NCBI GenBank assembly: GCA_030998015.1
Contig: JARWMV010000004.1
Location: 310,001 to 374,000 of the forward strand
Source: Ceratorhiza oryzae-sativae
Lineage: Eukaryota > Basidiomycota > Agaricomycetes > Cantharellales > Ceratobasidiaceae
Length of the DNA stretch: 64,000 nucleotides
Direction of reading: 5' to 3'
Shown here piece after piece: positions 1-64,000 of the stretch. The notes under the pieces are model-generated. The model was not told the DNA's origin and made no database searches. It was given only the letters and a program-made list of their open reading frames with translations. A program made the position numbers and the translations under genes. Numbering within the stretch: the first letter of the stretch is position 1; each line of letters opens with the position of its first letter.

Positions 1-125
1 AGGTTGGGCTGAGTGATGTTAACCCAACAACCCTACCTCTACTGGCTGGTACTCAGCTTGAATGCTATATGGGGCCTCCTATTGATTTTCCCTACTCTTG
101 GTGTATTGGTGGCTTGTTATACACT

Positions 126-334
126 GGCTCACATAAGTCTTGCCTCACTTGACAAGAAATACTTGTATAGTGTGTTCTTCATGAGCCAGCAAAGATATCA
201 ATTAGCTGTAGTAATGAAAAGTGTAGAATATGATCCTGAGCACCTACATACAAAAAACTGGATTTGTGCAATGAGAGTACAAAAGGTGGCATGCAGTCTG
301 TTTGTCCATGTGTGAGGCAAGACTTATGTGGGCC
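126..334. repeat. Small inverted-repeat unit
   Basis: The 23-bp segment at 126-148 is repeated in inverted orientation at 312-334 with one mismatch, enclosing about 160 bp. It lies directly beside the large palindrome starting at 337. It could be a very small MITE or a by-product of the event that made the palindrome. No coding content is convincing in 1-336. Confidence 0.5.
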
Positions 335-336
335 AC

Positions 337-1792
337 ATACACTGGGCAACAAATCAAATGGGACATGTGACCATCTGACAAAGAATCAACTGTAAAAGAT
401 GAAGGATAGACAATATCAGACACATGTGTTAATAGAATATACAGCTATATGCCATGTGATTTCCCTGGAAAATTTTCAGGACAACAGCTTGACTCTATGG
501 CAAGATAATGTTTGGAGAAATTTTTGGCTGTCCCATTTGATTTGACAATTCATACCTGGATGCCCATGCTGGGTAAAAACAGGCTAGCCTGCTCATTTCC
601 TGGTCAATTTATCTAAAACAAAATATGGCAGGCATCTTTTGAACACCATAAGAGTATGTTTTCAGAGTTTCAGCAAGTTGGGATACACTAATAGAAAGTT
701 ATAGGCTGTTCAAGATGCTAGGTTTGCATGCTCTCCCACCCCTTGTTTCACACTGATTTAGGCAGTTCATCTAATACAAATGACATTAAGACATTCAATG
801 ATCATTTATAAGCTCTAAATGCATGAATTAAACCAGCTAAGAGGCACATACAGGAGTGGAATTAGCTGGGATACATTTCCACACATACACCCCAATGGAA
901 TAAACCAGTCATGCTGAGGGCAGGAGTTCAGCTGGAAGTCTAAAAGCTACATGGATCATAGTACCCCTGGGAGGGAATCTTTGATCTAAGTTTCAAGGGG
1001 ACAGGGCAAAGACAAGGAAAGTTACAGACCATGCAGTGCAAATTGTCTCCAATCCCATAGTAAATCTGATCAAAAAGTCCAATTTTTGTACTGCATGGTC
1101 TGTAACTTTCCTTGTCTTTGCCCTGTCCCCTTGAAACTTAGATCAAAGATTCCCTCCCAGGGGTACTATAATCGATGTAGCTTTTAGACTTCCAGCTGAA
1201 CTCCTGCCCTCAGCATGACTGGTTTATTCCATTGGGGTGTATGCATGGAAATGTATCCCAGCTACTTCCACTCCTGTATGTGCCTCTTAGCTGGTTTCAT
1301 TCATGCATTTAGAGCTTATAAATGATCATTGAATGTCTTAATGTCATTTGTATTAGATGAACTGCCTAAATTAGTGTGAAACAAGGGGTGGGAGAGCATG
1401 CAAACCTAGCATCTTGAACAGCCTATAACTTTCTATTAGTGCATCCCAACTTGCTGAAACTCTGAAAACATACTCTTATGGTGTTCAAAAGATGCCTGCC
1501 ATATTTTGTTTTAGATAAATTGACCAGGAAATGAGCAGGCTAGCCTGTTTTTACCCAGCATGAGCATCCAGGTATGAATTGTCAAATCAAATGGGACAGC
1601 CAAAAATTTCTCCAAACATTATCTTGCCATAGAGTCAAGCTGTTGTCCTGAAAATTTTCCAGGGAAATCACATGGCATATAGCTATATATTCTATTAACA
1701 CATGTGTCTGATATTGTCTATCCTTCATCTTTTACAGTTGATTCTTTGTCAGATGGTCACATGTCCCATTTGATTTGTTGCCCAGTGTATAT
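337..1792. repeat. 1.46-kb near-perfect palindrome
   Basis: The left arm (337-1045) and right arm (1080-1792) are reverse complements over about 710 bp with few mismatches and short indels. They are separated by a 34-bp spacer (1046-1079). The outer edge of the right arm runs straight into an internal position of an LTR-A, so the first ~510 bp of that LTR are missing. The arms match nothing else in the window and have no long open frame. A transcript crossing it would fold into a ~700-bp hairpin. It could be a foldback element, an inverted duplication at a break, or an assembly artefact. Confidence 0.85.
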
Positions 1793-2584
1793 ACTATGAT
1801 AATATGATCTACAAGCCAATAGCAGGTCTCAGATGCATCAGTGCCTTTGATCCACACCCTGTCTTTACTCTCTTATCCTATACTGGGCTAGGGTGTACCC
1901 CAAGTATAGCAGTACCCTCTTTTGATGATCACACTGGCATGCATGTATCTATTTGGCTCTGGAATGCCCTCCTAAGTGTATAAAAGGACCTCCTCTGAGG
2001 CCCTTCCAAACCACCTCCCTCCTACTCTTACTCAACCCAGACTGGTTATTGGTTTCTTTTCTCTTTCTATTTCTCTTGTCTGTGTGTGATTTCTTATATA
2101 ACTAGTACTGAGGAATAAAGTACCATATTAGTTATATACTGTCTGATTCATTGTATCTTATATACAGAGTTATATAAGGATACAATATTGCCTGATTGAG
2201 TGTGACATTAAGTACCAGCTATTAGAGGAAATCCAAGTACCTGTAGCTGAGGAAGTATATGCATTAGGCAGCCCACCATCTATCCTATAAGCTATCACTT
2301 AAGTCTAGTATTAAGATTAGTATCAGTTAGTCCAAGCAACTAGGGCTGAATTACATTTACAATATCTAAGGGAACCTGACCATAGTAGTCTTGCTCTTTA
2401 TACCTAAAAATTAGTCAGTTTACACTGTGAAAGATTAAGACTACCTTGAGTGTTACTTGATTGCATTGCAACTACTTTGAGCCATCTTACTCTAGTCTAA
2501 GAAGTATTGAGTACAATTAGAGTATACTAACATATCTACATTCACTTAAGCTCTAGATAATCAAGTGTACCCTAACCTGCAACA
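1787..2584 (+). mobile_element. 5' LTR-A, 5'-truncated
   Basis: This matches the last ~800 bp of the complete 3' LTR (16346-17137), including the TATA region, the AATAAA-type signal and the terminal CAACA. The first ~510 bp are replaced by the palindrome. It shows several CpG-to-TpG/CpA differences from the 3' copy. Confidence 0.9.
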
Positions 2585-2605
2585 TTGGTGAAGCAACCCA
2601 GGTGC
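2585..2605 (+). promoter_or_regulatory. Candidate tRNA-type primer binding site
   Basis: The sequence TTGGTGAAGCAACCCAGG follows the LTR terminus directly and starts with TGG, as expected for a site pairing with the CCA end of a tRNA. I could not assign the tRNA. Unlike families B and C, no complementary 12-nt stretch was found in LTR-A downstream of its TATA box. Confidence 0.45.
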
Positions 2606-2974
2606 TTTCATCAAGTAACTATCAACTAACATTGCCATTTTGGGTCAATCTATTGCCCAAAATGGAATTTCTCAATTTTGACCACTCTGTATAGAAATAC
2701 TTTTCTTACCACAGAATACAACAACTTATCTTGGGCTCTTGAGATAGATCCTGTCTGGATTCAAGCCCCAAACCCTACAATTACTGTTTTAGGTTATAGT
2801 AGTATTGGTGGTCCACCCCCACATATTACTCTGACATTTACCTTCAACATCTTCCTGATCAACCACAACCAATAAAAGTTCAACACACATTTATTAGGTC
2901 TTTCTGGTCACCCCATACCAGCTACTGGGATACAGTTTATGAAGCCATTTATCAATTTGTAACTGAAACATATT
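2606..2974 (+). other. Untranslated leader of element A
   Basis: About 370 bp lie between the PBS and the first Gag-like frame. A 65-codon frame at 2678-2875 has no recognisable features and I do not call it a gene. Nothing else is evident here. Confidence 0.5.
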
Positions 2975-3895
2975 TTGAAAATTATTCCTAAGTACAAATT
3001 CATCTTGAATTGGAGAAGAACTGTTATGGCCAGTACTTCAAATATGTCTGTGCATGTCCCTGGAAGTTTTTGGGACAGTACACACCACCCATTACCACTT
3101 GAAGATCCTTATACATCAGATTCCATGGTAGGAAGTGATGCAGGAGGTAGGCATGTACAATCAGACTATAGTTATCATTACCAAGATACTGTAGATTATG
3201 AACAATATTTGCCCATCCCTCCTAATGGATCTAGTTCATATATTGCTATTACTCCTAGAGAGCAAAGGCATCTGACTTACCAACCTGCTGCTACTAGGAT
3301 GACAAACCTGACAAGGATGCATCCTGAGATAGCAGAGAGGAGAAGGTTAGTTAGAGCTGTGGGTAGGAAGATATATGAACGTCCTCACCCCCATGTAATG
3401 CACATTAAATATCCATCTATTGGGTGTAGAGAATTCTTTAAGGATCTCTTACAAGAACTGGATTATTTATGTACATTCAGGCCAAAATGGACTTGGTCTG
3501 CATCTGGAGAACCTGTCATGTTCATTGACTTGAACAGGCATAGGAGTTTTAGGACCAAGCTCTCTGCTTTTAAGTCCCAACTGCTCCCTGTCAGGATCAG
3601 ACATCCTATACCTCACCCAGATGTTCCTGCATTCCCTGAAACTAGGAAGCATTTTGCTTTCAATAAGAAACAGCATGAAGTTGCTTGTGTATTATTTAGG
3701 GATGAAGTTGAGCACTTCTTGGCCTACCTCTTTATTGAACACCAAGCTATGCAAGACCTTGGTAAAGGGAAGCAAAGGGAGCTCAATGAAATAATGTGGG
3801 AAAATTCTGAGAGCAGATCCAAGACTCCAGAATATGCTCCAGCCCTCATCCTAAGCACACTATTGACTCAATTAGATCTCCTACTGGTTGTCTAG
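2975..3895 (+). pseudogene. Gag N-terminal segment, element A
   Basis: This is a 306-codon open frame, with in-frame ATGs including one at 3026. It has a Ser/Pro/His-rich start and a more structured C-terminal half rich in basic and aromatic residues. It ends at a TAG just where readable coding continues in the next frame into the following Gag segment. A small indel near 3850 therefore probably splits one long polyprotein. Alternatively it is a separate upstream ORF, which some long fungal gypsy elements have. No catalytic motif is visible, and I assign it to Gag only by position and continuity. Confidence 0.55.
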
Positions 3896-3936
3896 AATTC
3901 AAACCTCTAGAAGTTCAGGAGGATCCAGATGAGCCA

Positions 3937-5314
3937 GTGAGTGGTGGAGAGGAGCTAGTTCAACTAGAAGAGCAGGAAGTGGAAGATATCACAAGGATAG
4001 CAGATGATTCTGCTGAGGATACTACCATGACTGCAATTCAACCTTCTGGATTTGCATCTACTTCAGCTATGGCTCAAGGAAGAAGCTTTATTGGTCCTGT
4101 AACTAGCTCTCCAGCTAGACCAGAAGCTTTAGGTGCAATTACTCCTATAAGGACTCCAAGTGAGAAGAGACTACAAGCTCTATTTACTCCAGAATCAGTT
4201 TCTCAAATAGAAGCTACTCACATTCTGGGAGTTAGAGGTTGTTCTACTTACCTGGAGAGTTATCTAGGAACTTCATTTACTCCTGTAGATAAAGACTATC
4301 CTAGACACATAGGAGTAGGTCCTAGGCAATCAGGAAGAGTGCTAGAACCTCTATTACCTCCTGCTCAAGTGACTGAAGCTGGTCCTTCAGCTTTACCCAC
4401 TATTGGAGAAGTAAATGAGGATGATACTGATCAAGACCAGGACTCTCCCTTGGTAAATAAACCTGCTAGACCTCGTCAATCTTTTGACAATGCTATAAGG
4501 AAGGAACCTTTTAGGGGTCGACTTAGCAAAGGTCATGCAGTCACTATTGAGGAAGAGTTTCCTCCTCAGGAACAGTATACTGGAAGACCAGCATCTCCTT
4601 ACCCACCTAGGGAGCCAATAACCCCTTCTAGGCCAGTAAGGGATGACTCTGGGACTGTCCCTCAAGGAGCTGTTCCCCTTATTGTTACTACTAGTGAAGA
4701 AGACTCTTCTGAGGAAGAAGCTAGGAGACCTAGGCATAGGAGTTCTAATAGAACTTCAGATGCTGAAGCAGGTAGGCCTACAGAAGATCATAGGGCTGAA
4801 GGTTTTAGAGAGCCTACTGGACCTTCTGTAACTATGACTGGAGATCCTTCAAAGATGCCAGTTTATAGTCCTGAAGGGAATACCTTATTAGGTTTCCAGC
4901 CATTAGTACCTCAGTCACATTTACCTGCTGATGCTAGCATACATATGCCACAAGCCTCTAGACCTACTGAAGCTGAAACATTTAGAACTCAGAGGTTTGA
5001 TCCTTATCAACCCTTTGTGATAAATCTAGGACCAGGGTTCTCTGGTCTGGCTTCTACTCCACCTAGGAGGCCACCAGGACCTCCTCCCACTGGACCTCCT
5101 GCCTCTAGTGGTAGGAATTTCTCAGGAGGAAGTGCAGGTCCACCCAATCCTCCAGGAGGAGGACAAGGGCCACCTAACCCTCCAGTAGGTCAAAGTTACC
5201 CCCAGCAAGGAGGAGGACATATTCCTCATGTCCCTCCTATTCCACCTATTCCTCCCAATACTCCTAGGCCACAAGGACTACCAGGACCACCAGGACCACC
5301 TGGACCTCCAGGAC
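3937..5314 (+). pseudogene. Gag middle segment with collagen-like tract, element A
   Basis: A long frame, readable from about 3850, rich in Glu, Pro, Ser and Thr with acidic runs. It becomes Pro/Gly-rich from about 5060 and ends in a collagen-like [10 protein letters not shown] tract. MITE-1 is inserted inside this tract at 5315, duplicating TCCAGGAC. Removing 1448 bp (MITE plus one TSD copy) brings this frame into register with the next segment, so Gag was continuous before the insertion. The low-complexity Pro/Gly region probably forms a flexible or multimerising part of the particle protein, which is inference. As it stands, translation runs into the MITE and stops at 5365-5367. Confidence 0.75.
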
Positions 5315-6754
5315 TAGAGGTGCTGTGCCAGGCTCCTGCAGCCAGAACTTGCCAGAATTCTGGCTAAAATTCCAGCAAATTCCGGCGTGCCAGTTGCCAG
5401 TGCAGGTGCCAGAATAGCCTCAAGGGTGCCAGAGTCCTAGGCGGAGTCCTGCAGTACTGGCATACCTGCATACCTGCATACCTGAATACTGGCACATTGT
5501 CACCTGTACACGACCACCACGGATTGCATATATTAAGCACTCATAAAATGCGCAAAATTCAGCGGATCAAATTTTACTTTACTTGATTACAAACGGTTAA
5601 GAAATGAGCAGTATCGGCGCAGAATCGTCTAAGAAAAATATTCAGGGGGATGCGCAGATGTTCAAGCTCGCTATCCTGAGCTCTAATTGGGGCGATATAC
5701 ATACCAATCGACTCGTCTCACTGAGAGGAATCGAATGCACATATTTTCATAATAAACGAACGCTTTTATCGAAAGTTATCAGCGATATAAAGGGGGAAAC
5801 CCTGAACAGCGCCACAAGCGCTAGTGAAACCAGCCGTGCAAACCTCGCTCCCTTGCGCGGAGTCGATGCGCATTATCATAAGGACTCTATATACCAAAAA
5901 CCAGCCTGATTGAAGGTGTTTTAGCTGGTGAAACTGGGGGAACAGCGCCCCTGATGCTGAAAACCCCCTGAAATGCGCCATGGACACCCACACAGTGCTA
6001 TTCTGGCTTTCTTAGTATCACAGACAGATTCAGGGATGCTTATTGCCCTATCTCAGGTACCTGAAACATCTGGAACAAGCTTATAACATAAATTTCCGAC
6101 CATGTGCAGTGATTCTGCTGGGTTGACAGTGAGGTTGCCTGCACACACCCCGGTTCATAGTTATCCAGTCAATGTATTTACTAGATATAATGTCAGTAGG
6201 GGTTTTTCAAGCTCAGGAGAAAGGCTAGCTGGTCGGATAAGCTTCAAACAGCTTTCTTTGTGGTGAAATAGCATGTGTGCATTTCCCAGAATATTTCCTG
6301 AGCATCAATTTGGAGCGAACTATGCGTTATCGAATTTTTTGCGCGGAGCAAATGACATATCTGTGATCTCCTGATTTTTGCGCATTTAATGAGCTACTTT
6401 GCGAGAGATTGTGGTGAGGTTTATGGCCCTGGAAATGTTGGCCACAAAGACCTGAACAAAAGAACTGTGTAAAATTTGCCAGAATGAATTTCGTATGAAA
6501 CGTGCTCTATATCATTGGAATGCTCTCTCTTCTGCACATCTAATGAGCTATTACACAACTTGATGTGGTGAGTTCTGACCATAGCCAGTTGCAGGAGTCC
6601 CGGGATTCTGGCATGCTCCTGCACCTGCCAGAATTCTGGCACGGACTCCAGCAACTGGCGAGCCAGTGCCAGTGCCAGTGCCAGAATGGCCAAAAAGTGC
6701 AGGAGTCCTGCTGCAGGTGCCGGAGTCCTGCAAAATTCTGGCACAGCTTCTCTA
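5315..6754 (+). mobile_element. hAT-type MITE-1, copy 1
   Basis: This 1440-bp non-autonomous element has terminal inverted repeats TAGAGGTGCTGTGCC and GGCACAGCTTCTCTA, flanked by the 8-bp duplication TCCAGGAC (5307-5314 and 6755-6762). An 8-bp TSD with TAGAG-type ends is the hAT signature (family knowledge). The subterminal regions carry many TGCCAG/CTGGCA motifs, a typical layout for transposase binding. No transposase is encoded. The interior is CpG-rich compared with the surrounding retroelement, suggesting recent arrival. Two further copies, almost identical, lie at 21123-22565 and 38470-39909 in the opposite orientation. Confidence 0.92.
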
Positions 6755-7979
6755 TCCAGGACCACCTGGACCTCCAGGACCCCCTGGAAATCCTCCTAAT
6801 GGTCCTTATCCATGGATTCAAGGCCCTCCAGGACGTCCAGGAGACCAAGGTCCCCCTGGAAGGGATGGCAGGGATGGAAGAGATGGTCCACAAGGTCCAC
6901 CAGGTCCACCAGGCCCAGAAGGCCCTAGAGGAGCTGGAGGAAATGGTAACAATAATAACCAAAATAATCAACCTCATCTAGACATGAAACTCAAGCCTGA
7001 AGTGATACCAGAATATGATGGTGATCCAGATGAACTATATGAATGGATAGACCAAATCAGTTGTTATATAGCCATGGGTTTAAATGAGAACAACAGACTC
7101 ACCCTGACTATCCCATTCAGGTTTACTGGAGATGCTAAACAATGGTGGTATCAGTTCAATGAGGAACAAAGGCTTAGAATGTCTACAGATTGGAATCAGA
7201 TGAGAGCTCACTTAATTAGTTTCTTTTGGACTCCTACTTGGATTACCAAGGCTAGGAACAAAGCTTTGGCAGCCAGGTTCAAGGATTCAGGCAACAATAA
7301 AGAAACTCCAGTTCAGTATGCACTTTGCAAAAAGAAACTGCTTGACATGGTTGAAGATTGGGATGACCTCACTATCATTGCTGAAGTGGCTAGGTCAGCT
7401 CCTACACAATGGAGAACTATAGTCAACCATGAGGATATTGCAGACTGGTCCACCTATGTGACTAGAATTAAGGAACAAGAAGACTTATTGCAAGATTGGC
7501 CTTGCCATATGAACAACCAAGCTACCTATGACACAGTCAAGGAAGTGATCAAAGCTTTGAAGGCTGAAAAGCATCAGAAAAAGCATGGTCACAAAGCTAG
7601 TGCTCATGCAGTAAATTCTTCTAACTCTAAGTTCAAGTCAAAGCAGCCTGATAAATTCAAAGGCTATAAGAGGCCCTTCCCTCCAGACAATTCTAATGTT
7701 TCCAAACATAAGAAAGGGACTCCTAAAGCTAGAGGAATGAGAGGCTGTATCCATTGTGGAAGTCTTATGCACTATGACAAGGAGTGCAAGCATAATAAAT
7801 CTAATGCTAACAATGTCCAAGTTTATTTTGCTGAAACTATTGAAGCTGAACAAACTCCTTATGCTGAATATGAAGCTGCCTGCAATGATTCTGATCCTGA
7901 ATCATCTGAAGCTGAGCCATCTGAAGACCAAGAGGAAGAATCTGATTCTTCTAGCTCTTCTTCTGACTCGGATTTTTAA
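6755..7979 (+). pseudogene. Gag C-terminal segment: collagen tract, capsid, zinc knuckle
   Basis: This continues the collagen-like tract ([10 protein letters not shown], then [19 protein letters not shown] to about 6940). A retrotransposon Gag/capsid-like domain spans about 6985-7500, with WWYQF and a Trp-rich helical pattern. A basic linker follows, then a CX2CX4HX4C zinc knuckle ([14 protein letters not shown], about 7747-7788) and an acidic Ser/Glu tail. The zinc knuckle binds genomic RNA in this family. The frame ends at TAA 7977-7979, 38 bp before the pol frame, which lies in another register. It is intact apart from the upstream MITE. Confidence 0.85.
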
Positions 7980-8017
7980 TTAATTCCCAGCCTTCTGAAT
8001 CTAACGAGACAGAGGAC

Positions 8018-11000
8018 TTGGGAGTAAATGCAGATGACCAGGATATACAGGCAGTACACAATTATAATGCATTAGCAAATCAAACAATGGCTACCAAATC
8101 ATTTTCTATTCAATTATCTACTAGGAATGAGCCTATTGACCTTAAATCAATCCCTGAGGATAAAACTATTACTCTTAAAAAGGTGATGGAACGTCCTTCA
8201 GGAACTCATTTCTTGGGAACTAGACCTACAGTAGCTATGGCTAGGGTAGGGAATGAAGAAGGCTTAACAGAAATTACTGTTGACTCAGGCTCTGATATTA
8301 CCCTGATTAGCTATAATTTTCTGACTAGCTTAAAACAACCTCCTAAAGAGAAATCTGGCCAAAAGATAAATCTTATTCAAGTGACTGGTAAAACTAGTAT
8401 TACAGGATATGTAGTATTAGACTTAACCTTCCCTACTAAGGATGGACCTGTAAAGATGCAGGTAGAAGCCTATGTAGTGAAAGGAATGAAAGTACCTTTC
8501 ATACTGGGTAATGACTTTTCTAACCAATATAGAATCTCTTTAGATCGTCTTTCCTCTCCTAGCAGAATACTCTTTGGCAACTCTGGTAGGTCTGCTGAAG
8601 TCATTGAATTAGAAACTGAACCAAGATTGGATGAAGCTGGAAATGTATTTCAAGTTTACACTAGACCAGACTTCAAGACAAACCTAGAGAGAAGAGCCTT
8701 TCACAGGAAAAAATCTTCTAAGAAGAAAGCCTTAAAGAAAGGGCCTGAAGGTGCTACCCCAGTTAAATTAGCTAAGGATGTATTTTTAAAGGCTGAATTC
8801 ATTACACAAGTGCCTATTCTAGTTGAATTCCAGGAAGGACAGCAAGAAGGTTTTATTGAAGGTAGTCTAGAAAGTAATAATGGAACTCTGGATGTCCATG
8901 GAACTACAGACAGCATCATCACTCCTGATACTAAGACTATTCAGATGACCAACTTTTCTCAGAGGCCAGTGCATTTACCCAAAGGACATGTCATAGGATA
9001 TATGCATGACCCCAAGATTGCATTGGATAAAGAAAAGGATTTGCCTGAAGGACTTAGGAAAGCAGGAGAAGCCAAGGCACATCTAATAAATACTCTTATG
9101 AAGGAAGTCAAAGTACCTTCTCCTACTGCTGAAGAGATTGAACTCTCAAAGCAGCCAGGAGGCCCTAAAACTGCTGAACTGCCTGACCCAGAGCCAGTCC
9201 CTAGGGAAAGACTCTTGGCAGAAGTACATTGGGGAGACAATTTGACTCCAGATCAGAAGAAAAGCTTGCAAAAGGTGGTGAAAAAGAACTTTGAAGCTTT
9301 TGGATTAGATGGCAGACTTGGTAATTACCCAGCCAGGGTAGAGATTAATCTCAGACCAGGTACAAAGGAAATTGCTTTAACTCCTTACAGGCCAAGTGAA
9401 GAAGCTAAGGCTGCTATAGACAAGCAAATAGATGATTGGTTGCGCTTAGGTGTAATTGAAGAATCTAAGAGCCCTTGGGGCTTCCCAGTGCTTGTAGTAT
9501 GGCGGAATAATAAGCCTCACTTGTGCATTGATTACAGGAAGCTTAATGCAGTAGCTATACCAGATGAATACCCTCTACCTAGGCAACAAGACATCCTTCA
9601 TTCACTTGAAGGAGCCCAATATCTCAGTACTCTAGATGCTCTAGCAGGCTTTACCCAACTCCAAATAAAGGATGAGGATAGGCCTAAGACAGCATTTAGA
9701 TGCCACAGAGGACACTTTCAATTCAGAAGAATGCCCTTTGGATGGAGAAATGGACCTCCAGTATTCCAAAGGGTTATGACTGATGTTTTGGCCCCATTCT
9801 TGTGGATATTTGCTCTAGTATATATAGATGACATTGTGATATACAGCAAGTCATTTGAAGACCACTGTGAGCATTTGGACAAAGTATTAAAGGCCATTGC
9901 AGACTCTGGATTGACTCTTTCTCCTGGTAAATGCCACCTTGGGTATCAGTCTTTACTCCTTTTAGGACAAAAGGTGTCCAGACTTGGCATGTCTACCCAT
10001 AAGGAGAAAGTGGAAGGCATTCTACAATTAGAAGAACCTAAGGATATACCTACATTACAAACATTCTTAGGAATGATGACCTACCTTTCAAGTTATACTC
10101 CATATTATACTTGGATAGTAGCTCCATTATTTAATCTCTTAAAGAAGAATGTCAAGTGGAAATGGGATAAATTGGAATCCCATGCTTTCAAACTAGCTAA
10201 GCTAGTCCTAGCCAATGCACCAGTCCTCTCTTACCCAATACCAGGGATGCCCTATAGGCTTTATACTGATGCATGTGACTTTGGAATAGCTGCTATTTTA
10301 CAGCAAATTCAAACCATGAAACTTAAGGACCTGAAAGGAACTAGAGTTTATGATCAATGTAAGAAAGCTCACCAAGAAGGGTTACCTGTCCCCAGGTTTA
10401 TTACACCTGACTCCAAAGGAAAGGTCATCCTGACTGGGGGGGCTGATGGTACTGAAACTTTTGACTATGAAGATACTTGGAATGAAGACTTTGAAGAAAC
10501 TGAAGTACACATAGAGCGAGTCATTGCCTACTGGTCAAGACTCTCAAATCAGCTGAGACAAGGTACTCAGCCACTGAAGAGAAGCTCTAGGTGTAAGAGA
10601 TGGTCTAGTGAAATTCCACATGTATCTTGAAGGTGCTAAAGTTGTAGTAGTGTCAGATCATGCTGCCCTTAAATGGAGTAAGACTTACCAAACTGTGAAC
10701 AGAAGACTATCTGGTTATGGCATAGTAATAGCTGCCTTTCCAGACCTTAATAGTTCATAGAGCAGGCAAAGTCCATACTAATGTTGACCCAATCTCTAGA
10801 TTAAGAAGAAGGATCCCTAGACAAGATGGACCTTTAGCAGACTTATCAACCCCTCTTACTTTTAACAATGACACTGAAGATGCCTTGAAGAATCTGTACC
10901 AAGAAATAGGTGTAGACTTTGAGAAGGATTTGCTAGTCCAATCGACTATGCATGCTTTAGCCAATGAAGAAAAGCCTTCCAAAGGTTTTAGGACAAGGTT

Positions 11001-12606
11001 TAAGGTAAGAAACAAAGTATATAAAGCTAATGTCTCTCTTGCTACATCAGGTTTGAATGAGCTACACATCAGTATTAATGAATCTGAAGTTAATCGCTTT
11101 TATGAAGCATACACTAATGATCCCCATTTTGCTGATGTACTCAAGAAGCTGCAAGGTGAGTATGATCATCTAAATCCACCCTACAAACAATACAGGATTG
11201 GAGAAAATGGTCTTATTTACTTTTGCAGAGATGACAATTACAAGCTGTGTGTCCCTAAAGACTTACAGAAGGAAGTAGTAGCTGAAATACATGACTCTCT
11301 TCAAGAAGGAGCTCATGCTGGCTACCATAGGACCTACAACAAAGTAGCTTCTACCTACTACTGGCCTAAGATGGTACAAGTCATTAAGGAATATGTGCGC
11401 ACTTGTGATATTTGTCAAAAGGCTAAGCCTAAAAGACATGGACAAAGAGGTTTTCTTCAATCTATTCCAATTCCTAGTCAGCCTTTTGAAGTAGTAACCA
11501 TGGATTTTATAATGGATCTTCCTCCTAGCAATGGATTTAATGCCATACTAACTATAGTTGATAAATTGACTAAGTATGCACACTTTATCCCTTGCAATAC
11601 TTCTATCAATGAGGAAGAGACTGCCAAACTATTCCATGCGCATATATGGACCAAGTATGGTCTTCCAAGACAGGTTATTACTGACAGAGACTCTAGATGG
11701 ACAGGAGCCTTTTGGGAACACTTAACCTCTTTGGTTGGCATTCAGAGATGCTTACTACAGCTTATCACCCACAAGCTGATGGACAGAGTGAGATTATGAA
11801 CCAAACCTTAGAGATTGCCTTAAGAGCTTTTGTCTTTCCTTCAATGGACAATTGGAGTGACCTCCTAAATGATTTTAGCTTTGCTTACAACACCATGGAG
11901 CATACATCTACAGGATTTACACCTTCTTATCTTCTTTTAGGATTTGAACCACTTCGACCCTCAGATTTACTTACTTCTACTGGTAAAGCTTTAGCCAGAC
12001 CCTCTGTAGAAGATCCTAAAGCTGTGAACTTCAATGAGATGATGAAAGCTATTCGCTCTCAAGCTCAGGATGCCTTGAAATTGGCTCAGGTTCACATGGA
12101 GGATCAATACAACAAGAACCATAGTTATCTTGATCTACAGGAAGGAGATTTGGTCATGCTGAATCCACATTCCCTGAACCTGCTGAGAAATCAGAAGGGA
12201 AAAGGAAGGAAACTCCAGATGAAGTATGATGGTCCCTTTGAAGTTTTAGAGAAGCTTTCAGATGTAACTTATCGCATCAAGATTCCAGCCAGCTACAAGA
12301 TTCACCCTGTGATTAATATAGCTCATCTGGAACCTTATCATAGAGATAAAGATGGTACAGACTGTCCCAAGAAACATCTGAATAGATCTGACTTTGACAA
12401 GGAACCTGAATGGGAAGTGGAAGAGATTCTGGATGAAAAGATGATCAAGAAAGGACAGAGAAAACAGCGTTGATATCTTACAAGATTTCTGGGTTATCCA
12501 CCTGAATGGGATGAATGGTTATCCAGGCAGCAGTTGACAAACGCTCCCAGGATACTCAAGGAATGGGAACTTAAGCAACGCCTCAAGACATCTAAGAAGT
12601 CCTAAC
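8018..12606 (+). pseudogene. Pol polyprotein, element A (PR-RT-RH-IN-chromodomain)
   Basis: The aspartic protease has DSGSD at about 8282. The reverse transcriptase spans about 9400-10130 with the catalytic box YIDD (9821-9832). RNase H starts near 10262 (YTDACD). Integrase follows, with a zinc-binding N-terminus (CDICQ, about 11405), catalytic Asp residues in MDFIMD and ITDRDS, and a Glu in DGQSE near 11790. A GPF-type module follows, then a chromodomain (EWEVEEILDE near 12409 to APRILKEWE near 12575). The frame is broken by indels around 10545-10580, 10740-10760 and 11740-11760 and by a TGA at 12471-12473 inside the chromodomain. The YIDD box is intact. The chromodomain normally targets integration to marked chromatin (family knowledge). 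Confidence 0.92.
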
Positions 12607-12681
12607 CCTTTCCTGAAAATCATTCCAAGAACAACATGTGATTTCTCTGTTGTTTGTTTACTGACAAAATCATTTTGTAGA

Positions 12682-12688
12682 TATAAAT
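12682..12688 (+). promoter_or_regulatory. TATA-like box before accessory ORF a
   Basis: TATAAAT lies 37 bp upstream of the ATG of the small membrane ORF and just after the end of pol. This suggests internal transcription of the accessory block, which is inference. Confidence 0.4.
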
Positions 12689-12724
12689 TGGCTAGCATTT
12701 ACCACTGGAAACACCACACCAACC

Positions 12725-12987
12725 ATGGCCAACCTCATTATCATCATTGCTGTCTCTCTCCCCATCATTCTCATGGTTTTTGCCATCCTTTACTACCTCT
12801 ACAGTCTAGGGAAGACTTTATATGGGTCGCACCTGGACAAAAGGTAATGGAGTACTCCAACCTGGAGCGCACCATCACTGTCACTGGCAGAGTGGTGATC
12901 TCTCTGCCATACAAGCTGGTGTACTTCAGCAGGGAGAGGACCCTCTGGACTGTTAAGCCAGCCAACATCCTTCCATTGCCTTGGTAA
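12725..12987 (+). pseudogene. Accessory ORF a: small membrane protein
   Basis: The ATG at 12725 opens a 40-codon frame that is almost entirely one hydrophobic segment (MANLIIIIAVSLPIILMVFA followed by ILYYLYSLGK), ending at TAA 12845-12847. A second frame then gives a more polar sequence (MEYSNLERTITVTGRVVISL at about 12846-12905) ending at 12987. The two together look like a membrane-anchored protein of about 88 residues with a single frameshift near 12825. A splice using the GT at 12844 is also possible. A lone N-terminal transmembrane helix with a short cytoplasmic or lumenal tail is all that can be said. It sits where env-like genes occur in some gypsy elements, but no envelope motif is visible. 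Confidence 0.5.
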
Positions 12988-13640
12988 GGAATCGCAGGCA
13001 GTATAGTCCCTACAGGGGTCCAGGTAACAGAGGCATGCCCTCTGAGCTATTTATCCTGCCAGATCATCCATACTGTAAGTCCAAATCTATTTACTGGGTT
13101 TAATGCTTATAGTCCTGGACAGATCAAATGCAAGGGATGGAGCGACAGCAATACTTAGGATCTTTTCTACAGCTGTAGATAAGATTAACCAAGCTTGGTA
13201 AGTCAGATCTTTCCTGATCATCTTATCAAGTCCACTGATCTATTTGGATCGATCACATCTAGTCCCCATCAAGAAACTTTTTCCCCTTAACTCCCCTTTA
13301 AGTCTTGTACCAGAACTTTCTGTATATAGATTTAAAGTATAAAGTTGTCTGATCCCCTAAGCGATCATCAGAATGAGTCACTGCAAAGTAATCTCAGTTG
13401 ACTGCTTGGACCGATCACCAACTGTAAGGTTTAAGGACTAGATAAGAAAGATCTGGAAGGATCAGCATGTGATAACTGTACAGATAACAGCAGAGCGCAC
13501 TCTATTTGGCCAGTTACAAGCTTCTTTTATTTGGAGTAAGCTTCCTATTGGCAACTGGATGTGAAATACATGCAGTATAAGATTTTTGTGTCGTCTCTAA
13601 GGTACTACAGCTGTATACTGCACAGTTTTACCCTCTAAAC
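12988..13640 (+). other. Accessory intergenic region with GATC cluster
   Basis: There is no gene in these 650 bp. Between about 13122 and 13462 I count 12 GATC tetranucleotides, several as CGATCA. Roughly one or two would be expected by chance. It may be a regulatory region for accessory ORF b, which starts at 13641. Confidence 0.45.
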
Positions 13641-14471
13641 ATGTCTGACTACTCAATTGAACGTCCCCAGACTCCCAGCACCCATCTGGACATTCTGGAG
13701 CGTCGCTTTATGGGCCTCAGATGGGAACGCACTAGGGTGCGATCTCAAAACAGGCAGAATAGGCGACAATCTAGAAGGGAGGGCATTGAGCCTGCCCCAG
13801 ATGTGCCTCTTCCTGTGTACCCCAATCCAGCTCCCTCTGCCCTATCCTCCACTTCCAACTTATCCTTGGAAGCTCCCAACAAGGCCCTCATTTCAGATTG
13901 GATGGCCAACTCCTCCCTCTCCAGGGTTGGAGCCTACCCCATTTGATCTGGTCTTGATGCATGGATGGGGCAGAAGGGATGAAAGGCCTGTGCCTCCCCC
14001 AAGGAGTGCAAGCCCTGTTGACTATGAGGAGTTCCTGGAGAGGATGGACTGGTAAGTTCTTGACTTCGATTGAGTCAAGATCTAAAGCTGATCTGTTTAG
14101 GGACTATGCACATCGGCCCCATGAGGCTTCCAGAGAGCCTTCCATACTCTCTGAAGCACCTACTGATGGGGAATATGAGTCAGGAGAAGAGCTTCCTGAA
14201 TATCAGTGAGTTCGCTTCTCTTGAGTCAAGATCTAAAGTTGACTTGTTTAGACTCACTTACCCTCCTTCCCCTTCTCCTGAATACCAGCCAGAATCACCA
14301 TCTGACTCACTTTCTGATGGAACTGAGTCATCTGGTGACCTTCTGGTGATGGAGTTAGCCTTGGAAAGTAGGGTACAGGAGTTGAATAGGGAACTAGTGG
14401 AAGAAGTAGGGAACCTCAGAGCTGCACAAAGATGTCTGAGGGATATCATGGAGACACATGACTTGTATTAG
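13641..14471 (+). CDS. Accessory ORF b: spliced acidic/Pro-rich coiled-coil protein
   Basis: The ATG at 13641 starts a basic N-terminal part (RRQSRREG) that shifts frame near 13810-13850, probably by a small indel. It continues as a Pro-rich segment to 14051. Two short introns follow: 14052-14100 (GTAAGT...TTTAG, 49 nt) and 14206-14251 (GTGAGT...TTTAG, 46 nt). The splice phases agree: exon 1 ends in phase 2, exon 2 is exactly 105 nt, and exon 3 runs to TAG at 14469-14471. Exon 3 encodes SPSPEYQPESPSDSLSDGTE and then a likely coiled coil (ELALESRVQELNRELVEEVG). I do not recognise the family. Conserved splice sites inside a retroelement argue for a captured or element-specific gene. It lies between pol and the 3' LTR. 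Confidence 0.5.
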
Positions 14472-14573
14472 TTTAGTTTGCTTGGAATTTATGCTATTGT
14501 CCCCCAATTCCACTTGTGTGAACTTAAGGGGCAATCCTATGATTCCAAAGAGCAAAGCAGGACAACTCTGGGC

Positions 14574-14580
14574 TATAAAA
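14574..14580 (+). promoter_or_regulatory. TATA box before accessory ORF c
   Basis: TATAAAA lies 90 bp upstream of the ATG at 14670 and between two accessory genes. It suggests ORF c has its own promoter. Confidence 0.5.
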
Positions 14581-14669
14581 ACAGCCTTGGAGAGCCCTCT
14601 CTCTTCAGTGGTTCAACACCCTACCAGCTCTTAAGCACTTTTCGCCCACTATCTCTCTATTCTTGCACC

Positions 14670-15513
14670 ATGCAGTCCCCTCCTATGATGCTCAATGAGG
14701 AGCAAGCCAAGGCAGTAGCAGATTCAATTCTGCTGTCCAAGTACTTTGCTTGCCTGGCAGCCTCTATGCGCATGGGGGAAGGGCTATATGCCTCCAGTAC
14801 TTCCATCTTGGAACGAAAGTTCAGGGATGGCATTGAAATTTACTACAGTTTCAATGAAGACTGGGGCACTGATGGATGGTATATGCATGATCAAGTAGCC
14901 CATGCCTTGGTAGATGGCTTCTCCAAGTGCGAGATGCAGTGGGAACTTACTTGCAGAATGGGACTTTGGAAGAGGCCTACAGGTCTCATAACTTTTCAGT
15001 GGATTCACCTCTATATGCACGCTTCAGGGAAGCAGGAATTGCTTCCCTATAGAGCCAATAACAGGCTTCACTGCTTGGGACTGGCAGAATCCTTTTGAAT
15101 CTCTTCCTGCCCTTATTTCTGAAGTGGTTCGATTGCAGATTTGGGCCTTACAGATGGTTTGCAGCCTGCGCTGTCTGGCTATGTATGATGGTAGGGACAA
15201 GACATCTGTCCTCCCTCCTTTCCCTTGTGCCATGATAGCTGCAGGAAAGGATTGTTTCCATCTATATCGCTCTATATTCTGCAAGAAGGGATGGCTGGAG
15301 CCCAATAAGTCTGGAGTTCCTAAGACTTGGGGAGATGATATGGTAAGCCCAATCCTACTACCCTTGGGTTAGAAGCTGACAACCAAGGAACAGCATGTCT
15401 ACTTCACTCTGAGGCAGCAATTGTCTGCCAAGAAGTTTTACCAGTTCCTGACAAGCAAGATGGAACAATTGGCTGCTGCTGCAGGGCCCAAAACTGTCCC
15501 TTGGTATGCTTAA
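14670..15513 (+). pseudogene. Accessory ORF c: unknown globular protein
   Basis: The ATG at 14670 opens a frame to 15098, with an all-helix-looking N-terminus (MLNEEQAKAVADSILLSKYF) and a Trp/Tyr-rich middle (EDWGTDGWYMHDQVAHALVD). Near 15065 the readable sequence moves to another frame (SLPALISEVVRLQIWALQMV and on). It reaches a TAG at 15370-15372 and continues in the same frame to TAA 15511-15513. The original protein was about 280 residues. The composition is that of a folded soluble domain with conserved-looking aromatic residues, but I recognise no family. It is followed 11 bp later by ORF d, and a TATA box lies upstream. Confidence 0.5.
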
Positions 15514-15524
15514 AATCCTAGTAA

Positions 15525-15815
15525 ATGGAAGTAGCATATCCAGCTAACCAAATGGGTTACAGGTCTTCCAACCCCAAGGATACAGGGGTGACAGATGGTC
15601 GCCCTAGGGTTCATTTTGAAAATGAAGCTGGACCATCCCAATCTGTCTCTCTCTCTGAAGCTGATCCTGAGGCTAAAGAGTCAGATGAGGAGTCCTTCAC
15701 TGTGTCTGGTGCCTCCACTCCTTCTGAACCAGCTGAACCAAGCCAGTTGGAAGAAAGGGAGTACATTTACATCAGCTCTGATGATGAGGGATATGATTCT
15801 CTTAATGTGAGTTGA
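15525..15815 (+). CDS. Accessory ORF d: small acidic protein
   Basis: A 96-codon frame from ATG 15525 to TGA 15813-15815, intact. It is acidic and Ser/Glu-rich (SLSEADPEAKESDEESFTVS) and ends with YISSDDEGYDSL. This looks like an intrinsically disordered regulatory or chromatin-interacting protein, but the family is not recognised. It ends only 12 bp before the G-run of the polypurine tract, so it is the last gene of element A. Confidence 0.5.
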   Translation: MEVAYPANQMGYRSSNPKDTGVTDGRPRVHFENEAGPSQSVSLSEADPEAKESDEESFTVSGASTPSEPAEPSQLEEREYIYISSDDEGYDSLNVS

Positions 15816-15821
15816 CATACC

Positions 15822-15836
15822 AGACTGGGGGGGCTA
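15822..15836 (+). promoter_or_regulatory. Polypurine tract, element A
   Basis: AGACTGGGGGGGCTA directly precedes the 3' LTR. A G-run here is the expected plus-strand primer site. Element B (GGGGGGGAAG) and element C (AAAGGGGGGGATAA) have the same design. Confidence 0.8.
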
Positions 15837-16143
15837 TGTTATGGATCACTAACATTTTCTATTATTTTAGTCTGCTCTGCCAACAAGCGATGCCTCTGTA
15901 ATTAAATTGTGAAATACTCGAATTTGTATGCGCTCTGAATTGTACTATTTTCTGTTTCATTAAATAGTACAAAATTCCCGCTCTCCAACGCATATTTTAT
16001 TAAGTTTTTACGATAAGATCTCAGAGAGATACAGAGGTTGCGATATTTCCTCTTATCAGGAGATATTGATTACAACATCGCACCGCTCATATCTCGGCAA
16101 CCGCTTACGCTATCAAAGCGATCTTGTGCTCTATCGATAGCCA

Positions 16144-16172
16144 ATCTTCGGCGGTATCTGCTGCCCGAAGAT
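16144..16172 (+). promoter_or_regulatory. CpG-rich hairpin in LTR-A
   Basis: ATCTTCGG (16144-16151) and CCGAAGAT (16165-16172) form a perfect 8-bp stem with a 13-nt loop. The surrounding ~150 bp hold many CpGs in an otherwise CpG-poor element. The hairpin is visible, with substitutions, in the other complete LTR-A copies. Confidence 0.55.
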
Positions 16173-16260
16173 CGTCGCGATCCACCGGATCCTCGCGCCG
16201 GAATGGCCCGAAGATCATTAGAATCTTACTGGACCATCAATCAAGATCTAATGACTCCAG

Positions 16261-16319
16261 TGAGTCAGGAGAGCTTCCCAAATTGATCCAGAAGCTTCTC
16301 TGACTCACTTTATGACTCA
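16261..16319 (+). promoter_or_regulatory. TGASTCA (Gcn4/AP-1-type) cluster in LTR-A
   Basis: TGAGTCA at 16261, TGACTCA at 16301 and TGACTCA at 16313 lie about 220-280 bp upstream of the TATA box. All three are kept in every LTR-A copy covering this region (for example near 18533-18590, 31174-31232, 32485-32550, 43087-43145 and 49396-49455). TGASTCA is the recognition site of Gcn4/AP-1 bZIP factors (established), so stress or starvation control of the LTR promoter is plausible. Confidence 0.55.
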
Positions 16320-16538
16320 CTGAGATGTAGCCTCCATTCATTACATGTATATACTATGATAATATGATCTACAAGCCAATAGCAGGTCTCAGATGCATCA
16401 ATGCCTTCGATCCACACCCTGTCTTTACTCTTTTATCCTATACTGGGCTAGGGTGTACCCCAAGTATAGCAGTACCCTCTTTTGATGATCGCACTGGCAT
16501 GCATGTATCTATTTGGCTCTGGAATGCCCTCCTCAGGG

Positions 16539-16546
16539 TATAAAAG
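16539..16546 (+). promoter_or_regulatory. TATA box of LTR-A
   Basis: TATAAAAG in a conserved context, followed by a pyrimidine-rich stretch (CCACCTCCCTCTACTC) where transcription probably starts. Confidence 0.6.
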
Positions 16547-17137
16547 GACCTCCTCTGAGGCCCTTCCAGACCACCTCCCTCTACTCAACCCAGACCGGTT
16601 ATTGGTTTCTTTTCTCTTTCTATTTCTCTTGTCTGTGTGTGATTTCTTATATAACTAGTACTGAGGAATAAAGTACCATATTAGTTATATACTGTCTGAT
16701 TCATTGTATCTTATATACAGAGATATATAAGGATACAATATTGCCTGATTGAGCATGACATTAAGTACCAGCTATTAGAGGAAATCTAAGTACCTGTAGC
16801 TGAGGAAGTACACGCATTAGGCAGCCCTCCATCTATCCTATAAGCTATCGCTTAAGCCTAGTATTAAGATTAGTATCAGTTAGTCCAAGCAACTAGGGCT
16901 GAACTAGATTTAAGATATCTAAGGGAACCTGACCATAGTAGCCTTGCTCTTTATACCTACAAATTAGTCAGTTTACACTGTGAAAGATTAAGACTACCTT
17001 GAGTGTTACTTGATTGCATTGCAACTACTTTGAGCCTTCTTACTCTAGTCTAAGAAGTATTGAGTATGATTAGTGTATACTAACATATCTACTTTTGCTT
17101 AAGCTCTAGATATTCAAGTGTACCCTGACCTGTAACA

Positions 17138-17702
17138 GTAGGGGCCAAAGGTGTTACATCATCTTCATGTGCCTGGCACTTAGACTTGGTTAGAAAGAGT
17201 AGAGATGTTGAGGTAAGCCACCAACCAATGCATTCAGCATGTTGTTGACATGAAAATTCCCTCACTCAAACTTCTGAATCAGCCAGCCAGCCCAGTCATA
17301 GACAAGTCCTCCTTTTGGGAATTCAGAGAGATCCACCTCACTAGGAGTATCTGATAGCAGGAGATTTGATGGGACACACAGATGTGGGAAATGGATGCAC
17401 AGGAGGTGATCAAGCAGACGGAATTCCAGAAGCATGAGATGGTGTTAGTTTTTATGTATTTTGTTGGAAATTGATCCCTGCTTGCAATGCTCTGGGAAAA
17501 ATAAGGCCTGCAAGCCATGCTGTATGGAGAAGTGCTTATTGTCAAGGGATTTTGCCAAGCTTTCCAAGAAGAGCAGAAGTGCTTGGTAATGCCTAGGATA
17601 ACCCCCACTAGCCACTTTCTCTGTCATCCCAAGCTTGTTGAATTGCTCATAGATGTGTAGAGCAGGGTTAAGATTGTGGTTGAAGGTGGTGCTGAGTGGT
17701 AT
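17138..17702 (-). pseudogene. Minus-strand host-like gene fragment, proximal part
   Basis: The minus strand reads as protein from about 17700 down to about 17250 with one stop (after KIHKN near 17445). It then includes PSEVDLSEFPKGGLVYDWAG and ends near 17270. The same gene seems to continue upstream at 19012-19248 on the other side of the solo LTR-A, because the flanks match as one sequence once the LTR and one GGTAT copy are ignored. I do not recognise the product. It was probably cut first by element A at 17137 and later by the solo LTR. Confidence 0.4.
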
Positions 17703-19011
17703 TGCTATGGGTCAGGGTACACTTGAATATCTAGAGCTTAAGCAAATGTAGATATGTTAGTATACACTAATTGTACTCAATACTTCTTAGACTAGAGTAA
17801 GAAGGCTCAAAGTAGTTGCAATGCAATCAAGTAACACTCAAGGTAGTCTTAGTCCTTCACAGTGTAAACTGGCTAATTTATAGGTATAAAGGGCAAGGCT
17901 ACTATGGTAAGGTTCCCTTATATATGTTAAATGTAGTTCAGCCCTGGTTGCTTGGACTAAAGGATACTAATCTTAATACTAGATTTAAGCGATAGCTTAT
18001 AGGATAGATGGTGGGCTGCCTAATGTGTGTACTTCCTCATCTACAGGTACTTAGATTTCCTCTAATAGCTGGTACTTAATGTCACACTCAATCAGGCAAT
18101 ATTGTATCCTTATATATCTCTGTATATAAGATACAATGACTCAGACAGTATATAACTAATATGGTACTTTATTCCTCAGTACTAGTTATATAAGAAATCA
18201 CACACAGACAAGAGAAATAGAAAGAGAAAAGAAACCAATAACTGGTCTGGGTTGAGTAAGAGTAGGAGGTTGGTCTGGAAGGGCCTCAGAGTAGGTCCTT
18301 TTATACCCTGAGGAGGGCATTCCAGAGCCAAATAGATACATGCATGCCAGTGCGATCATCAAAAGAGGGTACTGCTATACTTGGGGTACACCCTAGCCCA
18401 GTATAGGATAAAAGAGTAAAGACAGGGTGTGGATCAAAGGCATTGATGCATCTGAGACCTGCTATTGGCTTGTAGATCATATTATCATAGTATATACATG
18501 TAATGAACAGAGGCTACATCTCAGTGAGTCATAAAGTGAGTCAGAGAAGCTTCTGGATCAATTTGGAAGGCTCTCCTGACTCACTGGAGTCATTAGATCT
18601 TGATTGATGGTCCAGTAAGATTCTAATGATCTTCGGGCCATTCTGGTGCGAGGATCCGGTGGATCGCGACGATCTTCGGGCAGCAGATACTGCCGAAGAT
18701 TAGCTATCGATAGAGCATAAGATCGCTTTGATAGCGTAAGCGGTTGCCGAGATATGAGCGGTGCGATGTTGTAATCAATATCTCCTGATAAGAGGAAATA
18801 TCACAACCACTGTATCTCTCTGAGGTCTTATTGTAAAAACTTAATAAAATATGCGTTGGAAAGCAGGAAATTTGTACTATTTAATGGAATGGAAAATAGT
18901 ACAATTTGGAGTGCATACAAATTCAAGTATTTCACAAATTAATTACAGAGGCATTGCTTGAGGTTGGCAGAGCGGACTAAAATAATAGAAAAATGTTAGT
19001 GATCCATAACA
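17703..19011 (-). mobile_element. Solo LTR-A (minus)
   Basis: A full-length LTR-A in reverse orientation, flanked by the perfect 5-bp duplication GGTAT (17698-17702 and 19012-19016). No internal element sequence is present, so it is a solo LTR left by LTR-LTR recombination. It lies only 565 bp from the 3' LTR of element A. Confidence 0.93.
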
Positions 19012-19248
19012 GGTATGTCAAGGGCCTCTTTTGAGAGTAGCCAGCCAGAAGCCTTGTGAATGGGTGGACCAATGGACTCTGACATTTGATATGCTAAACT
19101 TGAACTGGACATCCTGTGAAGCAGTTGAAGGGCAGTTGGGAAAGGTGTTGGCAAATGTGAGTGATGGTGGTACAGGGTTGATTTCAATTGGTACAGCCAC
19201 AAGCACCTTGGTCACATGACCTACCTGAAATTTCAAATTGAGCTTCAC
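19012..19248 (-). pseudogene. Minus-strand host-like gene fragment, distal part
   Basis: An open minus-strand frame with HVTKVLVAVPIEINPVPPSL and WSTHSQGFWLATLKRG, continuing towards the fragment at 17138-17702 across the solo LTR. No domain was recognised. A second frame at 18996-19202 overlaps it, so the exact register near the LTR junction is uncertain. Confidence 0.35.
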
Positions 19249-21114
19249 ACATGCAGAGCTATTGATGACTAAGCATTATAACAATTTTCCCAATTTTGTC
19301 TGAGTCACTAAGAGCTCTGCAGGAAGGGGTCCATCCAATGTAAAATGGAGGCCATTAACCACAGTCATGGTATCTGTGCAAAGAACAATTATACATTAAG
19401 CACTAATGCTTACTGCTGTTGCAGGTGCTAATATTCCTGCTGCCACAAACAAAGCATGTGATACCCAACTCCATAAGCATGTGACACCAAACTCTGCAGA
19501 CCAAAATTTTTGCAATTTTTTGGCTCCTACCCCCACATTTTTGGCATGACAGGAGCAGGAGCCAATAAAATGTGCCAAAATCCATGTGGAAATCTGATGG
19601 ATTCCAGCGTTTAAGTGCTCAGTCTTTTTGCATACTCCAGCGCTTTCCAACGATATTTTTTGTGTATTTTTAGCTCTTGATTTGAGTGAATTGCAAGGCA
19701 AAATACTTTACCATGTGCAACTCTGTCATGAGAGGAAAATGGCCAACCTGAGAACCCACCACATTCTCATGCAAGCTATACCATAAAATAGAGAATAATT
19801 CCAGCTTTCAGAATATTTACATATTATTGCATAATATACTTATTCTGCCTCAGAAATGGGGATAAAATGTCTTAGGGGTCATTACCCCTGAAATCTGTCA
19901 CAGGCACTAAGGAATCTAGCCATGCAAAAGTTGCTCCCTTGTATGTGTCATGTATATACATGTTTCATTAGCTTCAATACAAAAACTCAGAGCTTCCTGA
20001 TCATGGGAACCTTGTGAAACAAGGGGGGAATGCCCAACAGTGGCTGAAATCACATGGCTTTCCCACCTATAGCAATACTGAGACATTTATAGCAAATTTC
20101 TATGTGTGCATATAACTCTAAACACTTCAAAACCATATATTGCATGTCTACTGTATATCTAGACTCTGCAGATTAACTGTGCACTTAGGTATTTGCCTGG
20201 GGGAGACTATGTGCTGAAGGCCCAGTGCAGCACATCAGTTCACATACATCCAATGCAGCTGACAATGAGATATTTTGGCTATAGGGGCTTCTAAATGCCC
20301 TCATCATTTTGGCCTCATCAGATCTTGCTCAGTTTCTATACTTGACTAAGGATCAGCATCTGGGGGAAATAGGGGCCAGTGCAACCCCCCTTTTGTTATT
20401 TCTCATCTGCCACTGATTGGATGCTGTTTGTGTTAAATATATAGTATATCACAGTACTTGATCATTACATCAAATATTTAGATTTAGATTATATGCTCTA
20501 CATGGTAAGCATTGAGGGGTGCACTCCCCCTGGATTATTTGCCAGATGTATTTTACATATTAATCTGTCTATAAAATTAATTTCTGAATAAATGAAGGTA
20601 CTGTTATAGTCTCCTGAATAATATGCATTTAATGAGATGCTTAATTAGTGGTTGTGATGGGTTTTGAGGTTGTCCTAAACAGACTACAAAGGGGCCCAAA
20701 GTGATGCATCTGCAAAAAATGCTTCCTACCCACCCTGGGCATGTTGGCAGCCACAGGAACTTTCAGGAGGGTTTCTAGCTACCTGCATGCCACCAGAGTG
20801 CCAGAGACCCACTCAAATTCCAACTTTCCTCATGCAGGAGCAGGAGTGGGAGCCATGAAGGCCAAAATGTGCTGAATTCTGGCATGCCAGTGCCAAATTT
20901 TGGAAAAATATCAGTGTCACATCCTTATCACCTCCACCTTATCAGCTGACTCATGGGCTATTATTGGTCAATGGTTTACTGAACACTGCCATTCACTCTG
21001 ATTCACAGTTGCATGAACATCAGCAAAAAAGTTGATATTTAATTCAATAGGCTTTGTTAGCTTATATGTAAATGACATAAATCCAATAAAACCATGTGTA
21101 TACACCTCTCAACA
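19249..21114. other. Non-coding AT-rich stretch
   Basis: No convincing gene. The parts around 19410-19600 and 20740-20900 resemble the subterminal composition of MITE-1 (repeated CAGGAGC, TGCCAG and CTGGCA words). An old, diverged hAT-type element may lie here, but I could not find terminal repeats or a TSD. A 101-codon minus-strand frame at 19396-19701 falls in that material and is probably not a gene. Confidence 0.35.
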
Positions 21115-21122
21115 TCCTCACA

Positions 21123-22565
21123 TAGAGAAGCTGTGCCAGAATTTTGCAGGACTCCGGCACCTGCAGCAGGACTCCTGCGCTTTTTGGCCATTCTGGCACT
21201 GGCACTGGCACTGGCTCGCCAGTTGCCGGAGTCCGTGCCAGAATTCTGGCAGGTGCAGGAGCATGCCAGAATCCCGGGACTCCTGCAACTGGCTATGGTC
21301 AGAACTCACCACATCAAGTTGTGTAATAGCTCATTAGATGCGCAGAAGAGAGAGCATTCCAATGATATAGAGCATGTTTCATACGAAATTCATTCTGGCA
21401 AATTTTACGCAGTTCTTTTGTTTGGGTCTTTGTGGCCAACATTTCCAGGGCCATAAACCTCACCACAATCTCTCGCAAAGTAGCTCATTAAATGCGCAAA
21501 AATCAGGAGATCACAGATATGTCATTTGCTCCGCGCAAAAAATTCGATAACGCATAGTTCGCTCCAAATTGATGCTCAGGAAATATTCTGGGAAATGCGC
21601 ACATGCTATTTCACCACAAAGAAAGCTGTTTGAAGCTTATCCGACCAGCTAGCCTTTCTCCTGAGCTTGAAAAACCCCTACTGACATTATATCTAGTAAA
21701 TACATTGACTGGATAACTATGAACCGGGGTGTGTGCAGGCAACCTCACTGTCAACCCAGCAGAATCACTGCACATGGTCAGAAATTTATGTTATATAAGC
21801 TTGTTCCAGATGTTTCAGGTACCTGAGATAGGGCAATAAGCATCCCTGAATCTGTCTGTGATACTAAGAAAGCCAGAATAGCACTGTGTGGGTGTCCATG
21901 GCGCATTTCAGGGGGTTTTCAGCATCAGGGGCGCTGTTCCCCCAGTTTCACCAGCTAAAACACCTTCAATCAGGCTGGTTTTTGGTATATAGAGTCCTTA
22001 TGATAATGCGCATCGACTCCGCGCAAGGGAGCGAGGTTTGCACGGCTGGTTTCACTAGCGCTTGTGGCGCTGTTCAGGGGTTTCCCCCTTTATATCGCTG
22101 ATAACTTTCGATAAAAGTGTTCGTTTATTATGAAAATATGTGCATTCGATTCCTCTCAGTGAGACGAGTCGATTGGTATGTATATCGCCCCAATTAGAGC
22201 TCAGGATAGCGAGCTTGAACATCTGCGCATCCCCCTGAATATTTTTCTTAGACGATTCTGCGCCGATACTGCTCATTTCTTAACCGTTTGTAATCAAGTA
22301 AAGTAAAATTTGATCCGCTGAATTTTGCGCATTTTATGAGTGCTTAATATATGCAATCCGTGGTGGTCGTGTACAGGTGACAATGTGCCAGTATTCAGGT
22401 ATGCAGGTATGCAGGTATGCCAGTACTGCAGGACTCCGCCTAGGACTCTGGCACCCTTGAGGCTATTCTGGCACCTGCACTGGCAACTGGCACGCCGGAA
22501 TTTGCTGGAATTTTAGCCAGAATTCTGGCAAGTTCTGGCTGCAGGAGCCTGGCACAGCACCTCTA
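21123..22565 (-). mobile_element. hAT-type MITE-1, copy 2
   Basis: A 1443-bp copy of the element at 5315-6754, inverted relative to it. It starts TAGAGAAGCTGTGCC and ends GGCACAGCACCTCTA, flanked by the perfect 8-bp TSD TCCTCACA (21115-21122 and 22566-22573). The sequence is almost identical to copies 1 and 3, including the microsatellite-like GCCAGTGCCAGTGCC-type run near one end and the conserved GCGCA and TTCGATAACGC words inside. Confidence 0.93.
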
Positions 22566-22573
22566 TCCTCACA

Positions 22574-23731
22574 TACCTGCTCTGAGATGATGCAAGCAGT
22601 GTAATGAAGGTGAGAAGTGGAGGAGATGTGCATCTGGATGGTTACATGGCTCATGTAACCATTCAACAATACAGGAAAATCCTGGTCACATTACATTTTT
22701 CCTTGACTCATCCTCAAACCACACTAAGTCAGTACACAGATTATTGCAATGATAATAATGAGTAAAAAGGCAAAGAATAATGCCATAATTGTCAGAAAAT
22801 TGTTGCTTTCAAACATTACATGAGACACAATGCTTGGCCTCAACCATGGCCATTGCCTAATCCAGCAGAGCACTCAAAAGAGGGACACAAAACAAAATTT
22901 ACTGGAATTGGCCAATCAATAAGTCATTAATTGGGCAAAAATGAAACAAAACTCACAAGTTGCTTGACATCCATTCATTGAGCCACTTGCACTCATCTCT
23001 TGTATCAAGAAAAATGCCCCTTGCTCCTCACCCCCTCTTTGCAACCATGATGGCTGGAAATATCCCAAAATATGCAAGTTAAATGTACTCTGTCACTATC
23101 AAAATGCTCTTGCTAATTAGGGTTAAGCCAAATTATCATGCATGTGACAGTAATCACTATAGTGGACCAGCAGTACACATAGTCCAATGTGTTAGGTAGG
23201 GTACAAAAGGATGTTGGTTGGTTGTGCCTATGAACCTTGGTGGCTATGAGGTATATAGGCCACCTGTCCATGACATTACAATGTATTAACATGTTAGCAT
23301 TGTAGTATATTTCAGTACATGTAGTACTCTGGTACTGCAGCATGCATTGCACCATTGGTGGATCATTGCTGGTAGTGCAATCACAGCCTCAGGTTTCACT
23401 TTGTATTCATTTGTACTACTTGATTACTGCTGGAGAATCCATGGTTTTACTGATGCAACACATCCAGATAACCAAGGTGTTGTTGTTTCATCCAAGCACT
23501 CTAGAGATTCACACCTGTTGTAATAACAGTGGCAATTAGCATTGAGAATATTGTGTATGCCACCAAGACAAAGTGTGGCTGTGTCACTCAGCAAAGTCAT
23601 CTGATTAAACAATTGTAAACAAGTACTCCATACCTACTGCCTACCATCATCTCTGAACATTTCATTAACCATTTCTCACAGTTGCTAAATATTCTGAAGT
23701 TGAGAATCCCTGATTCAAGCCAGGCTGTAGC
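22574..23731. other. Non-coding stretch upstream of the MULE region
   Basis: No gene supported. Several short frames on both strands (for example near 23113-23355 and 23342-23539) lack motifs and overlap each other. It may include the 5' end of the MULE at 23732, but no terminal inverted repeat was identified. Confidence 0.4.
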
Positions 23732-24322
23732 ATGTCCTTTAGATCTTTCAAGGTAAATGAATGCCAGATTATGGTATGGTACACCTACTTAGCAGTCATA
23801 GGAAAACATGATCAAAGGATCCAAATCTTGCTGTGGTCACCCAAAGCACATGCTCAAACCTATTTCTGTAGTGACCAACCCAGTTGCTTCAGTTTCTACC
23901 CCCAAGCACCATTCCAGAACCCCATGCACAGCACCTCACCTGCCTCACCCAATTGTTTGCATTCTGAAATATCTGGAGAGTCTATTTCACCATCTACACT
24001 GGCACGCCATCTGCTTGTTCAAGAGGAAACTGTAGAGCCATTGCCTGGATCAAGTCCTATTGGTGAGGGTGGTCATGCACTGGATGGACTTAGACTTCAA
24101 AAATTAACATTTGGCAAAGATTGGAGGGAGGCTTCTGTGATTGATACTTTGCATTTGCCAAAGTGGTTTGAGAAACAGGTCTGGCTTTTTCATGGTGGCT
24201 CCACTACTGAAAGCTTATCACATGTACAGAAAAATGACTATAATGTCAAAGAGTACCATGAGACTGCCTCTGTTGGCCTTGACTGCATTGATATGCCTGC
24301 AGATGAGTCAAAGGATGTATGA
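23732..24322 (+). pseudogene. N-terminal part of MULE-like gene (tentative)
   Basis: A 196-codon frame, Ser/Pro-rich in its first half (HSTSPASPNCLHSEISGESI) and more structured at the end (KLTFGKDWREASVIDTLHLP). It lies directly upstream of the MULE transposase core on the same strand. Further coding-like sequence in a shifted frame follows at 24330-24600. I attach it to the transposase by position only. Confidence 0.35.
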
Positions 24323-24649
24323 GCACACAGATTTACCTTGCAAAGGCAGCCTGGATTGTCTGACAAGGTCAGGACAAAACTTGCAACCAAGCAGGCTGTG
24401 GTTTGGCATGCACAGTAAACTTGTGCTCGCACTTGCCAGTGTATTCCTGTAAGTGATATGGCAAACACTACTCAGATACTGGGTGTGGAAGTTATTAACC
24501 TGGATGAATCTCATGAACTGGAGACCTATCCCAAGTCTAATCCTGGCAAATCAAAAAGTGGATGTACCTCCATCACACCTGGCATACAACATTGCCCTGT
24601 TTGGTAACATGTATGTGTCTGCTAGTGATACCTTCAAAGTATTAATTTG

Positions 24650-26990
24650 ATGATATCTAGCTTGAGATATATGCCAACAATCTCAAAGATGTGCACATTT
24701 GGATGAAGTATAACCATAAAGATGCTGTGGAGGGTGTATTGGCCTGGTCTTGCCACATCCATCTCCAAGCTGTAAACCTCTCTCACAATGAAGGAGCCAC
24801 TGCTGGCCAAATAATGAAATGTGAGTGCAAGCAAATATATTCAACTTGCATGATAATGATTTTCCAGCATTGCTCCCACACCTCACCAAGAGGAACAGCC
24901 CAAATGCAGTACCTGACACTACAGAAAGCCAACTGTTCAAGATATCCTGAACATAATGCCTGCATCTCAGCATCACCAGCACTATGCAAAGAATGCATTT
25001 GCATCTCTATCTATATTTGCTGAAAAGAATCCAGATTGTGTATTTTTGTGGGTGAGGTGTACTATGTGATCCACTAACTTTAATGCTGTTGTGTCAACCT
25101 TCAGATATCAGCCTTATGATGTGGATGGGTCTCAGAAACTCATGTGTGCTATCAGTGATGAATTCTGTCTTGGCTCAGCATTGCTATATGCTGATACAAC
25201 TGGGTTGTTCATGGATGCAACTTGGCATGGGATGAATCATAACTATGCACCAACAACCTTTCTTTTGGCAGTCACAGACAAAGGTCATGCCACTCCAGGT
25301 GAGTGATCTTGCCTGTACAAATCTTTGGCACTTAAATTATCAGTAACTAGTTGCAGTGCTTCTGAGTCAAGATGTTCAAGTGTCAACCTTAGAACTATTC
25401 TTGAAAGCATGGAAGTGCAAGATTCAGTCATTTGCCACCAAAGTATCATCAGGTGCAGTGATTCACAGAGGTCTGGAGGAGCTAACCATGAATGATGCAT
25501 TGATTAGGTATGGTGCTTTCAGGCTGGAGTGCAGATGATGCCAGCAAAATTCAACTGGCTGCTACCAAAGCCATTGACAATAGTTGGCATCCAGCATTTG
25601 TCATGATTGATAAGGATAGAGCAGAGTGTAAGGCATCACAACATGGTAAGTATGAAACATAATTATTGGTGGTGGAGCATTGACAGGTTTTGTCCGTTTT
25701 CCCATTCTCTGCTGTTTGAGTCTGCCAATTTCATGCAGTTCAAGCAATTCTGTGGTGGCTGCATGCATTACATACTTATGTCCTGGAATCAAATCCAAAA
25801 AATCCATAAAAAAGCAAGCAGACATTCACAGTCCCAGAAGCAGTTCACTCTAGTATACTATGACTTTTCCAATACACACAAAGATGCCAAAATGCAGAGG
25901 AGTTTAGCACTTATCTTGATGCATTTAACTTGGGCCTTCAAAATATTTGCAAACAACACAAAGAATCCAAACAGTACCATACCATTTGTGAACACTTCAA
26001 GAGCAACTTCTGGTGCTCAGAGTGGCAAGGTTAGCTCATGCAATTTTCTGGCAGTTGTTGTGAAATTGATCATGCAATTAGACTGCATGACAGATATTGG
26101 ATTACCTACTGGGCATACTCACAATAAAATCCTAAGCACTAACAACTTTGCTGAGAGCTTCATCAAGACATTCAAACACACTATGCTGGGCATGCAATGC
26201 AACAAATGTGTTGATGCACTAGTTTTCATCATTGCAGATCTGTTACTACCATTTTACCAAATCTGGAAAAACAACACTGTGTGGCACACAAAAGAACATG
26301 TTGAGGTCACACACAATGGATACCAGATATGGAGTATAGGATTTGTGAAGCAGTTGGAGAGTACAGTGGAGTTTCAGGTTGATGACATGATTAGGTATTG
26401 TATTTGCCTAGTTCTATGATTGACTTCTGATAGTCCATGAAGTCAAAAGGCTCACAGATTCAAGGTCACTTGGGGCAGCTCAGCTGAGCCAGCATGCTCT
26501 TGCACAACATTTGGTCAAAGTGGGAAAATATGCCAACACATGTGGGCAGTCAAGCTATTTAGCCATCATGGTCCAATTCACAGCTGGGCTGGTGAGTAAA
26601 ACTTGTAAATTAATGACAAATAATGCTGATTCATAATGTGAATTTCATTAGAATCCACTAGAATGAGGCTCAATGAGAAAGCCTTTTCAGTCAAAGATCT
26701 CTACAGGCATCATGAACCTTTACCAGAAGAGAATACACCACTGGATGATAACTTTCCCAAGATTGTGAGGAAATGGGAACAGAATGGTGAAGATCTGGTA
26801 TCAGCATCATATGAAGATATTGCAACCCAGTCACACAATCAGCCAAGCTTGTGACAGCCTCCATCAACCCCAAAGTCTGAGGCTTCAATCAAATCTTCAT
26901 CCAGCTCTGAAGAGAACTTAAAATTCACTCCTAGCAAAGTGAACATTGGTGGTTGCCCCCAGAAATAGTCACCAATACAACCTACTCACA
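24650..26990 (+). pseudogene. MULE-type DDE transposase with SWIM zinc finger
   Basis: The coding segments are separated by likely introns, for example GTGAG at about 25300 and GTAAGT at about 25647. An N-terminal part near 24670-24830 reads KDVHIWMKYNHKDAVEGVLA. The DDE-like core follows, with GLFMDATWHGMNHNYAP (about 25205) and PAFVMIDKDRAECKASQ (about 25590). An Asn/Glu motif, NNFAESFIKTFKHTMLG, lies at about 26140. A SWIM-type zinc finger with a CSC...CQHMW pattern (about 26487-26548) comes last. This order is typical of Mutator-like transposases with SWIM fingers (family knowledge). Several shifts and a stop near 25080 suggest a degenerate copy, although exon modelling without transcripts is uncertain. 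No terminal inverted repeats were found. Confidence 0.65.
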
Positions 26991-27028
26991 AACAGACTTA
27001 TTGAGAAGCCCTGGATCCTTCAAGTCCA

Positions 27029-28080
27029 GTGATGTTCTGCAAAACTAGGTCCAAAAATGAGGCTTCACCTGTCAATATAACCTCAGGAAAATCTCACAAT
27101 ATGAGGTCTGTCAAAGCCCAGGCAGCTGCATCTCCTCCAGTAACTTTTGAAGCTGCACTCAATATTGAAGACTACCAATTGTGTCAATCCAACTATGATA
27201 GCTGGAATGATATATGGTACCAGCTTCACTTTGAAGAGGCAAATCTTGCTGCAGAGATGATTTCACAGCTAAGCTTGACACTTGGACTTGGTGCCTATGT
27301 GATTGCAGATCAAGGTGATAACCTCAGCTTCTTCCTCAATGCCATTGAGGCTGGGCCTGCCCAGAACAGAGAAGAGGTCTTGGTGAGATATACAAATTGT
27401 TACAAAAAACAGTGTCAGACTAATGAATCACAGGCTCAACTTGATCCAGCATGCTTACTGGCTCAGATTTTGATAGATTCCCCATCACCAGAGCACCTGA
27501 AGCATCTGATTGTGTTTCAATTGAAACATCAGCATTGGAGACTTATCCATTTCAAAGTGGAGCAGTTTATTGTCAGCATCATTGACTCACTCCCTGAAAG
27601 TCATTGTTGACAACCTCAAATATCAGAGCTTGGAATCTACATTAAACTTCTAGAGATCATGGGCATACCAACTCATCCCAGACAGGTAAGTATAGCATTT
27701 CACTGTACCATATTGTGCTAACAGATACAAACCCTTCCAAGGTACAGTGGCAACTGCAACACATTGCCACTGGACATCAACCAATTCTCCAGCAAAGCTA
27801 CACAGTGGCCAACTTGCCATGTGGGTTTTGGATGCTCATCTATGCTATAATTTCTGTCATGGACACCCCAATCAAGAGCCAAATACACCTAGGAAATGTG
27901 AAGAAGGTTCTGAAATCACTACTGGTAGACTACAGGACAAATCCTCAAGGTGGTTTGACTCAAGATACAGTTGTTGCTTGCCTTGACAATCTAGTCCCCA
28001 ACATACATGCACAGTTTGCACATCTAGAGCATTTACAAGTAGTAGGTTTGGATGCCATTCAAATGCTGAATAGCTATTAA
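27029..28080 (+). CDS. N-terminal exons of the Ulp1/RTC4-like gene (tentative)
   Basis: Two open stretches, at 27029-27610 and 27715-28080, are separated by sequence with a plausible intron (CAGGTAAG near 27685). The first reads AALNIEDYQLCQSNYDSWND and SQLSLTLGLGAYVIADQGDN. The second reads TLQ-poor, helix-rich protein. No catalytic motif is visible. They lie between the transposase and the C48 peptidase exons on the same strand and probably form the N-terminal region of that gene. They could instead be the C-terminal extension of the transposase gene. Confidence 0.4.
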
Positions 28081-28323
28081 ATTATTTCTCAGTGGGCACC
28101 CAAAGTTCCAGAAGGACCTAGCAACTCAGCATTCAATTTGGTGCATGACAATAATTTGATTGATGAAACAAATTTGAAGGTCCAAAAAACCAGGTTGACA
28201 TCAAAACTGGTAATGTAAAATCACTCTATTATACAGACTTCAAATTGAAAAGATTGTAGGAAAAAGGTTCCTGGAATGCAAAGGCTCTCACACAAGCTGA
28301 GCAGCTGAGGGTAAGATATTTCT

Positions 28324-29633
28324 TTGTCTGAAGAAATTGACCTAATCACAATCCATCAGCTGAACAAGTTCCACCTTTTGCCAAGGGACCATTACTCACA
28401 CTATAAGTGTGGCAGCCTAAGGATTTCTCACTCCCACCTGGCCTGTCTTCAAGAAAAACACTGGATGACATCAGTTCTTATTGACTTCCTGTGCCAATTG
28501 GCCACCAGCACTGAATCTCATTTATGGTGTCTCCCAACATCCTTCATGCCACAACTAAAGGGGTCCTACAAGCATGTTTCTAGACTTCAACCATATGGCT
28601 GTGTCAACAAGGTAAGATGAATATTATTAGTGGTTTGATGACCTGCTCATCACCACCATCTATAGGAACCTGTCAGTATTTTGGGAGACATCAAGTGTAT
28701 CTTCATTCCTTTCAATAAGCCTATAGTAGCCATGAAGAGTCTACCCTCCACTATTTCAGCCCTTGCTCAGGATGAATTGGGAACTCATTGGGCAGCCATC
28801 ATGATCTATCCACCACTCAAAAAGGTGGTATATAAGTCCAGTCTTTTGGATAGAGAAGCTGGAGGAAAAGCAATCCAGGTATGAAGCATTATGGAACTCC
28901 TTACTGCCTTATTAATCATCATTGTATAGCTAATCAAGTACTATCTGAGCCAGTTGGGAATGTCCAGGAAATCTGACAAAGGGAAATACTCAGAGGATGC
29001 TTGGGTATTTTCTCATAGCAGAGGTGAGTAATAATTATACTTGGTAGTAGACAGCACTAACTTTGATTAACTAAGAGTACACCTCAGCAATCAAATACAT
29101 ATGACTGTAGTGCATATGTTATCTCCTACATGCTTGAGTGTCAACTTGGCTTTGATCTACTCTGGTTAGACTGGCAGATCAGCATGCTTAGAGCTCAGAT
29201 GGCCATCCAAATACTAGAAGGGAATTTGGCATTCAAGAACTTGGTTGAACCCATTGGATTTCCAGATCATATACCTGCACCAAAATTCTATGTTTCAACA
29301 ACTCCCAATCACAAAAGGCACCAATCTCAGACACCCACAACATCTCCTGAGGCTTCCCTGCATGTCAAACTCAATGTACCTGCAAAAGCTCACCCAGTTA
29401 AACATTGCACTTCAAAACAGCTGAAGCAAGCTCCATTTCAAGGCCAATTAGCATCCAGAAGCCAGGGTGCAGATGATCAGCAAGCAACTGCATCTGTTGA
29501 TTTGGTTCATATGGAGAAGCTCATGGCATTCCAACCAATGTCCACATCAAGTGACCCCAATGAAGCAAAAGATGTTGATCCAGGTGAGTATAGTCATTTG
29601 GGGTACATGCAAAATTAATTTTGGATTGTAGAT
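28324..29633 (+). CDS. Ulp1-like C48 cysteine peptidase exons
   Basis: Exons ending at 28611, 28878, 29023 and 29583 are separated by introns 28612-28665, 28879-28929 and 29024-29075, all GT-AG and 51-54 nt. The first domain part reads LQEKHWMTSVLIDFLC. The catalytic His lies in DELGTHWAAIMIYPP (about 28772-28816), and the Gln and Cys in TPQQSNTYDCSAYVISYM (about 29079-29132). These match the His, Gln and Cys of Ulp1/SENP-type SUMO peptidases. The usual Asp after the His is not obvious (VVYKSSL). One exon junction near 29023/29076 is out of phase by one base, which may be an indel or a misjudged splice site. Ulp1 domains are often carried by MULE and KDZ-type transposons. Confidence 0.6.
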
Positions 29634-30354
29634 TCATTGTGCCCTTTTTGCAACTGTAACATCCCAGAAGATTTTCAAAGGAGCTTCAGGTTGAAGCTAA
29701 AGGAGTACTTGCCCCTCAGTGTCCCTTCAAACATCAGGCTAACATTAATGCACAATGTCCAAAAGCTGGAAAGGTTCTAGCTGTCCATGAGTTCTGCAAG
29801 TGGCATAACACAGAAACAAAGTGCTCTATCTGGGAAGATGCACCTCAGCCAAAATCAATCAATCACAAGAACCTCCCAAGGCAAATTCACAAGCTTGTGC
29901 CACATCTCCAATCAATCTGTGCTGCTCCTTCATCCTCACATCCATTCCAGTTGAGTAAGGAGTTCTGGGAAAACCATAGGAAGGTATATGTGATCAGTGC
30001 AAGAGGCATGTTTGAGGTATTTCAGCTAACTGGTTGGTCATAGTAAGCATTTATTTTTGATGATGAATCTGCAAATTTCATGACATGCTTTTGAGTAGCT
30101 ATGGGGAGGAGGGCATTACAATAATCTTTGAGGTCTTACAAAAGCTATTTGAAAAGGAGATTCTGGTCATCAACTGGGCTTGATGGGCACCTATTGACCA
30201 CAAAGGCTTTGCACTTCAACATGTCATAATTCCAGAGGTTCTACTTGGCCTAGTGATGGAGGACATGACAATCAGTTATGCAGAAGCAATCAAGGTTATG
30301 GATGAAAGCAAAGAGTATGGCAATGCTGGCTTCACAAGCTTGGAGGCTCAATGA
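29634..30354 (+). CDS. RTC4-like C-terminal domain
   Basis: The sequence opens with a CPFCNCNIPEDF zinc-binding motif (about 29641) and a helix-rich stretch. It later reads YGEEGITIIFEVLQKLFEKE (about 30101-30160) and HVIIPEVLLGLVMEDM (about 30219-30269), ending at TGA 30352-30354. This pattern resembles the RTC4-like domain common in basidiomycete proteins of unknown role. It follows the C48 exons after an apparent intron starting at 29584 and is probably their C-terminus. One in-frame stop near 30181 suggests decay or an unrecognised intron. Confidence 0.5.
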
Positions 30355-30363
30355 CTGGCATGT

Positions 30364-32977
30364 TGTTACGGGTCAGGGTATACTTGAATATCTAGAGCTT
30401 AAGCAAATGTAGATATGTTAGTATACACTAATTGTACTCAATACTTCTTAGACTAGAGTAAGAAGGCTCAAAGTAGTTGCAATGCAATCAAGTAACACTC
30501 AGGGTAGTCTTAATCTTTCACAGTGTAAACTGACTAATTTATAGGTATAAAGAGCAAGACTACTATGGTCAGGTTCCCTTTGATATCTTAAATGTAGTTC
30601 AGCCCTAGTCGCTTGGACTAACTGATACTAATCTTAATACTAGACTTAAGCAATAGCTTATAGGATAGATGGTGGGCTGCCTAATGCGTGTACTTCCTCA
30701 GCTACAGGTACTTAGATTTCCTCTAATAGCTGGTACTTAATGTCACGCTTGTTATGGATCACTAACATTTTCTATTATTTTAGTCTGCTCAGCCAACAAG
30801 CGATGCCTCTGTAATTAAATTGTGAAATACTCGAATTTGTATGCGCTCTGAATTGTACTATTTACTGTTCCATTAAATATTACAAAATTCCCGCTCTCCA
30901 ACGCATATTTTATTAAGTTTTTACGATAAGATCTCAGAGAGATACAGAGGTTGCGATATTTCCTCTTATCAGGAGATATTGATTACAACATCGCACCGCT
31001 CATATCTCGGCAACCGCTTACGCTATCAAAGCGATCTTGTGCTCTATCGATAGCCAATCTTCGGCGGTATCTGCTGCCCGAAGATCGTCGCGATCCACTG
31101 GATCCTCGCGCCGGAATGGCCCGAAGATCATTAGAATCTTACTGGACCATCAATCAAGATCTAATGACTCCAGTGAGTCAGGAGAGCTTCCCAAATTGAT
31201 CCAGAAGCTTCTCTGACTCACTTTATGACTCACTGAGATGTAGCCTCCATTCATTGCATGTATATACTATGATAATATGATCTACAAGCCAATAGCAGGT
31301 CTCAGATGCATCAATGCCTTTGATCCACACCCTGTCTTTACTCTTTTATCCTATACTGGGCTAGGGTGTACCCCAAGTATAGCAGTACCCTCTTTTGATG
31401 ATTGCACTGGCATGCATGTATCTATTTGGCTCTGGAATGCCCTCCTCAGGGTATAAAAGGACCTCCTCTGAGGCCCTTCCAGACCACCTCCCTCTACTCA
31501 ACCCAGACTGGTTATTGGTTTCTTTTCTCTTTCTATTTCTCTTGTCTGTGTGTGATTTCTTATATAACTAGTACTGAGGAATAAAGTACCATATTAGTTA
31601 TACTGTCTGAGACATTGTATCTTATATACAGAGATATATAAGGATACAATATTGCCTGATTGAGCGTGACATTAAGTACCAGCTATTAGAGGAAATCTAA
31701 GTACCTGTAGCTGAGGAAGTACACGCATTAGGCAGCCCACCATCTATCCTATAAGCTATCGCCTAAGCCTAGTATTAAGATTAGTATCAGTTAGTCCAAG
31801 CGACTAGGGCTGAACTACATTTAAGATATCTAAGGGAACCTGACCATAGTAGTCTTGCTCTTGATACCTATAAATTAGTCAGTTTTCACTGTGAAAGATT
31901 AAGACTACCTTGAGTGTTACTTGATCGCATTGCAACTATTTTGAGCCTTCTTACTCTAGTCTAAGAAGTATTGAGTACGATTAGTGTATACTAACATATC
32001 TACATTTGCTTAAGCTCTAGATATTCAAGTGTACCCTGACCCGTAACAATGCTCAATCAGGCAATATTGTATCCTTATATATCTCTGTATATAAGATACA
32101 ATGAATCAGACAGTATATAACTAATATGGTACTTTATTCCTCAGTACTAGTTATATAAGAAATCACACACAGACAAGAAAAATAGAAAGAGAAAAAGGAA
32201 ACCAATAACCAGTCTGGGTTGAGTAGAGGAGTGAAGGTGGTCTGGAAGGGCCTCAGAGGAGGTCCTTTTATACCCTGAGGAGGGCATTCCAGAGCCAAAT
32301 AGATACATGCATGCCAGTGCAATCATCAAAAGAGGGTACTGCTATACTTGGGGTACACCCTAGCCCAGTATAGGATAAAAGAGTAAAGACAGGGTGTGGA
32401 TCAAAGGCATTGATGCATCTGAGACCTGCTATTGGCTTGTAGATCATATTATCATAGTATATACATGTAATGAATGGAGGCTACATCTCAGTGAGTCATA
32501 AAGTGAGTCAGAGAAGCTTCTGGATCAATTTGGGAAGCTCTCCTGACTCACTGGAGTCATTAGATCTTGATTGATGGTCCAGTAAGATTCTAATGATCTT
32601 CGGGCCATTCCGGCGCGAGGATCCAGTGGATCGCGACGATCTTCGGGCAGCAGATACTGCCGAAGATTAGCTATCGATAGAGCATAAGATCGCTTTTATA
32701 GCGTAAGCGGTTGCCGAGATATGAGCGGTGCGATGTTGTAATCAATATCTCCTGATAAGAGGAAATATCGCAACCTCTGTATCTTTCTGAGATCTTATCG
32801 TAAAATCTTAATAAAATATGCGTTGGAGAGCGGGAATTTTGTACTATTTAATGGAATAGTAAATAGTACAATTCAGAGCGCATACAAATTCAAGTATTTC
32901 ACAAATTAATTACAGAGGCATTGCTTGAGGTTGGCAGAGCAGACTAAAATAATAGAAAATGTTAGTGATCCATAACA
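30364..32977 (-). mobile_element. Solo LTR-A (minus), split by a second LTR-A
   Basis: The two parts, 30364-30749 and 32049-32977, together make one reverse LTR-A. The perfect TSD CATGT flanks the whole (30359-30363 and 32978-32982), so the flanking host sequence is contiguous. The break falls at the insertion of the plus-strand solo LTR-A. Confidence 0.93.
30750..32048 (+). mobile_element. Solo LTR-A (plus) nested in LTR-A
   Basis: A complete 1299-bp LTR-A, TGTTATGG...CCGTAACA. Its flanks are ACGCT (30745-30749) and ATGCT (32049-32053), a 5-bp TSD with one C/T difference. It is inserted head-to-head into the older minus-strand solo LTR. Confidence 0.92.
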
Positions 32978-32982
32978 CATGT

Positions 32983-34429
32983 ACTTGAAATATATGCAAT
33001 TGTATGTTGATGATACAGTTAGCAATGAAACTGGATGAATGTAACAAACCTGAAACCTGTGTGACTCAGTACTGTTGAACAGCTCCTGATAATGTTTCAT
33101 ATAATATGTGATTGATTTAGAATAAGAACTGAATAAATTCATAAACTTAGCATGATTATATCATCAATAAGTGGGATGTACATGGATCAACACAAGTGAT
33201 TTGTTTGTATGCTTTTCCAAAACATCATGTAATTACATGCCTATGTCAAACTTTTAATCAATACTCTCTTCCCCACACTCTATGACCATAGAGATTACAT
33301 GCAGCATCCTCTCTACCATGTTCTCTGGAAATAGCCCAGCCCAATTCCATGTTACTCTGTTTGAACTCACTCCAAGAGCTCAAGCATCTCAGAAGGGGGG
33401 GTATTGGTATGCCCCAAGCTATCACTTCACCCCTGCCTATATGTTTCAGTCAGGCTAAGATTGGGCATGGATGTGGGCCACTTGATCAGCTCAATATCAT
33501 TATCATTAAATCATTTGATGAAAACATTGGCTGTGAGGATGAGCATTATCCTGTTGATATACTACCTGTCTGAGTTCCAATTGCAAATGCTCATGACTGT
33601 GGCCCATCTATTTGCCCAAAATTTTCAGGCAGATTTCTTTGTTCAGTATTCTATCTATTTTTCACCCATAGCCTGTTCCTGCATAGTTTGGGCAACCCCA
33701 TAAGAGATATAGAGTCTGGCCTGAGGTTGTTTATCCATTTTTACTGACTGTGGTACACAGCACACAGAGTCCCAAAGTGTGGACTTGGCTGTCCAGCAGC
33801 ACCAGTGGGCCACATTCCTTTTTGGGACCTACCTTTTGTACCTTGTGATCACCAATTGGTTTTTTTTTAATTTTTGAATCAAGCCTATATGCATCAGAGC
33901 CAACAACCTGAACAAATATGACAACACCCCCCAACATCTGAGTCCTGGACTTGTTATAAGCTTGCAGAACAACTCCCTCTGTACAATGTTCATCTGTTTT
34001 CCAGGCTTGTTTATGGTGGATTACAGACTGTTCAGCACTTGCATGACTGGCTGTTGTAATTCATGTCTACAGAAGTGTGTTTTAGAATTTTCAAGCTGAA
34101 TCAATGTAGCTGCATCACCTTGGATCCACACCAAAATTGGTTAGAATGCACATTACTCTGCACCCTAAATGCTTCCATGTAAGGATTTGATGCTGATGTT
34201 CTGGCATTCATGCATCAAGGATAATTCAATTGCAGAACCACTGATTTATAAGCTGACACACTTGAGTGCCCATTGATGCCAGAATGCCAGAATATCAGCA
34301 TTAAATCCTTACTTCTACCTCCAAGGTGAAACAGCTCCTGCTCTTTGGTTAAATAACATTTCAGACACATCTCATAATCCCTCTGTCCTGGGTCACATAA
34401 TACCCCCAATGTTTCAAAGACCAACCTCC
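32983..34429. other. Non-coding stretch
   Basis: No supported gene. Overlapping short frames on both strands (for example 33349-33573 and 33404-33703) have no recognisable domain. It contains homopolymer runs (G near 33400, T near 33860). It is contiguous with the sequence before 30359 once the solo LTRs are ignored. Confidence 0.45.
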
Positions 34430-34628
34430 TGTCTACCAAATACTAAACCCCCATGGGTGAAATACTATCCCCCCCAGGGTGAAATATTCCTGCCCCATGG
34501 GTCAAATGCTAATTTCCCCTGGGTCAAATACTACTTCCCTCTGGATGACATATTATCTCCCCCTGGGTCAAATACCATACTCCCTTGGTCAAATACAGAA
34601 CTCTTTGGGTGAAATATAATATATCATG
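34430..34628 (+). repeat. Minisatellite with GGGTSAAATA core
   Basis: At least seven imperfect units of about 25-28 bp share GGGTCAAATAC or GGGTGAAATA followed by a C-rich stretch. The array continues at 42856-42938 after element B, which was inserted into it with the TSD TCATG. Confidence 0.75.
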
Positions 34629-35150
34629 TGTCATGGCCTAGACCATGACGAGGATTTTATTGTGATTTTCCTACATTTTATACATCTCTCTTTCTCGTAT
34701 TTTTTGGACAAGTCCTGTTTAATTGGATATATGCGTAGAATTACTTGCATGATCACATGACCTTGTTGTTGTTTATGTTCTGTTTGTACCTTCTGGAATA
34801 TTCTGTTACATGGCACCATTCTTACATTGTACAATAGTCATCTCACACCATATGTGTATTTGATATAGCTTGTTGTATGAATATATAAGGGAGAGTCTGA
34901 GAGCCTTAAGCCTCAGAACTCAACCTCCTGTTGTATCCTTCTACTACCTGTGTGACTTACAGTCCACAGTCCCTGCCCAGCCCTCTTAAGGACAAGTGCA
35001 CCTACTTCCACATCCTTGTGTCTTATCGCACACTCCTTGTTGCACGTCTTCCCCTTGACATCATGACTTAGACCTCCAGCATTGTTGCCTATAGGTCTTC
35101 CATTGTCCCCTTAGATGTTTGGGTCATCCTTCCTGGTCATAGCTCTGACA
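34629..35150 (+). mobile_element. 5' LTR-B (522 bp)
   Basis: It starts TGTCATGGCCTAGACC and ends GCTCTGACA. TATATAAG lies at 34882-34889, and AGAACTCAACCT, the predicted RNA 5' end, at 34915-34926. A TCACATGA motif precedes a CTTGTTGTTGTT run near 34754. Differences from the 3' LTR are mostly C/T and G/A, many at CpG. Confidence 0.93.
34882..34926 (+). promoter_or_regulatory. TATA box and predicted self-primer, LTR-B
   Basis: TATATAAG (34882) is followed 33 nt later by AGAACTCAACCT (34915-34926). That stretch is exactly complementary to the PBS at 35153-35164. This spacing fits transcription starting at the primer stretch. Confidence 0.65.
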
Positions 35151-35152
35151 TT

Positions 35153-35164
35153 AGGTTGAGTTCT
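35153..35164 (+). promoter_or_regulatory. Self-primer-type PBS, element B
   Basis: AGGTTGAGTTCT starts 2 nt after the LTR end. It does not begin with TGG and is the perfect 12-nt complement of LTR positions 34915-34926. This matches the Tf1/sushi self-priming arrangement, in which the RNA 5' end folds back as the minus-strand primer. Confidence 0.7.
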
Positions 35165-35518
35165 TCCTTGTCAACTTGGGATTGAGATGTACCCCCGTAC
35201 TAGCCTACTGTGAAACAGAGAAAGGCTTGGACTGCATAATAATCAAAAGCAGAAAAAGACTATCCAGTAACAGGTGTCTACAAGGCAGACAGTACCTATC
35301 ACCCAACCCTAGGACTCTTGTCCATCACTGCATGTGTCACAGACAGCAATCTACCCACTTGCAAAAAAGACACTCTATATCACACCTGTCAAAGGCTTGT
35401 TGATTAGTTGTAGTCATTGTCCAATGCTAGGTGGCAGAGCAGCCACAGTGTTTGAGAGTGAAAATCCCAGCTTCAAGAGCACCCACCATATTTGCCTATC
35501 CCACTTCCTTTTTTAGCT
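35165..35518 (+). other. Leader of element B
   Basis: About 350 bp between the PBS and the Gag start codon. A short frame at 35176-35403 has no features. No other element is apparent. Confidence 0.5.
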
Positions 35519-36832
35519 ATGTCCACACCAAACCCCCCCCCTGCTTGGATTCAGTTTGATGCCACCCAGATTCAAGTACCCACCAATCCAGCTGACCTAT
35601 TAGCATTTACACACACAATCAAGGACACGCTGATTGCTATAAATAACAATCTTGCAGTATTCATCAATCAACAGTTGGCCGAACTTTCCACTATCAACAC
35701 CACTCTCCAGAACCACAATACAGGTGTATCTAACCTCAAAACAAATGTAGTCACACTCCAGGCTGCAGTCCAAGCACCTGGCACAAGCACCTCTGTTGTG
35801 TGTACTTGAGTGCCCAAGTTATCGGTGCCTGCTAAATTCAATGGCTCAGATAAAAACAAAGTGGTATCCTTCAGGGTCACAGTGGCCCATTATTTGTGGA
35901 CTTCTTATCCTTCTGCGACTGCTGATGAGCAGATCACCTACATCATCTCCTGCCTGGATGGCAAAGCCCATGAGTGGCTGGAACCCTATTTGGAGGACAA
36001 TGTTATTAATGGTAATCTGGTCACTTGGCTTCATAATGTCAATGACTTCTGGACCCAATTTAACACTTGCTGGAATGTCGCCAACAAGACTGAAAATTTC
36101 AGGGCGAAATTCAAGTCACTCAAACAAAAGAATTTGGTCCAAGAATATTTCAAGGACTTCCAGACATATTCCCAGGATCTCGGTTACAACGATGCATCTC
36201 TTCATGATCATTTCTACAATGGTCTTATGGTCAAAATCAAGGAGTTCCTTGTGGCCCAAGACTATGACCACATGGCTGCCAATGTCACTTTGCAAACTCT
36301 TGCAGACAAGGCACACAGAGTCAATCAGCGTATTGAGTTGTTCCAGGCCCAAAACCCATCCTCCAAATCTTCCTCTTCCAATGTGGCTAGCACCTCCACC
36401 AAAGCTTCCACCTTGCTGTCAGCAGCTCCTCCCAAAGGCCAGGCCAGGGAAAAGATGTCTGTTGGGGAAAAGGTGTACATGCTTGGTCTGGATGGTAAGG
36501 CTTGCAAAGGAACAATTTTGGCTATAAACCACAACACCAAAGGACAGTCAATTCCCACAATCAAATGGAATGATGGATCATCTGAAGAAACTACGTTTAA
36601 AAAAATCCAAAAAGATTCACATCCGATTGTCATCGCTCCCTCAGCTCCTACCCTGGCCAAAGGTTCTGGTCCTGGACCCATGGATCTAGATTCAGCTGGG
36701 AAAGGAAAAAAGCCTGTTATATGCAGCACTTGTGGTGGTCGTGGCCATTATTCCAGTGCTTGTCCCTCCAAACCCTATTCTGGGCAAGCTGCTTCCCTTT
36801 CTGGTGATGAGTGGGAAAACAAGGATGCTTGA
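35519..36832 (+). pseudogene. Gag, element B
   Basis: The ATG at 35519 begins MSTPNPPPAWIQFDATQIQV, with a coiled-coil-like N-terminus (IKDTLIAINNNLAVFINQQL). A single in-frame TGA at 35807-35809 is followed by a retrotransposon Gag domain (FRVTVAHYLWTSYPS and DGKAHEWLEPYLED). A small segment with an SH3/Tudor-like look follows (EKVYMLGLDGKACKGTILAI). The CX2CX4HX4C knuckle CSTCGGRGHYSSAC lies near 36722. The frame ends at TGA 36830-36832 and overlaps the pol frame by about 20 nt in another register. Without the one stop it would be about 437 residues, the usual size. Confidence 0.85.
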
Positions 36833-38469
36833 ACATTGATGGAGCAAATGTATCAAGCGAAACCAGTATGGACTTTGAAATATATGCTGTAGACAACGTG
36901 TCCCCTTTGAATATATATTTTGTCACATCTCAAGTCCTGTCTGCTCCAGAAAATAAAAGCATCAGCCATATGCAAACCATGCATGGTTGGGCAATGATTG
37001 ACTCAGGTGCATCCTCATGCTTTATACACCCACACCTAGTCAAACAATATCAAATACCCACTTACAAAAAGAAAAATCCAAAAAAATTAAAAGTTATTGA
37101 TGGTTGTGAAATCTCTTCTGGTATTGTTGATACAGAATGTGTTTTTATTCTAGAAATAGGTAGTCACAAAGAACAATTGATTTGTAATGTAGCAGACATA
37201 GGTAGACACACTTTAGTACTAGGAATGTTGTGGCTCAAATTACATAATCCAAATATTGACTGGCCAAATAAACATGTTACCTTTAACTCAAACTTTTGTA
37301 TAAAAAATTGTGTTCCTGCTTCTAATGTAGTTCTTGGCAATGTTGGTGGTGTCTTTGACCCATTCAATGAAAACCTAGGAGGTGTCGAGGCTTACCAACC
37401 TCTTGAAGGCATCCCTAGGGACCCTGGAGGTGTTGTGGTATCAAAACCACTTGAAGGCATCCCAGAGGAACTCCGAGACTATGCAGACATATTTTCTGAG
37501 TACAAAGTGACAGAGTTACCTCCTCACTGTCCATACAACCTTGAGATAGTCCTCAAGGATCAAAATGCACCAGTAAAAGGACTGGTATACCCCCTTCACC
37601 CTTTGGATGATGAGGAATTAAGGAGAATACTCAAAGAGCAGTTGGACAAAGGGTTGATCAGACCCTCCAAATCACAATACAGCTCCCCAGTAATCTTTGT
37701 TCCTAAAAAGAATGGCAAAAGAAGGATGTGTGTTGATTATTGTTTGCTCAATTCCAACACAGTACAAAACACATATCCCATACCTCTCATTTCCACCTTT
37801 GTAGAGAAATTGAGAGGAGCACATGTATTCACAACTCTGGACCTTAAATCTGGCTATAATCTGGTCAGAATTAAAGAAGGAGATGAATGGAAAACAGTGT
37901 TTAAAACAAAATATGGTCTATTCGAATACTTGGTCATGCCTTTTGGTCTTTGTAATGCTCCAGCCACCTTCCAGAACTTCATGAACAAGATCTTCAGGGA
38001 TTTGCTAGATGTGTCAGTCATAGTATACCTTGACGACATACTTACATTTTCTAAAAACCCTGAGGATCACACGAAGCATGTTCAGGAGGTGTTATCCCGA
38101 CTTAGGAAACACCAGCTATATTGCAACCTGGAAAAATGTGTCTTCAACACTTCTGAAGTGGAATACCTAGGCATAATTGCCAATGGGGAAGGAGTCAAAA
38201 CAGACCCTAAAAAGGTCACGGAAGCAGTTAATTGGGAAACACCACATACCATAAAGGAAGTGCAGGAAGCACTAGGGTTTTTCAACTACTATCACTGCTT
38301 CATAGAGGACTTCGCAGGACAAGCTTGGCCTATGTACCAGCTCTTGCGTAAAGATGTCCCTTGGCGATGGGGAAAGAATGAGGAAGCATCTTTCCAAATT
38401 CTGAAAAAAGCACTAGTCGAATCTCCTGTCTTAATCCAACCAGACGTCACAAAGGAATTCATACTGGAA
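36811..38469 (+). pseudogene. Pol 5' part, element B (PR, RT, start of RNase H)
   Basis: This open frame overlaps the end of gag. The protease active site reads IDSGASSCFIHP (about 36998-37033) and the later LVLGMLWL flap-like motif near 37214. Reverse transcriptase spans about 37610-38250, with MPFGLCNAPATFQ and the catalytic YLDD near 38026-38037. The connection domain and the start of RNase H end with KEFILE at 38469. There MITE-1 is inserted, duplicating TACTGGAA. Subtracting 1448 bp puts the downstream sequence in the same frame, beginning [11 protein letters not shown]. No stop occurs within this part. Confidence 0.9.
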
Positions 38470-39909
38470 TAGAGAAGCTGTGCCAGAATTTTGCAGGACT
38501 CCGGCACCTGCAGCAGGACTCCTGCACTTTTTGGCCATTCTGGCACTGGCACTGGCACTGGCTCGCCAGTTGCCGGAGTCTGTGCCAGAATTCTGGCAGG
38601 TGCAGGAGCATGCCAGAATCCTGGGACTCCTGCAACTGGCTATGGTCAGAACTCACCACATCAAGTTGTGTAATAGCTCATTAGATGCGCAGAAGAGAGA
38701 GCATTCCAATGATATAGAGCACGTTTCATACGAAATTCATTCTGGCAAATTTTATGCAGTTCTTTTGTTTGGGTCTTTGTGGCCAACATTTCCAGGGCCA
38801 TAAACCTCACCACAATCTCTCGCAAAGTAGCTCATTAAATGCGCAAAAATCAGGAGATCACAGATATGTCATTTGCCCCGCGCAAAAAATTCGATAACGC
38901 ATAGTTCGCTCCAAATTGATGCTCAGGAAATATTCTGGGAAATGCGCACATGCTATTTCACCACAAAGAAAGCTGTTTGAAGCTTATCCGACCAGCTAGC
39001 CTTTCTCCTGAGCTTGAAAAACCCCTACTGACATTATATCTAGTAAATACATTGACTGGATAACTATGAACCGGGGTGTGTGCAGGCAACCTCACTGTCA
39101 ACCCAGCAGAATCACTGCACATGGTCGGAAATTTATGTTATAAGCTTGTTCCAGATGTTTCAGGTACCTGAGATAGGGCAATAAGCATCCCTGAATCTGT
39201 CTGTGATACTAAGAAAGCCAGAATAGCACTGTGTGGGTGTCCATGGCGCATTTCAGGGGGTTTTCAGCATCAGGGGCGCTGTTCCCCAGTTTCACCAGCT
39301 AAAACACCTTCAATCAGGCTGGTTTTTGGTATATAGAGTCCTTATGATAATGCGCATCGACTCCGCGCAAGGGAGCGAGGTTTGCACGGCTGGTTTCACT
39401 AGCGCTTGTGGCGCTGTTCAGGGGTTTCCCCCTTTATATCGCTGATAACTTTCGATAAAAGCGTTCGTTTATTATGAAAATATGTGCATTCGATTCCTCT
39501 CAGTGAGACGAGTCGATTGGTATGTATATCGCCCCAATTAGAGCTCAGGATAGCGAGCTTGAACATCTGCGCATCCCCCTGAATATTTTTCTTAGACGAT
39601 TCTGCGCCGATACTGCTCATTTCTTAACCGTTTGTAATCAAGTAAAGTACAATTTGATCCGCTGAATTTTGCGCATTTTATGAGTGCTTAATATATGCAA
39701 TCCGTGGTGGTCGTGTACAGGCGACAATGTGCCAGTATTCAGGTATGCAGGTATGCAGGTATGCCAGTACTGCAGGACTCCGCCTAGGACTCTGGCACCC
39801 TTGAGGCTATTCTGGCACCTGCACTGGCAACTGGCACGCCGGAATTTGCTGGAATTTTAGCCAGAATTCTGGCAAGTTCTGGCTGCAGGAGCCTGGCACA
39901 GCACCTCTA
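38470..39909 (-). mobile_element. hAT-type MITE-1, copy 3
   Basis: A 1440-bp copy with ends TAGAGAAGCTGTGCC and GGCACAGCACCTCTA and the perfect 8-bp TSD TACTGGAA (38462-38469 and 39910-39917). It is in the same orientation as copy 2 and almost identical to it. It disrupts RNase H of element B. Confidence 0.94.
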
Positions 39910-41807
39910 TACTGGAATGTGATGCATCCGACTTTGCCACTGGAGCTATTCTCAACCAGTATGGCAAAGATGGTAAAATACATCCAGTAGCCTTCTATTC
40001 CAAAACTCTATCACCAGCCAAACGAAACTATGATATACATGATAAAGAATTACTGGCTATGATATGAGCATTCAAAGAATGGCGTCACTTGCTTGAAGGA
40101 TCTGAAATCCCTGTCTTGGTACTCTAAGACCACAAAAATCTAGAGTTCTTCCAGACAAAAAGGTACTTAAACTGGAGACAAGCAAGGTGGATGGGCTTCC
40201 TGGCTGACTACAATTACAGAATCAAGTACAGAAAAGGGGCACAAAATGGAAAAGCTGATATACTATCTTGACAAGAATCACTCCGGAGAGAAGCAGCTAA
40301 AGAGGGCAGTGAAACCCTGCTGCTTATCAGCCCCAAGCTTTTCATTTTGGCAATTCTCACCGACCATTCCCTCAATGATCTAATCAGGGATGCGTTACCA
40401 GATGATAAGACTGTATCAAAGATTCTAAAGTCCCTCAAGGAAAACATTCCAGTTAAAGGCTGGCGTCTAGAAGATGACTTGTTGTACTACCACAACCACA
40501 TATATGTACCAAACAAGTCAGAAATCAGACAAGTAGTCATAGAAAGCCAGCATGACAATCCTGCAGCAGGGCATCCAGGGCATTTCAGGACACTAGATCT
40601 CCTATCTCGAGATTACTATTGGTCCAGAATGAAAAAATATGTTGTTAATTATATTCAGGCATGCAACTCATGTATCCAGAACAAGCATTCAAACCAAGCC
40701 CCTTGTGGTCTCCTACAACCCATAGACTTACCAAATAAACCCTGGGAGGAAATCACCTACAACTTGATCACTGGATTACCAATGTCAGAAGGATACAATG
40801 CAATACTCACAGTGGTGGACCAATTATCAAAAATGGTACACTTTATCCCCACACACTTGGGAGCCACTGCAGTAGACATTGCACACCTATTTGTAAACTT
40901 TGTCTGGAAATTACACAGATTACCCCAAAAAACCATATCTGACTGAGGCCCCAACTTCAATGCCAAATTCCTTCACCAATTGTACAAACCCCTAAACATT
41001 GAACCACATTACTCTACAGCATACAGACCACAGGTTGACAGGCAAAGTGAAAGACTTAACCAATTTGTCAAAATATATCTTCATCACTACATAAATCATA
41101 GACAGACAGATTGGGTAGCATCATTGCCTATGGCGGAATTCACATATAATAATGGGAAGCACTCAGGATCAAGCCACTTGCTGTTCTTTACCTGCTATGG
41201 TTACAACCCAGACTTCACTGTGGGTAATACCAAAGAAAGCCAGGTACCTGCCACCAATGAATATGCTGAACACCTCAAGGAAATCCAAGAAGAGGCCAAG
41301 GCTGCTCTAACGATTGCCAATCGAACATACTCCAAATATTATAATCAGAAGCATTGTGAAGCACCAAAGATCAAAGTCGGATCAAAGGTCTTTGTAGATG
41401 GCTCAAATATCAAAACCATACGCCCTTCTAAGAAATTGGATAACAGGTGTTTTGGACCATACAAAGTACTGGAACAAATTGGAAAACATACTTTCAAACT
41501 GGAATTACCCAAATCCATGAAGGTTCATCTGGTATTCCACACTTCACTCCTGTTCCCAAAACCAATAGATGACTATAACTGGCAACCTGTACTTGTTCCA
41601 CCAGTGGTCACTCCTGATGGTGAAGAAGAATTTGAAGTTGAAGAAATCCTGGACTATCAAAAGGTTGGAAGAAGATTGGAGTATTACGTCAAGTGGAAAG
41701 GCTATGGGCCAGAAGAAAACCTATGGTTACCTAAAGCTGAACTCAAGAATGCACCCGAACAAGTCAAAGAATTCCACCAACTCCATCCCAATGCACTTGG
41801 ACCTTGA
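39910..41807 (+). pseudogene. Pol 3' part, element B (RNase H, integrase, chromodomain)
   Basis: RNase H starts [11 protein letters not shown] (39918) and includes DKELLAM and DHKN. In-frame stops fall near 40066 (TGA), 40126 (TAA) and 40269 (TGA). Integrase follows: a zinc-binding region (HPGHFRTLDLLSRDYYW, then CNSCIQNKH), DDE residues in ITGLP-preceding and ISD-type motifs with a TGA at 40944-40946, and RQSERLNQF. A GPY-type module (NRCFGPYKVLEQIGKHTFKL) comes next. The chromodomain (EEFEVEEILDYQKVGRRLEY to EQVKEFHQLHP, about 41625-41793) is intact. Two of the stops are TGA where CGA is common in relatives, consistent with CpG deamination. The frame ends at 41805-41807. Confidence 0.9.
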
Positions 41808-41818
41808 TGGGGGGGAAG
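41806..41818 (+). promoter_or_regulatory. Polypurine tract, element B
   Basis: TGATGGGGGGGAAG immediately precedes the 3' LTR and overlaps the pol stop codon. Confidence 0.85.
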
Positions 41819-42855
41819 TGTCATGGCCTGGACCATGACACAGATTTTATTATGATTTTCCTATATTTTATACATCTCTCTTTCTCATATTTTTGGACAA
41901 GTCCTGTTTAATCAGATATATGCATAGAATTACTTACATGATCATGTGACCTTGTTGTTGTTTACATTCTATTTGTACCTTCTGGAATATTCTGTTACAT
42001 GGCACCATTCTTACATTGTACAATAGTCATCTCACACCATATGTGTATTTGATATAGCTCATCATATGAATATATAAGGGAGAGTCTGAGAGCCTTAAGC
42101 CTCAGAACTTGACCTCCTGTTGTATCCTTCTACTACCTGTGTGACTTACAGTCCATAGTCCCTGCCCAGTCCTCTTAAGGACAAGTGCAATGTCAGGGCT
42201 ACGACCTGAACAGTAACGTCAAACACCTAAGTGGTGATGACAAGCCTATGGGCAGCGATGCCGGAGGCTTTACTGACAACGTCTAAGGTGGGACATGCAG
42301 TGAAGGTGCGATAAGACGCAAGGAGGTAGGGTAGTAGGTGCACTTGCCCTTAAGAGGACTGGGCAGGGACTATGGACTGGTAAGTCACACAGGTAGTAGA
42401 GGGGATACGACAGGAGGTTGAGTTCTGAGGCTTAAGGCTCTCAGACTCTCCCTTATATATTCATGGCCGAGGCAGTACAAATCAAATACCAGGACAAATA
42501 AGAAGCTTAACAGTGCCACGTCACTACAGAACATTCCAGTAACACCAAACATTGAGTCAACAACAACAAGGTCACGTGACATGAAGGTAAATAAACTGCA
42601 TATATCTGAATAAACGGGACTTGTCCAAAACATCATAAAAAGGAAGTTATAAAATATAGAAAATTCATAATAAAATCGTGCTCATGGTCTAGGCCATGAC
42701 ATGCACCTACTTCCACATCCTTGCGTCTTATCACACACTCCTTGTCGCACGTCTTCCCCTTGACATCATGACTTAGACCTCCAGCATTGTTGCCTATAGG
42801 TCTCCCATAGTCCCCTTAGACGTTTGGGTCATCCTTCCTGGTTGTAGCTCTGACA
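41819..42855 (+). mobile_element. 3' LTR-B, split by a nested LTR
   Basis: The parts are 41819-42190 and 42702-42855, giving 526 bp. The 5' part starts TGTCATGGCCTGGACC and retains TATATAAG and the primer stretch. The 3' part ends GCTCTGACA, followed by the element TSD TCATG. Confidence 0.92.
42191..42701 (-). mobile_element. Solo LTR-B subfamily (minus) nested in 3' LTR-B
   Basis: A 511-bp LTR, TGTCAGGGCTACGACC...GGCCATGACA, in reverse orientation. Flanks are TGCAA and TGCAC (one mismatch). It keeps more CpGs than its host LTR, so it may be from a younger or differently methylated subfamily. Confidence 0.9.
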
Positions 42856-42938
42856 TCATGGGTGAAATACATTGCACCTTGGGTCAAATATAATGCACCA
42901 TGGGGCAAATACTTTGTAGTTTGGGTAATATTATGACA
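42856..42938 (+). repeat. Minisatellite, distal part
   Basis: About three more units with GGGTGAAATA, GGGTCAAATA and GGGGCAAATA cores. They continue the array at 34430-34628 across element B. Confidence 0.7.
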
Positions 42939-42948
42939 TGCACTTGGG

Positions 42949-44981
42949 GTACACCCTAGCCCAGTATGGGATAAAAGAGTAAAGACAGGGTGTGGATTGA
43001 AGGCATTGATGCATCTGAGACCTGCTATTGGCTTGTAGATCATATTATCATGGTATATACATGTAATGAACAGAGGCTACATCTCAGTGAGTCATAAAGT
43101 GAGTCAGAGAAGCTTCTGGATCAATTAGGAAGGCTCTCCTGACTCACTGGAGTCATTAGATCTTGATTGATGGTCCAGTAAGATTCTAATGATCTTCAGA
43201 CCATTTCAGCACAAGGATCTGGTGGATTGCAACAATCTTCAGGCAGGGGATACCAGAGAAGATTAGCTATTGATAGAGCATAGGGTTGCTTTGATAGCAT
43301 AAGTGGTTACCAAGATATGGGTGGTACAACCTGGTAATTAATAATTCCTGATAAGAGGAAATATTGCAACCTCTGTATCTCTCTGAGATCTTATTGTAAA
43401 AACCTAATGAAATATGCGTTGGAAAGCGAGGAATCTGTACTATTTAATGAAATACAAAATAGTACAATTGAGGTGCATCCAAATTCAAGTAATTCACAAT
43501 CTAATTTCAGAGGCATCAATTGAGGTTGGCAGTAGTGATGTCACCTGGGAAGAAACCCGGGTACCCCTTCCCTGGGCCAGGGTACCTGGGATATTTGGTT
43601 CTGCCTGCTTCCCTGCCCCTTCCCGGGCCCAGGAAGAGGGTACCCCCCAGGTTCCCAGGACTTTACAAGCAAAAAGTGTGAACACATCCAATCTATTACA
43701 TATATACATTATTAAATGCGCAAAATTCAGCGCCTTCTAGCGATATACAGCAGCGTTCTATAGCTTAAGTATTGACGGCTTCGCACTCAATTCTTTATTC
43801 AGACAAAATACCCCTCAGAATTGACAATGTTCAAAACTCACCAAAAATACTTGCTTATTACCTCATATAATGTGCAGAATTCCCAGCATTTCAACAGTAT
43901 ATTTCATGTCTCCAGGAAAAATCAATTAGCATACATCACAGCCCAATCTTTACTCAAAAATATTCCCCCTAAGTGCACAACCTGTAGTTCACCCTCAGGC
44001 ACTCATTTCTGGCCATTTCTATGCATGCAAATGGATTCCCAGTGCCTGAAAACCCCTATATATGTGAGTGTCTACACTATACATGTCCTGCATTGGTGTG
44101 AACCAACTGCTGGGTAGGGGGGACTTTCCATTTCCTCAGCTGAAACAGTGTCTGCACACAAGTTTGAACATTCTAGCAGGTCAGCACAAACCTCCAGCCC
44201 TCTGGATGGTGTTTCTTGAGGTCTCTGAACTCATTGGAGCACTCAGAGAAACTCCTGGAGCAATGGCTGAGGCTGTTGGCAATGATTTTGCTGATTTTAC
44301 TCACTCAGGGGGGTTTGCCCTTGTATTTCATCCATTAATACTGCTCTTGATGAGCTGATTTTTTGTATATAGTATATTATAGGTACTGTTCATCTACTGC
44401 GCACAGGGGAGAGACATTTGCATGGCTTGATTCACTAGTAGATTTTAGTCTGATCAGGGGTAAGCGCCCCTATATTGCTTATATCTCTGCAGATACTGAG
44501 ACTAAGGCTTTGAGAGTATGCCCATTCGATTTAGCTCACTGAGGCGCATCGAACGGTATATATATGTGTAGGAATATGTAGGAATTTGGAGGAGGCATGA
44601 GCAGCGCTTTCCCCTGAATATTTCTGAGCACTATTTTGATTGTGATCTTGGTATAAATTGTAGCTATATGAATTATATATATATCACTGGAATACAATAG
44701 ATTTTGCGCATTTAATGAGCTCTTAACTATGAGAATCCAAGCAGGTTGAATGTTTGACCATATGCATCCCCCAGAATACTTCCCTGCCCCGGGAACCTGC
44801 CAGGTACCTGCTGCCCTGGATGTCTAGAAGGCTCTTCCCTCTTCCCTGCCCCTTCTGGGACTGCAGGAAGGGAGAGAAGCAGGCAGGGAATGCTACAGGT
44901 TACCTGGGTGCAGGTACCAGGGTGACATCTTTAGTTGGCAGAGCAGACTAAAATAATAGAAAATTTTAGTAATCCATAACA
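42949..44981 (-). mobile_element. LTR-A remnant (minus) with nested MITE-2
   Basis: The 5' half of an LTR-A in reverse orientation, from about the GGGGTACACCC block to the terminal CCATAACA at 44981, is interrupted at 43533-44933 by MITE-2. The 3' half of the LTR is missing, and the break lies at the edge of the minisatellite. The remnant is CpG-depleted compared with the other LTR-A copies. Confidence 0.88.
43533..44933 (+). mobile_element. hAT-type MITE-2
   Basis: A 1401-bp element starting TAGTGATGTCACC and ending GGTGACATCTTTA (11 of 13 terminal bases match), with the perfect 8-bp TSD GTTGGCAG (43525-43532 and 44934-44941). Its subterminal regions are rich in CCCGGG, GGTACC and CCTGG words. 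The interior shows collinear similarity to MITE-1: TTAAATGCGCAAAA, CTGATCAGGGGTAAGCGCCCC, and a CATTCGAT...CTCA block before an ATCGAACGGTATATA block. It encodes no transposase. Confidence 0.9.
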
Positions 44982-44990
44982 TTAATACTC

Positions 44991-45656
44991 ATGCACAATC
45001 TAGGCTGGATCTACAAACTCAGGATTGAACATGCATCCTGGCATTACTGCAGCTCAAAAAGGCAATATGATACTCTGCTATTGAACCAAGGGAGCTCCTT
45101 AGGACTCACAGAGCTCAAGGCTTCAGAAATCAATGACATAATTACACTTATGGTTGCAGATCTCTCTAAGCCAGGGGAGGGGCATAGACAGATTCCTTGG
45201 TTCATGCAAGCCCCATATGCCAGCCTGCAATGGGAAGAGGACATGGACTTGTCATCTTTATCTGGTTTGTGCACATCATTATTAACATTTCTTCCATATG
45301 AAACAATTGTTGACCTAGGAGTGCAATTGGAGTGGTTCAGAGGAAGGGAAAGGTGGAGGAGATGGGAAGAGGAGCTGAAGCTGCTGAAGGTTGAGATGAT
45401 CAGGATAATTGAATATTATAGAAGCAAACTGGATCACTGGAGGCATGTCAGAGAGACATATGAAGGTATTGCCAAACTTGGATTCTCCAGTTTTGCAATT
45501 CAACAGATGGATTTATACAACTGGCTTGCCATTAACTGTTACAATAAGTTTCAGGCCCACTTCCAAGTGAGTTTCTCAGAAATTGCTGCATGCAAAGCTG
45601 ATGGAATACTTGACAGGATGATACTGTCCACATTGTATGGTGTAGTGGATGGATGA
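44991..45656 (+). CDS. Unknown protein, possible KDZ transposase C-terminal remnant
   Basis: A 221-codon open frame, in-frame ATG at 44991, ending at 45654-45656. It includes TLLLNQGSSLGLTELKASEI and a helical stretch RWRRWEEELKLLKVEMIRII followed by EYYRSKLDHWRH. The last resembles the helical C-terminal region of basidiomycete KDZ transposases. No DDE motif is present, so the assignment is weak. It starts 10 bp after the LTR-A remnant, which probably cut off its 5' part. Confidence 0.4.
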   Translation: MHNLGWIYKLRIEHASWHYCSSKRQYDTLLLNQGSSLGLTELKASEINDIITLMVADLSKPGEGHRQIPWFMQAPYASLQWEEDMDLSSLSGLCTSLLTFLPYETIVDLGVQLEWFRGRERWRRWEEELKLLKVEMIRIIEYYRSKLDHWRHVRETYEGIAKLGFSSFAIQQMDLYNWLAINCYNKFQAHFQVSFSEIAACKADGILDRMILSTLYGVVDG

Positions 45657-45790
45657 AAAACAAAACAGAAATATCAGTTTAGTGGTTTGTCCAGTAGTTC
45701 AGCTTTTAAATACACATTTTCTCATATCTGTGATTTAATGTATTTCATTTGGTTATGTGAAGTTAATATAAATGGATATGAGTAGAACAA

Positions 45791-46758
45791 TTGGTACTTG
45801 AACTTTCCCACCACCAGCATTTTCTTTGCTCACACAAAACCTGCTTCACCAATAAGCTCATTCCCATGAGTCCCACTAAATGGAATCCAGAGACTCTTCA
45901 ATGGATTACTGGGTGTCATCAGCTGCTGATTAAACAGCATAGCTCTATTACAATACAACTCATCAAGGATGAAGTCTTACCAGATTTCCTTGTTGCCTGT
46001 GCTGATGAACCAATCCTAAATGAGCCAGGATACTCTACATCTCATGAGCTCTCACAAGTGCAGGGATGAATTTGAGAGAAATTGTCATGTACTGATGTGC
46101 TTTGCAAGAAAATCTCTTCTTTCTTTTACAATCAAAAGAGAACCAAGGCAGCCAGTGACACCAGGGGTCAAACAGATGGTTCATCAAGTATCCCTCATGG
46201 AGTTACAGCCAGGAAGAAGAGTGCACATGACATTTACATCATGGAAAATAAGCCCAGCTCCCTTCCATGCTTGAAGACCTTGGCCAATCTGGTGCACCAG
46301 CACTTCAACAATTATTTTCATCTCAGTGGGATACTCTTACAGAGGCTGAAAAGCATGTATGGCAAACTAAAGCTGATTCCAGCAATATGGATGTACACAA
46401 GACACATCATGAACTCACAGGGGAGCAGGCCAAAGAGTATGTTAATCTATTCTAATGTTTTTCCATAAATACATTGAATGATCTCAGAGCCAGGGATGAA
46501 ATGCTCAAAAACCTTCAAAGGACAATGGAATACTGGGCTGGACATGCTGGTGCAGCAATTCACATGATCATTGCCTACACTGAAGGCAATGCAGTCTATT
46601 CTAGCAGGTATGATTCATGATCCTTCTACCAACTGAATGCAAACCACAGTCTGTATGACCTGTAGTATGGTATCAAAGTCAGCAGATGCATACAGTTCTA
46701 CTGAGGAATATGTTGTGTCTTACAATGACTTTGCAAACTGGTGGGCTGGTTCCAAAGG
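45791..46758 (+). pseudogene. Hypothetical protein with HMG-box-like segment (5' part)
   Basis: Coding-like sequence in shifting frames: SPTKWNPETLQWITGCHQLL (45870), then RKKSAHDIYIMENKP (46215), then SSQWDTLTEAEKHVWQTKAD (46318). The middle and end resemble an HMG box by the spacing of Trp, Leu, Glu and Lys residues. At least three frame changes occur. It is interrupted at 46759 by a solo LTR-B and seems to continue at 47286. This could be part of a transposon-associated gene family common in Agaricomycetes, but I cannot name it. Confidence 0.4.
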
Positions 46759-47280
46759 TGTCAGAGCTGACAATCTGAACAATAACACCTAATGCTTGTG
46801 AGGCAAAGGCAGACCTATGGGCTTGATGGCCTGAGGTCAAGCTGCGATGCCTAAGGGTGGACATGCAGTGAGGGGAAGGGGTGCAACAACATGCAGAGGG
46901 GCTCAGAGGTGTGCTTGTCCTAAAGAGGACTGGGCAAGTACTGCTAGGCTTGGTGACCACACAGGTAGAAGGGAATGTTCAACAGGAGGTCAAGTTCTGA
47001 GGCTTAAGGCTCTCAGACTCTCCCTTATATATTCAAAGGTGATGCAGTACATATGAAATAGGAAGTCTAAGTAAATTGTACAATAGGAGAAATGGTGCCA
47101 TGTCAACAGAATATTCTAGAACACATCAACAATGGTCAACAACAACAAGGCCATGTGACACTGTCAATTATTCTACACATATATCTGAATAAACAGGACT
47201 TGTCCATAAAGCAGAAAATAGAGATAAAATAAATTGTAATAAATTCAGGTAAATTTGTGCTCATGGTCTAGGCCATGAAA
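46759..47280 (-). mobile_element. Solo LTR-B (minus)
   Basis: A 522-bp reverse LTR, TGTCAGAGCTGACAATC...GGCCATGAAA. The terminal CA has become AA. The perfect TSD AAAGG lies at 46754-46758 and 47281-47285. Confidence 0.9.
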
Positions 47281-47285
47281 AAAGG

Positions 47286-47665
47286 TGTAGAAACACACTC
47301 CTGATTATCCAAATACTCAATTAACTAACATCTGATTAGATCTAAAGCTTGGCACTGTGAAAGTCATTCCAAGTGTCTATCTGGATTGGAATTATCCAGC
47401 AATGCCAAAAATGCCTCCTGCAGATCTGGAGCTAAAGGCAGCCATCCTGAAGAAGTTAAACAAGGATTTCATGTTGGCCTTCTGGAGTATGTGATTGTCA
47501 CAGCTTCCATTTGCATAACTCTCATTGTCCCCAGGGCTTCAGGGTGCTGGCACAGAGAGCATACCTCAGCAGACAATATCCCAAGATTTGTCCTTCATCA
47601 AAGATTCATGCTAGCCATCTGATGTGCCACACATCAATCCCACTCTAATGAACAATGGACAAGCA
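47286..47665 (+). pseudogene. Continuation of the HMG-box-like hypothetical gene
   Basis: After the solo LTR the reading continues with PAMPKMPPADLELKAAILKK and LNKDFMLAFWSM (about 47398-47493) before a stop. A competing frame at 47386-47622 is open but less protein-like. No domain recognised. Confidence 0.3.
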
Positions 47666-48438
47666 GCAAATGTCACAACCTCTGAAGGTGGTTGTCACAC
47701 TTGTTTTACAAGTGGCTAATGCCTCTGATGGGTCTGGACTATGTCCAGACTACTGCTGATGCATGGCTTGTCTTGGCTTGATGCCTTGTGTGTGTCTACC
47801 ATCTCATGGCTTGACACTGTATGCACTTATGTGCTTGTGGCTGATGGACACCCATCACTGAATAAGCAACTGTGGACAGTGGCTAAGTCAGATGCATAGT
47901 GCAGGGGCTTGCAATGTGGTCTTGACTCAAGACCCTTCTAGCTGTTACTTAAGCTAATAAGTCAGCTAGGGACTGTTTTTCACACTGGATGCTTAGAGGG
48001 GAATTGACAAGGTAGAGCAAGCTGGGGTAGACCAGCTTGCTCTCCTTGCTTTTATACTATTCTAACCAAGGGAGTGACTAAGCGTACATGCAGGATGAGT
48101 AAGAATGAATGGCAGTGATCAGTCAGCCAGTAACTAATAATATTAAGTCCATCATTAAGCAAGTAACTAATAATAGTAGCATGAGTAAGGTGAATGGCAG
48201 TGATCTGTAAGTGAGTGACTAATAATAGGCCAAGGCTCAGTAAGCTGGTGGAGGTGCTTACTCATAAAGGGAAAGTGGTCAAGCCACAAGACAAAATAGG
48301 CAAACAAAGGAAAAATGATGGTTAGCCATGAGACCTTTAATTGTGGCTCATGACAGCAAAGTTGTATCAGTTCCTGCAAAACAGCACTTCAATCAATTCA
48401 ACCCTTAACCCAAGGCTTCAGTTCAGGTTTGCCTATTT
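47666..48438. other. Non-coding stretch with hairpin and tandem repeat
   Basis: It contains a perfect 11-bp hairpin (GAGCAAGCTGG at 48015-48025 and CCAGCTTGCTC at 48032-48042). It also contains a degenerate direct repeat of about 87 bp built on GAATGGCAGTGATC and AGTGACTAATAATA (48090-48230). The region from 47671 (TGTCACAACC) resembles the start of an LTR and may be an old solo LTR of a fourth family. No end was found. Confidence 0.4.
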
Positions 48439-48615
48439 ATGAAATGTTTCTCACTTTTGCTTAACAACAGTATAGTAAAATCCTGTTGTCAGGTGGCCAA
48501 ATTGAGGCAGCCAAGGATACATACCATTCTTGTAGTCCCTCTATCCTCACAGGTTTCTGGAGACCAGTACAAATTCAGTACAGTGACTACCTCCAGCAAA
48601 CCACTGGGGCACATG
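48439..48615 (+). pseudogene. Unknown gene fragment before solo LTR-C
   Basis: Coding-like sequence (GGQIEAAKDTYHSCSPSILT, then GFWRPVQIQYSDYLQQTTGA) runs up to the insertion of the solo LTR-C at 48616. It resumes at 51224 after one copy of the ACATG duplication. The product is unknown. Confidence 0.35.
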
Positions 48616-48971
48616 TGTTGAAACCCCTCCATCTGCTTGTCTCTATTGATTCTTTAGGTAGTGGCTATGTTGTCAGTGGTAATTTGCAGTGTATGTTGAT
48701 AGTATTTATGTAGTATGTATGGATGATCCCTGTGGTTGACAAGATAAAGCAAGCTGGGGTCCACAGTCTTGCTTTTGATGAGTTATATACCCTTCAAGGT
48801 ATGAGTCAGACTGTTCCACAGTCTGCAGTATGTTATGGGTCATGTGTGGTGTAAACAAGCATTAAGTAAGATGCTCTTAGGGTTGTTGCAGCTTTGAATC
48901 TTATAAAGCCATGCAAGGTCCAAGGGTCATGTGATTTAAGCACTGAGGTTACATGATAAGTTGTTCCTTGC

Positions 48972-50277
48972 TGTTATGGATCACTAACATTTTTCTATTA
49001 TTTTAGTCTGCTTTGCCAACCTCAAGCAATGCCTCTGTAATTTTCTTGAAATTGAATGAATTTGTATGTGTCTGAATTTGTACTATTTGTGTTCCATTGA
49101 ATAGTACAAAATCTCCTCTTTCCAACGCATATTTTATTGTGATTTTATCTTAAAAACTCAGAGAGATATAGAGGTTGCAATATTTCCTCTTATCAGGAGA
49201 TATTGATTACAACATCGCGCTGCTCATATCTTGGCAACCGCTTATGCTATCAAAGCAATCTGATGCTCTATCGATAGCTAATCTTCGGCGGTATCTGCTG
49301 TCCGAAGATCGTCACGATCCACCGTATCCTCACGCCGGAATGGCCCAAAGATCATTAGAATCTTACTGGACCATCAATCAAGATCTAATGACTCCAGTGA
49401 GTCAGGAGAGCCTTCCAAATTGATCCAGAAGCTTCTCTGACTCACTTTATGACTCACTGAGATGTAGCCTCTGTTCATTACATGTATATACCATGATAAT
49501 ATGATCTACAAGCCAATAGCAGGTCTCAGATGCATCAATGCCTTCAATCCACACCCTGTCTTTACTCTCATATCCTATACTGGGCTAGGGTGTACCCAAA
49601 GTATAGCAGTACCCTCTTTTGATGATCGCACTGGCATGCATGCATCTATTTGGCTCTGGAATGCCCTCCTCAGGGTATAAAAGGACCTCCTCTGAGGCCC
49701 TTCTAGTCCACCCTCCTCCTCTACTCAACCCAGACTGGTTATTGGTTTCTTTTCTCTTTCTATTTCTCTTGTCTGTGTGTGATTTCTTATATAACTAGTA
49801 CTGAGGAATAAAGTACCATATTAGTTATACATTGTCTGATTCATTGTATCTTATATGCAGAGATATATAAGGATACAATATTGCCTGATTGAGCGTGACA
49901 TTAAGTACCTGCTATTAGAGGAAATCTAAGTACCTGTAGCTGAGGAAGTACACACATTAGGCAGCCCACCATCTATCCCATAAGCTATCACATAAGTCTA
50001 GTATTAAGATTAGTATCAGTTAGTCCAAGCAACTAGGGCTGAACTACATTTAAGATATCTAAGGGAACCTGACCATAGTAGTCTTGCTGTTTATACCTAT
50101 AAATTAGTCAGTTTGCACTGTGAAAGATTAAGACTACCTTGAGTGTTACTTGATTGCATTGCAACTACTTTGAGCCTTCTTACTCTAGTTTAAGAAGTAT
50201 TGAGTACAATTAGAGTATACTAACATATCTACATTTGCTTAAGCTCTAGATATTCAAGTGTACCCTGACCTGTAACA
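48972..50277 (+). mobile_element. Solo LTR-A (plus) nested in LTR-C
   Basis: A complete 1306-bp LTR-A with the perfect TSD CTTGC (48967-48971 and 50278-50282), inside the solo LTR-C. It has lost many CpGs relative to the copy at 15837-17137. Confidence 0.93.
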
Positions 50278-50399
50278 CTTGCTCCAAGTTACAATGGAGA
50301 GAATGCAGGAGTTAGATGACCACAGTAAGCACTGATGTCATGTGACAGTTATGAGCACCAGGATCATGTGCCAACTTGCTCCTCACTCCAAGTTACAAT

Positions 50400-50964
50400 T
50401 CTCATGGCCTAGACCATGACACAGATTTATTTCACATTTTTCTCAATTTTATTTTATATACTTTTTTGGCCAAAGTCATGGATATTAGCATATATGCATA
50501 GATTTACTTACATAAGTAAGTCATGTGACCTTGTTGTTGTTTGACCCTTGATTATATCTTCCAGAAATATCTTTCTCTGATGATGTGTCATTAGCACCCT
50601 GGTTACCATCATACCATAGTTACAGATCCTACCATTGTTGCTACTTCTTATTTGTCCTTGGATTTGGTATGTACAGCCTTGGACATGAATACATAAAGGA
50701 GAGTCTGAGAGCCTTAAGCCTCAGAACTCAACCTCCTGTCAAAACATCCCTTCTACCTGTGTGGTCACCAAGCCTATCAGTTCTTGCCCAGACCTCTTTA
50801 GGTCAAGTGCACCTCTCATACCCTCCTGCATGTCATTGCACTCCATCCCTTCACTGTGCATCCCCCTCTAGGCATTGCAGTTAGACCTTTGGCTGTTGTA
50901 GCCTATAGGTCTGCCATTGCCTCATCAGCATTTGGCATTGTTGTTTAGGTCATTGGCTCTGACA
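50400..50964 (+). mobile_element. Solo LTR-B (plus) nested in LTR-C
   Basis: A 565-bp LTR-B variant. It starts TCTCATGGCC, with the usual second base G changed to C, and ends GCTCTGACA. The perfect TSD ACAAT lies at 50395-50399 and 50965-50969. It is inserted in the same solo LTR-C that also carries the LTR-A. Confidence 0.9.
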
Positions 50965-51223
50965 ACAATGGAGAGAATTGCAGGAGCAAGTTAGGTAACC
51001 ACCATAAGTGCCCAGATAAGTGCCAAGGTCATGTGACAACTCACTCCTTGCTCCAAGTTACAATGGAGAGAATTGCAGGAGCAAGTTAGATAACCACTGT
51101 AAGCACCAGGATAAGTGCCAAGGTCACATGACTATGTTTATGGCTTGTTCAACTTAGGGGAAAATGCTATAAACTTAAGGTTAATTCCTTGTTATGTTAT
51201 GGCTGTCTGTGCAGGTCATAACA

Positions 51224-52360
51224 ACATGTGCAAGACAGCCAGCTGGCAGACACTGATACAAGGCCTTGAAGGGCTGGGTAATGAGATGGCACAGCTGAAC
51301 ATGGACTCAGAGCCTGTATCATCAGAAGGGGACAGTAATACAGACCAGAAGCATGTTGGCTCAACACCAGGCACATAAAATAGTAGTGACACAAGTGGTC
51401 AATATTAAGCTAATGACATTCTACTTGGCAGGGACTCTACCCAAGATTATATCTCCAACAAAGACCACTCTCTCTCCTTTCCAGGTAGAAGGATTGCCAA
51501 ATATTGAATCAGTGCTCCCAGCCTGCAATCAGGTTGCTGAGTCAAGTGATACAGCTCAAGAGAAGGAGACACTATGCCTGGGTGAATGAACTCACTATAT
51601 TGTTGATAGATCAACTCATTTGCACCTATTTAGATATCTGGCAACAGCTGGATGAGCCATTGCCCCTTGACTTTGCAGTGCAACTCCAATATCTTCATGA
51701 TGTGGCAGAGTGTCTCCCACCCAGCACTCCTGGGGGAAATGCTGCCAGCCCCTTTGGAGTATTCAAGAGCAACTTAGAGGACCTGATAATTAATTGGACC
51801 TTTACAGATATCTGGAGCTGTCTATTGCCTATCTTGAACAGTGCCATACCAGAAGAAGCTATTGCAAAGCAGATATCAAAGTTTATAACTGTTGGTAGAT
51901 GTGGCTTGATGGGCATTTATAATACCTTCCTGAACATGATGAACCATGGAGTTGATCATAAAGTGTTGCAAGGGGCCCTCGAGAAAGTATCTGAAGCAGC
52001 ATTGACAAGGTCAGATGAAGATATAGAGAGCCATTGAATTAGAATCACAGCTTTGTTGATAGGGTTTGCTGAAAGCAAAAGCCAACCATTCAATCAGCCA
52101 AGGAAAAGATTGTACACCTATGGACCAAGGATTGGTTAATCTATCTGAGGATGACAACCCTTCAAACGATCCTTCAGATCCAGTGAGTAAGAAACATGAG
52201 AAATTATGGGATTTTAAGCTGTCATCAGATGACAAGAGACAAGCAAAGCATGATGCAAGAAGCTGGAGTGCTGCCAGAAGGAAGTAAGTGTGTGCAAAAG
52301 CCAAAGAAGCATTTTGAACAATAGTGTATGGGAGAGATATCCTGAGGAGAATGCCATGAA
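51224..52360 (+). pseudogene. Unknown host-like gene fragment
   Basis: Several stretches read as protein. KTASWQTLIQGLEGLGNEMA lies just after the TSD. A 177-codon frame at 51504-52037 includes LDFAVQLQYLHDVAECLPPS and LLPILNSAIPEEAIAKQISK. A Ser/Asp/Lys-rich end (52141-52287) reads SEDDNPSNDPSDPVSKKHEK. It is broken at 52360 by element C. No family recognised. With the fragments at 48439-48615 and 63067-63640 it may be one disrupted gene. Confidence 0.4.
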
Positions 52361-53012
52361 TGTTATGACCTGTCAAACAGACATAACAGAGTAACCGAAT
52401 ATTTTTATGGATTTATGGCATTTTTCCTAAGTGGAACAAGCCATAAACAAGGTCATGTGACCTTGGCACTTAACCAGTGCTTACAGTGGTTACCCTGAAC
52501 TCACTCCAGCATTTCTCTCCATTGTTACTTGGAGCAAGGAGCAAGTTGCCACATGATCTTGGCACTTAACCAGTGCTTACAGTGGTTACCTTGAACTCAC
52601 TCCAGCATTTCTCTCCCTTCTTACTTGGAGTGAGGAGTGAGTTGTCATGTGATCTCAGCACTTATGGCAGGATCACATGACCTCAGCGCTTACCCCTCAG
52701 ACCTCATGCAGCTCTATAAGATTTGGAGCCACACAAACTTAAGATAAATAATTACCTAACCCATAGTACTGTATATAACCTGTACCTACTGCGGATTGTG
52801 CTTAAATAATACATCTGCAGCCACCGCAACCACAGGCATAAATAAGAAGGATAAAGCAAGACTGGACACCTCAGCTTGCTTTATCTCATCAACCACCATA
52901 GACCATAGCAAACACTGTAACTAGAACACTCAATACATACCACATAACATCAAACTGTCAACGCAGCCACTACTTAAGTGCTTTGCAAGGAAGCATCCAG
53001 AGGGTCACAACA
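52361..53012 (+). mobile_element. 5' LTR-C (652 bp)
   Basis: It starts TGTTATGACCTGTC and ends GGTCACAACA. It has two tandem copies of a 96-bp unit (units start near 52463 and 52559), while the 3' LTR has one, which accounts exactly for the length difference. The 5' half contains several TCAYRTGA-type sites (for example GGTCATGTGACC near 52451). CATAAATAAG at 52837 replaces the TATATAAG of the 3' LTR. Confidence 0.92.
52873..52884 (+). promoter_or_regulatory. Predicted self-primer in LTR-C
   Basis: AGCTTGCTTTAT is the exact complement of the PBS at 53015-53026. In the 3' LTR the same stretch (62927-62938) lies 34 nt after TATATAAG (62893-62900), so it should form the RNA 5' end. Confidence 0.65.
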
Positions 53013-53014
53013 TT

Positions 53015-53026
53015 ATAAAGCAAGCT
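53015..53026 (+). promoter_or_regulatory. Self-primer-type PBS, element C
   Basis: ATAAAGCAAGCT begins 2 nt after the LTR end, the same spacing as in element B, and is perfectly complementary to 52873-52884. No tRNA-type TGG is present. Confidence 0.7.
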
Positions 53027-53132
53027 CTTAACTTAACTAGTGGCAAACATAAGTATACTACACAGATACTAAGGGCTGAGTACACAAGAAACCAGCTAAC
53101 TCCTGTGATACATAAGAGAACACAAAGAAACT

Positions 53133-55499
53133 ATGTCACAGAGACCACAAACTCAATCTCAAAGCAGAGTGGCAAATAGTAGACCACAATCACCCAAACC
53201 TGTTACTCACCCAGAGGCTGAAGGTAACCCAGATGAAACCCTCCAAGGAATGCCAGGGGGGTTGCCATAAAATCCACAACCAGTGTCTCAACCTAACCCC
53301 ACTTGGCCCCCCATCCTGGGAGGGCAAATAGGGGGAATACCACTCCACAACCCTCAACTGCCAATTCTCCTGATAAATCCAGACCCAGAAGATATCTCAA
53401 ATCCAGAGAGGGATGAGGTAGAAGATATGACCTGGACCATATACAAACAAGGCATAGCCTTGGCAGAAGAGGCAAGGACACAACCCCAGCCAGGTTCTGG
53501 AGCCATAACCACTGCCAACCCTATTCACACCATTGCCACTGCCATCAGGGCAGGGCTCAAGGAACTTAGAGACAATAACCATAGGGAACTAGAAAAGGCA
53601 ATCACAAGTATAAATCAGTGTCAAATATCACTAACACAGCAAGAAGGAAACGTGGACTGGACGGTAAGATCAATGGAAACATCCAACAAAAATGTCCTCT
53701 ATGTGGCAAAGAACCAGGATGACCTAAAAGCAGAAATGGGGAACCTGATAAAAGAATTAAAGGACAACTCCATGGGAGTAAACCGGGTAATGGGAATGCA
53801 AGAGTGAAAGCTTGAAAGCTTAGAGAAGAAAACTGAAAACACAGGGGAGATCCTGACCACACTAGAACAATGGGTAACTGATCTAGGAAATGAGCTCCAG
53901 AAAACAACTGAAGCAGGAAGTGTCAGAGCTACAACCAGGAAGGATGACCCAAACATCTAAGGGGATGATGGGAGACCTATAGACAACAATGCCAGAGGTC
54001 TAAGTCACAACATCAAGGGGGAGACATGCAACAGAGAGTAAGGGTGCAATAAGATGCAAGGATGTAGAAGTATGTGCACTTGTCCTTAAGAGGACTGGGC
54101 AGGGACTATGGACTAAGAGTCACACAGGTAGTAGAGGGGATATGACAGGAGGTTGAGTTCTGAGGCTTAAGGCTCTCAGACTCTCCCTTATATATTCATA
54201 TGATGAGCTATATCAAATACACATATGGTGCAAGACGACTATTGTATGATGTAAGAATGGTGCCATGTAACAGAATATTCCAGAAGGTACAAACAGAACG
54301 TAAACAACAACAAGGTCACATGATCAGGTAAGTAATTCTATGCATATATCCAATTAAACAGGACTTGCCCAAAAATATGAGAAAGAGAGATGTATAAAAT
54401 ATAGGAAAATCATAATAAAATCTGTGTCACAGTCTAGGCCATGACAGGAAGGCTGAAGGAAAGGACAGAAGAGACCAGGGGAAGAACTAGGGTGGTCATA
54501 GGAAGCCCCTCACAATCCCCCTCAGCCTCCCCAGTATGAACACCCTTTCTGGGAAGAACCTTCCAGGCCGAGTCCACAATAAGACCCCAAACAGAACCTC
54601 CATCCCAAGCAAACCAACCTACCCTTGCTGCAAACCACACTCCTAAGGAGGCATGACTAGGGAGACCCAGCAAATTCAATGGGAAAAAGGGGAAGCAAGC
54701 AGAGAACTTCATAATTGGCATGGAACTTTTCTTTGCTGACTATGATGAATCAGCCTTTGACAACCAAAAAAAGATATCTGCTTTGTTAATGAACATGGAG
54801 GACAGGGAAGCAGCAAACTGGGCACAACCTTACCACCAGAAATTACTAGCAGGCAAACACACAGGGATCCTTGCATCCTGGAAGGATTTCAGGAAGGGAT
54901 TCCTGGATGCCTTTAATGACCCAGTCATAAAGGAAAAGACCATCCGGAAGCTAAAGAAATTAACACAAACCAAGAGTGCATTGGATTATGCTACCCAATT
55001 CCAGACCCTAATCCAAGAGGTAGACTGGAACCAGGAAGCCCTCAAGGACCAATTCAGGGAAGGGTTAAAACCCGAAGTACGACAAGAGATCTTAAGGATT
55101 GAAGTACTGGCAAATGAGGCTGAAGGACCATCATATACCCTAGATCAACTAATTGACTTTGCCTGCAAAATGGATGACATGCAGTTTGCAAACCAGAAAA
55201 TGAATGCAAGGACCAGTAACTCATCAAATTCAACCTGGGCACCAGCAAAATACAAACAAGGGGGGAACAAGCCTTCAGGGACCAGTGGCAAACAGGGGAA
55301 TACCCAAACTAACAACGTGGTAAGAATACCAAACAGTGACAAAGACAGGCAAAGGAAAGAAGGACTCTGTATCAAATGCAGTAAATCAGTGCATGTCCTG
55401 AAGGACTGCCAAGGCCAGTGGACCTACAACAAAGCAAAGATACAAGGGAATGCCAGCAGACAAGTTGAAGAAGAAAGCAGCTCCAAGTCAGAAAACTAA
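53133..55499 (+). pseudogene. Gag, element C (split by solo LTR-B)
   Basis: The ATG at 53133 begins MSQRPQTQSQSRVANSRPQS. The frame has a TAA at 53268-53270 and a TGA at 53805-53807. The solo LTR-B at 53921-54446 interrupts it; it and one TSD copy add 531 bp, a multiple of three, so the register is kept. Further stops fall near 54537 and 54657. The Gag domain lies at about 54720-55160 (MELFFADYDESAFDNQKKIS; NMEDREAANWAQPYHQ). The knuckle CIKCSKSVHVLKDC near 55368 keeps CX2CX4HX4C spacing, with Ser for the usual Gly. The frame ends TAA 55497-55499. Confidence 0.85.
53921..54446 (-). mobile_element. Solo LTR-B (minus) in Gag of element C
   Basis: A 526-bp reverse LTR-B, TGTCAGAGCTACAACC...GGCCATGACA, with the perfect TSD GGAAG (53916-53920 and 54447-54451). 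It shows that family B was active after element C inserted. Confidence 0.93.
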
Positions 55500-55516
55500 T
55501 TGGTCCTACCACTTCC

Positions 55517-58500
55517 ATGTTGGAGGACCCTGATATAACCCCTACTGCAGATGTATGTTACCTCAAGAAATCTAGTAATCAATCAATAATATACACTACA
55601 GTAGAGGGAATCATGGAACCAGCAAAGACACTGATTGACTCAGGATCTTCAACCAACTTCATTGATAAGGCCTATTCAAGGGAAAAAGGGATCCAGACCA
55701 CTCCCCTCAAACACAAGAAATCAATCATGGCCATCAATGGAAATGAAATCAACAATGCCATAGAAGAAAGGGCAGAACTAAATATTGAAGTGGAAGGAAA
55801 GACACTGAAATGCTCCCTTTATGTGATGACCCTAGGCAACACAGACATAGTCCTAGGGAAAGAATGGCTTGAGGAAGCAGAACCTATCATAGATTGGAAA
55901 GACCTTACCATCTCATAGCCAGACAAAATCAAGGCAAGGGCAGCAAGTGAAAGTCTACAAATCCCAGAAGAATTTAGGGATTTTGAAGACCTGTTTGGGG
56001 AAGAAGGTTTCTGAGGACTTCCGCCCCACTGAGGAAACCTGGACTTCAAAATGGACCTAATCAAGGGAGCAGAGCTGCCAAAGTCTGCAAAGAGGTACAG
56101 TATGTTGCCAGCAGAAACAAAGGCACTCAGGGAGTACCTAGAGGAGGAACTAAGAAACAGAAAAATAAGGCCCAGCCAGTCAGTTGTAGCTGCACCCTGT
56201 TTCTACATAAACAAAGCAGATGGAGGGCTTAGGTTGGTAGTTGACTACCATAAGATGAATGACATCACCAAGCCAGACAGGTTTCCACTTCCAATTCAAA
56301 TAGAATTGATTGAGAGACTGAAGGACACAACCATCTATTCAAAAATGGATGTTCAATGGGGGTTCAACAATATCAGGGTAAAAGAGGGAGACAAATGGAA
56401 AACAGCTTTCAGGACAGGAGAAGGCCAGTTTGAATGCTTGGTCATGCCCTTTGGAGTAAAAGAAGGACCAAGAACCTTTACAAGGTTCATGATGGAAAAG
56501 TTCCATGACATAATAGATGATTAAGTGGTAATCTACATGGACAATGTACTAGTGTTTTCCAGAAACAGGGAAGAACATGTACAACATGTCAGGGAAGTGT
56601 TAAGAAGAATGAGGGAAAACCACCTCTTCCTCAAACCACACAAGTGTCAGTTCTTTGTGAAGGAGGTAAGCTTCATTGGAATCATCATATCCCCAGAAGG
56701 GATATCAATGGAGAAGGAAAAGGTAAAGGCAGTCCTGGAATGGCCAGAACCTAAAACAGTAAAATAAGTCCAAGCATTCCTAGGCTTTGTGGGGTTCTAT
56801 AGAAGGTGGATAGAGAAGTTTAGCACCTTAGCCAAACCCCTCACAGATCTCACTCAAGAGGATGTCAAATTCCTGTGGGAGAGAAAACAACAAGAAGCAT
56901 TTGAAGCTATTAAAGAAGCAGTAGCAAGAGAACCAGTCTTAATCCACCCAAACCCAAACAAACCATACATACTGGAAACAGATGCCTCAGGAGTGGCCAT
57001 GGGGGCAGTACTAAGCCAAAAGGGTGATGACAACCGATTGCATCCAATTGCCTTCCTATCGAAGAGCTTCACCCCACCAGAGAAAAATTATGACACCTAT
57101 GACAAGGAGTTGCTTGCAATCGCTAGGTCCTTAGAGCACTGGATGTTATACCTAGAAGGGACAGAAGAACCTATTGTGATATATACTGACCATAGGAACC
57201 TCCAGTACTGGCAAAATGCCCAGATGTGGAATGGAAGGCACACCAGATGGTATCTTACTCTGGCACCCTTCAATTTTCAGATTGTGTATAGACCAGGGAA
57301 ACTCTCACAGAAGCCAGATGCTCTTTCCAGAAGGAGCAACCATGGGGACACCCCCATGGAACCACAGATCATGATTCCAGAAGAAAGGTTCATAGGTTTC
57401 AAGGCAGAGGTACAGGGGAACTTCTGGGAGGAGCTTAAAGAAGCTCAGGAAGAAGACGAATCTATCAGATCCTTAAGGCTGAGTGTGGCAAATAAAGAAC
57501 AACTACCACCCTCAGTACAGAAGGAATTAAGATAGTATGAAATGAAGGAGGGCCTATTAAGGTATGATGATAGGCTCTACATCCCAGATGACAAGGACTT
57601 GAGGTTGAGCCTCCTTAAGGAGTGCCATGATGCCCCTGTGGCAGGTCATCAGGGACAAGCCCAAACACTAGAATTACTATCAAGGGATTACTACTGGCCA
57701 GGAATGAAGGCCCAAGTAAACCAATATGTGGAATCTTGTGAAACATGTCAAAGGAGCAAAGGACACAAACAAGGGGCTTCCCTGAAGCCCTTATCAATCC
57801 TGTGGAAACCATGGGCAGATGTTGCATATGATTTCATTGTCAAATTACCAGTCTCAAAAGGGTACAACAGCATCTTGACAGTTGTAGATTGCTTCTCCCA
57901 GCAGGCCCATTTTGTACCATGTCTGGAGAGCACCAATGCAGAAGAACTGGCAGAAATATTCATAAGGGAGGTATGGAGACATTGTGGGACACCAGAAACC
58001 ACTGTCTCAGACCAAGGGCCAACCGTTAACAGCCAATTCCTAAAGGCCCTATACAAGGGAATTGGGACAAAGCCCAGATTCTCCACCACCTTCCATTCAG
58101 ATATAGATGGACTGTCAGAAAGAACAAATCAATGGGTAGAAGGATTCTTAAGAAGCTTCTGCAATTATAGACAAGATGATTGGGTAAAATGGTTACCCAT
58201 TGCTGAATTCTGCCATAACAACCATGTAAACACTACAACAGGACAAACCCCATTTGAAACAGTATATGGAAAAAACCCAAGATGGGTTGTCTGAGAGGGA
58301 GAAGAACCATCTGAGGCACCTGCTGCAGACAGCATGCATAATCAAATGGAAAAGGTATGGGATGAGGCAAGGGCTTCAATGGAATTACACCAACAAATGG
58401 AAAAGAAAGGGAAGGAATTCAAGGTAGGAGACAAGGTTTGGCTGCTCCTAACAAACCTCTTGTCCAAGAGACCCTCCAAGAAATTGGACAACCAAAAAGG

Positions 58501-58929
58501 GGCCCTTTTGAAATCACAGAGAAGATCTTGTCCCATGCATATCACCTGGACCTATGTAAAACCATACACGTACACAACGTATTCCATGTAAATCTCCTCT
58601 CGCCATTCACAGAAGATAAAGACTTCCAAAGAAGGCAGGCCAAACCACCACCAATCATAACAGAAGAAGGAGAGGAGGAGTATGAGGTGGACCACATTGC
58701 AAATTATGAATGGTGGAATGGTGAGCTGTTTTACCAAATCAGATGGAAGGGCTACAACCTAATAGAAGACACAATGGAATGTGCCAGCAAGTTTGCTGAC
58801 ATGAAAGAGGTTCTAAATGACTTGCAAAGGTGCTTACCAGATGTACCAATGCCAGTCAAGACGAGTCAACACTCAGGTGACTTGAAAGGCAGGCCAAAGA
58901 GAACCAAACAAGGATCTGGAAAGCTTTAA
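55517..58929 (+). pseudogene. Pol, element C (PR-RT-RH-IN-chromodomain), dead RT
   Basis: The protease reads TLIDSGSSTNFID (about 55630). Reverse transcriptase spans about 56120-56700 with MPFGVKEGPRTFTR. The catalytic box is YMDN (56534-56545) instead of YxDD, which should abolish polymerase activity. RNase H contains ETDASGVAMGAVL (about 56977), DKELLAI and TDHRN. Integrase has CETCQRSKG (about 57739), a YDFIVKLP Asp, a VSDQGP Asp and a DGLSERTNQ Glu. The chromodomain lies at about 58676-58830 (EYEVDHIANYEWW; WKGYNLIEDTMECASKF). Stops occur near 55916, 56010, 56031, 56522, 56765, 57533 and 58292, and a frameshift near 58490. Confidence 0.92.
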
Positions 58930-59170
58930 AAGAGCCATCCAGGATACCCAAGAAAGGCCCAAGCCCGCTCTACCACTGCACTTGCACCACGATACACCTG
59001 CAAAGTCTCAAAACATTCCTTTCACCACTTGCCAAATTGCACATCCCAACCATTACATACCACTTGTTGAAAATCAGGTGGCCCCATTTTGGCAGCCACC
59101 CACCACTAGGTGGCCAGCACCTTACCCCAGCAGGGAAAATCACCCTAAACTAGGGACATATTGCTCTAGC
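58930..59170 (+). other. Spacer between pol and accessory ORF1
   Basis: About 240 bp after the pol stop. It reads open in the ORF1 frame (Pro/His-rich, from about 58985) but has no ATG in that frame until 59171. It may be leader sequence for the accessory block. Confidence 0.35.
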
Positions 59171-59836
59171 ATGGAAGATGCCTGGAGGTACACTGAGTGA
59201 CTGTTGCCAGGGGCTAACCTAGTGTACATCCCAAAGAAGTTAAGGGATGAAAAGAACTGGATTGACAATGACAAGTACCCAGATCCCAGGTTGGGGGTCC
59301 TGACATGGCATGGAAGCCAGAAGCCAACAACAAGACACGCCTTGCTAAGAACACCAATGTATGTCATTGATGATATTGTGGGACCAATGGTCAATGTGGT
59401 GGCTGTGGCAGCAAGACAACGGAGGAGGGCCTCAGGCCAAATAGCAGACAGGGGGGATTGGGAGGTGGAGTGCTGGACCAAGGCATTGTTTGAAGAATGG
59501 AAGTTGACACCAGCCGCACTGTATGTGGGACTGCTTGAGGCAACTACCACTGATGAAATGTTTACTGCTATCAGGACAAAGCAGGCAAACATGAGCGACT
59601 TCCGAAATTGGGGGAAGGTGCACCCAAACAAAAACACCAATTATGACACAGACATGACAAGCCTTACATTGAGCCTAGAATCACTGGTTGTTGCTGAGGA
59701 AGAAGCAAAGCCAGCAATAAAGGAACCCACCCCAGACCCAGCTGTCAAAGGAGCCAAACAGGACTGGGACCAGTGGGAAAACACACTTGTCGAAGCTCTG
59801 GAGGAGGTGCCACTGTTGGAACCAGCCCCCATATGA
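59171..59836 (+). pseudogene. Element C accessory ORF1, unknown
   Basis: The ATG at 59171 is followed after nine codons by TGA at 59198-59200. The frame then stays open to 59834-59836 (about 212 codons). Visible stretches include NLVYIPKKLRDEKNWIDNDK, RHALLRTPMYVIDDIVGPMV and DWEVECWTKALFEEWKLTPA, and an acidic Pro/Glu-rich tail. It looks like a folded domain with a disordered C-terminus. No family recognised. It converges on antisense ORF2 with a 141-bp AT-rich gap (59837-59977), which may hold both 3' ends. Confidence 0.45.
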
Positions 59837-59977
59837 CCACTTTGCCTCTCACGGATTCTTTCTCAAATGTATAAGAGTTTTTATTTTTACATATCAAACC
59901 TAATACATTTTACTCTCTATATATGTTTGCCCTTGAGGGGCTGGGTATAGGGCTTCTTGCCCTTTTTATCCTTCTTA

Positions 59978-60451
59978 TCAGTCCAAACAACTGACTGGGT
60001 GGTGGGCCACAACCAAGGGGCCTCCCCCCCCCAGGAAGTCAGCCATGTAATTCTGGAAACACCCAGAGCCAGATGCTGCAAAGGGTGAAGCCTCATCAAA
60101 CAAGGGGGCAGAGCCCTCCTTGAAGAATTCAGCAAGAGCAGCCTGGTGTGACTGCTCTTCAAAGGACTTGTAGTCCTGATCAACAAGCACCCAGACGCAC
60201 TCAAGGGTGGCCTCATGGGCCCGACCATCAAGGAGTGTGGTCTCTTCTACAGAAGCAAGTAAGTAATGTGAGACCAACAAAGAGGGGGCATATGTACCTG
60301 GCACCCCAAGGAAGAACCAGTCCCCAACACCTCCATAGAAGTCATCAAGGGAGGCGTTGCACATGGTGTCACAGTAGGCACAGTACTCCCCCTCAGGGAG
60401 AGACCAGCAGGTGCAGTCAAGGGGATTGTAGTTGAGGGTAGTAACATGCAT
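59978..60451 (-). CDS. Element C accessory ORF2, antisense, unknown
   Basis: An intact 157-codon minus-strand frame from ATG 60451 to TAG 59978. It is opposite in direction to gag, pol and Rep. The N-terminal third is Cys-rich (LDCTCWSLPEGEYCAYCDTM, then C) with pairs that could bind zinc. A hydrophobic and acidic middle follows (DWFFLGVPGTYAPSLLVSHY), and the C-terminus is Gly/Pro-rich. It is neither basic nor Arg-rich as a capsid N-terminus would be. It shares a 419-bp upstream region with Rep, so the two are divergently arranged. Its uninterrupted frame in a decayed element is notable. Confidence 0.5.
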   Translation of the reverse strand: MHVTTLNYNPLDCTCWSLPEGEYCAYCDTMCNASLDDFYGGVGDWFFLGVPGTYAPSLLVSHYLLASVEETTLLDGRAHEATLECVWVLVDQDYKSFEEQSHQAALAEFFKEGSAPLFDEASPFAASGSGCFQNYMADFLGGGGPLVVAHHPVSCLD

Positions 60452-60870
60452 AGTAAAGATGAGATGAGGAAGGGAAACAGCAAAACCACAGACATTAAAA
60501 AATCACAGTGCAACACAATAACTTGCACAAACATCAAAACAAAGCCTGGTCAGGTGACACAAACAGACATGTGACCATCTGCCAGAAAACAAACAACAAA
60601 GCACTGAAATCACATGACCTAGCCTAGTCACATGAATATGCACTATCCCCTAACTACCGGAGGGGTCAGAGAGGGGGCACCGACTGAAGTGGAGGAGTGG
60701 AGGCCCTGAGCATAGTGAGGAATAAGGCTGACATGGGGGAATGCAGGAAGGGCACCCCTTGGAGATGTGTCATAACCAGCACAAGCCTACATCAGGGAAC
60801 CATGTGACCACAACAACCAGAGAAGGTATATCTAGGGGATGCCCTTGGGGGTAAAAGGGGCTATCATCTC
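60452..60870. promoter_or_regulatory. Divergent intergenic region between ORF2 and Rep
   Basis: 419 bp with at least five E-box-like words: CAGGTG near 60555, CATGTG near 60570, CACATG near 60612 and 60631, and CATGTG near 60803. Two occur as TCACATGA/TCACATGAC, similar to sites in LTR-B and LTR-C. A short CCCC/GGGG hairpin with loop TAACTACCGGA lies at about 60650-60668. The canonical geminivirus nonanucleotide is not present. GGTATATCT near 60825 may serve as the Rep TATA box. Confidence 0.4.
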
Positions 60871-62200
60871 ATGCCCTCCCCACAAGACGCATCTACCTCT
60901 AAAAACACCAATGATGCTAAGCAAAGATGGCTTGAATGTGGGAACACCCCAGCCAAACAAATCAAGCACAGGGCAGAGGTTGGCATCACCATTGCTGGTG
61001 CCCTCAGAATCAAGCTGAGCCCCCTCACCTGCTTCTACATGGCTTACGCCAATGGATCACAGGTCTGTAGAGCTGACTGAAACCACACCAGCCCCCTGAT
61101 TCTGCATCCAGACCAGGGCAGTGCTGCTGACCTGGTCAAAGCTACATGATCAGCCCTCAAGTGGGCTTGCTGCCCAATATGAGGTGTTCTGCTGCCACCA
61201 GCCCAATCACTGGGCAACTTTAGCTGTGGTCGAATGGCACAACTTGGAGGAGCCAAACTACAACCCAACCCGGCCCCTGCATGTCCACATCCTCTCCATC
61301 AGTCAGGAACAGAAGGGTGGGTGGAACACCCAGAATGTGGGGTTCTGGGACTTCGAGGGGCAACACCCCAACATATGGCCCAAAGACCTCAAGGATGGGC
61401 CAGGAGGCAACCCAGCAAGGGACACCTTCAACTATCTCTGGAAGGACATCAGAGCTAACAGTGAGGAGATAGAGGATTTGATGGTGGGGGACCTGACCTT
61501 GGAAAGGTTGGAGGAGATCTTGGTGAAGGGAAAGGGTGGAAAACAGTCAAGGATGGAGGCAGACTTGGAGGATGGGACAGAGATTGTTGCCTCGGCGATG
61601 AAACAGGAGTACTATCAGGCGTTCAAGCACCTCTGCCCCCTCCAGATGGTGACAACATGGAACTCAGTACAAGTGTATGCCAAGTACACATACAAGGAAG
61701 ACCAGGGTTGCATGCCTGCAATCCCTGTGGAGGTAGAGGTCCTGGAAGACTGGGAGCCCATCAACTGAGCAGACAGATGGTTTGCTGAGGAAGTTGAGAA
61801 GAGGGGAAGAGGGGTGCCCCATTGCATCCTGGCAATAGAAGGAGAGACTGGAATGGGGAAAACAGCATACATACGATCCAAGGGCTGCCACAGCTGGATG
61901 TGCAATGTGTGGAACATGGGGAACTTGTTGGAAGACGCCAACATTTGGATCCTGGACAACATGGTCTGGTCAAATGGGAAGTACTCACTCAAGGCCCTGA
62001 GCCAGTACAAGGTGGACTTCACAGGCAGGTACGTGCACATGAAATTGATGAAGGTACGCCTGACAGTTATTCTGGGTAATAGCCAGTCAGCAATCATGAA
62101 GTGTTGGTCAGACATAGAGGGGGAAGAGGGGGACTTATGGGTATCAAAAAACATAGAATGGGTGTACTCAGGAGGAAAACCATTCTTTGTATTCCCATAG
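60871..62200 (+). pseudogene. Geminivirus/CRESS-type Rep (HUH endonuclease + SF3 helicase)
   Basis: An ATG at 60871 opens a 5' exon. A candidate 49-nt intron (61063-61111, GTCTGT...CCAG) leads in phase to the main frame, which is readable from 61112 to TAG 62198-62200. In order are a motif I-like LLTWSK (about 61124-61141), the metal-binding HVH (61280-61288), a geminivirus-like FWDFEGQHPNI stretch (about 61346) and the catalytic-tyrosine motif YLWKD (61433-61447). After a TGA at 61766-61768 come Walker A GETGMGKT (61841-61864), a Walker B-like WILDN (about 61945) and motif C VILGNS (about 62066). In ssDNA viruses this protein nicks the origin and unwinds DNA for rolling-circle replication. 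The single stop separates nuclease from helicase. Size and motif order match a full-length Rep of the geminivirus/genomovirus type. Confidence 0.82.
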
Positions 62201-62335
62201 AATAATTTACTGTATTGTACAACTTCTGCTATGCCCATCCAAACAGTTGGGGCATTCTGAGAAGAAGCAAATGACTCCTCACCCCTGGATAACCTCCACA
62301 ACAAAGAAAAGAAAAACAATCTCATGTAACATAGA

Positions 62336-62426
62336 GGTTAAGGGGTCTAGCCTGACTCAGCCTCACCTCATTGAACAATACTGAATCAGCCAAAAGGTCA
62401 TTGGTTCAAGTCCAGCACCCTTAACC
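62336..62426 (+). other. tRNA-like hairpin upstream of the polypurine tract
   Basis: GGTTAAGGGGT and ACCCTTAACC can form a 10-bp terminal stem with one bulge. GGTTCAAGTCC (62403-62413) matches the tRNA B-box consensus. However, three extra bases between the T-arm position and the closing stem and the lack of a normal D-loop argue against a functional tRNA. It may be a tRNA-derived relic or a structured RNA element. Confidence 0.3.
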
Positions 62427-62495
62427 TCCTTGGTGCATGAGATTCCTTTTGCATAAAGGATCTAAATCATGTCTCAAGGTCCCCCAAGACATGTC

Positions 62496-62510
62496 CAAAG
62501 GGGGGGATAA
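62496..62510 (+). promoter_or_regulatory. Polypurine tract, element C
   Basis: CAAAGGGGGGGATAA lies immediately before the 3' LTR, as expected for the plus-strand primer. Confidence 0.8.
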
Positions 62511-63066
62511 TGTTATGACCTGTCAAACAGACATAACAGAGTAACCAAATATTTTTACAGATTTATGGCATTTTTCCTAAGTGGAACAAGCCATAAACAA
62601 GGTCACATGACCTTGGTGCTTAACCAGTGCTTACAGTGGTTACCCTGAACTCACTCCAGCATTTCTCTCCCTTGTTACTTGGAGCGAGGAGCAAGTTGTC
62701 ACATGATCTTGGCGCTTATGGCAGGATCACATGACCTCAGCGCTTACCCCTTGGACCTTGTGTGGCTCTATAAGATTTGGAGCCACACAAACTTAAGATA
62801 AACAATTACCTAACCCATAGTACTGTATATAACCTGTACCTACTGTGGATTGTGCTTAAATAATACATCTGCAGCCACTGCAGCCACAGGCATATATAAG
62901 AAGGATAAAGCAAGACTGGACACCTCAGCTTGCTTTATGTTGTCAACCACCATAGACCATAGCAAACACTGTAACTAGAACACTCAATACATACTGCATA
63001 ACATCAAACTGTCAACGCAGCCACTACTTAAGTGCTTTGCAAGGAAGCATCCAGAGGGTCACAACA
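62511..63066 (+). mobile_element. 3' LTR-C (556 bp)
   Basis: It starts TGTTATGACC and ends GGTCACAACA. It has one copy of the 96-bp unit, TATATAAG at 62893-62900 and the primer stretch AGCTTGCTTTAT at 62927-62938. It is otherwise highly similar to the 5' LTR, with most differences C/T or G/A. Confidence 0.92.
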
Positions 63067-63640
63067 ATAAAGTTGAATTCACCATTCCAGTTGTGAGGAT
63101 AACCATTACTTTTCATGGGAGAGTCAGCAGGTGGCTTTAGAAACATGGTCTGAAAATGCAAAGAAAATCCTTGTGACCCAGGGGACAATAGCAGCAACAT
63201 GCCCAGAGCTCAACCCCAAACTTTGTGAACACATCCACCCTCTTCATGAGCATGTTTGGCACTTCTAAAAGACATTCCCCACCTCCAAGAAGAAAGAATG
63301 TGATGCCACAAATCTGGCAGCAGATGCTGACTGTGAAGGTGCTCGTCATGTAAATGAATGTGTTTACCATCTTCACAAATGTGTTCACCATCTTCATGAA
63401 CACATTGACCAGCTTCATGAACATATAGGATAACCAAAATGTTGCCTTTTTCCTGACTTACACTTGCTTACAAAACTGATGCAGCATGTGACCTTTCTCA
63501 TGGTTTCTGAGATTGGACTTGCCAGGTTGGGTGAACAAGTAGACTTGAGCACTTGGCTGTATAATGAAAGTTGTAGCCAGACATTAAATGTATATATAAG
63601 TAGAGTATTGTACAATTTGGAGTGATGCATGAGGACATGT
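63067..63640 (+). pseudogene. Unknown host-like fragment with 21-bp repeats
   Basis: It begins after the element C TSD and reads ESQQVALETWSENAKKILVT (from about 63121) and later CVYHLHKCVHHLHEHIDQLH (about 63358-63417) with a stop and frame change between. The second part comes from three 21-bp tandem units (about 63357-63420) that give a heptad-like HLHE pattern. The minus strand is also open here. It may continue the gene fragment at 51224-52360. Confidence 0.35.
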
Positions 63641-63767
63641 GTGTCACTTGCCAAAAAGGTATGCTGCATCAATTATGTAACTTGGATATCATGCATGGGA
63701 ACAGCCCATGTATGTGCCCACTCTCCCCCTTGCCCACAACAATTTTCAACATCAAACTGACTTGAAT

Positions 63768-64000
63768 ATGCCTGGGAGACACATTGATGAGCCTACCAAG
63801 GCATTGAGTTGCAATATGCAAGCTTGGGGGCATAGTACATACAAGATTGGGGCCCAGTTCCACATTAACCCCACTACTGTTAGCTGTATTGCAAAAGAGC
63901 CCAGAAAAACACAAAGCTCCAGCTCAAAGAAGCCTAAAGTGGGTTTCACACACAAACTTACCCCTGCTGATGCTCATTTCACTGCCCTCTTGCTTGCTCA
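63768..64000 (+). CDS. Tc1/mariner-type transposase N-terminus, cut by window end
   Basis: The ATG at 63768 opens a frame with no stop to the window edge (at least 77 codons). It begins MPGRHIDEPTKALSCNMQAW and has a helix-turn-helix-like segment HSTYKIGAQFHINPTTVSCI, then a basic linker and KLTPADAHFTALLLA. This is the usual N-terminal DNA-binding layout of fungal Tc1/mariner transposases. The DDE domain would lie beyond 64000. Terminal repeats were not identified upstream. Confidence 0.55.
   Translation, partial: MPGRHIDEPTKALSCNMQAWGHSTYKIGAQFHINPTTVSCIAKEPRKTQSSSSKKPKVGFTHKLTPADAHFTALLLA

What the first reader, a model, noticed from the sequence alone, without database searches (positions are those of the whole stretch)
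60871..62200. Geminivirus/CRESS-type Rep gene inside the LTR boundaries of a chromovirus
The sequence shows HUH-nuclease motifs (HVH, YLWKD), a geminivirus-like FWDFEGQHPNI stretch, Walker A GETGMGKT and a motif C-like VILGNS, in the right order and at full-length size. They lie between a gypsy integrase-chromodomain gene and its polypurine tract and 3' LTR. A rolling-circle Rep linked to a retroelement would be a chimera of two replication systems. It has one in-frame stop and a candidate 49-nt intron, which suggest residence in a nuclear genome for some time. Rep-like sequences integrated in fungal genomes are known, but carriage within an LTR element is what deserves checking.
Basis: partly seen in the sequence, partly recalled or inferred. 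Interest (0 to 1): 0.92.

Follow-up and report, generated by a model that had tools for sequence, protein, structure and literature searches.

The report
Rolling-circle Rep gene carried by retrotransposon
A family of fungal LTR retrotransposons carries, in copy after copy and under selection, a gene that looks like the replication enzyme of small circular DNA viruses, joining two unrelated ways of copying DNA in one mobile element.

Summary
The window ends in a gypsy chromovirus (LTRs 52361-53012, 62511-63066). Between integrase-chromodomain and polypurine tract lie three extra genes: X (+), Y (antisense) and a CRESS/geminivirus-like Rep (60914-62200). Rep shows rolling-circle motifs I-III, a GRS-like stretch and Walker A, B, C in order, in one frame with three TGA stops; no intron is needed. 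In this genome 81 of 112 close integrase matches have Rep 3.3-5.0 kb downstream on the same strand, against 1 of 112 in each control. Six of 20 fetched copies keep the frame open. dN/dS is about 0.06-0.08 between two subfamilies that both carry X, Y and Rep. All 40 named relatives are Ceratobasidium 'hypothetical proteins'. An 8-bp palindrome is packed into LTRs and the Y/Rep intergenic region and nearly absent from coding DNA. Weak points: no profile match passes a curated cut-off (Gemini_AL1_M sub-threshold in 8 of 26), structure prediction was inconclusive, no nonanucleotide origin was found, and Rep and integrase distances correlate weakly. I found no report of a Rep kept as a gene of an LTR element. 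Most likely it is a captured, selected nickase-helicase acting on the element's own DNA; that mechanism is inferred.

The parts
52356..52360 (.). left copy of 5-bp target site duplication (ATGAA); right copy 63067-63071 (ATAAA), one mismatch
52361..53012 (+). 5' LTR (TG...CA); holds palindromes TCACRTGA/TCATGTGA at 52453, 52645, 52673
53015..53026 (+). candidate self-primer binding site, complementary to LTR bases 52873-52884
54657..55499 (+). gag (Retrotrans_gag, Ty3_capsid)
55469..55918 (+). aspartic protease
56033..57535 (+). reverse transcriptase and RNase H, in three open pieces; the RT part was read by eye, the RNase H piece (56768-57535) matched Pfam
57536..58929 (+). integrase with SH3_Tf2-1 and sub-threshold chromodomain, in pieces
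58886..59836 (+). gene X; open copies have a 318-codon frame here, the window copy has one stop
59978..60451 (-). gene Y, antisense, divergent from Rep; GT-AG intron 60247-60297 (51 nt) inferred from frame changes in other copies
60452..60913 (.). Y/Rep intergenic region: palindromes at 60610 and 60628, short hairpin 60647-60665, TATA-like word about 60827 (by eye)
60914..62200 (+). Rep-like gene, 428 codons plus stop, three in-frame TGA stops in this copy
61280..61288 (+). HUH motif (motif II)
61340..61375 (+). GRS-like stretch
61433..61444 (+). motif III, Tyr-x-x-Lys
61841..61864 (+). Walker A
62320..62442 (+). conserved 123-nt block with a B-box-like word and a long end stem
62497..62508 (+). 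polypurine tract
62511..63066 (+). 3' LTR; palindromes at 62603, 62699, 62727

Best explanation
SHOWN: recurrent placement between integrase and 3' LTR, open frames in several copies, low dN/dS, retained catalytic motifs, a palindrome shared by LTR and Y/Rep intergenic region. INFERRED: Rep and Y are made from the intergenic region as a divergent pair; Rep binds the palindromes and nicks or unwinds the element's own DNA (extrachromosomal linear or circular cDNA), raising the number of DNA copies or their integration. My odds: Rep homology 0.85; a selected function of the element 0.9; a catalytic role on element DNA 0.45; a regulatory role only 0.3.
For: 81 of 112 integrase matches at 80% identity or more have Rep downstream, median 3568 bp, controls 1 of 112 and 1 of 112. 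Integrase, X, Y, Rep and LTR occur in that order in 14 of 20 fetched copies. A second subfamily (integrase 71%) carries X (39-49%), Y (41-59%) and Rep (69-72% over residues 86-428 in L031 and L032; in pieces in L034): 3 of the 6 fetched loci with a 65-71% integrase that are not cut by a contig end. dN/dS 0.06-0.08 between subfamilies in the 6 of 9 comparisons with a finite dS; within the family median 0.219 of 45 pairs (range 0.081-0.768), integrase 0.27 of 10 pairs. HUH His 23 of 23 and 22 of 23, Tyr 24 of 25, motif III Lys 24 of 25, Walker A Lys 23 of 24, motif C Asn 22 of 22, gapped rows set aside. Motif order against shuffles. Gemini_AL1_M in 8 of 26 members, best E 0.001, spanning nearly the whole profile where shown. 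Relatives: 61 proteins; the 40 with organism names are all Ceratobasidium. Palindromes: 37 in 3.68 kb of intergenic region, 31 in 3.98 kb of 3' LTR, 1 in 49.3 kb of coding DNA, in 7 loci chosen from the 20 fetched.
Against: No match over a curated cut-off in Pfam or NCBIfam and none in PHROGs; Gemini_AL1 only once, E 0.23; no PDB relative by sequence. Structure models were too poor to use (pLDDT 33 and 54), and no Rep appears among the rows printed by the fold searches. No canonical nonanucleotide in the window element, and the short hairpin of the main subfamily is not clearly kept in the second. Rep and integrase distances correlate weakly (r 0.31, P 0.07, 15 copies) although integrase and X correlate at 0.87. 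The GRS-like stretch matches one printed genomovirus motif at 7 of 16 (35 of 20,000 shuffles reach that) but the other one tested at only 5 of 16 (7325 of 20,000).
Confidence: 0.5

Rival explanations
1. Rep is a real CRESS-type Rep, but it is kept as a DNA-binding regulator: it binds the palindromes to tune LTR and Rep/Y transcription or to counter silencing, and its enzyme activities matter little.
For: The palindrome is shared by LTR and the Y/Rep intergenic region and nearly absent from coding DNA, and is present in both places in the second subfamily. No origin was found. LTR pairs differ mostly by transitions (23 to 3, 27 to 4), consistent with methylation of the element.
Against: Catalytic His, Tyr, Lys and Walker residues are almost invariant, more than DNA binding alone should need. 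The palindrome could equally be a host bHLH site.
Confidence: 0.3
2. The protein is not a Rep: an unrelated P-loop protein whose N-terminal half resembles HUH motifs by chance or convergence.
For: No profile match over a cut-off; structure models and fold searches give no support; no relative outside one tight family at E 10 or less.
Against: Ordered motif set in 0 of 200,000 shuffles; sub-threshold Gemini_AL1_M in 8 of 26, spanning nearly the whole profile where shown; motif residues conserved across species.
Confidence: 0.13
3. An endogenous viral Rep that happened to land in one retroelement copy and decays there.
For: The window copy itself has three stops. [quoted passage not shown]
Against: 81 integrase copies with the same layout, open frames in 6 of 20 fetched copies, dN/dS far below 1, a second subfamily with the module.
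Confidence: 0.02
4. The Rep module is a separate mobile element (such as a geminivirus-like DNA transposon) that repeatedly inserts at this site.
For: 35 of 150 Rep matches lack a listed integrase or X upstream; Rep distances are only weakly congruent with integrase.
Against: Integrase-Rep distance is nearly constant; Rep-LTR distance and the 123-nt block are nearly constant in copies that have them; no inverted repeat of 20 nt or more was found in the window element. The integrase, X and Rep searches were capped, so missing neighbours are an upper bound.
Confidence: 0.05

Closest known systems
Geminivirus-like transposon of Tuber melanosporum and other fungal Rep-like sequences (Liu et al. 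2011, PMC3198968; abstract and passages seen)
   Same: multi-copy fungal transposable element (42 Rep genes or remnants) with a geminivirus-like Rep frame; [quoted passage not shown]
   Different: the Tuber element has 37-bp terminal inverted repeats and transposase frames, and its Rep frame is interrupted; 'retrotrans' and 'LTR' do not occur in the held main text. Here Rep sits in a fixed place in an LTR retrotransposon family, with open frames and measured purifying selection
Rep of Geminiviridae/Genomoviridae (motif definitions from passages of PMC11052389 and PMC8621823)
   Same: motifs I-III, GRS-like stretch, Walker A, B and C in order; a divergent gene beside Rep across an intergenic region
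   Different: motif I has Trp for Tyr and lacks the final Gln; no nonanucleotide found; no capsid gene recognised; no curated profile match
Tf1/sushi-type self-priming chromoviruses (recalled)
   Same: gag-pol order, SH3_Tf2-1 and weak chromodomain matches, self-complementary primer site
   Different: extra X, Y and Rep genes and a 123-nt tRNA-like block
LTR elements with captured extra frames, e.g. of bdelloid rotifers (PMC5408684, search listing only)
   Same: additional frames in LTR retrotransposons
   Different: the listing names no Rep; the paper was not opened
Cressvirus fragments joined to retrotransposon-like sequence in sea anemone contigs (PMC11071296, passages seen)
   Same: CRESS Rep sequence next to abundant retrotransposon-like sequence
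   Different: described there as rearranged integrations, not as a Rep gene kept in a fixed place of an LTR element; details not seen

Membership tests
LTR retrotransposon, gypsy chromovirus | paired LTRs with TG...CA, target duplication, polypurine tract | tested here: met
   one mismatch in the duplication
LTR retrotransposon, gypsy chromovirus | gag, protease, RNase H, integrase in order | tested here: met
   the RT piece was not scanned
LTR retrotransposon, gypsy chromovirus | chromodomain after the integrase | tested here: inconclusive
   Chromo E 0.0024, 18.2 bits under the cut-off of 25.1
LTR retrotransposon, gypsy chromovirus | self-primed reverse transcription (Tf1/sushi group) | tested here: inconclusive
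   12-nt complementarity present; mechanism not tested
CRESS/geminivirus-like Rep | motif I, HUH and YxxK in order | tested here: met
   motif I is uuTW, not uuTY
CRESS/geminivirus-like Rep | Walker A, B, C of SF3 helicase | tested here: met
   strict regex fits 4 of 6 own copies and 12 of 28 relatives
CRESS/geminivirus-like Rep | match to Gemini_AL1 or Gemini_AL1_M over the curated cut-off | tested here: not met
   best Gemini_AL1_M shown 19.5 bits against 24
CRESS/geminivirus-like Rep | HUH fold | tested here: inconclusive
   model pLDDT 54
Geminiviridae/Genomoviridae replicon | stem-loop origin with nonanucleotide | tested here: not met
   window element searched with five patterns
Geminiviridae/Genomoviridae replicon | capsid gene | tested here: inconclusive
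   X and Y match no family over a cut-off

The most novel reading that the evidence does not exclude
A dual-replication mobile element: an LTR retrotransposon that copies itself through RNA and also amplifies or processes its extrachromosomal DNA with its own rolling-circle nickase-helicase, with LTR and Rep promoter wired together by a shared palindrome.
Probability: 0.33. Interest if true: 0.95.

Novelty: new variant of a known kind. Interest (0 to 1): 0.85.

Why it matters
Reverse-transcribing elements and rolling-circle ssDNA replicons are usually treated as separate worlds. A stable, selected union of both, in over 80 copies of one genome and with relatives of the Rep protein in other Ceratobasidium, would show that a Rep can be useful to a retrotransposon. 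It makes the question 'can an LTR element replicate as DNA?' testable with ordinary biochemistry. It would also explain a family of conserved proteins that is now named only 'hypothetical'.

Tried and rejected
Rejected: intron in Rep (continuous frame); late single insertion; an ordinary tRNA gene at 62320-62442 (ARAGORN 0 genes in the window and in 19 loci; Rfam on window 52000-64000 gave two matches below their gathering scores, neither at this place); CRESS nonanucleotide in the window element; a conserved hairpin as origin (main subfamily only).

Against my reading: distance correlations integrase-Rep r 0.31, P 0.07 (15 copies); RT-Rep 0.36, P 0.04 (13); X-Rep 0.45, P 0.0025 (17); against integrase-X 0.87 and RT-integrase 0.92. 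I read this as recombination between copies, which was not tested. Among farther integrases Rep is found in 6 of 18 (60-79%), 1 of 5 (50-59%) and 0 of 11 (40-49%; one of these has a Rep match 1.2 kb downstream, outside my range).

Literature: no paper on a Rep kept as a gene of an LTR retrotransposon was seen in the searches (open PMC library only; listings read). Passages of six papers were seen: PMC3198968 (also its abstract), PMC3248453, PMC6668415, PMC11052389, PMC8621823, PMC11071296. Figures and supplements were not seen.

Full report
What is there. The last 12 kb of the window is one LTR retrotransposon. Its LTRs are 52361-53012 and 62511-63066; 538 of 564 compared bases are identical (23 transitions, 3 transversions, K2P 0.048; a 97-base and a 2-base indel set aside), with TG...CA ends and a 5-bp duplication with one mismatch. 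Gag, protease, RNase H, integrase and SH3_Tf2-1 match Pfam in order, the chromodomain below its cut-off. A 12-nt stretch two bases after the 5' LTR is complementary to a stretch of the LTR that lies 34 bp below a TATA-like word in the copies measured, the arrangement of self-priming Tf1/sushi elements (recalled). Downstream of the chromodomain lie X (+), Y (-) and the Rep-like gene (+), then a 123-nt conserved block, a polypurine tract and the 3' LTR.

The Rep gene. In the window it runs from ATG 60914 to the stop at 62198-62200 in one frame with TGA stops at 61016, 61097 and 61766. The frame from that ATG is open over 428 codons in 6 of 20 fetched copies. No intron is needed. Published motif definitions (uuTYxQ, xHxHx, YxxK, GRS, GxxxxGKT, uuDDu, uxxN; passages of PMC11052389) are met in order except that motif I reads uuTW and lacks the Gln. 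Over 26 aligned members, chosen from the hits, the catalytic positions are nearly invariant: His 23 of 23 and 22 of 23, Tyr 24 of 25, Lys 24 of 25, Walker A Lys 23 of 24, motif C Asn 22 of 22, gapped rows set aside. The motif set in order was found in 0 of 200,000 shuffles and in 0 of 330 ORFs from unrelated contigs; the spacing ranges were mine, and the strict regex holds for 4 of 6 copies and 12 of 28 relatives. Gemini_AL1_M matches 8 of 26 members below its cut-off, the best with 19.5 of the 24 bits needed and covering profile positions 11-106 of 107. No family passes a cut-off, and structure prediction failed to reach useful confidence. So the Rep assignment is supported by motifs, not by a curated profile or a fold.

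It belongs to the element. The own genome (48.8 Mb, 253 contigs, unnamed) gave 150 scored Rep matches, the cap, and 126 X matches. Of 112 integrase matches at 80% identity or more, 81 have Rep 1.5-6 kb downstream on the same strand, median 3568 bp, range 3332-4957; 90 have X; 100 have either. Controls: Rep on the other strand 1 of 112, Rep upstream 1 of 112. Among 60-79% integrases 6 of 18 have Rep, among 50-59% 1 of 5, among 40-49% 0 of 11; caps make these lower bounds. Of 20 fetched copies, 14 show integrase, X, Y, Rep and LTR in that order, a fifteenth all but the LTR; the others are truncated or broken up by other elements. A second subfamily (L031, L032, L034; integrase 71%) carries X, Y and Rep as well, Rep 69-72% identical over residues 86-428 in L031 and L032 and in pieces in L034.

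It is selected. Between subfamilies Rep dN is 0.17-0.24 with dS near saturation, ratio 0.06-0.08 in the six of nine comparisons with a finite dS; within the family the median ratio is 0.219 over 45 pairs of 10 copies (range 0.081-0.768), against 0.27 for integrase (10 pairs) and 0.36 for X (10 pairs). The ten copies were chosen for an open stretch, and saturated dS makes the between-subfamily figure rough, but the direction is clear.

Who else has it. One cluster stands for 38 member sequences. The weakest of the 71 has E 1.4e-9 and nothing lies between that and E 10, so there is no sequence bridge to known Reps among the candidates scored. X has one relative, in Ceratobasidium AG-Ba. Whether those relatives also sit in LTR elements could not be tested here.

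Control region. The Y/Rep intergenic region and the 3' LTRs share an 8-bp palindrome (TCACRTGA or TCATGTGA): 37 in 3.68 kb and 31 in 3.98 kb, but 1 in 49.3 kb of coding sequence, in 7 loci that I chose from the 20 (L017, without a found LTR, included). In the window one more lies at 54316, between LTR and gag. It occurs in LTR and intergenic region of the second subfamily too. A TATA-like word lies about 87 bp above the Rep ATG (read by eye). Y shows a GT-AG interval of about 50 nt that restores its frame, on the antisense strand, where splicing of the element's sense RNA would not remove it (inference). I propose a divergent promoter for Y and Rep that shares its regulator with the LTR. The regulator may be Rep itself, as with geminivirus iterons (recalled), or a host bHLH protein.

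Mechanism. The near-invariance of both the nuclease and the ATPase residues argues that the enzyme is used. The most likely substrate is the element's own DNA outside the chromosome. A regulatory role alone is the main rival. No origin was recognised, which is the largest gap. The weak congruence of Rep and integrase distances (r 0.31, P 0.07) is most simply recombination between co-packaged copies but was not tested further.

Known or new. The nearest precedent is the geminivirus-like TIR transposon of Tuber melanosporum; [quoted passage not shown] A preprint notes cressvirus fragments joined to retrotransposon-like sequence in sea anemone contigs (PMC11071296, passages). I saw no report of a Rep kept as a gene of an LTR retrotransposon (searches named under Tried and rejected). 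I rate it a new variant of a known kind: both halves are known, their stable union is, as far as I could search, not.

Noticed in passing
62320-62442: A block of constant 122-123 nt with a Pol III B-box-like word and a long end stem lies between Rep and the polypurine tract in 28 of 37 held own-genome loci (five of them repeats of a place already counted), in both subfamilies. By eye one end-stem pair changes on both sides between subfamilies, but the T-arm-like stem is not kept in the second. ARAGORN and Rfam do not call it a tRNA.
   Followed up: partly
53015-53026 and 52873-52884: Self-complementary primer site of Tf1/sushi type; the same 12-nt word also occurs at 48744 in the window.
   Followed up: partly
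59978-60451 (-): Gene Y is antisense inside the retroelement, Cys-rich at its start, with a conserved short GT-AG interval.
   Followed up: partly
58886-59836 (+): Gene X, about 300 aa, matches no family over a cut-off and has one relative in the protein search, in Ceratobasidium AG-Ba.
   Followed up: partly
L025, L027 against other copies: Two forms of the Rep upstream region and 3' untranslated part exist, which together suggests recombination between copies.
   Followed up: partly
7967-10627, 11697-12470, 35810-38469, 40947-41804: Other long open frames; some read like further retroelements, by eye only.
   Followed up: no
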